Positions 1-64,000 of a stretch of 64,000 nucleotides of DNA are shown one piece after another. Under the pieces are notes generated by a model that ran no database searches, was not told where the DNA came from, and was given only the letters and a program-made list of their open reading frames with translations. The position numbers were made by a program, and so were the translations under genes. Each line of letters opens with the position of its first letter. The stretch's first letter is position 1. Origin of the DNA: Cladocopium goreaui (Eukaryota > Sar > Dinophyceae > Suessiales > Symbiodiniaceae); NCBI GenBank assembly GCA_947184155.2, contig CAMXCT020002674.1, forward strand, positions 1-64,000, read 5' to 3'.

Positions 1-1
1 G

Positions 2-1380
2 AAAACGAAAGCAGCTGCTGCAACCATTCGGAAAATGGGCAAGCTTCCATTTCCAGCCAAACTCAAATCAGGATATATTAAAGCTGCAGGTCATAGCCGA
101 TGGTTATATGGGTCTGAAGTTGCCCCCCGAATAAGAAAGCATTTAATTATTTGAGGACAGCTGTTGTCAATACTGTTTTCCCAAAGAAAAACCGGATGAG
201 ATGCCCTTTGTTGACCATGTCTACATGGGATAATGTTTGGGTTGATCCTTGGGCTATTTGGGTTAGACATGTCTTGCTCACATATAGAAAGTTACCCCGC
301 CGTCAGCCCGACTTGGTGGCAAAAGTTTTTCGTCAAGCCCGACAGATCAAACCTTATGCCATTCGAACTTCCTCTGGCGCTCCAGCGGTTCTGGCCGCTG
401 TCGTTCGGGAATTGGAATGGGAATGGGCCGACGGTTTGTCCTTCAAACGGCCGGGCGATACAGACTTCAAACTCCTCTATGGCAGCAACAAATTTTTCGA
501 CGATGACTTGGAACGATCCGTCAGGCGTTCACTTTTCCGTAGATCCCCAATAAGGCATGACAACTTAGGCGACTCGCGGGACGGTGTGATTAATATGTTC
601 GCGACGCGATTTTTCCTCGACAACGACTTCTCCACTGTAGTACCTGCACCTGGCTTAGTAGAACAACTGCGGAATTTACCAGTCAAACTTGGCCATGCCC
701 AAAATATCATCCAAAATTTCTTAGCCGGATCAATTTTTGACGGGCCCCGTAAATTTAAAGCAGGCCTGGTAAATTCCCGAAAATGCGAACATTGCGATGC
801 AGACGATGATCTCTTGCATATGTCCAAACATTGTCCAACGAATCCGCCGCCGGAAGTTTCAGTGCAAATGCCGGATACGTCATGGACCATGGGTGTTCTA
901 TGGGAAAGCGAGCGAGACATACAGTTCCGTTTACAACAAGACCAACCATTCCAATTTGGCGATTTACCTCCAAAACATGTACTTCAACCGGGCGACCGAA
1001 TTTTTACTGATGGCAGTTTTATTCGCTCAAAGTCGGGTAGACTAGAGTCGGCAGCTTGCTCAGTATATATTCCGCAAATATTGCAACTGGCAAGACCCCT
1101 CCCAGGGCTCGACCAAAGTTCACAAAGAGCCGAGCTGGGAGCGATCTTGCTGGCGTTAAAGGTAACAGACGGAGACGCCCATATTTTTACCGATTGTGCA
1201 ACCATAGTCAAAGGATTTCGTGAACAAAGTCGTAATGCACAAGGCTTTTCATCTTTGCGTTCTTGGGACAATTTTGACTTGTGGACACTCATAGCCGCTG
1301 AAACAAGTTTAAACATCGAACAGTACATGTATCCAAAGTATCAGCTCATGGACGTGACCCAAGTCAAGACCCTGGTTTAA
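2..1380 (+). pseudogene. LINE ORF2 fragment: RT tail, zinc knuckle, RNase H
   Basis: The reading frame beginning at base 2 has an RT-thumb-like segment (IRKMGKLPFPAKLKSGYIKA, then a LYGSE motif) and stops at about 147. Coding continues in another frame from 151. At about 790-835 there is a zinc-knuckle pattern C-x2-C-x8-H-x4-C, as found between RT and RNase H in LINEs. RNase H follows, with the first acidic residue in FTDGSF, the glutamate in QRAELGA and the next aspartate in IFTDCATI. The final motif GNEKADALAK lies at about 1395-1425 but in a third frame, so a second frameshift falls between about 1320 and 1345. Both breaks make the copy nonfunctional. Codons between the breaks are otherwise well preserved, suggesting moderate age. 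Confidence 0.75.
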
Positions 1381-2300
1381 CTGAAGGCAATGAAAAAGCA
1401 GACGCATTAGCTAAGAGTTTATGCCAACGACAGTTCCAACAACATTCTGATCATAGCGTGTGTGATGTCAACTGTATTCTAGCTGTGCAAATTCATTTGA
1501 TCAAGTCCTTTGTGAATAGGAACTTGTTAGCCCAGCCACCGGATCATGATCAGATTGTTGACCGCGCTCTATCTACACTTAAAGTCGCCACAGCTCGTAA
1601 GTGCACTTGCCCACCAAGCCGTAGGATAAGGGGCAAAGCTCCTGCTCCTGCTTTGTGCCGTGGAACTTGTCTAACTACATTGGTAGTAGGGGAGTTGGAG
1701 CGATGTTTCCTGAACTTGCTCAACTCTGGCGCTTTCGTTCCCAATCGCATTTGGGATGCGCTCAAACAACAATATCCCAAATTCAATCAATGGGTGACAC
1801 ATCGAACCGCAGTTGTCCAAGGGTTAGATGTCTCAAATTCACCTGTACCTAAAGCTGTTAGCTCTCCGCATTGCGCTGATGCCATTCACCGGTTTATGCG
1901 CGAAGCGTATTGGTGCAGTGGAACATCGCCAATCACTGCTTTTACCCCGTGGTCCATTGTTTTGATTGACTTTATCTCAAGGTTGGGTTTTGTTTCTCCC
2001 CTTTTTAACCAAGATATGGGCTTTGGACGACTAATACATCGATGTCATCGCTACCTTAAAGATTTAATCTCTGAGGCATTGCCGGACATTGACACTTCAG
2101 TTATCAACAATACGTTAGGCTCTTCCTTTGGGTTACGGTGTCAGGTAGCTCTAGGCATCCACCTGGTCCCTGTCAATCCCACCAATGTCTGGTCAATATA
2201 TGTACAAGCTTGCCTCTATTGCTCCAGCTCTTTTCTTGACGGCAAGAAATTCCGCTCTAGCTGGAAACCAGATTGGGGGTGCTTTGACACCCGGATGTGA
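1323..2300 (+). pseudogene. LINE ORF2 C-terminal extension after RNase H
   Basis: Reading in the frame that restores the last RNase H motif (GNEKADALAK near 1395) gives an open frame to the stop at 2300. The approximately 280 residues after the RNase H domain have no recognisable motif. They hold a Cys-containing stretch (KCTCPPSRR) and several hydrophobic segments. The extension is plausibly the C-terminal tail of the same LINE protein, because the frame is continuous with RNase H and ends shortly before the A-run. It has no independent start and should not be read as a separate host gene. Confidence 0.55.
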
Positions 2301-2382
2301 GCTGCTGTCGCGAATTGCACGCTTTTGTTAGTTTCTGTCTGAGTGCCTGTAAGGCTTTAAATTGCAATGGGAAAAAAAAGTA

Positions 2383-2660
2383 GATGCAAGCGTGGCATGA
2401 AAGTCAAACGGTAAAAAGTGCGGGAAAACTGAGATTTTTAACGTCAGATGCAAACGTTCAAGAATTGATGTAAAATTACGACTTTGTCCATTTTGAAACG
2501 TCAAGAACAACCGTTTCGCGCGAAAAAAACTTGTGTAAAATTGCGATTTTATAAGGTCAGGCGCAACCCTTTCAGGCAAAATGACTGTCCAAGGTCAAAA
2601 ATTGCTTTCGCACGATATGATGGCCGAACGTCAAAAACTTACGTAGAACCGCGATTTTTT
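2383..2660. repeat. Degenerate ~60-bp leader repeats (copy A)
   Basis: Several imperfect units share the phrases GTAAAATTGCGATTTT and GGTCAGGCGCAACCCTTT, each followed by a short spacer. Matching sequence, slightly better preserved, occurs at 8588-8890. No protein-coding signal was seen. Confidence 0.65.
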
Positions 2661-4240
2661 GAAGTGTGTAAAAGCTGCTCTGTGGAATCGTTTTTTCTGT
2701 GGGAAAGCGTCTGTGTGTAAAGGCTTCTCTGTGTAAAAGCTTCTGTGCGTAAAAGCCTCCGTGTGTACAAGCTTCTGTGTGTAAAGGCGTCTGTGTGTAA
2801 AAGCTCCTGTGCTCAAAAAGCTTCTCTGTGGAAAAGCTTGTGTGTGTGTAAAAGTTTCTGTGTGTAAAGGATTCTCTGTGTAAAGGCTTCTCTGTGTCAA
2901 AGCTTCTGTGATTCCCTGAAAAACAATCTGTGTCTAAAAGCTTCTGTGTGTATAGGCGTGTGTATGTCAAAGCGTATCTGGGTAAATGCTTCTGTGTGGA
3001 AAGGCATCTGTGTTCAAAAGCTTCTGTGTGTAGAAGCATGTGCCGCATCTGTGTGGAGAACTTTTGTGTAAATGCCTCTATGTGTAAAGACATGTCTGTG
3101 TAAAAGCTTGGGCATTTACGTGTTTAAAGTTTCTGTGCGTATGAGATTGTAGAAGCTGCTCTGTGCAAAGGCCTCTCTCTGTGTAAAAGCTTCGGTGTGT
3201 AAAAGCTGTTCTGTGTAAACCCTGCTCTGTGAACAAGCTTCTATGCGTAAAAGGGTCTGTGTGTAAAAGCTCTGTGTGTAAAGGCGTGCGTGTAAAGCTT
3301 TTGTGTGTGTGTGTATACAGCTTTTGTGTGTGTAAATGCTTCTGTGTAAACAAGATGCTGTATAGAGGCTTCTCTGTGTAAAAGCTTGTTCTATGAACAA
3401 GCTTCTATGCGTAAAAGCGTCTGTGTGTAAATGCGCCGTGTGTATGAAAAGCTTTTGTGCGTGCAAATGCTTCTGTGTATAAAAAGATGCTCTGTTTAGA
3501 CGCTTCTTTGTGTAAAAGCTTCTCTGTGTAGAGCTTCCGCGTGAAAACCTCTGTGCGTAAAAGCTTCTCTGTGTAAAGGCCTCTCTGCGTCAAAGCTTCG
3601 GTGTGTAAAAGCTGCTCCACGAAACGCTGCTCTGTGAAAACAAACCTGACTGTAAAAGCTGGTCCGCGCAAAGGGTTCTCTGTGTGAAAGCTGCTGTATG
3701 TAAAAACCGTTTGTGCTCAAAGTTCCTTCCCGCAAACGCTTGTCTGTGAAAAAGCTTCTCTGTGCAAAACCTTCTCTGTGCAAAAGCTTCTGTGTGTGTG
3801 TGTGTAAAAGCTGCTCTGTTTAAAGGCTTCTCTGAGTAAAAGCTTCTGCGTGTAAAAGCTTCTGTTTGTAAAGGCATCTCTGTGGAAAAGCTTTCTTGTG
3901 AAAAGGCTGTAAAAGTTTCTGTGTCTAAAAGCTTCTTTTTGTAAGGCGTGTGTGTGCAAAAGCTCCTGTGTGTAAAAGCTTGGGCATCTGCGCGTTAAAG
4001 TTCCTGTGTGTAAAAACTTCTTTGTGAAAAAGCGTCTGTGTGTAAAGCTGCTCTGTGTAAAGGCTTCATGTGGTAAGGCTTCTTTAGAAAACGTTTTTCT
4101 GCGTAAAAGCTTATATGTAAAAGCGCGTGTGTGCAGAAGCGTTTGCGTAAAAGCTGCTCTGTGTAAATCCCTCTCTGTGTCAAGGCTTCTGTGTGTAAAA
4201 TCTTCTCTGTGTAATTTTTTCGCTGTGTAAAAACAACATG
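2660..4240. repeat. 16-bp minisatellite, GTGTGTAAAAGCTTCT type (copy A)
   Basis: About 100 degenerate units of roughly 16 bp, consensus GTGTGTAAAAGCTTCT with common variants ending GCTGCT or GGCTTC. Many units carry a HindIII site (AAGCTT). On the minus strand the unit has no stop in any frame, so it yields long spurious frames rich in FTHRSFYTEKLLHTEA. Because 16 is not a multiple of 3, three units make a 16-residue peptide period. No start context or independent support for translation was seen. Confidence 0.9.
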
Positions 4241-4329
4241 TCTTTTGATTCTGACTGTCGCTCAGGTGCCAGCCCGAGAGCAAACCTTGTGGGGGGACAA
4301 AAACAGGCATGAAATTGTGGACATATGAC

Positions 4330-4445
4330 ATTCGATTCGCATCAGCTATCATTCATCATCATCTCCATCGCCATTCATCCTCGTCATCGTCATCGCCATC
4401 ATCATTGTCGTCATCATCATCGCCATCGCCATTAATTTTGTGTAT
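4330..4445. repeat. CAT/CGT trinucleotide microsatellite (copy A)
   Basis: Imperfect run of CAT, CGT and CGC triplets following the 16-bp array. It is matched at 10705-10795 in copy B and followed in both by the same unique bridge. Confidence 0.85.
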
Positions 4446-4599
4446 TATCTTCTCGTCTCCTCCCTCCTGCTTTCTTTCATGCCACGCTGTCGTCTAGTGT
4501 TTTTATCCATGTGCGAGTGCCATATCATTTTTTGAAGCAAAACTAGTTGTTCTTCAATCTCTCCGTTCCGTCATTAGAACAATTCTTCAAACTTTGCAG

Positions 4600-5615
4600 C
4601 ATTCTGTTGTTCAATGTTCTTGGAACCTTGCCTGGGCAACTGTTCTTGAACACGTTGCTTTACACTTGTTTATCGGAACCTTGCTTGGGAACCTGTTCTT
4701 GGGAGCCTATTCTTAGGAACCTGCTCTTGGGAGCATTGCCTGGCAACCTGTTCTTGGGAGCTCTCTCTTGGGAACCTGTTCTTGGAAACTTTGCCTGCTT
4801 GCTTCAAACCTGTTCATTGGGACCTTGCTCGGGAACCTGTTTTTCGTAACTTTGCTTGGGAACCTTGTTTAGGAACCTGTCCTTCGGAACCTTGCTTGGG
4901 ATTCTGTTCTTGCTTCGAACCTTGCTTGCAGATGTTCTTCGAAATTTCGCTTTGCAAGTTGCTCTTGGAAAGCTGTTCCTGGGAACATGAGCAACTTGAA
5001 ACTATGCTTGGGAACGTGTTCGTGGGAACCGCGCTGACAACCTATTGCTCGGAACCTTCCTAGAGAATTTGCTCTTGGAACCTGAACCTGTTCTTGGGAA
5101 CCTGTTCTTGCGAAGCTTGCTTGCAAACCTGTCCTTGAGAACCTTGCTTGGGGACCCGTTCGTGGAAACCTTGCTCGGGAACCTGTTCCCAAGGACCTTG
5201 CTTGGTAACCTTGCTACCCTTCAAGGAAACCTGTTCTTGGAACCATTGCTTGGGAACTTGAGGCACTGTTCTTGGAACCCTTGCTTGTGAACCTGTTGTT
5301 GCGAACCTTGCTTGGGAACCTGGTCTTGCGAACCTTGGTTGGAAACCTGTTCCCAGGAACCTTGCCTGGAAACCCTTGCTTGCAAACCTATTCCTGGAAA
5401 CCTTTTTTGCAACCTTTTCTTGGAAATCTGTTCCTGGGAACCTTGCTTGGGAACCTGTTCCTGGCAACCCTTGCTTGGCAACTGTTTCTGGAACCCTTGC
5501 TTGGGAACGTTGCCTGGGAACTTGTTCTTGGGAACCTGGCTTAGGGATCGTTCCTGGCAACCTTGCGTGCGAACCTGTTCCTAGAAAATATGCTTGGAAA
5601 TCTTGTTCTTTGGGT
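4600..5615. repeat. 27-bp minisatellite, first array (copy A)
   Basis: Alternating half-units of 13 bp (ACCTTGCTTGGGA) and 14 bp (ACCTGTTCTTGGGA) give a 27-bp dimer. Since 27 is divisible by 3 and the unit has no stop codon, plus-strand frames stay open for hundreds of bases, reading for example GNLAWEPVP, GTLLGNLFL or EPCLGTCSW. These are treated as repeat artefacts. Confidence 0.9.
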
Positions 5616-5650
5616 GGCTGAAGACCCCAAGCTTATGCTGTTGGGAAAAA
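5616..5650 (+). repeat. Conserved array-end motif, copy 1
   Basis: About 35 bp starting GGCTGAAGACCCC and including AAGCTTATGCTGTTGGG. Related copies lie at 6909-6944, 12027-12066 and 14293-14328, each at the end of a 27-bp array. Confidence 0.75.
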
Positions 5651-5885
5651 ACGTTCCCAAGCAAGTTCCCGGGAAGAGGCTCCCAAGCAGGTATCCAGGG
5701 AGAGGTTCCCAAGCAAGGTTAAGTTCTTAGGAGCCGCTTGCAAGTACGGTACCCAAAAAACGGTTCCCAAGCAAGGTCCCAGGAACCGTTTCCAAGCAAG
5801 GTTCCAAGCAGGAACCATGCTCGCAGGAACAGGTTCTCAAGTAAGCGTTCCCAGGAAGAGCTGGTTCATGCTGGTTCCAAAGCAT
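5651..5885. repeat. Inverted segment of the 27-bp array (copy A)
   Basis: The 27-bp unit is read here as its reverse complement (GGTTCCCAAGCAAGG), flanked on both sides by forward-orientation units. The array thus contains a head-to-head and a tail-to-tail junction. The same arrangement occurs at 12067-12260. Confidence 0.8.
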
Positions 5886-6780
5886 AATTTCCAGGAGCAA
5901 CTGGGAACCTTTGCTTGCGAACTTCTTCCTGGGAACCTTGCTTGAGAACCTCTTCCTAGCAACCTTGCTTGAGGAGCTGTTCCTGGGAACCTTGCTTGGG
6001 AACCTTTTCCTGGAAACATTGCTTGGGAACGCGATTGGGAACCTTACTTGTGAACCTGTTCTTGGGAACCTTGTACGGGTACCTGTTCCTGGGAACCTGT
6101 GGCTGGGAACCTTTGCTTGGGAACTTCTTCCTGAAAACATTGCTTGGGAACCAGCTTGCTGGGAACCTTGCTTGGGCACCTCTTCCTGGAAACCTCTTCC
6201 TGGAAACACTTGTTTGAAAACCTGTTCTGGGAACCTTGTTTTGCTTGGAAAAACATGGTCCTGGAAATCTTGCTTGGGAAACGGTTCCGGAAACCTTGAA
6301 AACGGTTCCCGAAACGCGGGAACCTCTTCCTGAGAACCTTGCTTGGAAGGAGCCCTTGCTTGGGAATCTGTTGCTGGGAACCCTTGCCTGGAAACCCTTG
6401 CTTGGGAACCTGTTCCTGGGAACCTTGCTTGGAACCTCTTGGGAACCTTGCCTGGGAACCTCTGCCTGAAAACCTTCCTCTTGGTAACCTCTTTCTGGGA
6501 ACCCTGCTTGGGAACCTCTTGCTGGGAACCCTTGCTTGGGAATCTGTTCCTGCTAACCTTGCCTGGGAACCTTCCTTTTTTAATACCTTGCTGGGAACCT
6601 CTTCCTGGGAACCTTGCTTGGGAACCTTGCTTGGGAACCTGGGAACCTTGCTTGAGAACCTCTTGCTGGGAACCCTTGCTTGGGAACCTGTTCCTGGGAA
6701 CCTTACTTGGGAGCCTGTTCCTGGGAAGACTGCTTAGAAACTTTGCTTGGGAACCTCTTCCTCGCAACCCGGTTCCCAAC
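5886..6780. repeat. 27-bp minisatellite, second array (copy A)
   Basis: Forward-orientation 27-bp units (ACCTTGCTTGGGA alternating with ACCTGTTCCTGGGA or ACCTCTTCCTGGGA), ending in a short unique leader (CTGCTCCGACCTGCTCCGG, about 6880) to the end motif. Confidence 0.9.
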
Positions 6781-6908
6781 CTTGCGCCGTGCGGATCTGG
6801 CTGCTCCGAGGGATTCTCTTGGAAAAGGAAACCCTTCCAGGGAACCCTCCAGGGAACCCGGTTCCCAGCGGATTTGGCTGCTCCGACCTGCTCCGGAACC
6901 TTTACTAT

Positions 6909-6944
6909 GGCTGAAGACCCCAAGCTTACGCTGTTGGGGAAAAA
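6909..6944 (+). repeat. Conserved array-end motif, copy 2
   Basis: GGCTGAAGACCCC followed by AAGCTTACGCTGTTGGGG. It also forms the outer arm of the adjacent foldback repeat, because CCCCAACAGCG recurs at 7144-7154. Confidence 0.75.
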
Positions 6945-7154
6945 TGTTACCAAAACCAACAAAACGACTAACCAAAAACAAAAAAAAAACAAAAAAAACA
7001 AGTCAATGAGCCAGAGGATACTGTGCAGGCATAGTTATGTTTTTTTTTGTATATTTTGTTTTTTTTTTGGTTTTTTGGTTAGTCGTTTTGTTGGTTTTTA
7101 CATCGAGAAAAGGCCAAAAAGCAAAAATAAGCCCAAAGAGTATCCCCAACAGCG
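6929..7154. repeat. Foldback (inverted) repeat
   Basis: An inner arm of about 27 bp at 6952-6978, containing CCAACAAAACGACTAACC, is exactly complementary to 7072-7098, and A-rich/T-rich flanks extend the pairing. An outer 11-bp arm (CGCTGTTGGGG at 6929-6939) pairs with 7144-7154. The loop region (about 7000-7040) has no recognisable gene. It could be a MITE-like foldback element or the trace of an inverted duplication of the array end. Confidence 0.75.
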
Positions 7155-7369
7155 AGAAACAAAAACAGTTGCCAAACACGCAATGAGTGAAGTATGTTTG
7201 TTGCCCCGCCCTTTTTACTCTAGAGGTCGGGCGTGCAAGGTGCAATCACAGCACAAACACTTTATGAAACAAAGCTTTTCCAAAAGCGTTTGCAATACTG
7301 TGGCCAATATGCCCGAAGCTCGTGCGAAGAGTTTTCTTCCCAAAGAACTGCTGTCCGCCTCACTCTTCA

Positions 7370-7960
7370 CTTCATCTACCTAACATACATCATCCACATC
7401 TCTTATGTCCTTTACATCTTCTATACCATCTTCTACACCATCTTCTCTAAATCTACATCTGCCTCTACACCATCATCATCATCACCACCTACATCTGTCT
7501 CACCTACATAATCTACACCACCTACACATTTCTCCATCAACATCATCTATATGATATGACATACTTTATCTACAACACATACAGTACCTACATCATCATC
7601 ACCTACATCACTACATCCTCTACATCACCCACATCACCTACATCTTCTGCACCACCTTCCCTACATCATCATCATCATCACCACCACCATCATCCTCATC
7701 CTCCTCCTCCTCCTCCTCCTCCTCCTCATCCTCATCATCATCATCATCATCCATCTCACCTACACCATCTACATCACCTACACAATCTTTTTCCATCAGC
7801 CTCATCTACATGACATACATCATCTACAACGCATACATGACCTACATCATCATCTATACCACTGCATCCTCTACATCACCTACATCTTCAAGCCTATCCA
7901 ACCTTACATCACTTACAACATCATCCTCATCATCTACAACATAGACAACATCACCTACAT
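7370..7960. repeat. CTACAT/CATCAT low-complexity tract
   Basis: Degenerate repeats of CTACATC and CAT, with a (CTC)n/(CAT)n core at about 7660-7760. Open frames through it encode His, Pro or Ser runs and carry no gene signal. 7155-7370 is a short spacer with nothing recognisable. Confidence 0.85.
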
Positions 7961-7968
7961 CAGCTACA

Positions 7969-8175
7969 GGTGATCAACTTCAAGGGAACTCCTACAAAAC
8001 TTGAAAAATGTCATTTACACAGGAGTTGACTTGCAGGTGATCCACTTCTACTTGAACTCCTACAAGACTCCTGCCTGCAAGGTCATTTGCACAGAAATTG
8101 TTACACAGGAGTTGTTACACAGGAGTTCAGCTAACTTCCAGGGGATCAAATTGTATGTGAACCCCTGCAAAATCA
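7969..8175. repeat. Degenerate ~67-100-bp tandem repeat
   Basis: Three related units begin at about 7969 (GGTGATCAACTT), 8036 (GGTGATCCACTT) and 8139 (GGGGATCAAATT). They share AACTCCTACAA and ACACAGGAGTT phrases. Confidence 0.6.
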
Positions 8176-8255
8176 GACTTCTCCAGTTCTTCTATTTCTC
8201 TCTGGCGGCAGCGACAGCCAGGCGGTGGCTTACGAAACGTTAGCCCCTGCGGCGT

Positions 8256-8520
8256 GTCGGACACCCAAACGTGTGGCGACATGCGGGTCTTGTTTGTCCT
8301 TGGGCAACCCTCTGCGGAGATCGTGCATGTCGGATGGGCAAACATGTGGTGTGGTGAAAGGCGAAACTTCTTTGCCCGCAGCAACCGTCTGCGGAGATCA
8401 TGCGTTTCGAACGCCCAAACATGTGGTGGAATGTGAATTTCTTTTGGGCACGGGCAACCCTCTGCAGAGATCGCGCTGGTCGGACACCCAAACACGTGGC
8501 AAAATGCAAATTTGATAGAA
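8256..8520. repeat. ~75-bp tandem repeat, about 3.4 copies
   Basis: Units start at about 8256, 8329, 8404 and 8479 (spacings 73, 75 and 75 bp). They share GTCGGACACCCAAAC and CAACCCTCTGCGGAGATC phrases. No coding support. Confidence 0.75.
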
Positions 8521-8587
8521 CCCGGCGCAGCCCCTTCGCACGAAATGAGGGTCAACCATCAACAACAAAATTGTGATTTTGAAAGTT

Positions 8588-8890
8588 CAGATGCAAGCGT
8601 GGCATGAAAGTCAAACGGCAATAGCTGTGGGAAAACTGAGATCTTTTAACGTCAGATGCAAATCAAGAATTGATGTAAAATTGCCACTTTATCCATTTTG
8701 GAACGTCAGGCACAACCGTTTCGCGCGAAATAAAGCTGGTGTAAAATTGCGATTTTACAAGGTCAGGCGCAACCCTTTTACGCAAACTGATTGTCCAACG
8801 TCAAAAATTGCGATTTTCCAACGCTGGGTGCAACCCTTTTGCACGATATGATGGCCGAACGTCAATAACTTACGTAAAATTGCGATTTTT
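8588..8890. repeat. ~60-bp leader repeats (copy B)
   Basis: Counterpart of 2383-2660, with units carrying GTAAAATTGCGATTTT and GGTCAGGCGCAACCCTTT. Confidence 0.65.
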
Positions 8891-8894
8891 GAAG

Positions 8895-10612
8895 TGTGTA
8901 AAAGCTGCTCTGTGGAATCGGTTTTTCTGTGGGAAAGCGTCTGTGTGTAAAGGCTTCTCTGTGTAAAAGCTTCTGTGCGTAAAAGCCTCCGTGTGTACAA
9001 GCTTCTGTGTGTAAAGGCGTCTGTGTGCAAAAGCTCCTGTTCTCAAAAGCTTCTCTGTGTAAAAGCTTCTGTGGAAAAGCTTGTGTGTGTGTGTGTGTAA
9101 AAGCTTCTGTGTAAAAGATTCTCCGTGTAAAGGCTTCTCTGTGTCAAAGCTTCTGTGATTCTTTGAAAAACCATCTGTGTCTAAATGCTTCTGTGTGTAT
9201 AGGCGTGTATATGTCAAAGCATCTCTGGGTAAATGCTTCTGTGTGGAAAGGCACCTGTGTTCAAAAGCTTCTGTGTGTAGAAGCACTTGCCGCATCTGTG
9301 TGAAGAACTTTTGTGTAAATGTCTTATGTGTAAAGACCTGTCTGCGTAAACGCTTGGGCATGTGCGTGTTTAAAGTTTCTGTGTGTATAAGATTGTATAA
9401 GCTGCTCTGTGCAAAGGCCTCTCTCTGTGTAAAAGCTTCGGTGTGTAAAAGCTGCTCTGTGTAAACCCTGCTCTGCGCACAAGCTTCTATGCGTAAAAGC
9501 GTCTGTGTGTAAAAGCTCTGTGTGTAAAGGCGTGTGTGTAAAGCTTTTGTGTGTGTGTGTAAAGCTTTTGTGTGTGTGTGTGTAAATGCTTCTGTGTATA
9601 AAAAATGCTCTGTGTAGAGGCTCTCTGTGTAAAAGCTTGTCTGTGTAAAGCTTATGTGTAAAAACTTCTGTGCGTAAAAGCCTGGGGGCGTCTGTGTGCA
9701 AAAGCTGCTCTGTGCATCTCTGTGTAAAAGTGTCTGTGTGTAAAAGCTGCTCTGTGTAAAGGCCTCTCTGCGTCAAACCTTCGGTCTGTAAGCTCTGTGA
9801 ACAAGCTTCTATGTGTAAAAGCGTCTGTGTGTGAAAGTTCTGTTTGTATGTAAAGCTGTTGTGCGTGTAAATGCTTCTGTGTATAAAAAGATGCTCTGTT
9901 TAGATGCTTCTCTGTGTAGAAGCTTCTCTGTGTAAAGCTTCCGTGTGAAAACCGTCAAAGCCTCTCTGTGTAAAGGCCTCTCTGCGTCAAAGCTGCTCCG
10001 CATAAACGCTGCTCTGTGAAAACAAACCTGAGTGTAAAAGGTGGTCCGCGCAAAGGCTTCTCTGTGTGAAAGCTGCTGTATGTAAAAACCGTTTGTGCTC
10101 AAAGTTCCTTCCCGCAAACGCTTGTCTGTGAAAAAGCTTCTCTGTGCAAAACCTTCTCTGTGCAAAAGCTTCTGTGTGTGTGTGTGTAAAAGCTGCTCTG
10201 TTTAAAGGCTTCTCTGAGTAAAAGCTTCTGTGCGTAAAAACTTCTGTTTGTAAAGGCATCTCTGTGCAAAAGCTTCTGTGCAAAAGCTTTCTTGTGAAAA
10301 GGCTGTAAAAGTTTCTGTGTCTAAAAGCTTCTTTTTGTAAGGCGTGTGTGTGCAAAAGCCCCTGTGTGTAAAAGCTTGGGCATCTGCGCGTTAAAGTTCC
10401 TGTGTGTAAAAACTTCTTTGTGAAAAAGCGTCCGTGTGTAAAGCTGCTCTGTGTAAAGGCTTCATGTGGTAAGGCTCCTTTAGAAAAGGCTTTTCTGTGT
10501 AAAAGCTTCTGTATGTAAAAGCGTCTGTGTGCAAAAGCGTCTGTGTAAAAGCTGCTCTGTGTAAATCCCTCTGTGTAAAGGCTTCTGTGTGTAAAATCTT
10601 CTCTGTGTATTT
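8895..10612. repeat. 16-bp minisatellite (copy B)
   Basis: Same GTGTGTAAAAGCTTCT family as 2660-4240, about 105 degenerate units with embedded short (GT)n runs. Minus-strand frames are open only because the unit lacks stops. Confidence 0.9.
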
Positions 10613-10704
10613 TTTTCGCTGTGCCAGCCCTGGAGCAAATCCTCTGCGGGGACAATACAGGCATGAAATCGTGGATATATGACATTTGACCCGCGTCAGC
10701 TATC

Positions 10705-10795
10705 ATTCATCATCATCTCCATGGCCATTCATCCTCGTCATCGTCATCGCCATCATCATTGTCGTCATCATCATCACCATCATCATTTTTCTTGT
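10705..10795. repeat. CAT/CGT trinucleotide microsatellite (copy B)
   Basis: Counterpart of 4330-4445, followed by the same unique bridge (about 10796-10975). Confidence 0.85.
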
Positions 10796-10977
10796 GTATT
10801 ATCTTCTCGTCTCCTCCCTCCTGCTTTCTTTCATGCCACGCTGTCGTCTAGTGTTTTTATCCATGTGCGAGTGCCATATCATTTTTCGAAGCAAAACTAG
10901 TTGTTCTTCAATCTCTCCATTCCGTTATTAGAACAATTCTTCAAACTTTGCAGTATTCTTTCTGTTGTTCAATGTTC

Positions 10978-12020
10978 TTGGAACCTTGCCTGGGCAATTG
11001 TTCTTGGACACGTTGCTTGACGCTTGTTTATCGGAACCTTGCTTGGGAACCTGTTCTTGGGAGCCTTGCTTGGGAACCTGTTCTTGGGAGCCTATTCTTA
11101 GGAACCTGCTCTTGGGAGCATTGCCTGGTAACCTGTTCTTGGGAACTCTCTCTTGGGTACCTGTTCTTGGAAACTTTGCCTGCTTGCTTCAAACCTGTTC
11201 ATTGGGACCTTGCTCGGGAACCGGTTTTTCGTAACTTTGCTTGGGAACCTTGTTTAGGAACCTGTCCTTCGGAACCTTGCTTGGGATTCTGTTCTTGTTT
11301 CCAACCCTGCTTGCAGATGTTCTTCGAAATTTCGCTTTGCAAGCTGTTCTTGGCAAGCTGTTCCTGGGAACATGAGCAACCTGAAACCATGCTTGGGAAC
11401 GTGTTCGTGGGAACCGTGCTGGCAACCTATTGCTCGGAACCTTCCTAGAGAATTTGTTCTTGGAACCCGAACCAGTTCTTGGGAACCTGTTCTTCGAACC
11501 CTTGCTTGGGAACCTGTTCTTGCGAAGCTTGCTTGCAAACCTGTCCTTGGGAACCTTGCTTGAGGACCCGTTCGTGGAAACCTTGCTTGGGAACTTCCCA
11601 AGGACCTTGCTTGGTAACCTTGCCACCCTGCAAGGAAACCTGTTCTTGGAACCCTTCCTTGGGAACTTGATGCACTGTTCTTGGAACCCTTGCTTGTGAA
11701 CCTGTTCTTGCGAACCTTGCCTGGGAACCTGGTCTTGCGAACCTCGCTTGCAAACCTGTTCGCAGGAACCTTGCCTGGAAACCCCTTGCTTGCGAACCTA
11801 TTCTTTGGAACCTGTTTTTGCAACCTTTTCTTGGAAACCTGTTCCTGGGAACCTTGCTTGGGAACCTGTTCCTGGTAACCTTGCTTGGCAACTGTATCTG
11901 GAACCCTTGCTTGGGAACCTGTTCCTGGGAACCTGTTCTTGGGAACTTGGCTTGGGAATCGTTTCTGGTAACCTTGCTTGTGAACCTGTCCCTGGAAAAT
12001 TTGATTGGAAATCTTGTTCT
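10978..12020. repeat. 27-bp minisatellite, first array (copy B)
   Basis: Forward-orientation 27-bp dimeric units matching 4600-5615. The early part aligns unit by unit with copy A, including shared variants around 11190-11450. Confidence 0.9.
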
Positions 12021-12026
12021 TGGGGT

Positions 12027-12066
12027 GGCTGCACACCCCAAGCTTACGTACGCTGTTGGGGAAAAA
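12027..12066 (+). repeat. Conserved array-end motif, copy 3
   Basis: GGCTGCACACCCC followed by AAGCTTACG, a 4-bp duplication (TACG), then CTGTTGGGGAAAAA. It corresponds to the 5616 copy. Confidence 0.7.
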
Positions 12067-12260
12067 CGCTCGCAAGTTTCCAGGAAGAGGTTCCCAAGCA
12101 GGTATCCAGGAAGAGGTTCAAAAACGGTTCCCAAGCAAGGTCCCAGGAACCGTTTCCACGCAAGGTTCCAAGCAGGAACAAGGCTCGCAGGAACAGGTTC
12201 TCAAGCAAGCGTTCCCAGGAAGAGCTGGTTCCCAAGCAAAATTTCCAGCAGCAAGGGTTC
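12067..12260. repeat. Inverted segment of the 27-bp array (copy B)
   Basis: Reverse-complement units (GGTTCCCAAGCAAGG) directly after the end motif, matching 5651-5885. Confidence 0.8.
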
Positions 12261-14220
12261 CCAGGGAACCTTGCTTGAGAACCTCTTCGGGAACCTTTTC
12301 CTGGAAACTTTTTCCGGGAACCTTACTTGTGAACCTGTTCTTGGGAAACTTGTTTGGGAACCTGTTCCTGGGAACCTTGCTTGGGAACCTCTTCCTGAAA
12401 ACATTGCTTGGGAACCGGCTTGCTGGGAACCTTGCTTGGACACCTCTTCCTGGAAACCTCTTCCAGGAAGCACTTGCTTGAAAACTTGTTCTGGGAAAAA
12501 ATGTGTTTTGTTTGGGAAAAACATGTTCCTGGAAATCGTGCTTGGGAAATGTTGCCTGGAAACCTTGAAAACGGCTCCTGAAAACCGTGCTTGCAAAACC
12601 TATTCCTGGGAACCTTGCTTGGGAACCTCTTCCTCCCTCTTCCTGAGTACCTTGCTTGGGAACCTCTTCCTGGGAACCTTGCCTGGAACCTCTTGGGAAC
12701 CTTGCCTGGGAACCTCTTCCTGGAAACATTGGGAACCCTTGCAATCTGTTCCTGGTAACCTTGCTTGGGAACCTTGCTTGGGAACTTTGCTTGGGAACCT
12801 GTTCCTGGGAACCTTGCTTGGAACCTTGCCTGGGAACCCTTTTTTTGAAAACATTCGGAACCCTTGACCTTGCTTGGGAACCTGTTCCTGGGAACCTCTT
12901 GCTAGGAACCCTTGCTTGGGAACCTGTTCCTGGGAACCTCGGAACCCTTGCTTGGGAATCTGTTCCTGGGAACCTTGCTTGGGAACATTTTGCTGGGAAC
13001 CCTTGCTTGGGAATCTGTTCCTGGTATTCTTGCCTGGGAACCTTGCTTGGGAACCTGTTCCTGGGAACCTCTTGCTGGGAACCCTTGCTTGGGAACCTTG
13101 CTTGGGAACCTCTTGCTGGGAACCCTTGCTTGGGAACCTTGATTGGGAACCTCTTGCTATCCTCTTGCTAAGAACCCTTGCTTGGGAACCTTGCCTGGGA
13201 ACCTCATGCTGGGAACCCTTGCTTTGGGACCTCTTGCTGGGAACCCTTGCTTGGGAACCTTGCTTGGAACCTCTTTGGAACCTTGCCTAGGAACTTCTTC
13301 CGGAAAACATTGGGAACCTTGCAATCTGTTCCTGTTAACCTTGCTTGGGAACCTCTTTCTGGGAACCTTGCTTGGGAACCTGTTCCTGGGTACCTTGTTT
13401 GGGAACTCTTGCTAGAGACCCTTGCTTGGGAACCTCTTGCTGGGAACCTTGCTTGGGAACCTCTTCCTGGGAATGCTAGGAACCTCTTCCTGGTAACCTT
13501 GCTCTTGCTCGGGAACCTTGCTTGGGAACCTGTTCCTGGGAACCTTGCTTGGGAACCTCTTGCTGGGAACCCTTGCTTGGGAATCTGTTCCTAGGAACCT
13601 TGCCTGGGAACCTTGCTTGGGAACCTCTTCCTGGGAACCTTGCTTGGGAACCTTGCTTGGGAATCTGTTCCTGGGAACCTTGCTTGGGTACCTTGCTGGG
13701 AACCTCTTCCTGGGAACCTTGCTTGGGAATCTGTTCCTGGGAACCTTGCCTGGGAACCTTGCTTGGGAACCTTGCTGGGAACCTCTTCCTGGGAACCTTG
13801 CTTGGGAACCTTGCTTGGGAACTTTGCTTGGGAGCCTATTCCTGGGAACCTTCCTTTAAAACCTTGCTTGGGAACCTGTTCCTGGGAACCTTCCTTGCTT
13901 GGGGACCTTGCTTGGGAACCTCTTCCTGGGTGGGAACCTTGCTTGAGAACCTGTTCCTCGGAACCTCGCTTGGGAACCTTGCTGGGAACCTCTTTTTGGG
14001 AACCTTGCTTGGGAACCTCTTCCTTGGGAACCTCTTCCTGGGAGCCTTGCTTAAAAACTCTTGCTTGGGAACCTTGCTTGGGAACCTCTTCCTTGGGAAC
14101 CTTGCCTGGGAACCTTGCTTTGGAACCTTGCTTGGGAACCTGTTCCTGGGAACCTTGCTTGGGAACCTCTTCCTGGGAACCTTGCTTGGGAACCTGTTCC
14201 TGGGAACCTTGCTTGGAAAA
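12261..14220. repeat. 27-bp minisatellite, expanded second array (copy B)
   Basis: About 70 forward units of the 27-bp dimer, twice the length of its counterpart in copy A and more homogeneous toward the 3' end (13500-14210), consistent with recent expansion. Plus-strand frames are open for up to about 780 bases; minus-strand frames are also largely stop-free. Confidence 0.9.
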
Positions 14221-14292
14221 GGAAACCTTTCCCCGGAACCCGGCTGGGAACCCGGATCTGGCTGCTCCGACCTGCTCCGGAACCTTTACTAT

Positions 14293-14328
14293 GACTGAAG
14301 ACTCCAAGTTTACGCTGTTGGGGAAAAA
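14293..14328 (+). repeat. Conserved array-end motif, copy 4
   Basis: ACTGAAGACTCC followed by AAGTTTACGCTGTTGGGG, preceded by the CTGCTCCGACCTGCTCCGG leader also found before the 6909 copy. Confidence 0.75.
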
Positions 14329-14330
14329 CA

Positions 14331-15764
14331 AGATTGCACGCCCTACTGGTATGCCATTTTGTTTTTATTGTTTTTTGGGTTTTACCTCGAGAAGCACAAA
14401 AGAAAAAAACGCCAGATTGCACACCCTAACTCCTGACATGCCTTGGGTGTGCAAGTTTGTTTTTTAAATTTCTTACCTATTGTCTATTGTGTATACGTGA
14501 TCTGAAGTTGCGCTGTCACAATGAATATCTTGAGACTACACTTTTAACAATTGAATTGTCGACCAACATTTTCTACATCTATAGTTCTAGACTGAAGCCA
14601 AGAAACTGAAATCTTAACATTAAAATCGCCAAACAAAACAAAACATGAATGATTGTTTTATCAAAAAGTTTTATCGCTTCAAGATTCTTCATTGAACATC
14701 CTTGCTATCAAATGTACTCGTTGAAGTTTTTGCTTTTTTTTTACGTCTTCAAATTACATATGAATCTAGAACTATTTTGTCTCTGCAGTAAAAATTGTGG
14801 ATTCAAATTTTATACACTGAAAACACTACATGAACATCTTGAGATTACAATCTTCAAACAAAAAGAGTATTGTTTGTTTGTACATATTTAGTTCATATTT
14901 TCTCCAAATGTATTATTCAAACATTCTGGTAATAAAGAATATATATATATATATAAACCTTCTCCAAATTTAATATTCAAACATTCTTGTAATAAAGAAT
15001 GTATATATAAATCTTCTCCAAATTTAATATTCAAACATTCTTGTAATAAAGAGCGTACATGTTAAGGTTCCTATTTTTTCAAATTTGCGGTCAAACCTAG
15101 ACTTAAATTTCTTTACTTGAAACAACCTCCAACTTCTACATTAAAAATCAAATATTACAGTTCCTATTTTCTAATCACAAGAAAATTCACAAGAACATTC
15201 TACATGATGATTTCTACAGTGAAAACAATCGATGAACCTCTTGAGATGAAAATCTTCAGACTAAAATGAGTTTATTTTTGTTGTACATGTTTACTTCATA
15301 TCTTCTCTTCTTGCAATAAGGGATGTATGTGTTGAAATGTCTATATTTTCCAATGGTAATCAAACCTAAACTTGAAATTCTTTACAAAGGCATTTTTTTT
15401 AATTTAGATGTATTTACAAATGAATTGTTACTCCAACTTATACACAAAATTGAAATGTTGAAATTCCATTTTTCTTAAACACACTTAAAAACCACTGAAA
15501 AATCTACACTAAAAGCATTCAAGTTTACATTGGAACTCATACAATATAAAATGCACCTAGCTAAATATAAATACATACTGATTGTTTCACATTTTTTAGC
15601 CTAAAAATTTGTTTACTAAATTAGAAATTTAATTAGCCAAGCTTTCCAGACCAAAATACATAAGCTAAAGTACTTCATAACAATACAACACTGAATATTC
15701 TGTATTAGAACCCCACTAAAAACCCTACATTCAAGTTTGCCTACACGAGTTTATAGAGTTTGTA
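14331..15764. other. AT-rich spacer without recognisable gene
   Basis: No coding, RNA or element signature was found. Near 14901-15065 there is a three-copy tandem repeat (units at 14901, 14961 and 15015, 54-60 bp) containing TTCAAACATTCTTGTAATAA and a short (AT)n run. Frequent TTCTACA and GAAAAC phrases suggest older decayed repeats. Confidence 0.6.
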
Positions 15765-15885
15765 AAATACCAGTAGTACCGCACACAAGGCGGTGGCGGA
15801 AGTTTCAAAAATAGGAAACCTATAGGAGAGATTGGTTGTTGTGAATCAGAGATGGCAGAGCGAAGCCACTGCTGGACTGAAAGGC
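15765..15885 (+). repeat. Dispersed ~110-bp repeat, copy 1
   Basis: Contains CCAGTAGTACCGCACA, AAGGCGGTGGCGGAAGTTTC and ATAGGAGAGATTGG. The reverse complement of 60470-60582 shows the same phrases in the same order. In both places the repeat is followed by GATA/GACA-like and GTAGT-type microsatellite. It may be a small nonautonomous element with an attached microsatellite. Confidence 0.75.
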
Positions 15886-15929
15886 GATTGATCTCTCTCT
15901 ATCTGTCTACCTGTCTATCTTTGGTGCAG

Positions 15930-16640
15930 TGTCATTCAGTGTAATGTAGTGTAATGTAGTGGAGTGTAGTGGAGTGTAGTTGTAAATGTAGGTGTAGTGT
16001 AGTGGAGTGTAGTGTAGAGTAATGTCGTGAAGTGTAGTGGAAGGTAGTGTAGCGTAGTGTAATGTAGTGTAGTGTAGTGGAGCCTAGTGTAGTGTAATGT
16101 AGTGTAGTGTAGTGGAGTGTAGTTGTGTAGTTTTAGTTGTAGTGTTGTGGAGGGTGGTGTAGTGTAAGGTAGTGTAGTGTAGTGTAATTTAGTGTAGTGG
16201 AGTGTAGTGGAGTGTAGTCGTGTAGGTGTAGTTGTATTTGTAGTGTAGTGGAGTGGAGTGTAGTGTAGTGTAATGTAGTGAAGTGTAGTGTAGTGGAGTG
16301 TAGTTGTGTAGTTGTAGTTGTAGTGTAGTGGAGTGTAGTGGAGTGTAGTTGTAGTTGTAGTGTAGTGGAGTGTAGTGGAGTGTAGTGTAGTGTAGTGTAA
16401 TGTAGTGTAGTGTAGCGTAGTGGAGTGTAGTGTAGTGTAATGTAGGGTAGTGGAGTGTAGTGGAGTGTAGTGTAGCGTAATGTAGTGTAGTGTACTTTAG
16501 TGTAGTGGAGCGTAGTGGACTGTAGTTATGTAGTTGTAGTTGTAACCTGTAGTGTTGTGAAGTGTGGTGTAGTGTAATGTAGTGTACGGTAGTGTAGTGC
16601 AGCGTAGTGTAGTGTAATGTAGTGTAGTCGAGTGAAGCGA
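15930..16640. repeat. GTAGT/GTGTA pentanucleotide satellite
   Basis: About 700 bp of imperfect 5-bp units (GTAGT, GTGTA, GTAAT, GGAGT). The complementary motif dominates 59690-60400. Confidence 0.9.
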
Positions 16641-16649
16641 AGCAACATC

Positions 16650-16975
16650 TGAACCGCCAAAAGTGGTCCGAAACCCTAGTGTTTTTAACATTTTATTGTC
16701 CAAATATGCTTCGCGCCACAATGGCGTGCACTTTTTCAAAACTCGACATCTCAACTTCCAAAAGTGGTCCGACCATGGTGTGTTTTGTACATTTTGACTT
16801 CAAAATGTGCTTCGCGCCACAACGGCGTGCACTTTTTCGACATCTCAACTTCCAAAAGTGGTCCGAACCTGGTGTGTTTTGTTTGTTTTTGTTTTTTTTT
16901 TGGGTGTGTTGTTTTGTTATTTTACCCTTTTGACTTCACAATTGTGCTTCGCGCCACACGGCGTGCACTTTTTCA
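16650..16975. repeat. ~95-bp tandem repeat, about 3.5 copies
   Basis: Units beginning near 16657, 16751 and 16846 share CCAAAAGTGGTCCGA and CTTCGCGCCACAACGGCGTG, then GCACTTTTTC. The third unit is enlarged by a T/G-rich insertion (16870-16930). Short open frames here are not supported as genes. Confidence 0.8.
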
Positions 16976-16979
16976 TCTC

Positions 16980-17764
16980 TCATCTGGCCAGCTTGCCCTC
17001 CGCACAACCGCCGCTTTAGCCCCCCGACCTACTTTTCCACCCTCCCGAGCCAACAAATCATTGGAAAAACACAGTGAAATCGCGACTTTCCTACCTTTTC
17101 GCGCATCTGCATCTTCTTTCTTCTGATCTTTTCTCTTCTGACTCTTCTCACCTCTGCTTTTCAACTGTCCATATTGTCGGAAGTTTCACTTCTAAACTTC
17201 CTTCGAATATTTCTTTCATGTAGCCCCTACATCTAAACTAGAATTTCTAGATTCAACCTTCATACATACAAATATTTTGACTATTTATTTTTTTGACAAA
17301 ATACTTAATTCAGTAAAATTATAGTCAAGCCTTGATACTGCATTTTCTAGATCAGAATTTCTACATTAAGCATCCTAGAATAAGGATAATCTTTAAGGAT
17401 TTCTGAACTATGTTTAACAAATAGATTTAAGTCGATAGATAGATATTTAAAATATCTATTTGTATATCAAATATGTTTTTCTTTAGATTCAAGCATATAG
17501 GGCATAATACCTCAACATTTTTTGAATTCTAAAGTCTCCACACAGAAAAAAATATTTATCCAAAGAGAGGTGTATTGCATTGATTGATGAAATTTAGAAT
17601 ACATAATTCTATTTCACAAAAATGAATATATGAAATCAAAACCTTTACATGAAACACTTCTTGCCAATGAGAGAGATTCGGATGACATATGCTATAAACC
17701 TTACTTGGATCACATTTTGGCAAATCGATTACTGTAAATCTGAAGGCTCAAAAGTTTAGAAAAG
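16980..17764. other. Pyrimidine-rich then AT-rich spacer
   Basis: 17000-17160 is C/T-rich, 17165-17764 is AT-rich. No gene, RNA or element signature was seen. Confidence 0.5.
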
Positions 17765-18010
17765 TGCAAGCTCACAGTCCCCAGCTCTCAACTTAATCCA
17801 CTGTTTCTCCAATTTTCACCCTAACTTAATCTTGACTCAATCCCAATTTCACCCTAACTTTGTTCCAACTTTTCCTATTCAATCCAAACTCAACCCGAGC
17901 TCAATTCTTAACCTCGTCCCAGCTTCATCCCACCTTTATTCCAACATCATCCTAACTTGATCTCAACTTCATCCTACTTCAGTCCTATCGTAATCCCAAC
18001 ATTTAACATA
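17765..18010. repeat. Degenerate ~12-bp repeat (AACTTNATCCCA type)
   Basis: About 20 imperfect units such as CAACTTCATCC, TAACTTGATCT and CAACTTAATCC. No coding content. Confidence 0.65.
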
Positions 18011-18239
18011 GACGATCCATATTCCTCTACGAGTCGTTCATCCACAATTGAAACAGCATATTGTCCATATTTACTTTCACCCATCCAGCCTTCTTGACAA
18101 ATTACCCTCACTCTGAAACATTAAATACATAATGATTAGATATCACTAAAGATGAAGAAACAGACCTGGGAAGCTAACTTTGAACAATGAGTGGAAGGCA
18201 CAACCAAGAAAAGACTTGAGAAGAAACAGACATCAAAAA

Positions 18240-18332
18240 GAATTAAGGTTGCAAAAAAAGACATAATAAGACACAATAAGACATAAAAAGACATAATGAG
18301 ACATAATAAAACATAATGAGACATAATAAGGT
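18240..18332. repeat. 11-bp tandem repeat GACATAATAAG
   Basis: Approximately eight copies of GACATAATAAG with single-base variants. Confidence 0.85.
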
Positions 18333-19458
18333 AAGGTCCTCAAAGCTCTTACTAAGTTAGACCAAGCACATCCGGCCCCTATGAGAGTTTTTCAGATACT
18401 AGCTACTCAATTTAGCGTTTGAAACGGGATGGAAGCGGGAAAGCTGTGACATCGAGAAAAGGATATCAATGTTCCAAGGGCTTTGCCAAACTTATCACTG
18501 GCAGGCTTTTGTTCTTTGATTGTTCGATTTGCAAGCTTTGCTGAAGTTGAGTTTGTTTCTGCAATGCTGCTGCTTCTGATTCTGCCTCTGCTGACGTGGT
18601 TGCCGTTGGTAGTGGTGACTGTGACGATGACTCATGATGAGAATTAAAAAAAGTACAATGATTCTTGTCATTTGATGATTATTCAGATGGATACTTTGAC
18701 AATGATGTTGAGGATGCCGATGATGATGAGGATGCGGATGAGTGCGGATGAGTGCGGATGATGTTCATTGTGTTCATTGTGTTCATGATGATGATGATGA
18801 TGATGATTGGTTCAAACATGTACTACGCATCTGACATCATGACATACCTGAGATATCTTTGGATAAACTATTCCAAAAGCTCGGAGGCAGTTTAGAGTTT
18901 TGAGGCAGCATTCACCATGAGCATTGTGACAGCTTTAATGATTTCACAATTCTGATTGATGTAAAACCAGTATGTATTACAATTACACCGCGTCACCACC
19001 TGGCACATGGAGCACGGTGGGTCACATGAAACCTGAGCCCCTTGGCTGCCTTCCGCAGGAGCTTGGCCGAGATTGGCCGCCTTCCGCAAATCAAGACATT
19101 TGTTCGGCTTGTTCGGGGCTCAGGGTTTCAATGGAGCCGTCGAAGTCAAATTCTTTTTCAGATTGAGCGAGGTGAGCCAGACTCAGATTTAGTCAGATTG
19201 AGTCAATCAAACAAACAATGTGGCCAAGTAGATGTCAAGTCAAGTCACGTCCATCAAAATTAGAATACCATATATGCCTCATGTATTTGCAGCAGGTGAC
19301 CAGGCGCCAGATCGACAGATCGATCATGATCATGTCAGACAGTCGGCAGTCAACTCAACGCTCAACTTCAACCGAATAGGCTCACAGCCTCACAGCCTCA
19401 CCGCGTACAGCTCTCTTTCGAATCCTTTGTGATCCTTTGTGTGTGTGTGGAATTTGCA
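18333..19458. other. Spacer with GATGAT/GTGCGGAT microsatellite
   Basis: No recognisable gene. 18690-18810 holds GAT-rich and GTGCGGATGA repeats. Small open frames between 18890 and 19430 have no domain, start context or composition that sets them apart. Confidence 0.5.
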
Positions 19459-20362
19459 ATGAAGCTGTCAGCGTCAGGGTCAATGTCAGCCGGTTTGACT
19501 GCTGCCAAAGCAGCGCGTCAAGATCCGGAGCTAGATGGGCCATCTGGGCCAGTGAATGATTCTGTGCCAAGGGTTTTGAAGGTCCTTGCGGAGTTCTCGG
19601 GCCTCAAGGGGCAGCTCCTGGTTGAACAAATCTTTTCCAAATACGGTTCGGGCATCATGTGCATCCCATGGCTCAACTGGCGAGCGCAATATCAAGAGAG
19701 ACCCTGTGAATCGTCCAGTGATGGAATCCTTAGTAGAAGCCTATTTTGACTAGATTTTGCAGAGCGGATTGAATGTGGACTCCTCGGGGCGAGCATGGAT
19801 TGTGTGCGGGAGTGCTGGGAATCAACTGCCTGCGTCAGCAATCACCTACAACCATCGGTCAGAAGCTATGTACCGCGCCATTGCGAAGGAACCAACAAAG
19901 CCCTCTCCACCGGGCTTGAGAACGTTTGCACGCTTGGTGCGGATACGCCACCTGAGCTTTGTGAGCTGTTTTGCAGCATGCACAACGGCTACCATGATGG
20001 AGCAGGCGACACCTTCCTCACATTGCTGGATAGATGTGAGGAGCTCATGCAGGACTGGGATCTCCATGTGAACAGGCCGAACGGGACTGGTCTCACGACC
20101 AAGAATGCCCATTACGATCAGTATTTGGAAAAGTTCATCTTTGGCGACAAGCAAGCCCTGGGCTGGGGGACTCTCTCAACTACTCCAAAACGACTTCCGT
20201 GTTGAACAACTACTTCCAGAAGTTCTATATCAAGCTCGAGATCCGTAATTGGTGCAATGAGCACATGGGCTTCCATGGCAAGACCAACAACCGGCCCATC
20301 ATCAACCAACCATCTGGGAACAACATTGACCAAAAGGAATCCAGGAATCCAGAATCAGAATG
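19459..20362 (+). pseudogene. Unknown protein-coding remnant with frameshifts
   Basis: Codon-like, hydrophilic sequence continues across three frames. It opens at the ATG at 19459 (MKLSASGSMSAG) and shifts near 19685 (restoring RDPVNRPVMESLVEAYF). A stop falls near 19750. It shifts again near 19915 to the frame carrying DTPPELCELFCSMHNGYHDG and KNAHYDQYLEKFIFGDK, and again at a run of five G (about 20165-20169) to a frame with NNYFQKFYIKLEIRNWCNEH, ending at the stop near 20360. The pieces read as one protein of about 300 residues. I do not recognise the family. The breaks could be mutations or unusual short introns. Confidence 0.5.
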
Positions 20363-20785
20363 AGCAAGTAAAAGTGAATGACCAAGCAATGTGCGAAATG
20401 CAAAGGAATAAGGAAGAAGTAGAAAAATAGCTAAGAAAAGTAGAGGAGGTGATGTTGATGTTGGTGATGCAAGTGTCGGGCTGGGGCAGCGGCAAGGGGG
20501 TCTCACATTGGGCCGGGGGGGGAGGGAACGGAACGGGAACGGGAACTGAGGGAACTGTAATGATCTGACGGGCGGACGACTTGTGTTCGCTGCACTGCAC
20601 TGTTCTCTCTCTTACCCATTGCGAAACATTTTAGCCTTGAACTCAAGCGCACAGCGGTATTCAGGTGCTCTGCAAAAGGGTTACCTAAAAAAGTACCCAA
20701 ACCAGCGCTCCTAAACACATGGTAAATTCACACCCGTGACTCTGGTTTTGGGTGCGTGAAAATCTTTAAAACTGTATGTTGCGCT
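20363..20785. other. Spacer beyond the copia 3' end
   Basis: No gene was recognised. It includes a G-rich run (about 20513-20525). A 3' LTR of the adjacent copia element would be expected here, but no matching repeat was found on the other side of that element. Confidence 0.4.
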
Positions 20786-21652
20786 CTAATGACGTTTGGC
20801 TTTTCGCCATTTCTGCTTCGCGAGTTTCGCCACTTCACTTTCAGCAGTTGGCTCTACATTCCAAACTCCGGCTCTCAGTACTGCTCGAAGTGGATTTGCA
20901 TTCATGTCTTTGGATCTACCAACATCTTCGATGTATCAATCCATCGAATCTGGTCTAGCATGGACTTGTCTAAGTCTTCAACTTCTGTTCCATCTTTCTG
21001 CCATATCAGCTGGCGTAGTGCGGCTAGGTCAACTGCCAGTCGCTTGTCGGATATCTTGGCCAATGTTGGATTCGTCAAATGCTCTTCCAAACTCTCACAA
21101 TCAGTCATCCATAGGTGAGTCATGTGTTCTCTTGATGGCTCTTCCCAATTTCTTGTATCTAAAAGTCTTCTGGCTTCAACAATGGTTGCACGAATGCGCA
21201 TACCATCTTCTACAGCATTCGACATTCCATATGCCTCGGCTTGCAGTGTTGATCTACAAACTCTCTTCGATTGGGTAGATCGGTGATTCCATTCCTTCTA
21301 GGAAACTCTTGTCGGCCAGTGCTGTCATTCTGGCCCTCTGACTTCTCCAAGGTTCAACTGATCCTCGAACTATCTCTTTTTCTCCACTCCATGATGCATC
21401 TGAGATCGTTACCAGAATGCTTTCGTCCCAATTCAGCTTTCCGGCTTCATAGTTGATCCCATGATCTGAAAACTCTTTTGCATCTTGAACCACCTTGTTC
21501 GCATAGATGAGGTCGCGAATAGTGGCTCTGGTGCAAATTGGTTGCAATCGGCTAACACGGTAGCTAAGGTCTGGTCTCGCCTGTCTTGCTACCCATGCTA
21601 AAGAACCAACAACTGATCGTAATTGTGAGATCTTTGCTTCATTCGCTGACAC
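20786..21652 (-). pseudogene. copia RNase H domain
   Basis: The upstream part carries the RT-to-RNase H linker typical of copia (SVVGSLAWVARQARPDLSY) and the first RNase H acidic motif (ISDASWSG). A frameshift near 21230-21260 moves to a frame with MTDCESLEEHL and KRLAVDLAALRQ, the second half of RNase H. Another shift near 20902 restores the C-terminus, which has NPLRAVLRAGVW and ends with KQKWRKAKRH before the stop at 20786. The domain is complete in content but interrupted at least twice. Confidence 0.75.
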
Positions 21653-22638
21653 TCTGTCTTCTTGATTCCTGTCCTATAGTTGATCGGTTCAATCTTCTCT
21701 GCCGTTGCCTTGCAAGTCACTTTGATATTTCCCTTGTCATCTTGTGAAATCTCTCTTCCACAAAAACGGACATCGCCTTCTGAAATCTTGCCATCTTCAA
21801 CTTGGAACGCTTCTTGGATCTTCCTCACATAGTGTTCATATCCAGGCTTTGCTGCAAACAGCAAATCATCTACATGAGTACCTAACATCACTTTGATGTC
21901 GCCGTCAACTGATAGCGTGAACAATGCTGGACAGAATGTGGACTGCTTGAGTCCTGTCTGGGTGATGACTCCCTTCAGCTTTGTCCAAAAACGTCTCCCA
22001 GCATCTCTTGTACCATAAATTGGTACCCTCTCGCCATCATCATGTCTCCTTCTTGGAGATCACTTCCTGGAATTCCTCCCTTGGGAACCTTCAGCAACAT
22101 AATTCTATCCATGGCTGTGCCATGAAAGTAGGCGTTGGTGATATCAATGCCTCGTACTCGCAACATGAAGCATGCACACCATGCCAAAATTATGTCAAGG
22201 CTTTCCACCTCGATGGTAGGTGAATCCGTTCTGACTTCACTCTGCTGTTCAAGATCACCTAGAGCCACAAGTCGTGACTTGTGCTTGATCTTGTGCTTTT
22301 GGCCTGGTCTCTGCAAATGAGCATCCTTGTCTGTGTCAATCGACTGTGTAGGCTTGGTTTGTGACCTTCATTCAACAGGTCTTGAAGCTCCTTACCTCTG
22401 ACTATCTGCACGGCATGAAACTTCATCCATTTTTCCCATTCTGTGGATCTTGATCCAATGATACCTTCTTGTGTTTCTTTGTCGCATTTGTCAAAATCAA
22501 ACACCTTTCCTTGCTCTTTTTGGACACGAATCGTTCTGCAAAGAATGACGCTGCTTCCATTCTTTGTCGTTTTCTTTTCATCCTTCCATCATCTTCCTTC
22601 AAGAAGAAAACAGTTCTTCCTGTCCATGGCTTGCTCAA
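21598..22638 (-). pseudogene. copia reverse transcriptase
   Basis: RVT_2-type motifs appear in order over three frames. The N-terminal EWEKWMKFHAVQIV is followed by KSRLVALGDLEQQ, then motif A-like RGIDITNAYFHG, a YGTRDAGRRFW motif, and the active-site HVDD in GTHVDDLLFAAKPG. Frame changes at about 22300, 22000 and 21925 break the polypeptide. The catalytic aspartates are still readable, so loss of function comes from frameshifts and not from active-site change. It reads continuously from the integrase tail upstream into RNase H downstream. Confidence 0.8.
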
Positions 22639-22773
22639 ATACTACGGGCTGCGCCCGTGACTCTGTAGGCTGTGAACTATACTTGGCTCTGGCAGTCGTC
22701 TTCTGATGCTTGCTGGCAAGTCGTCAAGCAAATTTTCGATGTTTTCAATAGTTCCCCTTCTTGATGGAGGCAT

Positions 22774-23298
22774 CTATTCGAGCTCTGGTTCTCCTGTTGA
22801 TCTTGGACCAATTTCACTTCCTTCTCTGTCGTCTCTTGCTGGCCTCATCCCTTCGTCTCCAGGGATCATGCCATCATCGTCGTCATCGTCGTCGACAACT
22901 TCTTCATCTTCTTCTGCTACTGGCTCTAGCCTATAGTCGACATACCCTTGTTGCTGGCGCCCCAGCTTGAACTCAAAGGGTTTCTGGCGATAGAGGTACT
23001 GATACGCTAGTGCCTCACTTTCGTTCAATGGTCTCAATCTGTCCGTTGCTACACAAGCCGGTGTGCCCTTGTGCAAAACCCAGCACACTTTTGGTCCATC
23101 GAATCCTATGATTCTTGCAGCTGTTGACCATGCCAACTGGTCTGTCTTGAAACAAACTAAGTCTCCAACACCAAATTCTTTTGGAATAGGCGCTGTCTTC
23201 CTTAGTGCCTTAGTATGGCCCGTGAGACTCGACTTGACAGATCTGCCCGGATGAATGGCTTTCGCGCTGCTTCTCGAATCGAAGCGATCTTTCCACAT
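22774..23298 (-). pseudogene. copia integrase C-terminal region and acidic linker
   Basis: A GDLVCFKTD segment, then RIIGFDGPKVCWVLHKG and CVATDRLRPL, matches the SH3-like DNA-binding region that follows the copia integrase core. It ends in an acidic linker (VVDDDDDDDGMIPGDEG) of the kind joining integrase to RT. The linker codons fall in a GTC/GTCATC-rich tract at about 22865-22900 that could expand by slippage. Confidence 0.7.
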
Positions 23299-24030
23299 TC
23301 GGGATTTGGGTCTGACGCCATCTCCAAGACTCCTAGATCACACCATTCCTCTTCCATGGCGGTTCCTGGTTCTCTAGGTATGCGTCCTAGCACCCACTGG
23401 CTTGGTGTGAAGCCTCGAACTCTCGACATCGAGTTCTTCGCAGTGACACGCTGAGTCAAGATCTGTGTCATGAGGTCTTCACCGACTGCTTGAATTTCTG
23501 CAATGGTCTTGGCCACCATTGCCTTCAGCAGTCCTCCATGCCTCTCTATCCGACCAAGCTGCTCCGGACTCTCAACCCCAATGTTGGTGATGATACACCC
23601 TCTGGCTGCCAATCCTTCCGCGAACTCACCGCGATTGTGCAACCCACGGTCACTCACCACCTGTTTTGGGTATCCAAAGATCTGGCTGGGGCTCTGAGAA
23701 CAGCTTGAAGCATGTTCTGCTTGGGATTTGCCCACCACCTGTCTTGACCAGGTATGCTTGGTGGTAGCATGTCCCTTGACAGACAAAACTCAGCATGGAA
23801 TACCTTGTGTTGGACGAATCCTTGATCTCAAAGATATCAACTCCGACAGCTTCATTGAACTGAAATGTTCTTGGCAGAGTTGTCTTCGAAGTCTGTGGCT
23901 TAGGCTTGTGCGCGTCGCATCCGTCACACCTTAGAAGCCTTGCCTCTTTGATGAATTCGTCCTTGGCATTCGATCCGCGAAGGACCTCCACCAACACAGT
24001 TAATGGACAATGTCCGAATTGACGATGCAT
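23202..24030 (-). pseudogene. copia GAG-pre-integrase and integrase core
   Basis: The HHCC zinc-binding segment begins HRQFGHCPLTVLVEVL and continues to the CDGCDAHKPKP Cys pair. The core follows, with the first catalytic Asp in VGVDIFEI. A frameshift near 23700 leads to VVSDRGLHNRGEF (second Asp) and a Glu-bearing segment (PEQLGRIERHGGLLKAMV), which replaces the usual N-G-x-x-E-R form. The three acidic positions of the DDE triad remain recognisable, but the frame is broken. It lies directly after the unidentified 24042-25193 region, 12 bases away and in another frame. Confidence 0.75.
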
Positions 24031-24041
24031 CTAGCGAATTG

Positions 24042-25193
24042 CTATTCGCGTTTTCCGAGGGATTGCTCCCGTCTCTCAGCTTCTGACTTTGGCATGTTGG
24101 GAAGTGGAAGTTCTTCCAACATCTGCTTCTCGAGGTCGTATGCCTCTTCTAGCTCGTCTGCAGTCATCTCTTGCCTTGGTTGCTGTCCACTGTGTTCCTG
24201 GACTTCTTGGCCATCTTGGATCTCATCCACTTCGTCCAGTGGACCCAATTCATCCAATCTGGCTTCATCTTCCTCAGCTGGAAATGCACACACAAATGCA
24301 CTGTCTCTCATCCTTTCCTTCAATGCATTCATGAACCTGGGATCTTCCACAGTATCTTCCCAAGTCACTGGAGCTTTGCGCTTGTCCTTCTCCTTGATCC
24401 ATGCTATGATCTTCGTATCAGATCCAACCACCTTCACATCTCCCGTGCCGAGATGGTGTGGCTCATCTGACTGCAACATCGTATCTGCTGCGCAGTTGAA
24501 TTGAGGCATCACATACGTAACATGTGATCCTTTGGCATTCCATGAACATGCCAATTCCTTCAACACTTCTGGATCATAGTCTCTGCAAATCACTGCAGTC
24601 ACATGTGTGTAGTACTTGCTGTCCATGTGCCGAAATACATTGCCTGCCAGCTCCTTCATGTGCCAAACGTCGTGTCCTTCAGGGTTGATGTGATTCACAC
24701 TTGACTGAAAATTACCTACAAACACCAATGCAGCATGATTCTGATGCTTTCCTATCCTACAGTCATCAATGTCCGTCCAGTCATCACATGCAGCACCATA
24801 CGCGAGGCGATCTGCGACGATCATCTTCTCGGCTCCCTCTTGGAACCAGCTGGATGTCTGTGCACCCATAATGCCAGCGGTGAAAAACGCAGTCTCTGGA
24901 AGTTTCTCCAGCGCAACCCACTCAGGAATAAGAAACACAACGATGTTCTGAGGCTTTGCATCGTCTTCATACTCATCATCCTCATTGGCCTCAGCATTGG
25001 ATTGCGTGAGCTCCCACTCACTGCTTTCGTCCTTCTTCTCGAAGGTATACTTCTTCCACCCCAGCATGTGCGACATCGGGTGATTTGTGTGCTTCTCGGG
25101 CGACTCTTGCACGCCATCCTCACACTCACAGAGTTTCCGCTGAAGTTCACGGTCAGGAACTGGACTTTGTTCCTCCTGATAGTCTCTGACCAT
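24042..25193 (-). pseudogene. Unidentified copia accessory region, part 2
   Basis: A 383-codon open frame with an ATG start, in polyprotein orientation immediately upstream of the pre-integrase. It has an acidic N-terminal third (EANEDDEYEDDAK), a more globular centre (AALVFVGNFQSSV, YTHVTAVICRDYDPEVL, SHVTYVMPQFNCAADTM) and an acidic C-terminal third. The globular part alternates short hydrophobic strands and helices, as in a nucleotide-binding or nuclease-type fold, but I see no diagnostic motif. It may be an extension of the element's polyprotein or a captured host domain. Just upstream, a second frame (VEKAGKTLLKVVQDHDNEW) suggests the coding originally continued into it. Confidence 0.45.
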
Positions 25194-25218
25194 TCGTTGT
25201 CATGGTCTTGGACTACCT

Positions 25219-25581
25219 TCAACAAGGTCTTGCCAGCCTTCTCCACAGTGGTAGTCTTGGAATCCGTCCAGCGTGTCGGAGTTCCACCCCACTGCGAAGT
25301 CTTGCCCTTGGACTTGCTCTTGGATCCTTCTCACAGCCCTTCGACTCACGGCCCTTGCTCTTGGATCCTTTTCCCTTGTCCTTGGGCTTCTCTGGAGTCC
25401 TTGTCCTTTCACTTCTGCTTCGGCTCCTCTTCTTACGGTAGCGCTTGCCATGGTCAGAAGACGAAGATTCACCTTCACTTTCCTCGGGTTTTGAAGCTCT
25501 TACGTCAACCCGCGGCATCGTCGCAATATTGAGAATGACAGGTGTCCTTGGAGGATCCATCTCATCCAGATCCTTCTTCAT
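25219..25581 (-). pseudogene. Arg/Ser-Lys-rich linker of the copia polyprotein
   Basis: A short frame rich in K, R and S (KRYRKKRSRSRSERTRTPEK) between the two unidentified regions. It resembles the RS-type basic linkers of nucleic-acid-binding proteins. It overlaps the preceding frame by a few bases, consistent with one reading frame broken by small indels. Confidence 0.45.
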
Positions 25582-27295
25582 CTGTGCCTTGAGCTTCTCC
25601 TCATCAATGCCAGCTCATTGAAGGCTTGTCTGGTAGTCGGTTCATCCGATGACTCGTCTTCGTCATCGTTGGTATAGTCTGGCTCTTCTTCATCAGCTTT
25701 TGGCGCATCCTTAGTATCAGGAGCTTTGCCAAAAACACTGAATGGATCTGGCGCTTCTTTCATTGGTTCATCTTCCTTCTCACCCTTCTTTTCATCGCCT
25801 TTGCCTTCTTCCTTTTCTTCCTCCTTCGGCTCTTCCTTGACAGCTGTGAGAGATGTCTTTGGAACGCCAACCAAGTCTCTGATGGCTGTTGGCTCCAGTC
25901 CAAGAGATTGCACCAGTGTTGCAACACGGTCTCCAGGCGTTTCTCCAAACGTGGCATACTCCGATGACAGCAGGATGTTAATCCCAGCTTCATTCAGACC
26001 ACTCTCTTGGAGAGACTTGCACACTCGGAGCCTTTCGTTTCTTCCAAGGCTTCGCGCAACTGCACTCTCTGCAGCATTGATCCTCTTGTCGGGCCTTGCA
26101 AAGGATGCTGTGGCCCTCTCTGGCCCTTGAGACCGCCTTCGCCGACGACCACGTTCACGGTCTCGGTCTCGCTCACGGCCTCTTTCAGTCACCTCTGACT
26201 TCTTCTTGCGTTCTCCTGACTTCACCAATCTCTCAACATCTTCCTTGAGCCATTGCTTCTTGGCCTCCGTTTCTTCTTTCTTTTCCTTCGCGTACCTGTC
26301 AATCTCTTCTTGGATCCATTTTGAGAATTGTGACTTCACAATCTTGTATACATTGCCTTTGTGATCCACATTGCACTCCGTGCACCCACCGTCAAAGCAT
26401 TTCTTATCCTTGTGATCGACTCGACCTAGGTGCCATTTGTGCATTCTGAACGGCTTTCCCAGATCGGCTTTCTGCAAGACGGCGTGTAGGATGTCAACCG
26501 TATGCAGCTCAATGCCAAGACCTCCTGAATTTGAGATCCAAACCACAATCGTATCTTGTGGCGTCTCGCAGAAGTTCTCGTACCAGCTGCGGAAGAGACC
26601 TTCACCTCTTTCTCAACTGCCTCGAGGTTGTCTCTGAGTTCCTTCACTCCGATATTCCCGTCTCCGGGATGCGTCGGAACCTTGGTCACTTTGTTGATGG
26701 CATTGAGCCTCCTACAGTCAATTATGATGTAGTTGGCTCCACCTTCGAGCGCATGGTCCCAAAGTGGACGGTTGCACTTCTTTTGATTGGCATTGGCATG
26801 CCACTCAAGTGCACCAATCAAGGAATGTTCATCCTCTCGATCTTCCTTTGTTTTATTTATGAATCCAAGCGTTGGAACCCTCTCAAGAGATCCGTATTTC
26901 TTGAGCATCACATTGGCAAACCATTTGTGCTGCGTTGGCAACTTTGGCTGCCCCGCAGGCCTTTCTTGGACAGCCTTACCATTCTCGAAGTCAAGCCCCA
27001 TCGTCACGAAGTGGAGCTGGTGGTGCTCAGACTTCCATCCACCACCGAACTCTCGATCTGGTGTACCTTCTGTCAAAACCATCGTAGCTGGTTTGACTTC
27101 CTTACCTGCACCTTTACCTTCTGTGGCTTGAAATGCTGCGGGAACATACATCTCAGGCGACGGTGAAACTGAAGCATCACATGAGGAATCACTAAGGTCA
27201 TCATCCATGGTGTCTAACCAATGTGATTTGGATGTCCTGTCATGTCCGGCCGTCGTCTTGTCCCCTGAGATCTTGTCACAACTTGCACATGTCAT
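25578..27295 (-). pseudogene. Unidentified copia accessory region, part 1
   Basis: Two overlapping frames (27295-26426 and 26546-25578) join through a frameshift near 26500. The first has an LHFVTMGLDFENGKAV segment, HKWFANVMLKKYGSLERV and YIIIDCRRLNAINKVTK. The second has a Cys pattern (KKCFDGGCTECNVD), a long charged helix rich in K, E and R including an RD/RE repeat, and a helical segment (YATFGETPGDRVATLVQSLG), ending in an acidic tail. It follows the protease segment directly. The Cys motif and basic stretch suggest nucleic-acid binding, but no family was recognised. Confidence 0.45.
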
Positions 27296-27313
27296 GTCTT
27301 GATCACCCCCAAG

Positions 27314-28171
27314 TCATGCACTCCCCAGGTCCTTCTCCACCGGAGGATGCGTGCACGTACGTGAGGAATCAGCAGGGCCAAAAGTGCTCTTCCACTCTTC
27401 CGAGTCTATGCGAAGTGGACGTAGGTGTCGCAGAAGTTTCTGACGGTGACGCGTTGCCGTACCCAATGCTCCGATGTTGATGCATAACAACTGATTCTGC
27501 TTGGCTCTGCATAGCTCCACATCAGCTTCATAGTCTCTCAGAACACAAGTTCCATGACGCATGTCCTTCACAAGGCCTGGAGTGGCTTGGTTGCCAAGGC
27601 TCAGCAGTAAAGGAACAAAGCTATCATGGTCGAGCTCATATGAAGCAATGATGCCTGCCACATTCTTCAAGTCACTGCCAATGTCGATGGAAAATGGAAT
27701 TCGAAACAATCCATTTGCTTTCGTTGCATTGGCGCCTACTCCGTTGTAATTCTTTGTGGCCTTGCATGTTTCCATGCAGAACCCCATGGCTTCCAGCTTT
27801 TCTTGGGCGTTCAGTCTCCAGCTCCTTGAGTGACAAGTTGTATTACATCCTTCGTCCAGGATGGCCCAGATTCCTGGGTCTGTCACGATGTCAACTTCTC
27901 TGAGCTCTTTTGGAGAACCATAGATCGGCATCTGGAATCGTGGCTCCCAGTTATACCATTGATCTTCGTAGTGCTGGTACCATGGACTGTCGCGCCACCA
28001 GTCCTCGGAATACTCTTCGTCTGCCCATCGGTGAGCTTGTGACTGTGGTCCTTTCCATGAGAGAGACTCCAGCAATTCACTGACTGCCATCATACTGACT
28101 GGAACATGAGGTCTTGTCGCATCGACTACATCTTGCAACCTCTTGACCAACTCCTGGTCATCTGCCTGCAC
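27314..28171 (-). pseudogene. copia aspartic protease-like segment
   Basis: The likely active site is IWAILDEGCNTTCHS at residues 102-115 of this frame, where the usual D-T/S-G of retroviral-type proteases is D-E-G. Upstream is an aromatic, acidic stretch (EDWWRDSPWYQHYEDQWYN). Downstream hydrophobic strands fit a protease-like beta fold. The frame continues upstream without a start codon. The Cys-rich segment just before it is in another frame because of a 35-bp tandem duplication at about 28159-28229. The atypical triad residue leaves activity in doubt. Confidence 0.55.
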
Positions 28172-28686
28172 CTGTCTGGATATTGATCCTTGTCATCTGC
28201 CTGCACCTGTCTGGACAATTCATCTAAACAAGCAAGCACTTCACCCTTGAACAGTCTGACAGATTCTTGCCTGCAGGTCAGATTCGTTGCCACCTCTAAC
28301 GCGTCGTCCGAACTTCTTGCTATCGACTGACCTAACTTTTCTCTATCACGTCGATGTTCCTGTGGCATTTCACTTATGAACTCCTGACACTGAAGGCAAT
28401 AGATTCTAGACATGTTCTTGGATGAACCCCTCTTGTCAGTGATTTCATGTGGGCAAGTGTCGTAGTCGTAAAGCTTCTGTGTGTTCTTCCTCGTCTTCTC
28501 AGTGTGCCCACACTTCTTGCATGTCTTGACATTGTAGTATGCATTGGTCCCTCGTCTCGAGAACTCAACACACCCATCTGGACATCGCCTCACTTCTGGT
28601 GGACTCTGAACTGCTGCAGGTGGTATCCAATGTTCAGGATCCTTCACTGTCAGAATACCATTTCTCTCCTCCATACATGTCTTCAA
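28126..28686 (-). pseudogene. Cys-rich segment between gag and protease
   Basis: The frame carries paired Cys motifs: CPDGCVEFSRRG, then TCKKCGHTEKTR, then CPHEITDKRG and YCLQCQEFI. These look like two zinc ribbons. It runs toward the protease frame, with the reading phase switched by the 35-bp duplication at 28159-28229. Upstream it overlaps the end of the gag frame, again in a different phase. It is probably part of one gag-pol reading frame. Confidence 0.55.
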
Positions 28687-30652
28687 CCATGTCTGGAACC
28701 TTTGGAGATCTGGTGTTCTTGGATTCCCGTTGAATACTCATCTTGCAAACGGCATGTCCTTGAGGACTACATCTGCATAGGTCGAACCCCATCGGCAACC
28801 GTGGAATTCCCCGAACAGTACTAGCTTCTGACGGTGCCTCTTGTTCAACAGAATCTCGTCGACTAGTCTGTTCTGCGGGCCTATGCGCTGCATTTGAGGC
28901 TGAGCTGCCTTTTCCCCTTCCAAGGGATTGTCGGCTTGATGCAAGAGCCATCAAAGCAGTCGACTCTGCTCCTTCGTCATAGGAGAGTCCAACACTTGAG
29001 TCGTCTGTGGACGCCTTTCTGGCATGCAGAACCGTGCTCACAGCTAGGCTTGCTGTGCGGTTCTTGGGACATTCTCTGTCTCCGGCCCAATGGCCTTTCA
29101 TGCCACAAGCTTGGCATTTTGTCTTCGCCTTGAACTCTTGGAGTTTCTTCCTCCGGTCCTCCAGCGACAGACTGCCACCAAACTTGTCCTTGCTATAGCC
29201 CTTGCCATAGCTCTTGCCTTTGGCCTTGAATTTAAACTTACTTTTTCCTTTTGTGAAGCAGGGCGGCGTCTTCTTCTGTCTCTCCACCTTCGTTCTGCAG
29301 GTGTGACTCGAACAGTTCTTCATAATCCACGGAGTCTTCATATTCCCAGCCTTGTGCAGCTTCGTGGTCATAGGAACCATCGTGACTGCCCCGCTCATCT
29401 GACCAATCTGCCACATACGAATCAGCTCCTTGCCAATCATCTTCCCATCCGTCGTAACCGGAGGTGTGATCAGCACCGTAGTCGCACCAGCTCCACTTGA
29501 GGCTGTATGGTAGGACCGAATCTCCCCACCTTCACCTTCTTCTCCACGAAGTTTCTTCGCCTCTCTAACGAAGCTCTCTTCGGCCTCCTTCATGATGCGC
29601 AGTCTCAACTCCTCGACAGACTTCTCTGGGGACGGTTGAGACAACATCCCAATGGCCAAGGCCTGCACAGGACCTGCGCCATTCAGCGTCCCTTGGGCCT
29701 GCTCAGGACCCCCATGTAGAGCTCCTGCACCACGGGCCTGCCCAGGGCCTCCATGTAGAGCTCCAGCACCACAGGCCTGCACAGGGCCTCCATGTAGAGC
29801 TCCTGCGCCAAGGGCCTGCTCAAGGCCAGCACTACCGCAAGCAGCCTGCCCAGGGCTTGCACCAGAATGACCATGTCCAGCAACCCCATAGCCAGCAGGG
29901 CCAAACGTCACAGGTGCCCCTGCAAGAGGCGGCAAGGATTCTGGTCTTGCCACATCAGCGACCTGTTCCAGAACTGCAGCTCGCTGAACTCCAGCGCTCC
30001 AAAAGGCATTGACTCCAGGAGGCACTGCCATCACCTCAGCGCCACCTCGCTCTTGGCCAAACAGGCCAGTAGATGCCACCAGCAAGGACGTCCCATCACG
30101 GTACACGAACCCTTGTTCCCGGCCAGCATCACTAGAAAGGTTCCGAGCCAGCTCCAAACCAGCTCCAGCAGCGCTAGGTCCTCCTTGAAGCCCTCGTTCA
30201 GCTGCCACGGCAGGGCGGATGTCATCATCTTCGTCCAGCCTTCGTCGAAACACCGTCTGAGCTTCATCCTGCCCAGACTCATGAAACAGCGGAGCAAGAA
30301 GGCCATCAGGTCCTAGAGGTTCTGCATCAAGTTGGAGTGAGTTCACCTGCCCTTGTGGTCCTTCAGTTCCACCTTGTCCCCGACCTTCATCTCGTCGTGG
30401 CTCTGGCGTCGAAGCAGCCACGTCCCCCTCGGTCACCTTCAGTCGTCGGACCTCGGGCACTTGGGGAACTTCCAGCTTTGACCTCTTCTCCATCTCGATC
30501 AGCCTGTCTAGGCGCTGATCTGCCGTCTCTTGGTGCTGCCGGCGCCTCCGATCCATCACAGTCAAAGGAACCCCGCGCACCCAAGCCAGTGAAGGCTTGG
30601 GCTCATAACCTGCGAAAGGCAGGTGCAAAAGTCTGCCCTTTTCTTGAGCCAT
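28634..30652 (-). pseudogene. copia gag-like protein with zinc knuckle
   Basis: A 672-codon frame starting with ATG at 30652. The N-terminus is charged, followed by an acidic and glycine-rich region. A 13-residue repeat (GAGALHGGPVQAC type, three copies, 39 bp each, 29690-29830) comes next, then a basic Lys-rich tract (KSKFKFKAKGKSYGKG). The zinc knuckle is CQACGMKGHWAGDREC, spaced C-x2-C-x4-H-x6-C, with two more residues before the last Cys than the usual CCHC knuckle. The C-terminal part may be out of the true frame after about 28740. Its place at the 5' end of the element and the knuckle support a nucleocapsid role. No classical copia gag helices could be assigned with certainty. Confidence 0.6.
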
Positions 30653-30774
30653 GTGCAGTCAGAAATCCTTGTGCAGGGGCCATGCAATGAACGGTCGTCC
30701 AAAAAGCATGCCAGTCCTACAATAGACAGCACTTCTTGATTTGTGCGTGTCATTCTTTGAAAACGGCACCACAA

Positions 30775-31538
30775 AAAGAATTAAAAGATTTAAAAGAATT
30801 AAAAGATTTAAAAGAATTAAATATTTAAATCTTTTAAAGCTCTGGGGAATTAAAAGATTTAAAAGAATTAAATATTTAAATCTTGTAAATATTTTAAAGC
30901 TCTGGGGAATTAAAAGATTTAAAAGAATTAAATATTTAAATCTTTTAAATCTTTTAAATCTTTTAATTCCCCAAAGGACGTGGGATTCTGAGGACCTCTT
31001 GGGATTTAAATCTTTTAAATCTTTTAAAGCTCTGGTGAATTAAAAGATTTAAAAGAATTAAATATTTAAATCTTTTAAATTTTTTAAAGCTCTGGGGAAT
31101 TAAAAGATTTAAAAGATTTAAATCGTGAGCTGACCCTATTGTTGGAGGATTCCTGGAGACTTCAAAGATTTAAAAGAATTAAAAGATTTAAAAGAATTAG
31201 AAGATTTAAAAGAATTACATATTTAAACCTTTTAAATCTTTTAAAGCTCTGGGGAATTAAAAGATTTAAAAGAATTAAATATTTAAATCTTTTAAAGCTC
31301 TGGGGAATTAAAAGATTTAAAAGAATTAAATATTTAAATCTTTTAAATCTTTGAAATCTTTTAAATCTTTTAAATCTCCAAAGGACGTGGGATTCTGAGG
31401 ACCTCTTGGGATTTAAATCTTTTAAATCTTTTAAAGCTCTGGGGAATTAAAAGATTTAAAAGAATTAAATATTTAAATCGTTTAAATCTTTTAAAGCTCT
31501 GGGGAATTAAAAGATTTAAAAGAATTAAATATTTAAAT
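30775..31538. repeat. Palindromic AT-rich satellite, left part
   Basis: Monomers of about 60 bp contain AAAAGATTTAAAAG, a core AATTAAATATTTAAAT and CTTTTAAATCTTTT, so each monomer is nearly self-complementary, joined by AAAGCTCTGGGGAATT. Interspersed are a GGACGTGGGATTCTGAGG spacer and a GAGCTGACCCTATTGTTGG spacer. The array resumes at 41812 in the same phase after the inserted YR element. Confidence 0.9.
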
Positions 31539-31833
31539 GACTCAAGCCGAGCAAAGACGTGATATGGATCACTTTCAAACTTGATCAATGAATGCAACAG
31601 AGCAGTGGCCCACGCACCTTGAACTTTTTGGACACACTGCTCATGGCGTGGGGCGAGCAGTATCTTCGATCTGATTGATTTCTCGAAAATCTACAGAGCA
31701 GATGACAGAGCAAAAACTGATGTTCGTTCATACCAAGATCCTCATACCTGAGCAGCTAACGCTGACCTTTCACAGATCATGTCGAGCTGACGCAAAGGTT
31801 AGAGAACACACTAAGGCATGAACAAAACGACCC
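31539..31833 (-). repeat. YR element repeat B2 (outer)
   Basis: 295 bp beginning GACTCAAGCCGAGC on the plus strand. It matches B1 (32210-32499) except for a 5-bp indel (AGTAT present here near 31658). It forms one end of the element next to satellite DNA. Confidence 0.9.
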
Positions 31834-31976
31834 CTTCCGTCAGGCTGAATCAAAATTTCTGCAGTACGCTCATCAATCTGTGAACTCTTCACGAGAACTC
31901 CAGAAAAATTAGCAAGGGTGAGCGAGCAGCAGCAAGCCTCACCCTGTACATTTCGTACAGGGCGGGCTGGGTTGGG
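31834..31976 (-). other. Spacer between A2 and B2 with a perfect hairpin
   Basis: 143 bp not repeated elsewhere in the window. It contains CCCTGTAC (31942-31949), a 5-base loop and GTACAGGG (31955-31962), a perfect 8-bp stem lying 15 bp from A2. Position near the transcript end suggests a role in RNA end formation or priming; this is inference. Confidence 0.6.
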
Positions 31977-32209
31977 AGATTTCAGCCTGGGAGTGATCAG
32001 ATGAACTTGCGCCAAAATGGCACGAGAGTGCTGGCAGTTCCTCAGTGATCACCACGGGATGAACTTCACACAGTATCAAGAATATATATGAACATATATA
32101 TAAATAAAATAATAAATCGGATCAAAATCAGATTTCCACGATCAAGCTTGAACAAGCTCTTCAGAGTCACCTTCCTGTCCCAGACCTACCTAACCAAAGA
32201 CATGAAATC
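31977..32209 (-). repeat. YR element repeat A2 (inner)
   Basis: 233 bp that appears identical to A1 at 41579-41811. It contains an AT-rich stretch (GAATATATATGAACATATAT near 32090) that could serve promoter or terminator functions, and it directly abuts B1. Confidence 0.9.
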
Positions 32210-32499
32210 GACTCAAGCCGAGCAAAGACGTGATATGGATCACTTTCAAACTTGATCAATGAATGCAACAGAGCAGTGGCCCACGCACCTTGAACTTTTT
32301 GGACACACTGCTCATGGCGTGGGGCGAGCCTTCGATCTGATTGATTTCTCGAAAATCTACAGAGCAGATGACAGAGCAAAAACTGATGTTCGTTCATACC
32401 AAGATCCTCATACCTGAGCAGCTAACGCTGACCTTTCACAGATCATGTCGAGCTGACGCAAAGGTTAGAGAACACACTAAGGCATGAACAAAACGACCC
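32210..32499 (-). repeat. YR element repeat B1 (inner)
   Basis: 290 bp matching B2, adjoining A2 with no gap. The A2/B1 junction (GAAATC next to GACTC) would be the circle junction sequence in the YR integration model. Confidence 0.9.
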
Positions 32500-32513
32500 A
32501 GGCCCGAACATGC

Positions 32514-34688
32514 CTATTTCAAGGCCGACGGCCAGATCACTTGAACAGTCTGCCATCCTACCGCTTCGCCTAAATGGAGTTTGTTACGTGAAGGCCAATC
32601 AGCCGGGTTGGCGTCTGTTGAAATTCTATCGATGAACACTCTAACTCGCAGCTGAAAAGCTAGGTCCCAAAAGACCGAAATGATATGACAAAGATCTTCT
32701 TTGCTTGAGTATCCTTTGATCAAAGCAGACTCAACTGCTTCCGAGTCTATGAGCAACAAAATATCTGCCCCTCGGATCCGATCAGCGAAAGTTTCAAGCG
32801 CCAGAACAGCAGCGATCATTTCAACCGGAACAATCTGAGTGCTGCGGGTGAGCCACCTGTTTTTCACTTCCTCGGGCACCACAGCAGTGAACTGCTTGGG
32901 CCTGCGGGAGCGCCGATCAAACAGGACTGCACCAACACGATCAGGCAGCTTCTCTGCAGAGCGAGGATCCGGCGTGAATCCATCCGTGAAGATCATCCGA
33001 GCACTTTTCGCCGACCATGTCGATAGGCCGCGGAGGACCATGTTGAACAAGCTTCTTCCATTGCAATTGAGCCTCACGCAGGGGCGGGTCCAGCTTAACT
33101 CTGAGCCGATCGGGAAACGCAAATATTGCCTTTCCGAGATCACTCTGAGAAATGCACGGCCTACCTTGCCCCACAGCTGCGAGGCACCAAACATGAGCTT
33201 GCCCTTCAACTTCCCCGCTGAGCCCGGATCGAGTAAACCAGAAGCCAAGATCGCGTCGATTTCGCCAGAGAGCTCCTCTTTCCGATCGGCCTTGATCTCC
33301 AGTTGCATGAGCTCCAGGTTGTAGGTGACGCCTAGGATCGTAGGCGACCTGGATAGCTGCAGCTTCTTCTGATCAAACTGGGCACCTAGCCAGAAGTGAA
33401 CACTCTCGGCGATCTGCTTGGCACTGGCTACTGTCGAGGCCGGCTCGAAGCCGTACTTATCATCGTAAAAACTGAAAGCGAGCAAACCAAACAAAGAGAC
33501 CAAGATCTCGTTGATCGCAGCTGACCTTCTGTTATAGTTATATACCGCGGAGATCAGCCCAAAAGAATGACCGACCATGATGAAGAAATGCGGGGAGCCA
33601 ACCTCCGGATTCTTCAAGCAAATCACAGAGAACTTCCTCTGATCAGGTCGCACTGCCACTTGACGATAAGCTTTCCTCTCGTCAAGGACCCAGCCGCAGA
33701 GAGCTTCTTCTGGCTTTAACGAGCGAAGACGCCTCAGTGCAGCCACATTGGAGTCCGTTGACGGCAGCTGGAGCTTCTCAGAGATCTCCGTGACCTGGTT
33801 GATCATGTTGGTGGTGGCGCTGTCACATCCACGAACTTTGTTCTTCTGGACTACCTCAAACCTTTGTGTAGGGATCCAGTCTTCACACCCTGAGATCTTA
33901 GAAACTTCACTTTCGGACGCGAACGGTCCCAAACACGAACCTTCATTCACATCCTCAAGCGATGCCTCCCAAATCTTGATCAAATTCTGTATGACAGGTA
34001 CTGCGTGAACACGGTTGACAATCTTCCGCCTCAGATCCCAGGCCCGCTTCAATGCCTCCTCCACGGGGACGACCTTCTGAGTCTTCTCGTAGGGAGGCCA
34101 CCGACCGGTCGGGGTGATCAGGCCCACGATCGGGAAACCATGCAGAAGAAATTGAGGGAGCTCTAAGTCCACTGAGCGCACTTCACGAAGCATCTCGGCA
34201 TAGAGCTCAATGTGACAAACTTTCCCCAACTGCGGCGCCTCATCTGCAGGCGCACCGAGAAGTAGCCGGCAAGGAGCAGGATCAGGATGACGCCGTATCA
34301 GAGCCACTGAGCGGGGCAGCAATTCGCGAGCGCGCTGTTCCCAAAATTGCAACAGCTGGGCACGCTCGTGCAAGATAACAGATGCATCACGCTGCAGCCG
34401 GGCCAAAACTCTGCACGACTGATCATCCAGCGGCACGCTCTGAGTAAAAGGGTGTGGCACCTGGAGCGCAAACTCGATCGCCTGGCCCGGCTCAAGCTCA
34501 AACTCAAAAAGGGGTTTGGCGGCACCGCGCTTGAGCTGGTAGCCAGCCCACTGCACCTTCAGAGCTGTGGCCTCTTGACGATGACCAAGCCAAGGTTTAC
34601 CGGACTCAATGGGTGCGATCGCTTGCAGGTGTAGTGAGCGCAAATGACGGAGCGAAATGCGCCAGAGCATCTTGGTGGAGAGCCGCAA
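32514..34688 (-). CDS. Reverse transcriptase-RNase H of the YR element
   Basis: Open frame of 724 codons with no stop, stop at 32514 only 15 bp from B1. RT motifs include the motif A-like LDERKAYRQVAV (about residues 335-346) and the catalytic YDD in FSFYDDKYGF (about 408-410). RNase H has FTDGF (Asp about 569), PVEMIAAVLALE (Glu about 623), LLIDSEAVESAL (Asp about 648) and NPADWPSR (Asp about 697). The N(x)ADxPSR ending is typical of DIRS-type RNase H. The first in-frame codon is TTG, not ATG, and the frame directly overlaps the methyltransferase tail in another phase, so it is probably expressed as part of a longer polyprotein or by recoding. Catalytic residues appear intact. Confidence 0.8.
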   Translation of the reverse strand: MRLSTKMLWRISLRHLRSLHLQAIAPIESGKPWLGHRQEATALKVQWAGYQLKRGAAKPLFEFELEPGQAIEFALQVPHPFTQSVPLDDQSCRVLARLQRDASVILHERAQLLQFWEQRARELLPRSVALIRRHPDPAPCRLLLGAPADEAPQLGKVCHIELYAEMLREVRSVDLELPQFLLHGFPIVGLITPTGRWPPYEKTQKVVPVEEALKRAWDLRRKIVNRVHAVPVIQNLIKIWEASLEDVNEGSCLGPFASESEVSKISGCEDWIPTQRFEVVQKNKVRGCDSATTNMINQVTEISEKLQLPSTDSNVAALRRLRSLKPEEALCGWVLDERKAYRQVAVRPDQRKFSVICLKNPEVGSPHFFIMVGHSFGLISAVYNYNRRSAAINEILVSLFGLLAFSFYDDKYGFEPASTVASAKQIAESVHFWLGAQFDQKKLQLSRSPTILGVTYNLELMQLEIKADRKEELSGEIDAILASGLLDPGSAGKLKGKLMFGASQLWGKVGRAFLRVISERQYLRFPIGSELSWTRPCVRLNCNGRSLFNMVLRGLSTWSAKSARMIFTDGFTPDPRSAEKLPDRVGAVLFDRRSRRPKQFTAVVPEEVKNRWLTRSTQIVPVEMIAAVLALETFADRIRGADILLLIDSEAVESALIKGYSSKEDLCHIISVFWDLAFQLRVRVFIDRISTDANPADWPSRNKLHLGEAVGWQTVQVIWPSALK

Positions 34689-35372
34689 TCGCCTCTGCCA
34701 AAGTAGCGCACAAAGCCCATGGATAAACCTGAGCCGCTTTGGTCCGAAAGACCCAGTAGCCAGTTTTGGGATCCCGCATCTTGCCCTTGAGCTTCACATG
34801 GCGATGGCCTCCCGGGCAGCGCATCTGGACATCGTCGCGAGCAATTCAGAAGAGCATTGCAGCCGCGTCGGCTTCAACGACAGGGCTCCAAAAGCACATT
34901 GATCAAAGTCCAGCGCGAGAGCACGAGTATCAGCCACTAGTTGTTCCATGGTTGCGGTGACCCAAATAAGGCTAAGGAGAGGGTTTTCGATCGAGAAATC
35001 CCCTCCCAGTTGAAAAACGATCAAGCAAGCTTCAACCGTCCTAGAAAGAAAAATGTTACCAAGCAGGACTAAACACTGGTTGTCCTGCGACAGATCCGGC
35101 AACCCCATAGGCCTGAGCGCCGATCGCAACGGCGGCGGCCCACCGTCGAGCTTTCGAGCCGCAGTGAAAGTGTTGCACGGTGTCCCGCAGTGCAAGAAGA
35201 AGACCAAGCCTAAGGTGAGCACCTTCAGCACTGTAGACCACGTGATCATGTCAAGGAGATCCACTGGTTCTGGCACCAAAGGGGAGACCACTATGTCAAC
35301 CGGTGGCAAAATGGGGACACCACGCAGCTGAACAGCATCGGACAGACCCGCCGTGCCCGAAAAGAGCTCCAA
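34606..35372 (-). CDS. C5-methyltransferase-like domain of the YR element
   Basis: The frame from 35372 (TTG; no ATG) starts with ELFSGTAGLSDAV, matching motif I of cytosine-C5 methyltransferases (FxGxGG-like). It has a Pro-Cys motif HCGTPCNTFTAARK (residues 61-74, cf. PPCQ of motif IV) and FSIENP (126-131, cf. ENV of motif VI), then DFDQCAFGA and KPTRL. A frameshift near 34815 moves to a frame with RCPGGHRHVKLKG and a C-terminal helix region ending at 34606. DIRS elements are known to carry Dam-like adenine methyltransferases; the visible motifs here instead suggest a C5-type fold. Function could be DNA or RNA modification, or a degenerate nonenzymatic role. Confidence 0.6.
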
Positions 35373-35572
35373 AAAGTATAGGGCCCCCGAGCATGCAGCG
35401 CAGGGACACCGTCCAAGCCTTGGGACCAGACAAAGGAAGGCTGATCAGACTCTGCTGCCTCACTCACGCTCTGACTCACATCACGGCCAGAGCGGTCACT
35501 TGGGGCGGCTGGTCGATCGACCCAAGTGCCAGGTGGCCTAGCCTCCGAGGCCACCTGGCCCCCCTCGTCACT

Positions 35573-36887
35573 TCAGTGGTTGCCATGCCAAGGGTGGTCC
35601 TTGCCCCACTCGACACAGGCATGTTTCTGTCGGCAGCTGTCACCAAAACGGCAGCCGAGCGAGCAATTGTAGAAAGGGCAGCGCTTGCGCTGCCCCATAC
35701 TTGAAAGCAGTGATCTTCTGCCACTCCTTGGCTGGCACACGCTCATCGCGTGCTGGCCGAGCGGCGCCAGAGGCGGATTCCTTGGAGGAACTCTTGCTGA
35801 GAACCTCCTTGGCCTTCTGGAGCTGGGCTTTCTGCCGGGCCCTCCGAGCACGATTCTTCTTGCCTTTCGGGGAGGTCTTCACTGCCGAGCCCGAACGAGA
35901 CCGCGAGCGCTTCTTGGCCGGGGTGGAAGGAGCTGGGAGTTGGCCCGCTTGTTTGAACTTGTCGAGCTCGGCGCTGGAGCGAGCATCATTCCAGAGTTGC
36001 TTATGGTTCGTAAGCACCTCTAGCAGAGCCGCAGAAAACGAGCCAAAACTCTTGCGCTGATCAGAGCTGACTCTATGGACTTTCTTGCGGATGAGCGTGT
36101 CCGCGGTGAGCAGCAGGGCCAATCCTCGGTTTTCGTGGCGCCACTCCTCAAGCTCCGAGAGGTACTTGAGGGGGCCGGCTGCAAACGAGAACTCGCAAAT
36201 GTTCAGATATTCCAAGGTGATGAAGAACGCGTGCAACTTGTCCATGACTTGTGATTCAGAACTGGCAGAGGTGGGCTGATCGATCATCACTACCCGAAGC
36301 AGGTCTTCCGCGTTCTTTGTGAGGCCTGACTTCTGAGCGATCTGCTCATTCCGGGTGCGGATCTCGCCGACCTCATAGAAGTGCACAAAGCCATGCACCA
36401 AATAATCACGTTGAACACGTTCGACGAACTTTCTGTGGGGTTCCCGGTGCAAGGGAAGGACCACATCTGGGTGCCGAGCTACGAAAGTCTCTCTAAATTC
36501 GGCATGATCTTCGCCGGGAATCTCAGGAACTTTCGATGGATCCTCTTCCATTTTGGCCCGTCGAGCCGCAAAATGGTCCTGCATGGTCGAGCAGGTCTTC
36601 CAAACTGCCGCGAGAGCGGTCAACGCGAGCTCTTGTGAGGGCGCATCTGGTCCGAAAGATGCTGGATCTGGAATGATTGTCTTCAAAGTGGCCTTGACCC
36701 CCGCAATGTTGTCGCCCAGCATCGCGAAGGTCTCCACATTGAGCAATCCAGCGTCGGCCGCAGTCTTGCAGAGCTCATTGGATACTCGTTGGCGGCCCAA
36801 GATCTGTCTCAACGGCTGATCTGGGGTCTTATCCGCCGTATACACGGTCCGATCGACCATTATTGTCAAAAACTGATCGGGAGCCAA
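35573..36887 (-). CDS. Gag-like protein with CCCH zinc finger (one frameshift)
   Basis: The first frame (36887-35640, 415 codons) has a helical N-terminal domain (QILGRQRVSNELCKTAADAG and on), a central region, then a basic SR/K-rich tail (KKRSRSRSGSAVKTSPKGKK). At about 35693-35697, GGGG on the minus strand follows TAT. Skipping one G moves into the frame reading KRCPFYNCSLGCRFGDSCRQ then KH, a perfect C-x8-C-x5-C-x3-H finger, ending at 35573. Without the shift the finger is lost and the protein ends in a hydrophobic tail. The arrangement could be a programmed +1 shift or a one-base insertion. CCCH fingers bind RNA, fitting a nucleocapsid role. Confidence 0.65.
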
Positions 36888-36978
36888 ACATTACTGGCCA
36901 AACACAAAATCAAAATTTGAAAAACTCAAGCAAACATTCAAGCATCAACGACAGAATTAAATGCAGCAAAGGCGCAGC

Positions 36979-38919
36979 TCATGCATGACGGGAGCCCGGA
37001 CTCACGACGAAGCAGCGAGCAGCCACGTCAGGCCGAGCTTTGGCACAATGTTTGCACAGAACTGCTGCATCGGGCAATGCTGGCCCTACAGACGAGCATT
37101 CGTCCACAGGAAGGCGACCACACGCCAGTACTGTGGGATCCCCAAGTTGGGAGCAGTGGTGCCTATAGTCATGAGCTCGCCTGGCGCCCGAGGACTTGAC
37201 AAAGAACTGAACGTCCTCAAGAGCCGACGGATCCTCTCCATCAAGGATGGCCCCCTCTGGTGGCTCGATTGGGTGCTCGTTCTCGATCATGTCCTGGACG
37301 AGCTGTCTCACCATCTGAGCCGGAACGCTGGTACGATGCCGGGTGTACTTGAGCACCAAAGGACCAGGGTTCTTCCAGTTCGCCTGGAGGCCAATCTCCT
37401 CGGTGGAGCGACCAGCGTGGACTGCAGCGTCGAGCAACGTCACTCTTGCTGAATGAGCTGTCACTTCAGAGAGCCGGTCCAACACCGCGTTGATCTCCTC
37501 TTGATTGCCATTCATGAACTGGGTCACGGCAGTTTGGCCAAGCGTTCGCAGCCACTGCATTGATCGTTGGTAGGACGCCGGGGCGTCGCGAAACTCCTCA
37601 CGAGAGTTCAGGTCCCGCATCCAGTAGTCCCGATCAGGGTTCTCAAGGAGGAGCAGCTCCCAGCCTGTCTCGAGCCAAGCCGAATCCTTGAACCCTACGT
37701 GTGGCACTACGAACTTCGTGCCTCGCCTGCGCCTTTCCACTTTGGTCTGCCACGCAATCCCAAAAAGACCCTGATCAGTTAAAACAAGTTCTTGGGGTTT
37801 AACATGCAAAGCGTCATCAAACCTCAGAGAAGCAAAAACCATGCAGAGCCACCACCATGCAAAGAGCCTCGCTGCATCCGGTTCATTCGGATCCACCACA
37901 AAAAGCTCCAGGCAGGCGACTGCCGCAATTGGGATGGGAACGGCCTCTTTCAAGGTCGTGTTCCTCTTCTTGACGATCTCTGCCTGAACAGCCAGAAATG
38001 CGGGGTGAGCTAGATCAGGGCACTCGATCGCCAGTTTGGAGGTCACCCATTTAACTGAAGTTCTAAAGGACGGCAAAACAGAGGGGCCACATTCTTTATG
38101 ATCCAATGCAAGAGCGTATTTCAAGATCTTGTCATGGGTCAGTGGGAACACGGCCAACTGTTCGCTGGCTAGCCAATCTTCAAACCTTTCCCAGGCTGAA
38201 ATATGGGCAGCCATCGTCCTGGGAGCCCCTGATGACAACACGAGCTGTCTGAGCCGTGCCGTTTCGGCTGCTGACAACCCTTCACTATTGGTGGTGTCGA
38301 TCAACAGTTTGGAGAACTCCCCTGCACGTTCCCCTATGTCCTCGAGCTTGGCTGCCCACTTGCGCCTGGCCGCATTCTCTTGATCCAGAAGCGGAGTTGA
38401 AGTCACCTCCTCCTCCGGCTTCTTCAAGATCTTCCTAGGCGGTTGGGCAGGCTTCTGAGCAAGAGCACGGATAGCAAGAGAGCGTCTGGCTCTGGCAGCT
38501 TCAGAACTCAAAGCAACTGATAAAGGGTCACACATACCAAAACCAAGCTGTTGAGCCGTTGAAGCAAAGAAGGCTTTCTCGATCGACGAGGCCAGGCTCC
38601 AATACTGCTCTAGCATGAAACTGCTCTCCAGTAAAACATCCCTGATGCCTTCATCCAGTGTGGGAGCCCACTCATGGACCTTGACAACGAACTCCGACGC
38701 CACACGCACCTCCATGGCCGAGATGAGTGCCAGGTTGGCGAACGGCGAGGCGAGCACGGCCTGGGCGAAAGCATCAGAGAAAACAGGGAGGCATAAGATC
38801 TTGGATGCCCATCTCTCGTTCAATTGAGCCATCTTGCAACTGTTCGTGAACATGACATTATTTGAACAAATAAGACATGAGCAACATGAAACCCAACACC
38901 AAGGAACACCACCCCCCAA
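36979..38919 (-). CDS. Tyrosine recombinase (integrase) of the YR element
   Basis: A long open frame ending at 36979; the upstream-most codon is TTG and the first ATGs are at about residues 23 and 30. A core-binding-like helical region precedes the catalytic domain. Catalytic residues are Arg366 (SLRFDDAL), Lys393 (QTKVERR), His489 and Arg492 (TAHSARV), Trp515 (ANWKNPG) and the nucleophile Tyr525 (LKYTRHR). All six positions of the tyrosine recombinase set are present. The C-terminus adds a possible zinc-binding C-x7-C-x13-C-x2-C motif (Cys600, 608, 622, 625). It presumably integrates the circular DNA made from the element's RNA. It lies upstream of gag and RT, unlike the 3' position of YR in classical DIRS/Ngaro elements. 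Confidence 0.85.
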   Translation of the reverse strand: MGGGVPWCWVSCCSCLICSNNVMFTNSCKMAQLNERWASKILCLPVFSDAFAQAVLASPFANLALISAMEVRVASEFVVKVHEWAPTLDEGIRDVLLESSFMLEQYWSLASSIEKAFFASTAQQLGFGMCDPLSVALSSEAARARRSLAIRALAQKPAQPPRKILKKPEEEVTSTPLLDQENAARRKWAAKLEDIGERAGEFSKLLIDTTNSEGLSAAETARLRQLVLSSGAPRTMAAHISAWERFEDWLASEQLAVFPLTHDKILKYALALDHKECGPSVLPSFRTSVKWVTSKLAIECPDLAHPAFLAVQAEIVKKRNTTLKEAVPIPIAAVACLELFVVDPNEPDAARLFAWWWLCMVFASLRFDDALHVKPQELVLTDQGLFGIAWQTKVERRRRGTKFVVPHVGFKDSAWLETGWELLLLENPDRDYWMRDLNSREEFRDAPASYQRSMQWLRTLGQTAVTQFMNGNQEEINAVLDRLSEVTAHSARVTLLDAAVHAGRSTEEIGLQANWKNPGPLVLKYTRHRTSVPAQMVRQLVQDMIENEHPIEPPEGAILDGEDPSALEDVQFFVKSSGARRAHDYRHHCSQLGDPTVLACGRLPVDECSSVGPALPDAAVLCKHCAKARPDVAARCFVVSPGSRHA

Positions 38920-39610
38920 AAATAGTTGAGTGTGCCAACCTGGGTGAGGTCATGAGCAAATGCCTGATCAAATAACGTGCATGTATCATGAACACTTCAC
39001 TGAGCATCAATTGAAATAAAACTCAACGATCGTGTTAACCTCTTCACAAGGCAGCTCTTCCCGAGCACTCACACGCATGGACATGAACATGCAAGAAATG
39101 TGAACGTGTATCAGAAACTCTCAAGTGAACCTCAATTGAAATCAAATTCAACGATCGTTTAAACCTCTTCACGAGGCAGCTCTTCCCGAGCAAACACGCA
39201 TGTGGGCATGAACATGTCAAGATCATGAACATGTCAAACATTTCAGATCAAACCGAGCGAGATGACTGACCAGGGCAAACACCTAAACTAATCAGTCGCT
39301 CTCACTAACAGTCTGATCTGAGTTCCCACAACGACACTGCTGAGGGGCGTGCCTGAGCAGGGCCCCATTGCCCATGACTGATCGTCCCACAGAAAATAAA
39401 AGGGGAAATCAGTGAACACTCTGGCAACCCTCAGCAAATGTGAAAGCTCAGTGGAACAACAAATAAAACAAACCATCAAATTCCAAACATCACTGATCCA
39501 AATAATTTCCTTCTGAAATGCTGCAGCAGCTTTTCACAAACTGCGCAGTTTGGCGATCATGCCAATCTGAAGGAAAGCATCTCAAAAGATGGATTACAGA
39601 GCCGTCTGCC
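38920..39610 (-). other. Noncoding gap with 125-bp direct repeat in YR element
   Basis: No coding signal. Two tandem units start at 39007 and 39132 (period 125 bp), sharing TCAATTGAAAT, CAACGATCG, AACCTCTTCAC and GCAGCTCTTCCCGAGC. Position between ORF1 and the recombinase suggests a regulatory or transcript-boundary role; this is inference. Confidence 0.7.
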
Positions 39611-41494
39611 TCAGCAATCTGTGACCTCTTCCACAACAGGTGGGGGTCCATAGCTGACTGGCTGACCTGGCTGCACAGTGCTGGATCCAGCCACATAGCC
39701 GCTTGTGGCCTGGCTAACACGATCCAGGAAGAACTGCGGAGTGACCGCTGCTGCTGACATCTGTTCCCCTTGGCGAGCTTCCAAAGGTCTGCGATGAACA
39801 TGCACAGCGCCACCCTGCAGATTAGTGGCTGCCGGAGCTTCCCCTGGAGCCGTCAAGGCCACCTCGGATGGCACATTTGGAGCCACGGTCAATGATGGCG
39901 CCATAGGCCCTGCGAGAGCCAGCAAGCTTCCAGAGACCGAGGAAGCCGGCACCACCGATGGGCCACCTGTGACCGGCGGCAAAACAACCGTCTTCTGCTC
40001 GAGCTCCACATTGTGAGCCTGTATGGCCAGAGACTCTCGAGGGACGATCGCCTTCTCCGCCTTGAACAGAGGGGACTCGCAGGTGAAGTGCAAGTTGGAC
40101 GCATGAGACTCCACCGCAACTGCTCCAACTCTGGGTCCAGTCTCTTCCACGGAGCCAGCTTCGATCGATGCCGTCCAATGGGCGTGGATCCCCGCCAGCT
40201 GTGAAAGCTGCATGGTCTGATCCGGACCCTCGATCCTGGCATGGTGGTCACGGCACCAGTGAGCATTCTTCACGAGCGTCGGGCCTGACACACGTGAGAC
40301 AACCAGCCAAGTCGATGGGACCACCAGGGAACATGACACATCGACCTTGTCTCCAGATGACCTGAAGCGAAACTCCAAACGATCGGCATCCATCCCGATC
40401 GAGTCCGCAGATGAGATTGCAGTCACCCTCATCTCAAAGTGGCACAGTGGGAAATCAAGAGCCACCACTGTGCCTCCATCGCTGCATGCGTAGAGCCGCC
40501 CTCCAACCTCGAACGAGGTGGCAATGACTCTCCACCCTTGGAACACCGTGACAGCGACCGAAGGGATGAAGAGCATCTCATCCAATCGCGGGATCACCGA
40601 GTCGTTGATGTAATTCAACTGGACCGTCATGTCCTGGTCCGATCGGTAACCACGCAGCTCAAGGTGGAGCAGCAACTCACCTTCCACTTTGACCTTGACG
40701 TCGACCCATGTGGATCCATCATCTGTCATCATAGGCCATCTGAACGGTTGGAAGGCTGGGTGCGAGAGCACTTGCCCCGTAGGATAGTCCCACTTCGCGC
40801 AAGGGACTGTCCCATACGAGGTCATCGAGCCGACCAACACAAACTTGAACCCATCCAGAGTGCGAACGTAGAGCAGGTTGAAGTGATAGCCCGTGTTTGG
40901 AGATCTCACCAGCTGTCGATCAGACAGCACATTGATGCCGCTCTGAGCGTTCAGCAAGATCTCGTCCAGAAGCCAACCTTGGTAAGGAGACTGGATCCGC
41001 TTGTCTCTGCTGTCAATGACAAGCACCGATCGTTCATGCTCCTTTGCCCCCAATTGTTGAACGTAAGGGGGCAACTGGAAATTCTGAGCGTTGGCCGCTG
41101 GCATCTGGCCCCAACGAATGCCGCGATGCCCCTTCTTCCGAGCTTTGGCATTCTGTGAGGCGATCTTCTCAGCCTGCTTCTAAGCACTGCCCAAGAGCTG
41201 CTTTGCCGCCTGGACAGCTGGAGCCGCTTGTGGTGGAGCCGCTTTTGGCAGATCTGCCTCCCATCCATCTTGCGGAGGCATATCTGTCTCTGACTCCTCC
41301 TCCTCTTGGCCAGCTGGAGCGCTCTCTGGGATCACCTTCTTCTCAAAACCTTTGGGTGGCGGCTTTGGAGCAGGGTACTGGATCCTTGCAGGCTGAGCTC
41401 CCCCCTCTTGAACAACACTCCACGATGCTGCTGAGCCTGTCGCACTTGCAGAGTCATCCGGGCTGATCCACTCTGCAGCACGAGAGGATGCCAT
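39611..41494 (-). CDS. YR element ORF1, unidentified, with in-frame amber codon
   Basis: One reading frame from ATG at 41494 to the stop at 39611 is interrupted by a single TAG at about 41180-41182, after LGSA and before KQAEKIASQNA. The N-terminal 104 codons are Pro/Ala-rich and acidic. The distal 497 codons are rich in predicted beta strands (FKFVLVGSMTSYG, TWVDVKVKVEGELLLHLEL, ADRLEFRFRSSGDKVDV) and end in a Pro/Ser/Val-rich tail. No known family was recognised. A beta-rich structural or capsid-like protein is one possibility. With the terminal A repeats identical, the TAG may be a readthrough site and not decay. Confidence 0.6.
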
Positions 41495-41578
41495 GGCTTG
41501 CTGGCGAGACTGAGCAGATGGGAACGTCGATCGAGGATAACCAGGCCCTTATGCACAAACACCGAGAGGCACAAGAAA

Positions 41579-41811
41579 AGATTTCAGCCTGGGAGTGATC
41601 AGATGAACTTGCGCCAAAATGGCACGAGAGTGCTGGCAGTTCCTCAGTGATCACCACGGGATGAACTTCACACAGTATCAAGAATATATATGAACATATA
41701 TATAAATAAAATAATAAATCGGATCAAAATCAGATTTCCACGATCAAGCTTGAACAAGCTCTTCAGAGTCACCTTCCTGTCCCAGACCTACCTAACCAAA
41801 GACATGAAATC
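41579..41811 (-). repeat. YR element repeat A1 (outer)
   Basis: 233 bp that appears identical to A2 (31977-32209). It forms the 5' end of the element on the minus strand and borders satellite DNA exactly at 41811/41812. Confidence 0.9.
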
Positions 41812-44800
41812 CTTTTAAATCTTTGAAATCTTTTGAATCTTTTAAATCTTTTAAATCCCCAAAGGACGTGGGATTCTGAGGACCTCTTGGGATTTAAATC
41901 TTTTAAATCTTTTAAAGCTCTGGGGAATTCAAAGATTTAAAAGAATTAAATATCTAAATCGTTTAAATCTTTTAAAGCTCTGGGGAAATAAAAGATTTAA
42001 AAGATTTAAATCGTGAGCTGACCCTATTGTTGGAGGATTCCTGGAGACTTCAAAGATTTAAAAGAATTAAAAGATTTAAAAGAATTAAAAGATTTAAAAG
42101 AATTAAATATTTAAATCTTTTAAATCTTTTAAAGCTCTGGGGAATTAAAAGATTTAAAAAAATTAAATATTTAAATCTTTTAAATCTTTTAAATCCCCAA
42201 AGGACGTGGGATTCTGAGGACCTCTTGGGATTTAAATCTTTTAAATCTTTTAAAGCTCTGGGGAATTAAAAAAATTAAAAGAATTAAAGATTTAAATCTT
42301 TTAAATCTTTTAAAGCTCTGGGGAATTAAAAGATTTAAAAGATTTAAATCGTGAGCTGACCCTATTGTTGGAGGATTCCTGGAGACTTCAAAGATTTAAA
42401 AGAATTAAAAGAATTAAAAGATTTAAAAGAATTAAATATTTAAATCTTTCAAATCTTTTAAAGCTCTGGGGAATTAAAAGATTTAAAAGAACTAAATATT
42501 TAAATCTTTTAAATCTTTCAAATCTTTCAAATCTTTTAAACCTTTTAAATCCCCAAAGGATGTGGGATTCTGAGGACCTCTTGGGATTTAAATCTTTTAA
42601 ATCTTTTAAAGCTCTGGGGAATTCAAAGATTTAAAAGAATTAGATATTTAAATCTTTTAAATCTTTTAAAGCTCTGGGGAATTAAAAGATTTAAAAGATT
42701 TAAATCGTGAGCTGACCCTATTGTTGGAGGATTCCTGGAGACTTCAAAGATTTAAAAGAATTAAAAGATTTAAAAGAATTAAAAGATTTAAAAGAATTAG
42801 ATATTTAAATCTTTTAAATCTTTTAAAGCTCTGGGGAATTAAAAGATTTAAAAGAATTAAATATTTAAATCTTTCAAATCTTTTAAAGCTCTGGGGTATT
42901 AAAAGATTTAAAAGAATTAAATATTTAAATCTTTCAAATCTTTTAAAGCTCTGGGGAATTAAAAGATTTAAAAGAATTAAATATGTAATTTTTAAAATCT
43001 TTTAAATCTTTTAAATCTTTTAAATCTTTTAAAACTTTTAAATCTTTTAAATCCCCAAAGGACGCGGGATTCTGAGGACCTCTTGGGATTTAAATCTTTT
43101 AAATCTTTGAAAGCTCTGGGGAATTAAAAGATTTAAAAGAATTAAATATTTAAATCTTTTAAAGCTCTGGGGAATTAAAAGATTTAAAAGAATTCAATAT
43201 TTAAATCTTTTAAATCTTTTAAATCTTTTAAATCGGTTTAATCTTTTAAATCCCCAAAGGAAGTGGGATTCTGAGGACCTCTTGGGATTTAAATCTTTTA
43301 AATCTTTGAAAGCTCTGGGGAATTAAAAGATTTAAAAGAATTAAATATTTAAATCTTTTAAATCTTTTAAAGCTCTGGGGAATTAAAAGATTTAAAAGAT
43401 TTAAATCGTGAGCTGACCCTATTGTTGGAGGATTCCTGGAGACTCCAAAGATTTCAAAGATTTAAAATATTTAAAAGAATTAAAAGATTTAAGAATTAAA
43501 TATTTAAATCTTTTAAATCTTTTAAAGCTCTGGGGAATTAAAAGATTTAAAAGAATTAAATATTTAAATCTTTTAAATCTTTTAAAGCTCTGGGGAATTA
43601 AAAGATTTAAAAGAATTAAATATTTAAATCTTTTAAATCTTTTAAAGCTCTGAGGAATTAAAAGATTTAAAAGAATTAAATATTTAAATCTTTTAAATCT
43701 TTTAAAGCTCTGGGGAATTAAAAGATTTAAAAGAATTAAATATTTAGATCTTTTAAATCTTTTAAAACTCTGGGGAATTAAAAGATTTAAAAGAATTGAA
43801 TATTTAAATCTTTTAAATCTTTTAAATCTTTTAAATCGGTTTAATCTTTTAAATCCCCAAAGGAAGTGGGATTCTGAGGACCTCTTGGGATTTAAATCTT
43901 TTAAATCTTTTAAAGCTCTGGGGAATTAAAAGATTTAAAAGAATTAAATATTTAAATCTTTTAAATCTTTTAAAGCTCTGGGGAATTAAAAGATTTAAAA
44001 GATTTAAATCGTGAGCTTTGGAGGATTCCTGGAGACTTCAAAGATTTAAAAGATTTAAAAGAATTAAAAGATTTAAAGGAACTAAATATTTAAATCTTTT
44101 AAATCGTTTAAAGCTCTGGGGAATTAAAAGATTTAAAAGAATTAAATATTTAAATCTTTTAAATCTTTTAAAGCTCTGGGGAATTAAAAGATTTAAAAGA
44201 ATTAAATATTTAAATCTTTTAAATCTTTAAATATTTAAATCTTTTAAATCTTTTAAAGCTCTGGGGAATTAAAAGATTTAAAAGAATTAAATATTTAAAT
44301 CTTTTAAATCTTTTAAATCCCCAAAGGACGTGGGATTCTGAGGACCTCTTGGGATTTAAATCTTTTAAATCTTTTAAAGCTCTGGGGAATTAAAAAATTT
44401 AAAAGAATTAGATATTTAAATCTTTTAAATCTTTTAAAGCTCTGGGGAATTAAAAGATTTAAAAGATTTAAATCGTGAGCTGACCCTATTGTTGGAGGAT
44501 TCCTGGAGACTTCAAAGATTTAAAAGAATTAACAGATTTAAAAGAATTAAAAGATTTAAAAGAATTAAATATTTAAATCTTTCAAATCTTTTAAAGCTCT
44601 GGGGAATTAAAAGATTTAAAAGAACTAAATATTTAAATCTTTTAAATCTTTCAAATCTTTTAAATCTTTTAAATCCCCAAAGGATGTGGGATTCTGAGGA
44701 CCTCTTGGGATTTAAATCTTTTAAATCCTTTAAAGCTCTGGGGAATTCAAAGATTTAAAAGAATTAGATATTTAAATCTTTTAAATCTTTTAAAGCTCTG

Positions 44801-46060
44801 GGGAATTAAAAGATTTAAAAGATTTAAATCGTGAGCTGACCCTATTGTTGGAGGATTCCTGGAGACTTCAAAGATTTAAAAGATTTAAAAGAATTAAAAG
44901 ATTTAAAAGAATTAAATATTTAAATCTTTTAAATCTTTTAAAGCTCTGAGGAATTAAAAGATTTAAAAGAATCAAATATTTAAATCTTTCAAATTTTTTA
45001 AAGCTCTGAGGAATTAAAAGATTTAAAAGAATTAAATATTTAAATCTTTTAAATCTTTTAAATCTTTTAATTCTTTTAAATATTTTGAATCCCCAAAGGA
45101 CGTGAGATTCTGGGGACTCTTGGGATTTAAATCTTTTAAATCTTTGAAAGCTCTGGAGAATTAAAAGATTTAAAAGAATTAAATATTTAAATCTTTTAAA
45201 TCTTTTAAAGCTCTGGGGAATTAAAAGATTTAAAAGAATTAAATGTTTAAATCTTTTAAATCGTTTAAAGCTCTGAGGAATTAAAAGATTTAAAAGAATT
45301 AAATATTTAAATCTTTTAAATCTTTTGAATCTTTTAAATCTTTTAAATCTTTTAAATCATTTTAAATCCCCAAAGGACGTGAGATTCTGGGGACCTCTTG
45401 GGATTTAAATCTTTTAAATCTTTTAAAGCTCTGGGGAATTAAAAGATTTAAAAGAATTAAATATTTAAATCTTTTAAATCTTTTAAAGCTCTGGGGAATT
45501 AAAAGATTTAAAAGATTTAAATCGTGAGCTTTGGAGGATTCCTGGAGACTTCAAAGATTTAAAAGATTTAAAAGAATTAAAAGATTTAAAGGAACTAAAT
45601 ATTTAAATCTTTTAAATCTTTTAAAGCTCTGGGGAATTCAAAGATTTAAAAGAATTAAATATTTAAATCTTTTAAATCGTTTAAAGCTCTGGGGAATTAA
45701 AAGATTTAAAAGAATTAAATATTTAAATCTTTTTAAATCTTTTAAAGCTCTGGGGAATTAAAAGATTTAAAAGAATTAAATATTTAAATCGTTTAAATCT
45801 TTTAAAGCTCGGGAATTAAAAGATTTAAAAAGAATTAAATATTTAAATCTTTTAAATCTTTTAAAGCTCTGGGGAATTAAAAGAGTTAAAAGAATTAAAT
45901 CGTTTAAATCTTTTAAATCTGTTAAATCCCCAAAGGACGTGGGATTCTGAGGACCTCGGGATTTAAATCTTTTAAATCTTTTAAAGCTCTGGGGAATTAA
46001 AAGATTTAAAAGAATTAAATATTTAAATCTTTCAAATCTGTCAAAGCTCTGGTGATTTAA
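41812..46060. repeat. Palindromic AT-rich satellite, right part
   Basis: About 4.2 kb of the ~60-bp self-complementary monomer described for 30775-31538, organised in higher-order units of roughly 350 bp marked by GAGCTGACCCTATTGTTGG (near 42015, 42355, 42708, 43408, 44475 and 44830, with shortened versions near 44014 and 45525). The GGGATTCTGAGGACCTCTTG spacer recurs once per unit. Plus-strand frames such as RFKRIKYLNLLNLLKLWG are repeat artefacts. Confidence 0.9.
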
Positions 46061-46345
46061 AATAAATATTTAAAATATAAAATATATTGAGCAGCTAGCA
46101 CGTGCATAATTTGACCTGAAGGTCCCTCATACATATATATATATACATATGCATCTAACTGATTATAATTAGTAATCTTTATATAATGATTAATCCCTTC
46201 CTCCATTATAATGCATGAATAACATGACTTCGATTTGGTTCGATTTGATTCCCTAAAAATTAATCCCCCCTAATACTAAAAACTACCGGTAATGTTTATT
46301 ATTAGGGGGGCGGGGGGGTGAGTATTAGGGAGAAGGGATTAATCA
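46061..46345. other. AT-rich spacer with hairpin
   Basis: Contains CCCCCCTAAT (46265-46274) and ATTAGGGGGG (46301-46310), a perfect 10-bp stem with a 26-base loop. A second GATTAAT/TAATCCC pair flanks it. No gene was seen. Confidence 0.5.
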
Positions 46346-46349
46346 TACA

Positions 46350-46668
46350 GCCTCATGAACATTATTCCTGTGATCATATATGGACATTCTATGTTTGCCA
46401 GATTTGGTCTCCAAACTACATAAGGGTGCTCAAATATGATAAACTCGTTACGGTGTGTTGGCCGCATTCTAACTCTAGTATGAAAATCTATGGGGTATAA
46501 AGCGAACATATGTTCACAGAGCCCATGAACACATATGATATTTTATGATCATATGTACACATTCTAAGTTTGCCAGATTTGGTCCCAAAACTACATAAGG
46601 GTTCTCAAAAATGATAAATCCGTACGGTGTGTTGCCACATTCTAACTCTAGTATGAAAATCTATGGGT
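46350..46668. repeat. Two-copy ~174-bp tandem duplication
   Basis: Units at about 46350-46500 and 46523-46668 share TTTGCCAGATTTGGTC, AACTACATAAGGG, ACGGTGTGTTG and TCTAACTCTAGTATGAAAAT. The second unit abuts the 3' end of the GTPase gene. Confidence 0.8.
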
Positions 46669-48945
46669 TTAAAAATTGTCTTCTGCGGGGAAATTTTGGC
46701 CGAGGTGTCGTTCCGTAATGGCCGTATGTAATTTCCAAAACCGCATTCTAAGTTTCAATCCGTCACTATAAATTATTGCATGCCGGGGCCGCAACCAACC
46801 AATAAGAAACATACCCCCAAACCTAAACGCAGGCCGGCGCAAATCGACCAGGGAACACTCCTTCATCTTTTGGATATCTTCCAACTTCTTGGACTTCTGG
46901 ATTCTTTTCTTGTTCCACATCTCCTCGTATTCCCTTTGCTTGATGGCGCTGAGGTCTTGTTGGACCCCAATGACCTTAAGCTTCTTAGAGCACTTGAATG
47001 TCTCAGGCATTGTCTTCTCCGTGATGTCCTGGAGGAGAAGGCCCTGCTTCGTGTTCACTTGATCTTTGACAAGGCTATCTGCCAAGAAGTTGGCTTTCCA
47101 GCCATACGTTTTCTGCAAGTGCTCTTTGAAAGCTTTATCCCTCTGACTGATTTCTCTCAAGCCATCAGACTCAGGTATCTCAATCTCTGCTATGAGACGA
47201 AGATCCTCATAGCTCCCCCTTTGAAACCACTCGTTCACAAAGAGTTGCAAAGCTTTGGCATCCAGCCGTGTCTCGCCATCTTCGAAACGAATAGCTATCT
47301 TGGGAGCTTGTGAGCCTGCAAACCCTAAACGTTCTTTCAATTTTGGTTCATCCAAGCACTTTGTCTCGACCTCTTTGATTTGGTCTTTCTTCAATTTTCT
47401 CTGCAAATTGACCTCGGAGGTCGCGACAGGCGTCGCTTCCTCACCCTTGACAACACATTGGATTCGAGCCAGGGCCTCAAACCTGACATTCATCGCCTCT
47501 TCTATTTCCTTGCGGCTCTCCTGGCCGCTTCTATCACCATCAAAGGTCCCAAGGACTTTCTCCAATATCCCCAGATGATTTCTCCACCGCCTACCAAGGG
47601 ATTCCTTCATGTCCGGGGGTGCTTTTGTAACACAGGTTTTCAAGACTTGCGCAAACTCTTCTAGCCTCTCCTGCGTTTCATGCTCTGTCAATTTCTCTTG
47701 GGTGTTCTCAACCTTTTGGCAAGCGTCCCACGACCTGAAGTCGGGGTACTGTCTTGCTACCTCCACTGCTTCTGATGGCAAGAAATCATCAATCGCATCC
47801 AATTTGCCGTCCATCCTTGCACGAAAAGCCACAGCCTGACTGAATTTTGCATCCTTCTCGTAAAGTTGCTTCAGATCTTTCCGACCTGGAATCTCCTGAC
47901 CATTCATGCGTAATGATTTGTCAATGCCAATTCCGGCGCATTTAGCCAAGTTTGGAAAGGTTTTGTCAGCCTCTTTCTCAATAGCTGTGATCTCTGTGAG
48001 CAAAATGTGAGGTGGTTTTGACTCGAAGCAAACTGTGATAGGATTCTCCAATGCGTGCGTGTCAAGCTGGGCCCCTTCTGCATCTTTCTGCAACCTCTTC
48101 CGAACGCGGGTTAACTCACCGCAGGTAGCCTTCAGCCATTCATCCTTGGCCACCTGCTCTGGCTCTGAAAAACATAACTTGACCACGTTCAGCTCACCCT
48201 TCAATCTCTCCAGTGCCTCATCGGTGTCCAAGTTTAACCCAAACATTTCCAGGTGGCTGAGATCAAGCTGTCTCTCCGAAAACTGGCCCTCAATTTGCTG
48301 CATCTTTTCCAGCCACCTTCCCTTTGTTTTGGGCAACTTCTTAAACATGTGCTTTGTGCAGAATGTCTCAATGATATCAACATACTGCCAGAGTTCTGGT
48401 CCGATGATGGCTCGCAAGATCACCATCGACTGCAACGTTGACCCATCAGCTGGCTCACCTGCCTTGATCACCCAAAGGAAACGGGTAATGGATCCCTCCG
48501 CCTTTAGTCCTTTAATGATCTTTTCCAAAAGTTTCTGATCACGGCCATATGTATCATAGGCGCCAGGTGTGTCCAAGAAAGTCACCTTACCGTATTTTCC
48601 AGAACCAAACCAGTCCACCGTCACCTTCTTAACATCTTCCGTAAATGAGTCTGTTCCATCGCCGGCCTCAAAAATCTTCAGGTCGGAGGAAAACCAACTC
48701 AATAAGTTGGACTTTCCAGCCCTCGTTTTCCCAATCACCACGCACTTGGGCACGTTGGCAACACCATAATTATCGAATGAAAGGATGTCAGTTTCTGTCT
48801 TCGAAGAAACCCTTTTGGCCACGCCACCGCAGTGACACAGCAGCAGGAAAACCCCGATGAACCTTAGCTGTTGGATTCTTGTGTGCAAAACAAGCACTAC
48901 TTGAATGGAAAACAACACCTTTTTCTGTGGAACAACTAACCGCAC
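46669..48945 (-). CDS. AIG1/GIMAP-like GTPase domain protein
   Basis: A single uninterrupted frame of about 758 codons. The GTP-binding domain near the N-terminus has G1 VVIGKTRAGKSNLL (P-loop about residues 72-79), a Thr-containing switch (DSFTEDVKKVTVDW), G3 FLDTPGAYDT (125-128 DTPG) and a possible G4 in ETFCTKH (about 193-199). This pattern is closest to the AIG1/GIMAP (IAN) family of septin-like GTPases, often associated with membranes or immune-type responses. The remaining ~550 residues are charged and helical with no recognised domain, longer than typical GIMAPs. There is no ATG before the P-loop; the frame opens after a stop near 48981 and starts only with GTG, so a 5' exon is probably missing, with possible acceptor AGs near 48880-48930. 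The last ~45 residues may be readthrough of noncoding sequence. Confidence 0.7.
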   Translation of the reverse strand: MRLVVPQKKVLFSIQVVLVLHTRIQQLRFIGVFLLLCHCGGVAKRVSSKTETDILSFDNYGVANVPKCVVIGKTRAGKSNLLSWFSSDLKIFEAGDGTDSFTEDVKKVTVDWFGSGKYGKVTFLDTPGAYDTYGRDQKLLEKIIKGLKAEGSITRFLWVIKAGEPADGSTLQSMVILRAIIGPELWQYVDIIETFCTKHMFKKLPKTKGRWLEKMQQIEGQFSERQLDLSHLEMFGLNLDTDEALERLKGELNVVKLCFSEPEQVAKDEWLKATCGELTRVRKRLQKDAEGAQLDTHALENPITVCFESKPPHILLTEITAIEKEADKTFPNLAKCAGIGIDKSLRMNGQEIPGRKDLKQLYEKDAKFSQAVAFRARMDGKLDAIDDFLPSEAVEVARQYPDFRSWDACQKVENTQEKLTEHETQERLEEFAQVLKTCVTKAPPDMKESLGRRWRNHLGILEKVLGTFDGDRSGQESRKEIEEAMNVRFEALARIQCVVKGEEATPVATSEVNLQRKLKKDQIKEVETKCLDEPKLKERLGFAGSQAPKIAIRFEDGETRLDAKALQLFVNEWFQRGSYEDLRLIAEIEIPESDGLREISQRDKAFKEHLQKTYGWKANFLADSLVKDQVNTKQGLLLQDITEKTMPETFKCSKKLKVIGVQQDLSAIKQREYEEMWNKKRIQKSKKLEDIQKMKECSLVDLRRPAFRFGGMFLIGWLRPRHAIIYSDGLKLRMRFWKLHTAITERHLGQNFPAEDNF

Positions 48946-49335
48946 GGTTCTATTCCAAAAGTCTGAGCGCTACTGGGTTGAATGTTGACAAGCAACGACA
49001 TTGCGAAACTTGTTGGCAAACGAGCTACAGGAGCAATTGCTGCTTAGCGGCTGCAGGGTGCGTTCATCTATCTGATTCTGATCACAACAGCCATCCTACG
49101 CCTACGCATCATCACAAGGTCTTTTTTGCAGCAGCTGTCGTCGCATGGTCACATTGCGCTTAAGTCACACCACATGGCTTCACGAGCACGTGCCGCGCGC
49201 ATTCAAGCAAAATGAAACTAGACCCACCGAAGCCCAACAGACAGGGCAAGGCATACAAAACGATACAATTTGCTTTGCCTTGCACGATTGATATGCGCAT
49301 TGCTTGAGCGAACCAGTTCACCGAAGACACGCCAA
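48946..49335. other. Region upstream of the GTPase gene
   Basis: A 5' exon or promoter for the minus-strand GTPase would be expected here, but no clear ATG-led exon with matching phase was recognised. Confidence 0.35.
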
Positions 49336-49337
49336 AA

Positions 49338-50145
49338 AGTGTGGAGTGTAAAGTGTGGAGTGTAGAGTGTGGAGTGAGGAGTGTAAAGTGTAAAGTGTGG
49401 AGTGTAAAGTGTAGAGTGTGGAGGGTGGAGTGGAAAGTGTCGAGTGTGGAGTGTGGAGTATAGAGTGTGGAGTGTAGAGTGTGGAGTGTGCAGTGGGTAA
49501 AGTGTGGAGTGTGGCAGGTGGTGGTGATCTAGTTATGCTGGAGATGTTGTTGTGCTGGCGATGTTGTTGTGCTGGTTATGTTGTGCTGGTGATTTCGTTG
49601 TGCTAGAGATTTCGTTTCTGCTGGTGATTTTGTTGCGTCGGTCGACTTTGTGCAAGCTTTGTGGTACACAGTATTACTGGGAAGTAGTTTGTGCAAACTT
49701 TGTGTAAAGTGGGGAGTGTGGAGTGTGAAGTGAGGAGTAGGGAGTGTAGAGTGTGTAAAGTGTAGAGTGTGGAGTGTAGAGTGTAAAGTGTCGAGTGTAA
49801 AGTGTGGAGTGTGGAGTGTAAAGTGCAGAGTGTGGGGTGTGGAGTGTAAAGTGTGGAGTGGAGTGTGGAGTGCGGTGTGTGTAGTGTGGTGTGTGTAAAG
49901 TGTAGAGTGTGGTGGAGTATGGAGTGTGGAGTGTGGAGTGTAAAGTGTGGAGTGTGGAGTGTGGAGTGTGGAGAGTCGTGTGTGGAGTGTGGAGTGAGGA
50001 GTGAGGAGTGTGGAGTGTAAAGTGTGGAGTGTGGAGTGTGGAGTGCGCAGTGTCTAAAGTGTGGATTGTGGAGTGTGGAGTGTAAAGTGTCGAGTGTGAA
50101 GTGTAAAGCGGTAGTGTAAAGTGTGGAGTGACGAGTGTAAAGTGA
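49338..50145. repeat. GTGTGGAGTGTAAAGT-type minisatellite, two arrays
   Basis: Arrays at 49338-49515 and 49705-50145 of ~7-15-bp units (GTGTGGA, GTGTAAA, GTGTAGA). They are separated by a GCTGGTGATGTTGTTGT-type repeat at 49535-49640. Minus-strand frames rich in HSTLHTPHSTLYT are repeat artefacts. Confidence 0.9.
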
Positions 50146-50949
50146 GAAAGGCAAGGGTTTTTTTGGGCAGCTGGTTGATTGAGGAAGGGTTTGGGTGAGG
50201 TTCAGCCACTTGAAGGGGTGTTTCATCAATTCACGACACGGGTGGTTCCAGCAGCATGAGGTTTCTACCAGCGGTTGAGAATTTGTTTGAAGGTCATGTT
50301 TTTTCAGCAGGGTTCAAAGAAGGGTTCGAAAAGGTCCATTTTCGCACCTTCAGAAGGTTTTCAGACGTTTGAATCTGTCACCAACAGCTTGAGCCTTCAA
50401 ATGGTTCACACATATTTTTCAACCTCGCAGCATTTTCAGCACAGAAAGAACGCCGTTGAGATCGTTGAGTCGAGAACGCCTGTTGAGTCGAAGGCATGGC
50501 GTTGAAGATGGCGTTGAGCAAGAAGCACTGGATGATGGCATTGATCGCATTGACGTGTGCAGCCGGTCTCTTGCCATTAATTAATAAACTAGTTCACAAT
50601 TAATTAAGAATTGTTGTTTCCTATAGTTTTCTTGCACCAGTGTTTCGAAATCTTTTAGCAAGTGCCTTTGAACATAATTAACTAATTAATTAGTGTGGAA
50701 GTGGCTTGTAGCAAACACATGAAAACCAGCCTCAGGATTTCAGTTGCCGATTGGAGTCGAAGGGCGAGTTCAGGCAGCATCTAGTTGACAAAGCAATTAA
50801 TTAACTATGTTTTCCTAGTTCCACCCAATGTTTTCCCCTCAATTTCTTGAATAATTAATTATTAATTAATAAGTTTTTCCGATTTCCCACCATTCTTGAG
50901 GTGTGCATCAGCGTGGTTGGGGTGCTATTTGCGCATTCTTCCTGATTGA
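50146..50949. other. Spacer with TTAATTAA-rich tracts
   Basis: Possible upstream exon material (for example ATG at 50275 followed by about 76 codons), but composition gives only weak support. AATTAATT runs near 50580, 50680, 50800 and 50860 resemble the intron-like tracts further on. Confidence 0.35.
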
Positions 50950-50950
50950 G

Positions 50951-52540
50951 ATGGAGAAGATTTCAGACCTTCAGGAGTCAGCCAGGTTTGCAGCCGAGAA
51001 GCTGCACTACCTTGAGCGCAGTCCCCTGTTCTTGCAATTCAGAAATTAATCAAGTTTTTCATTGAATTGACTAATTGATTAATCAAATAATTAGTTGATT
51101 AATTCATCAATTAATTACAGTTCCTTTCAAGGGCTTTCAATTCTTGACTTACAGTTGGTTGAGAAGTTCTCTTTGAAAATCTCTCAGGGGCAGATTCAGC
51201 AGCAAGCCTGACTTCAGATTTGCTGCGCCACATTGGCCAGGCACTGGTGGACTTCGATTGCAGTCTTTTGCAGGATTCAGCATTGCTTTCTTTTGATACA
51301 AAGTTTTTTATTCAGTGTGTTGGATTTTTTTGATCATGTACAAGCCCTTTTTCCAAGGCCGTGGAGGCTCCATGGTGTTTCAGCTGTCGCTGGTGAGTTT
51401 GAGGCCATCAGGTCCAGCAGAGTTTGAGTCCTACAAGAAGCTTGGCAAAAATCAGAGATTCATTGAGTAGTTAATTAATTAATTAGTTTTTACTCTTTCC
51501 GTTTCGTTATAATTAGTCTCAGAACTAATTAACATTTTTCAGGAAATTATTTTCTTCAGCTTTGAGACTTTCATTTCAGGAGCGATTGGGACTGTATGTT
51601 GGAGATTGCGCGGCGCCTCACCATCAACGATGTCTTCTACGAGCGCCTTTCATATGTTTCTTGATCACTGTTTGCATTTCTCCTTTGCTTTATTCATTTC
51701 ATTAATTAAGCTAATTGTTTCGTGATAAAGTTGTTTTGTTTATAGTTTGCATTTCTTATGGTGTTTCAGTCCCACCTCAGGCTGCTGAAGGCAGGACAAT
51801 TTCAGCGAAGAAGCAGGCTGAGATGGAGAGGGTGTTGCTGAATTGCAGCCGTCCTGAGATCGATTCAGTGAAGTTTCAGCCAGAAACCTGGCTGAAATCA
51901 TTCAGGATTTTTTGCATATTTTTTGCATATATGGGTCTATAATTAATTAATTAATTAATTAATTAATTCGTTATTTAGTTAGTTAGTTACTTACTTAATG
52001 ACATGCAGTTTCAACATGTTCTTTTTGGGAGTTTTTCTTTCTAAGGAGTTGCAGCTTGACGAGTTGCTGCAGCGTTCCAGCCCGTGGCATTCCCTTAAGT
52101 ACCATTTAGACTACTTGCAGACAAGGGAGGAAGACACACAGTATTTTGTATGTATATTATTTTGGTGTTTTCCTTTTTCATTTTGTTTTGTTTTTCTTTT
52201 TAATTAATTAATTAATTAATTATGCTGTTAGTACTATTTAAGCCCCACTTTTCTTTTGATTCAACAAACTTTCTTCTTTTCTTGAACCATTTCGCTAAGG
52301 CTTAAGGCCAAAGCTATGAGACTGGATTGGAAGGTCATCGGCGCCACCGTGAAGGAACCGGCCAAAATGCCACCGTGGAATACGGAAATAAATGTTTCCT
52401 GGCGTTCAGTGGTTAATCTTGTTTTTGGAGGATTTTGACACTGTTTTTTTTTAAGATATGATTGGTTGATTTCCAGTCTTTCTCACAGCATTGAGGCAAA
52501 GGCAATGGCCGAGCAGATGCAGTGGTACTCCTATTGAGCC
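50951..52540 (+). CDS. Possible multi-exon gene of unknown function
   Basis: Short coding-like segments alternate with AT-rich TTAATTAA tracts that look like introns. The segments are 50951-51040 (MEKISDLQESARFAAEKLHY), about 51217-51305 (SDLLRHIGQALVDFDCSLLQ), about 51580-51655 (DWDCMLEIARRLTINDVFYE), 51781-51900 (AAEGRTISAKKQAEMERVLL), about 52044-52147 (KELQLDELLQRSSPWHSLKY) and about 52302-52390 (MRLDWKVIGATVKEPAKMPP). Several begin after TTTCAG or CTCAG, and one ends before GTATGT at 52148. Amphipathic, charged helices dominate. I do not recognise the protein, and exon ends are approximate. Confidence 0.35.
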
Positions 52541-53109
52541 CATTGAGTCGGATTCCAGAGCCTGCTGAGCTTGAGAGCGGTTTGAGACACGGTTTGAGAA
52601 AGAGTACAGTCGAACCCCAAAATTTTAGACTCTTCAGAAATAATTATTAGTTACTTTCGGGAGGTTTTAGGTTCAATTTAAGTGTTTTGTTGGCTACAAA
52701 ACAGTGTCTCACCTCGAGCGTGTCGAGCTTCTTCAAATGCCTCCTTTGATGAGTTGTTTAAACATGTTCGAAAGCAGTTGGTTTAATTAATCAATCAATT
52801 TATTATATAACAAATGACTACTCTGAAAGTCATTCATTAAGATTTGGTTGGTGAGGAGGCTTGAAGTTGAGCTCCACTTCAGCGGCTGGGGGAACTTGAG
52901 CAGATCTTGATGGCGTTCTATTTTAGGGAGCTTGAGCCGATCTTGACACAGTTCTATTTTAGATAACTTGAGAAAAATTGAGCAGGAGGTAAGGGACGAA
53001 TACTTTATTTAGGGGCACCCCTAAAGCCCTAAATTAAATAATTGGTTAATTACTTAATGAATTAATTAATTAATTTGTTTCAACAGCTCTTAAAGAGGGA
53101 TTCCAATAG
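52541..53109. other. Spacer with TTTAGGGG palindrome
   Basis: No gene seen. 53008-53025 is a perfect palindrome, TTTAGGGG-CA-CCCCTAAA, just before the 385-bp repeat that contains the same motif. Confidence 0.5.
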
Positions 53110-53110
53110 G

Positions 53111-54050
53111 AAAGGAATTGAGAAAATAATTCAACCACCAAAATTTAAGCCCCAGAAACCCAGACACTTTATTTAGGGGTGGTGAAACATTCATTTTATT
53201 TAGGGGTTTGCGAGCTTCAAGACTACCCCCTTTGTGGGATTGATTTTGAGCATTTTTGAATAAGGGTTTAGTAAAGAAATCGATCGTTTCAGCAATTTTG
53301 AATTTTCTCAATTCAATACCTTTTCAGAAAAGGTTTGATGGTTTCCCCATCCAGCTCAAAGGGGTTTCAGAGGGTTTCGGGGTTCCAGACAAAATTTTAA
53401 CCTTTCAGATCCAAATACTTTATTTAGGGGGGTGAGATCATTCATTATTATGTAGTCTCTTTCAGTAATTAATGCATGAATTGGATTAGATTTGAAAAGG
53501 AATTGAGAAAAGAATTCAACCACCAAAATTTAAGCCCCAGAAACCCAGATACTTTATTTAGGGGTGGTGAAATATTCATTTTATTTAGGGGTTTGCGAGC
53601 TTCAAGACTACCCCCTTTGTGGGATTGAGTTTGAGCATTTTTGAATAAGGGTTTAGTAAAGAAATCGATCATTTGAGCCATTTTGAATTTTCTCAATTCC
53701 ATACCTTTTCAGAAAAGGTTTGATGGTTTCCCCATCCAGCTCAAAGGGGTTTCAGAGGGTTTCAGGGTTCCAGACAAAATCTTAACCTTTCAGATGCAAA
53801 TACTTTATTTAGGGGACTGAGATCATTCATTATTATTTAGGGGTAGTCTCTTTCAGCAATAGATGCATAAATCAGATAAGAAAGGGAATTGAGAAAATAA
53901 TTCAACCACCAAAATTTAAGCCCCAGAAACCCAGACACTTTGTTTAGGGGTGGTGAAACATTCATTTTATTTAGGGGTTTGCGAGCTTCAAGACTACTCC
54001 CTTTGTGGGATTGATTTTGAGCATTTTTGAAAAAGGGTTTAGTAAAGTCA
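53111..54050. repeat. 385-bp tandem repeat, about 2.4 copies
   Basis: Units start at 53111, 53496 and 53881 (period 385 bp), each beginning AAAGGAATTGAGAAAA or close to it. Every unit has two or more ATTTAGGGG motifs. Minus-strand frames (GGSLEARKPLNKMN) recur per unit but lack gene support. Confidence 0.9.
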
Positions 54051-57000
54051 TGACGGCTGTGACCCGTCGTGTCATCTTTTCCTTTTGTAAAATTTTGCAA
54101 AAGTGTTTATGGATTTTATATGATTTTATGGGATACTCAAACTCTTTATGGGATGAACTCAAACTAAAGCAGGAACTGCCGATTCGTCGACACATGCATC
54201 GGAGTGATGAATCCCTTTAAGCCGGTGGCGCATACACGCACACTTACATGAATACACATGTATACATATATGTATACTGTGTTTACAGCTACAATTAATG
54301 GGCACGTGCACGGATACTGCAATCCGTAGCTGCAACGGCATGGGCGCATATGCAAAGAAATGCTACTATGTTTCTCGGTGCATGTCAGCCTTGGTATGTG
54401 CAGATGGAAACTACTCAAAGATTGATCACACCTTGGTATTTGTGCTCGATGCTCCAGCCTGGCTCATTTGCCGGTCAACGATGTATCATATCCCCCTTGC
54501 AGGAAGACCTTGACATGAAGTAAGCTTTGAAACGCTGGTAAAGGCCTAAAGTCACAGCATTGTGTTCAATACCACTACCCATGGTGGCTGCCTATGATGA
54601 AAAATCGTAAGGTATGCACAGCAGTACGTACATGTGATGCCAAGTGAAATGCTGCATGGCGCCGTGCAACTCCATGTCATGGCAAACTGTAGCGCACTCA
54701 TCTGAGCCCTTGCAAAACAAAGTACTGCAATGCTGTACAGCACCTGGTTACCTATGCTATATAGTCTATATAGATGCCGGCGTCAACAGCTGTGTGTTAC
54801 TGTGTATTGCTGAGATTCCACAGCATTCTTCCATGAAGTCAAGAAAAGACATCAAAAACCATGCGTCATTTTCTTCAAAAAGGAGTCACGCAAGCCTTGC
54901 TGGTTGTCTCCTCCTTGTGAAACGCATTGCTGTGCCGTGTTTGCCGGGACTCATTTTGGAATCCCGAATTGAAACAATGAAATTCTGTGCGGCAACAGCG
55001 GAACTGACTGCTCTGCAGATCGCCGAATAATGCTGAGGGAGCTTGTTCGAGAGAATAGCACATATGATTCATATGATATTATCACCTAACAGACATGAAA
55101 TCAAATCAGCTGACGGCCCCAGTAAGCGGCGCAAATTATCAAAATTGAAACATCACCTTGTGAAGTCTGGCACTTGGCCTCTCAAGTCAGCCTTGCTTTC
55201 GCCGCGTGTCGACCAAAACCTGTCACCAGCAATGCAGCAACCAAAACCAAAACATGCCAACAGGTGATCTCATATGGCTTCCCTTGTGATGACCCATGCT
55301 TTGCAAAGCGATCACTGCTTCAAGTTTACAGCGCGCCATGTACTTGCTCTTCTCCAGCTGGGAAATGTGGGAAATGCTGAAGTTTTGCGGGTTGAACTGC
55401 ACCACCTACAAGGTCAGGTTTCAAGACGTTCCAGGCATATGATACTTCTAAGCGTTGCCCTGGTCCTATGTGGAAAGAAGATGAAAGACGTATGTCTGTC
55501 AATGCTTTGATTTTCGACGGGAAAACCCATGGAGATCACTGGAGATCGTGCACTTGCAACGCAGTCAGATACGAGGCGAAGTTACAAATCACGAGAAAAA
55601 GAGGATGGACTCCGTGCCGGTGCGCAGAGGAGACCGTAAGCGCATAGGTACAAAATGGTACAAACGGTAAAGTATCTACAGAATTCTACAGATATCTACA
55701 GATCTGCTTCTGAGATGTTCGACGCCAACAACGTGCACCGAAGTGAAAGAGCACCTTGATACCCACGTTGCAGGCAGTAGCTCCTGCTGCATTTGTCTGC
55801 ACCTGGGATCGATACTTTACGCACTGCCTTCATCGAAACAGCCCAACATTACCTCCTTCATTCATCTTCATTCCAAGTGATAAACGTTGATAAACTATAG
55901 TTCTTTGATGTTCTTTGAACGTTTCTGTTTGGCCCTAGAGATCCTGATGATCCCGAAGCGAGGCAAACCACTGTTTCACACGGTCTCATTCATGCATTCT
56001 GCACTGCAAACACGATCCCATCCTGAGATGGGATATGTTCACTTCAAGCATGGAGTGGAACTGCAATTGAGAGTCGGCAGATTCTGTGTGTCGCGCCACA
56101 GTGTACTGCTGATATGGGCCAGCTGGATCCTGTGTCAGATCACTGCGCCAGTCGGGAACACAGCCGGTGACACAGTCGGTGACACTCTGACTTTGCCAAG
56201 GCTCACAGCTCCAGCTCCAAGGACCAAACCATGTTCGGTGGTGGACTTGCGGGTGTGCCCCAAATTGTGCCAGTGGCAGGATCCTAGCAAAGCAAGCAAA
56301 GCTGTCCAAAGAGTCTTCTCAAAAAGGCAAAAATATCCCAAAGCGAGCACTCATTAGCCAAAATTACCAACAATGGACTGTGTGCACTGGGAGACCAGCG
56401 AGCTGCAATCCCAAGGGTAGCTCAGCCTTGGTGGAAGATCTGCGGACGTTTTGACGCAGATGCAAATCATCACATTGTCTTCACCAATTTCTCACGCGTA
56501 TGGTGGGTGTTTCACTATGTTTCAATACTTCTTTAATCTCCTCTGGAGACGGACGGACAACTCAAATTGAAAAATGGGAAGTGAATGGAACTGAACTGGT
56601 CGAGTAGGAAGGCAATCCAAAGATATTGTAATTGCAAAAATCTAAACCCAAACAAAGCAGGCCTTATCGAACGGTCTTTAAGTATAAGCAAGCTCTTCCT
56701 AGGGGTGGTTTACCTGTTTTTTTGCTACCGTACAAGTTGAGGCAGAGGCGGGCTCGCAATGAAATCGGCCTGCTAGAGGCAAACATCAAAGTTGGCGACA
56801 TCTGGTACCAAGATGTACCAAGCAGGCGTAGCAAAGTTTCATGATTATAATTTCTGGAGGTACATCCTTCCAGAGGTACAGTGTGTCTCTGAGGCCACAT
56901 TGAGGATCTCACGGATGTATTTTGTTCAACGATTTCAAAAGTGATGTTCAGCATTTATTCATTGTGCCGTCCTTTGGCGAGCAAACAAGACTTGTGACTT

Positions 57001-57305
57001 ATGTAACTTACTCAGTGACTCAGTGACTGTCTCGACCTGAAAGATGTCCACCCAAGAGCCTGCGCCTGCACCCTGAGCAAGCATTGGACGCACCTGCAAA
57101 AATAAAACACGCCAAAGCAGAACAAACCCAAGGGTTCCCAGATTTTCGGATTCCGGTCTAGTTGAGTTCAAGTTGAGTCAGATTAACCCGGAAAAACATG
57201 TTTCTGTGCCAGATCAATTTACTAAATTTTCTGGTGACAAAACCGCATGTCTTCACGGCGCCTCTCTGTACTGACCAGCCACCATCACAATATTGTCATT
57301 GGGAT
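54051..57305. other. Anonymous region, no supported gene
   Basis: Composition is mixed. Open frames of 60-156 codons (for example 54644-55030 and 55887-56357) show no recognisable motif, conserved phase or splice pattern. No RNA gene or repeat family was identified. Confidence 0.4.
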
Positions 57306-57315
57306 ACTTGAACCT

Positions 57316-57362
57316 GAGAAGATCTGAGAAAATCTGAGAAGATCTGAGAAAATCTGAGAAGT
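57316..57362. repeat. Short ATCTGAGAA tandem repeat
   Basis: Four copies of ~11 bp alternating GATCTGAGAAA and ATCTGAGAAG. Confidence 0.85.
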
Positions 57363-57955
57363 GTCTGTGCGGTCTCGTATGGTCTGGTGGAAGTCTGCGT
57401 CTTGCCACGGACATAGCACGACATCCGCTTCAAGCGACTTGAGGTCCGTCCCTCCGTCGCCCTGGTCCATCCCTTCGTTGTGTCTCTGCACCGCCAGACC
57501 CAGGTCTTAGAGCATCACCCTGCAGTCTGTGCCATTCCGCCATCTCGCTCTCCCTCACTCGGGACTCGTCCATAGAAGGCCTGGGAATAAAACACCATCG
57601 CAATTGCAGAATTCAATTATGATGTGATCACTCTAAAATGCTAAACCATGTTAAGTCATGTTAAGTCCACAGCAAGGCGTTCAAAATGCTAAATGTAAAA
57701 TTGAGTTGAAACTTCTCTGAGTCCTCTGCTGGCTGTGAGAAGTTCATGGGTAGAGACCTCTAGGCATTCAGAAAATTCAGGCCTTTCACAGCCTGAAATT
57801 CCCACAGCTTAAAGGTTCGATTCGAGCGTTTTCTGTCTGTCCAGTTTTCTGTCTATTGAATCTACCTTCAGCAAACGATTCGTAACTCACAACAACTCAA
57901 GTCCGTACCGCGTCTTTGAAGTAATTTGCTTGAGTGCAAACTTCATGCAATCTTC
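57363..57955. other. Spacer without recognisable gene
   Basis: GGTTCGATTCGAG near 57813 resembles a tRNA B-box, but no matching A-box or cloverleaf was found. Confidence 0.4.
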
Positions 57956-57959
57956 ATGT

Positions 57960-58710
57960 TATGTATATAAAGATATTTCACCTGTCTAAAGTGAACTACT
58001 CAGATTACATGTATCCATATGCAACTTATACAAATAAAAATAATTTTAATTATAAATACAAATGCAAACGATATGATGTTATATTATATAAAATTATATT
58101 ATATTATATTAAATTCAATTAAATTACATCATACAATATTAAATTATAGTATATTAAATTAAATTAAATTATATTATATTACACTATATTATATTATATT
58201 ATATTGTATTGTATTGTATTAAATTATATTTAATCATATAATATCAAATTAAATTATTTTACATTATATTACATTACATTATATTATACTATGTTACATT
58301 ACATTACAATATATTGAAGTAGATTATATTATATTATATTACATTATATTACGTTTTGTTGTGTTTTATATTATATGAAATTGTACTGTATAGTATTGTA
58401 TTCTGGATTACATATGATATATATGATAAATTATAAAAAATAAAATATTAAATATTAAATATTTTAATTTATATATTATATATTAAATATTTTAATTTAT
58501 ATATTATATATTCAATATAAAATATTAAATATTAAATACCTAAATATTATATATTAAATATTAAATATTATACATTATATATTATATATTATATATTGGA
58601 TATTATATATTATATATTAAATATTATATATTGTATATTATATATTATATGCTATATATTAAATATTAAATATTAAATATTAAATATTATATATTATATA
58701 TTATATATAT
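57960..58710. repeat. ATTAT/AAATATT microsatellite tract
   Basis: Roughly 700 bp of A/T pentamers and heptamers (TATATTATATT, TAAATATTAAA) with no unique interior. Confidence 0.9.
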
Positions 58711-59430
58711 CTGCCGAGCCCAGCCCATGGAAAGGGGGAGCGCGTCAAAGGAAGAATGGAACTCGCAGCCCGTGCAAGCCGCTACGTACTGTCAATATGA
58801 TCAATATGTTTTCAATCCTTGCCACATGCCGCATTGTCTTGTCACTGCTATATTCAATCCCTGCCGCATGCAACAATGGAGGCTCAAGCAGTCAACTGCG
58901 ATGTGGGCGACTTTGGGGGCAGGGTCGTCCAATGCTACTCTGTTTGGCCTCTTCGAAGACTGACCTTTCCGGCAAGCCCGGCCACATTTTGAGGTCGTGT
59001 TTGGCACCTGCAAGGCCTGACTTTGAAAGCAAGCCAGCTGTGTTTTGGAATCGCTTTCTTGGCGCTGCAGAAGGTGGCCAGTGTGGTGCAAGGGATTGTG
59101 CAGAACATGAGGGTTTTGTCGCAGTTTCAAAAAGGATGGCAGGCGTGGGACATATGCAGAGGATCTGGCAAGATGCAAGCGCATTACACGAGACATGTGC
59201 ATCAGAGCTGTTAGGAGGTCAGGGTGCTGATTTCCTCAAAGGTGTTGCATTTTGGAGCATCAGATCTTCAGGTTTGCTGCGATGATTTTACGTGACAGGT
59301 ACATCACTTCGTATGATCTGGCATCAATTTTTCGCGGCAGGCGCAGCACTTTAGACAAGTGGAGTGGAAAAATCGCAAAACGCATTGGTACGAGGCCGTC
59401 AGCTCTGCACTCAACTTTCCATTTTGGAAG
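58711..59430. other. Unassigned region, possible decayed coding
   Basis: Overlapping open frames exist on both strands but none shows a motif. CAATCCTTGCCACATGCCGC and a near copy 60 bp on form a small duplication near 58815-58875. Confidence 0.35.
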
Positions 59431-59433
59431 GAA

Positions 59434-59620
59434 GTCTGGCAGAATTGTTTCGTTTTTGATGTTGTCAACTTCGAAAATTGCGGTAGTCTCGCAGAATTGT
59501 CTCGTTTTTGATGTCGTCAAGTTCAAAAAGTGAGGAAGTCTCGCAGAATTCTTTCGTTTTTGATGCTGTCAAGTTCAAAAACTGAGGACGTCTCGCAGAA
59601 TAGCTTCGTTTTCAAGCTTG
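59434..59620. repeat. 52-bp tandem repeat, about 3.6 copies
   Basis: Units at 59434, 59486, 59538 and 59590 share GTCTCGCAGAATT, TCGTTTTTGATG and GTCAAGTTCAAAAA. Confidence 0.9.
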
Positions 59621-59621
59621 C

Positions 59622-59622
59622 G

Positions 59623-59656
<34 letters not shown>

Positions 59657-59682
59657 TAGATAGATAGATAGATAGATAGATA
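59622..59682. repeat. (GACA)n(GATA)n tetranucleotide microsatellite
   Basis: About eight ACAG units followed by six ATAG units. Confidence 0.95.
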
Positions 59683-59871
59683 CAACTGCAACTACAAGTA
59701 CCACTACTACAACTACAAGTACAAATATACTACGCTACATTACACAACACTAATTACACTACACTACGCTAATTACATCTAAATACACTACGCTACTCTA
59801 CACTAATTACACTAATTACACTCATTACACTACAACAACTACAGCTACTACAACAGCAACAACAACATAAA

Positions 59872-59904
<33 letters not shown>

Positions 59905-60410
59905 CTGCTGCTGCTGCTGCTGCTACTGCTACTACTACGACGACTACTACTACTACTACCACCACCACCACCACAGCTACAACACAAATACAGCTACACT
60001 ACATGACACTACAATACACTAATTAAATTGCAGTACAATACAGCTACATATGCAAATACTCAACTACGCTACATTACACAACACTGCGCTACACTAATTA
60101 CATTACATTGCACTACAACTGCAACTACCACTACATTGCGCTACACGACACTAAACAACAACTACAACTACACTAATTTACACTGCAATACACTAGACTA
60201 CGCTACACTATACCACACTACAGTACACAACACTACAGTACAGTACAATACACTACACTAATTACACCACACCACAACTACAACTGCAAGTACACTAATT
60301 ACACTACATTGCAACTACAACTTACTACTACAACTCCACTACACTACAACAACAGCTACACCTACAACTACAACTGCACAACACCACACTACATCCAGCA
60401 GTTGTGGTGA
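59683..60410. repeat. ACTACA/TACAC pentanucleotide and triplet satellite
   Basis: Imperfect ACTAC, ACACT and AACTAC units, the complement of 15930-16640. At 59875-59975 there is a run of (CAA)n, (CTG)n, (CTA)n and (CCA)n triplets. Confidence 0.9.
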
Positions 60411-60469
60411 GGCGACCACTGCAACCATTGCAACCACTCCAGAAAACACAACTCCAACCACCTTTCGGT

Positions 60470-60582
60470 TCATCAGTGGATTCGCTCTGCCATCCGTGAG
60501 TCACAACAGCCAATCTCTCCTATATGTTTCATACTTTTGAAACTTCCGCCACCGCCTTGTGCGGTACTACTGGTAATTAATT
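60470..60582 (-). repeat. Dispersed ~110-bp repeat, copy 2 (inverted)
   Basis: Reverse complement of the 15765-15885 repeat: CCAATCTCTCCTATA, GAAACTTCCGCCACCGCCTT and TGCGGTACTACTGG appear in mirrored order, again with pentanucleotide satellite on the same side of the repeat. Confidence 0.75.
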
Positions 60583-60983
60583 AATAAATTAACTACATTA
60601 TATAATATAATATAATATAATATAATATCATATTATATCATATCATATCATATTATATCATATCAATCATATTACATTACTACATTACATTATATTATAT
60701 TATCTTATATTGTCTTATCTTATATTATATATATACGTATTATATATACACATATTCTATATTTTTATGTATATTATATATACATGTATTCAAACGTCTT
60801 AAAACCTGACCTAGATATGTTTGTAGGAGTCACAGCACCGAAGCAAACATGCCAGCGCACCTTTTGATGCAAGTCGCAAAAGATCCTTGTGCCTTGACGG
60901 CCACGTTCATTGGAAATGTGTGGCACATGTTTATGTGGCACCTGGCAGGCAATACATGAAATTGCATTCACACTGGTCCGAAA
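60583..60983. other. AT microsatellite and copia 3' flank
   Basis: 60598-60790 is TATAATA/TATCATA microsatellite. 60790-60983 is unique sequence after the copia stop codon, where the 3' LTR or untranslated region should begin; no boundary was determined. Confidence 0.6.
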
Positions 60984-63900
60984 TCAATGTTCCAGTGTCT
61001 GTGCGTTCGGCACAGTGAAAGGTAAAACAAGGAGCCCGCTACTCAGTGCAGCCCACCAGGCATCAGCACGCATCTTCTTGGTCAAGATGTCAGCCAGCTG
61101 CTTGTCCGTAGGGACCCAGTGCAAAGGTGGTTTGCATGGTTTGTCTGGCCGCACCGGCCCATCTCCATAGACCTTTTTCCACTGATGCTTAGCCTCCACC
61201 TGCAAAGACTGCCGGATGGCAGCCAAGTCCAAAGCAAGACGTCGCTCTGTTGGAGGCTTTGGTGTCCCGGCTTTGTGAAGATGATCATATAGAGATTTGC
61301 AGTCGGTGCACAAATGGATATCCACGTACTTCCCAGCATCCTTCTCATGGATGAGACGTCCATGGATGAAGGAGAGCATTAAGCTCCTCAAATAGAGGCA
61401 GGTTTCCAGAGCATCTCCACAGGCCATGGTCTCTCCTGCAAAGGTGGACCGACAGATCCTTGCGCTGGCTTTGCTACGCCAGTCTATCACCGAAGCCCTG
61501 CCAGCCTGGTTCTCAACCACGCATTTGTCAGCTACCATCACCAAAGACGCCAGCTGAGAGGCCTTCTTGAAATCCCCATCCCAATGTTGATCTTGTTCAC
61601 CTTCCAGATCCGCATTGGCCCAAGCGGCATCATGGTATGCCAGGAAGACCATCCGATCCTCCGGGATCCGTCTCAACCGGATACCCTCATGTTTATGGTT
61701 CTTTGCAGCATCCACGATCTTGTTGGTCTCCTTTACATCAGCCACCGATGGATTTCCTTGGACTCGTTGAGCTTGTGCTACTTGAAATTGTAAGTCGGCT
61801 CGAGATTGTTTAGCCAACCAAGAGAGGCACCCAATGGCCGTGCGGTTTTGTTCGACCAGTTCTGCCGGCGCCTGGTCTTCATTCCTGAGGTTGCCAGGGA
61901 TGTTGATCTTCTCCAGCCTGCTCTCTACATAGCCCGTTTGTGTGATGACTATCTCTTCCGGTGATATCTGATACTCACACCCGATGTATTCAAACTTGTC
62001 CTTCTCCCAGTCGTCGACGGGGAACTTCAACCCGATCTCCTTCTTCACCTCTTCATGGAGGCCGGTTTCCGCCATGACGAGCAAGTCGTCCACATGCGTA
62101 AAAATCATCCCACACACCTTGCCTATGCTGTCGACGATTCTGAAAGCACAGGGGTCTATCTCATTTTGTTCAACTTTGTACCTCTCCCCTGCGAAGACGA
62201 TCTCCAAACCAAGTAGGTCGCTCGACAGCTTCAGCCACCAAAGTTTTGGCGAGGTTGAGAGCCCAAAGACTCCCTTCAGAATCTCCACCAGCTGACCCGG
62301 TAGAAGGCCAGGAATTTCCCTCACCGGTTGCCGGAAGAAAAGCTTCCGTGGCGCCTCCACCCCATTGAGGAATGCTGCTCGAATATCTCCAATCGCGACC
62401 ATCCACCTCCTTGCCAAAGCTATTTGTAGCCCAAGGAGCACTGAATGCCTATTGGCTGTGGGTGCATCGACCGACATCTCAATGTTGCCAAGGTCTGGAT
62501 CCCGTTGGCCTCCCACACACAGCCGTGCTTTGGCCTTGCATGGAATTGCGGGATCCCTCCGGCGCCTCGCCAGGTTCTTGTCTCGGTACAGGAAGCGGCA
62601 GTTGAGGATCCTGTCCCTGCCCACCTCACTTTCAATCTGGGCACTCTCCTCCAAAGACAAGGGTCGCACAGCACCGAAATCAAGGTGCTCTTGCCATTGT
62701 TTCTTCTCTGCCTCCACGTAGAGCTCTTTCTCGTGGTGGTCTATGAGATTCCATGGAATTTCCTTTTCCAGAGCTTTTTCTAAAGCCTCCGGGCTCTTGA
62801 CCTTCTTGACGAAGAACTGAGGATTGTTGGCTGCTTCTGCGGCAGGGCCCTTCACCCGAGGCTCCCCAGGCACAGCTAGACGGCGTTTGACAGACGCCGG
62901 GACATCATCCAGCGACTGTGCCTTCCTGGTAGCCGCCCGATGTCGCTCCTCCGCTTGAAGCGCTCTCGAAAGCCTCTGCTCATCCAAAAGGGGATACCGA
63001 GCACTAGACTGTGCCCCAGCTGCTTGGTGAGCAGCCCCTTCATCATCGGGCAAAGCTGAGAACATCATCTCATCGTCGACCTCCATGTCCTCCATGACAT
63101 CCTCCTCGACCGCTTGCTCGAAGTCGGCATCCATGACCTTTTTGATCTCATGGAGCGCTGCCTTCACCCGCAGAGCTTCACTCACCTCCTCGTGCTCCGC
63201 GGTGCGTAGATGTTCTCCAGCTGCCAGCAAGCACCGTCCCACACGGGCAACCCAATAGTTGGACCCCTCTGGGCCGATGACTGTGGCCGGACCCAGCCAT
63301 TTGGAAGAAGCTCTCTTTCCTTTCGTTTTCACTTCACGGTACACATAGACCATGTCACCAGGCTTAAAAGACTGAGGCTGGACCCGAGCACGATGATGTA
63401 GGGCTTTCCGTAGAGCATCGGTGGAGTGGTAATGGAAGAAAGCCATCCGAGCTCCCACACGCAAGTTCTGCTTGCGTGCCATTTTCTCATCACTGGTAAT
63501 TTGGCTCAAAGCGCCAAGCTGTGGATCAGCTTCATCTTCAGGATCAGGCACTAAGCGCCCATTGCTTCCGAAAACCCACTGTCGTGGTGAGAACCCCGAC
63601 TTGTTGCGCAGGGTGTTCCTAGCCTCATTGACCGCTGCAGTTGCTTCCCACAGCTCACTATCCATGACCTTGTAGTCCACACAGAGTTTGTCCCAAACGG
63701 ACTTCCATGCACCTCCGTACCGTTCAGCTACACCATTCTGCCAGTGGGCCTGCCCGGCAGCACATCTCATGCCGATCCCATCACCAGAGGTAATCTCCCA
63801 GAAGCTGTCTTGAAAACCTGTATCAAGGTCTAGGACCAATTTGATGGGAGTCCCGGCCCAGGAGACCCAAAACTTGTAAAAGGTCTCGGTCACCACATTG

Positions 63901-64000
63901 GCATGTCGGCTCTCAAGAGGAACCACCACCTGGTATGACGAAGCCATGTCCACCATGTTCAGAGCGAGATGGTTTTTAGTCTGGATGGTGTCGATGAAGA
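60984..64000 (-). CDS. Ty1/copia polyprotein (integrase-RT-RNase H), open to the window edge
   Basis: An uninterrupted frame of over 1000 codons that continues past 64000. From the N-terminal side (numbering from the Met at 63956) the integrase core has Asp3 in ALNMVDMASS, Asp45 in LDLDTGF and Glu78 in NGVAERYGGAW. An SH3-like segment (KPGDMVYVYREV, KWLGPATVIGPEGSNYWVAR) and an acidic linker follow. RT has GDIRAAFLNG and the catalytic FTHVDDLLVMAE. RNase H has AYHDAAW, STFAGETMACGDALE and LCTDCKSLYDHL, ending near HWVPTDKQLADILTK. All catalytic residues are present with no stop or frameshift, in contrast to the decayed copia at 20786-30652. The element may be young. Gag and protease lie outside the window. 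Confidence 0.9.
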   Translation of the reverse strand, partial: FIDTIQTKNHLALNMVDMASSYQVVVPLESRHANVVTETFYKFWVSWAGTPIKLVLDLDTGFQDSFWEITSGDGIGMRCAAGQAHWQNGVAERYGGAWKSVWDKLCVDYKVMDSELWEATAAVNEARNTLRNKSGFSPRQWVFGSNGRLVPDPEDEADPQLGALSQITSDEKMARKQNLRVGARMAFFHYHSTDALRKALHHRARVQPQSFKPGDMVYVYREVKTKGKRASSKWLGPATVIGPEGSNYWVARVGRCLLAAGEHLRTAEHEEVSEALRVKAALHEIKKVMDADFEQAVEEDVMEDMEVDDEMMFSALPDDEGAAHQAAGAQSSARYPLLDEQRLSRALQAEERHRAATRKAQSLDDVPASVKRRLAVPGEPRVKGPAAEAANNPQFFVKKVKSPEALEKALEKEIPWNLIDHHEKELYVEAEKKQWQEHLDFGAVRPLSLEESAQIESEVGRDRILNCRFLYRDKNLARRRRDPAIPCKAKARLCVGGQRDPDLGNIEMSVDAPTANRHSVLLGLQIALARRWMVAIGDIRAAFLNGVEAPRKLFFRQPVREIPGLLPGQLVEILKGVFGLSTSPKLWWLKLSSDLLGLEIVFAGERYKVEQNEIDPCAFRIVDSIGKVCGMIFTHVDDLLVMAETGLHEEVKKEIGLKFPVDDWEKDKFEYIGCEYQISPEEIVITQTGYVESRLEKINIPGNLRNEDQAPAELVEQNRTAIGCLSWLAKQSRADLQFQVAQAQRVQGNPSVADVKETNKIVDAAKNHKHEGIRLRRIPEDRMVFLAYHDAAWANADLEGEQDQHWDGDFKKASQLASLVMVADKCVVENQAGRASVIDWRSKASARICRSTFAGETMACGDALETCLYLRSLMLSFIHGRLIHEKDAGKYVDIHLCTDCKSLYDHLHKAGTPKPPTERRLALDLAAIRQSLQVEAKHQWKKVYGDGPVRPDKPCKPPLHWVPTDKQLADILTKKMRADAWWAALSSGLLVLPFTVPNAQTLEH

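What the first reader, a model, noticed from the sequence alone, without database searches (positions are those of the whole stretch)
31539..41811. Complete tyrosine-recombinase retrotransposon with split direct repeats and a non-classical gene order
The ends form A1 - interior - B1A2 - spacer - B2 with B1 and A2 exactly adjacent. The interior encodes a tyrosine recombinase with all six catalytic positions and a DIRS-like RT-RNase H. Known DIRS/PAT/Ngaro elements usually run gag, RT-RH, (MT), YR. Here the order is ORF1, YR, gag with CCCH finger, MT, RT-RH, so the recombinase is upstream. Together with the unidentified ORF1 this could define a new dinoflagellate YR lineage.
Basis: partly seen in the sequence, partly recalled or inferred. 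Interest (0 to 1): 0.92.

Follow-up and report, generated by a model that had tools for sequence, protein, structure and literature searches.

The report
Dinoflagellate recombinase retrotransposon with reordered genes
This is a copy of a large family of "jumping genes" in a dinoflagellate-type alga that copy themselves through RNA but appear to insert with a recombinase; the unusual gene order is real and shared by the sister copies examined, and the family also seems to read through a stop codon and to choose AT-rich landing sites by a simple rule.

Summary
On the minus strand 41811-31539 is A1 - coding interior - B1A2 - spacer - B2: A1=A2 (233/233), B1=B2 apart from one 5-nt indel, B1|A2 abutting. 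Joined flanks match intact satellite without a gap, so no target duplication. The order is not one rearranged copy: YR-gag-MT-RT-RH recurs in 10 of 10 sister copies examined in the same 1.17-Gb genome, with ORF1 ahead in 9 and both repeat pairs in 9. YR upstream of RT has precedents the finding omits: VIPER/TATE (PMC6681497), and Symbiodinium DIRS-like elements with A-coding-B-A-B ends and 'shuffled' integrase/Pol order (PMC5890265). The window copy is structurally complete but not intact: gag-pol changes frame six times against relatives and ORF1 has a TAG. Three features not in the finding: gag and pol share one frame split by a single UGA (30 of 30 copies with the gag-end motif, of 32 examined); insertions favour N6-ATAT (19 of 31, background 2%); a hairpin lies in the A2-B2 spacer (30 of 30 loci). 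New variant of a known kind.

The parts
41579..41811 (-). A1, left terminal repeat (5' end of element)
   Evidence: identical to 31977-32209 over 233 nt
39611..41545 (-). ORF1, orphan protein (about 650 aa in close relatives), interrupted here by TAG at 41180-41182
   Evidence: 97% identity to P0242 over 41545-39614; 189 homologues at E<=1e-3; no Pfam, PDB or confident fold match
38982..39231 (-). two 125-nt tandem repeats in the ORF1-YR intergenic region
   Evidence: family D7, 78%
36979..38949 (-). tyrosine recombinase (YR) ORF, open frame
   Evidence: catalytic R, K, H, R, W, Y; profile match to XerD family E 5e-4, probability 31%, controls 0.14 or worse
35640..36890 (-). gag ORF (N-terminal part), frame changes before the CCCH finger
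   Evidence: aligns with gag parts of P0012, P0066, P0098
35573..35695 (-). CCCH zinc finger and conserved gag C-terminus ..HPWHGNH, ending in TGA 35573-35575
   Evidence: zf-CCCH_4 E 0.0023, below curated cut-off; frame 3 match; TGA
34794..35378 (-). MT domain (cytosine-5-methyltransferase-like motifs: PC at 35175-35177, EN at 34986-34988); its end continues in another frame to about 34.6 kb
   Evidence: PHROG DNA methyltransferase hits in 13 of 31 family members
32514..34793 (-). reverse transcriptase and RNase H (YDD 33459-33464)
32210..32499 (-). B1, internal copy of right terminal repeat
   Evidence: identical to B2 except a 5-nt indel
31977..32209 (-). A2, internal copy of left terminal repeat, abutting B1
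31834..31976 (-). spacer with conserved hairpin (stem 31935-31968)
   Evidence: z -2.95 here; 10 of 10 copies z -2.3 to -5.7; CCC[GA]CCC arm in 30 of 30 loci
31539..31833 (-). B2, right terminal repeat (3' end of element), ends GAGTC
31529..31538 (-). target site: N6 (ATTTAA) followed by ATAT at +7 after the element end
   Evidence: 19 of 31 insertions have ATAT at +7
30727..31538 (.). TTTAAA-type satellite, downstream flank
   Evidence: (D1-D3)
41812..44000 (.). same satellite, upstream flank
   Evidence: (D1-D3)

Best explanation
A recently inserted copy, with broken frames, of a multi-copy dinoflagellate YR retrotransposon family with split direct repeats. Proposed cycle: one transcript carries ORF1, YR and gag-UGA-pol; pol (MT-RT-RH) is made as a Gag-Pol fusion when ribosomes pass the single UGA; RT copies the RNA and the internal B1A2 segment supplies the sequence that joins the ends into a circle with a B|A junction; YR recombines that junction with AT-rich chromosomal DNA at an N6-ATAT box. 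The six bases between the exchange point and the ATAT box need not match, so the element keeps its own six at the left end and the target keeps its own at the right, with no duplication. Shown from sequence: ends, gene order across copies, seamless empty site for the window copy, gag-UGA-pol layout, target box, spacer hairpin. Inferred: single transcript, read-through, circle, strand exchange, roles of ORF1, MT and hairpin.
For: Repeats exact and abutting; empty site in satellite (joined 90+90 nt, best match 180 nt, 0 gaps, 95.6%); YR-gag-MT-RT-RH in 10 of 10 sister copies, ORF1 ahead in 9, both repeat pairs in 9; B pair in 30 of 30 RT loci, mean identity 99.5%; seven fused gene models in the same order, none reversed among the 360 listed proteins; RT, YR and ORF1 hits share contig lengths (24, 27, 16 against about 0.1 in a shifted control) and co-diverge (Mantel r 0.72, 0.79, 0.58; 0 of 9999 shuffles). 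YR residues conserved, XerD profile match. UGA after the gag-end motif in 30 of 30 copies with it, of 32 examined; no stop in 58 codons behind it in frame 0 in 28 of 28, in the other frames in 2 and 0. ATAT at +7 in 19 of 31, mean 2.2% and maximum 9.7% at offsets 31-300; element bases 1-6 match the own target no better than shuffles.
Against: As read, the window copy cannot make an intact Gag-Pol, though relatives with open pol frames of 1018-1029 aa exist. No RNA, protein or circle data. Behind the UGA dN/dS is clearly below 1 in only 1 of 10 pairs, above 1 in 4 (two of them the same comparison) and uninformative in 4. UGA is also the usual stop of YR (7 of 8) and ORF1 (4 of 4), so its fixity alone is weak. 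In 8 of 30 copies a Met lies within 43 codons of the UGA. The hairpin behind the UGA is strong in 5 of 14 representatives only. ATAT also stands at +5 and +9 in 26% and 23% of insertions, so part of the +7 signal comes from (AT)n flanks. Left flanks known for 10 copies only. The YR-XerD match has a probability of 31% and is lost for the catalytic slice alone.
Confidence: 0.8

Rival explanations
1. The gene order is an accident of one rearranged or nested copy.
For: The window copy has frame breaks and sits in a satellite array.
Against: YR-gag-MT-RT-RH in 10 of 10 copies whose RT is 51-92% identical to the window's, ORF1 ahead in 9; fused gene models; EukProt gene numbers put ORF1 next to YR on s1365, s1306 and s1247, and ORF1 (g7) near RT (g4) on s2614 (taking equal scaffold names as one scaffold).
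Confidence: 0.01
2. It is a member of the already published SymbioDIRS-Dnmt3 elements, or of their DNMT-less relatives in the same paper, so only a new member of a known family.
For: [quoted passage not shown] That paper notes that Symbiodinium DIRS RTs align poorly with Pfam.
Against: No hit to PF00145 in 31 Pol proteins and none to PF00589 in 33 YR proteins at E<=1, whereas the published domains were named by Pfam. 'gag', 'readthrough' and 'target site' do not occur in the main text of the paper; the figure with the exact order was not held.
Confidence: 0.4
3. Pol is not made by UGA read-through but from its own mRNA (for example by spliced-leader trans-splicing, recalled as general in dinoflagellates) or from an internal start or promoter.
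For: Candida Tca2 has gag-UGA-pol, but its junction did not direct read-through in yeast and held a promoter (PMC2194720, abstract). In 8 of 30 copies a Met lies 1-43 codons behind the UGA.
Against: Same frame with exactly one stop in 8 of 10 fetched copies; a PPPG.W-like motif within about 20 codons of the UGA in most subfamilies; first Met 79 or more codons on in 22 of 30 copies, 8 of which are one near-identical group.
Confidence: 0.3
4. Target choice is only for AT-rich or (AT)n DNA, not for an ATAT box at a fixed distance.
For: 3' flanks are AT-rich (mean GC 0.30 in 60 nt against 0.50 in the fetched stretches); ATAT at +5 in 26% and +9 in 23%.
Against: The peak at +7 is 61%, others within +15 at most 26%, far offsets 2%; the element's own A end mostly carries AT[AG]T at the same +7.
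Confidence: 0.1

Closest known systems
SymbioDIRS-Dnmt3 elements of Symbiodinium (PMC5890265; passages and section 6 read)
   Same: dinoflagellate host, A-coding-B-A-B repeats, methyltransferase within Pol, YR on its own ORF, two structures with shuffled integrase/Pol order
   Different: methyltransferase there is Pfam-detectable Dnmt3, here only C5-like motifs; gag, read-through and target site not mentioned there; which order goes with which structure was not visible
VIPER / TATE of kinetoplastids (PMC6681497; passages and section 7 read)
   Same: A1...B1-A2-B2 split direct repeats; YR before the RT/RH ORF; weak domain scores for YR
   Different: gag-like ORF first and three ORFs, no MT named; here ORF1 and YR precede gag, and gag-MT-RT-RH is one frame behind a UGA
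Ngaro (PMC8547959, PMC4157794, PMC3783388; passages read)
   Same: A1-ORFs-B1A2B2 ends, YR, RT-RH
   Different: no MT; gag, pol, YR order; here MT present and YR upstream
PAT / Kangaroo / TOC elements (PMC4157794, PMC3266345; passages read)
   Same: split direct repeats, MT, zinc finger in gag of PAT1
   Different: MT of the DIRS class is Dam-like (PMC5890265) and precedes YR; Kangaroo YR is inverted; here MT is N-terminal to RT with C5 motifs and the finger is CCCH
Large DIRS1-type element of Ectocarpus (PMC3537659; passages read)
   Same: over 9 kb, direct terminal repeats, extra fast-diverging 5' ORFs
   Different: RT-RNase H lies upstream of the YR ORF; inactive adenine methylase
Candida Tca2 gag-UGA-pol (PMC2194720; abstract read)
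   Same: gag and pol split by UGA with possible RNA structure behind it
   Different: LTR retrotransposon; only the expression layout compares

Membership tests
YR retrotransposons (order DIRS) | tyrosine recombinase in place of DDE integrase | tested here: met
   catalytic R,K,H,R,W,Y in 111-118 of 120; XerD profile match E 5e-4, probability 31%, controls 0.14 or worse
YR retrotransposons (order DIRS) | reverse transcriptase with RNase H | tested here: met
YR retrotransposons (order DIRS) | no target-site duplication | tested here: met
   seamless empty site of the window copy; no junction repeat of 3 nt or more in 8 of 10 copies, 4 nt inside (AT)n in 2
DIRS1-like | inverted terminal repeats with internal complementary region | tested here: not met
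   ends are direct A/B repeats; best inverted match 20 nt at 90%
DIRS1-like | gag first, MT C-terminal to RNase H | tested here: not met
   YR upstream of gag and MT N-terminal to RT in 10 of 10 copies, ORF1 ahead in 9
PAT group | split direct repeats | tested here: met
PAT group | adenine-type MT domain | tested here: inconclusive
   G.PC and EN[PV] in 30 of 31 members, [DNS]PP[YFW] in 1 of 31; C5 profile match weak (E 0.006 vs 0.017 for the reversed profile); PHROG DNA methyltransferase 13 of 31
Ngaro | no MT domain, YR downstream of RT-RH | tested here: not met
   MT-like domain present; YR upstream
VIPER/TATE | three ORFs gag, YR, RT/RH without MT, A1...B1A2B2 ends | tested here: not met
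   ends agree, but gag lies downstream of YR and an MT-like domain is present
VIPER/TATE | RT/YR phylogenetic clustering | not testable with these tools
   no named reference RT or YR sequences of these elements were obtainable
SymbioDIRS-Dnmt3 | A-coding-B-A-B repeats, YR ORF separate from Pol | tested here: met
   against the text of PMC5890265
SymbioDIRS-Dnmt3 | Dnmt3-type domain (PF00145) in Pol | tested here: inconclusive
   0 of 31 members hit PF00145 at E<=1; C5-like motifs present
SymbioDIRS-Dnmt3 | RT clustering with the published elements | not testable with these tools
   published sequences not obtainable; a PF00145 search of the own genome did not complete

The most novel reading that the evidence does not exclude
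A dinoflagellate lineage of YR retrotransposons that makes pol by passing an in-frame UGA behind gag, carries an orphan ORF1 and the recombinase upstream of gag-pol, and integrates by exchange next to a six-base spacer that need not match, at N6-ATAT boxes. This is unlike the matched 3-bp junction described for DIRS1 (PMC3266345) and closer to the heterologous coupling sequences of Tn916-type integrases (recalled). A conserved hairpin whose upper stem varies with pairing kept marks the A2-B2 spacer near the 3' end.
Probability: 0.45. Interest if true: 0.75.

Novelty: new variant of a known kind. Interest (0 to 1): 0.6.

Why it matters
How YR retrotransposons form circles and choose targets is little known. 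This family has at least 30 copies with near-identical repeat pairs in one genome, each preserving its B|A junction and target flank, so junction and target rules can be read directly: here an ATAT box favoured at a fixed +7 and no sign of matching in the six bases before it. The gene order suggests that YR and gag-pol move as modules, and a gag-UGA-pol layout would add a recoding strategy to this order of elements. ORF1, with 189 homologues found and no known fold match, is an open target.

Tried and rejected

Rows dropped: searches listed the best 120 of 307, 139 and 189 hits; one search used the 113, 114 and 113 of these that I entered with a contig length. One search used 10 copies picked to span 51-92% RT identity out of 65 match rows. 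One search used the 30 loci returned. One search left out L184 (end motif not at the BLAST end) and added C465 and C5937, giving 31; one search used 29 of these (without L173 and C465, A2 start read uncertainly). One search found the gag motif in 30 of 32 (not L171, L186). One search used 28 loci and 10 chosen pairs; one search used 14 representatives; one search used 10 copies, two of them nearly identical. One search ignored strand and was replaced. A formal covariation count of the hairpin was not made (alignment does not register the loops).

Full report
WHAT IS THERE. The element lies on the minus strand, 41811 to 31539 (10,273 nt). Read 5' to 3' it is A1 (41811-41579), interior, B1 (32499-32210), A2 (32209-31977), a 143-nt spacer, B2 (31833-31539). 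A1 and A2 are identical over 233 nt. B1 and B2 are identical except for one 5-nt indel. B1 and A2 abut. There is no matching inverted terminal repeat. Both flanks are the same AT-rich satellite. Joining the two flanks (90 nt from each side) gives a sequence that 11 satellite stretches of the window match over its whole length, the best two without gaps at 95.6% and 94.4%, others with gaps. So insertion neither duplicated nor deleted target bases.

STATE OF THIS COPY. The ends are fresh but the frames are not: against relatives, gag-pol changes frame six times (about 35.69, 35.4-35.5, 34.84, 34.61, 33.09 and 33.00 kb) and ORF1 has one TAG. Sequencing error and decay cannot be told apart here. 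Relatives with open pol frames of 1018-1029 aa exist in the same genome.

IS THE ORDER ONE COPY'S ACCIDENT? No. The genome (1.166 Gb, 6202 contigs) gave 65 RT match rows. I fetched 10 copies spanning 51-92% RT identity. All 10 have YR-gag-MT-RT in that order; ORF1 leads in 9 (in C465 the fetched upstream stretch is tandem repeat); both repeat pairs are found in 9, the B pair alone in C465. All 30 loci returned by the search have the B pair (mean 99.5%, minimum 98.0%), and an A-type start follows B1, with small irregularities in L173 and L184. Independent support: among 360 listed proteins from three searches, seven fused gene models show ORF1-YR (Cladocopium goreaui P0218, Durusdinium trenchii P0236), gag-CCCH-MT-RT (P0012, P0066, P0098), gag-RT (P0078) and ORF1-RT (P0118), none reversed. 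The three proteins share contig lengths far beyond a shifted control (24, 27 and 16 pairs against about 0.1; all three on 10) and diverge together.

GAG-UGA-POL. In 8 of 10 fetched copies gag and pol are in one frame separated by exactly one stop codon; in the other two (C2635, C5948) a frame is broken nearby. The gag end ..HPWHGNH or a close variant was found in 30 of 32 copies examined, and the next codon is TGA in all 30, while pol's own stop is TAG 20, TGA 6, TAA 3 of 29. The frame behind the TGA has no stop for 58 codons in 28 of 28 copies, the other two frames in 2 and 0, and most subfamilies carry a PPPG.W-like motif within about 20 codons. The first Met behind the TGA is 79 or more codons on, beyond the start of MT, in 22 of 30 copies (8 of them one near-identical group) and 1-43 codons on in 8 of 30. 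Read-through is the simplest reading. Against it: UGA is common at YR and ORF1 ends too (7 of 8, 4 of 4); dN/dS behind the UGA is clearly low in 1 of 10 pairs only; the hairpin behind the UGA is strong in 5 of 14 representatives; and in Candida Tca2 a similar layout did not direct read-through in yeast (PMC2194720, abstract).

TARGET RULE. Element ends are conserved: B mostly ends GAGTC, A mostly begins G-N5 with AT[AG]T at +7. In 31 insertions ATAT occurs exactly at +7 behind the element end in 19; at offsets 31-300 the mean is 2.2% and the maximum 9.7%; at +5 and +9 it is 26% and 23%, which reflects (AT)n flanks. The window copy fits (GAGTC|ATTTAA|ATATTT). Each element's own first six bases match its target's first six no better than shuffled pairs; positions 7, 8 and 10 agree in 20, 23 and 21 of 29, in shuffled pairs equally, because element and target share one consensus. 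There is no junction repeat in 8 of 10 copies and one of 4 nt within (AT)n in two. This suggests recombination at one edge of a six-base heterologous spacer next to a shared ATAT arm. DIRS1 by contrast is described as using an identical 3-bp sequence (PMC3266345, passage).

SPACER HAIRPIN. Between A2 and B2 all 10 fetched or window copies examined fold a stem near the start of the spacer (z -2.3 to -5.7; two copies are nearly identical). A CCC[GA]CCC left arm is present in 30 of 30 loci (15 distinct sequences), against 10 occurrences in 106,572 nt of the rest of those loci; upper-stem bases change while pairing is kept. A formal covariation count was not made. A role in 3'-end formation, packaging or circle formation is inference.

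PRIOR WORK. PMC5890265 (passages and section 6) describes SymbioDIRS-Dnmt3 with A-coding-B-A-B ends and two structures with shuffled integrase and Pol order; gag, readthrough and target site do not occur in its main text. PMC6681497 (passages and section 7) gives VIPER/TATE with split direct repeats and RT as the third ORF after Gag-like and YR. PMC3266345, PMC4157794, PMC8547959, PMC3537659 and PMC6338049 were seen as passages. So a recombinase upstream of RT is not new; its place upstream of gag, the single-frame gag-UGA-MT-RT-RH, the target box and the hairpin were not found in the searches made.

VERDICT. A real, conserved, probably recently active family; new variant of a known kind.

Noticed in passing
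window 60984-63998 (-) and 22774-30658 (-): Two further retroelement-like coding regions: the first reads as a Copia-type pol (recalled motifs), the second has weak CCHC-knuckle hits in its first ORF.
   Followed up: no
window 30727-31538 and 41812-46000: TTTAAA-type satellite with 9/60-nt periodicity and several inverted segments; host of the insertion.
   Followed up: partly
window 10852-14467 and 5060-7383: Long stretches open in several frames on both strands, from repeats giving GSQARFPGT / LGTLLGNLF-like peptides.
   Followed up: no
window 46669-48969 (-): 766-aa open frame with a GKTRAGKSNLL P-loop, perhaps a GTPase-like gene (motif recalled).
   Followed up: no
P0288, P0357: NCBI names 'Tristetraprolin' and 'Membrane steroid-binding protein 2' from Durusdinium trenchii fall on ORF1-family proteins; likely misnamed gene models.
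   Followed up: no
P0012 and P0066 at the gag end: Both database proteins show W where the genomic copies have the gag UGA; either TGG copies or a gene caller reading TGA as W.
   Followed up: no
L212-L213 (G000 C465 146300-159800): Copy whose upstream stretch is expanded tandem repeat instead of ORF1, with only the B repeat pair seen.
   Followed up: partly
window 32329-32330 vs 31659-31663: The only difference between B1 and B2 is a 5-nt indel; sequencing error or first change after insertion.
   Followed up: no
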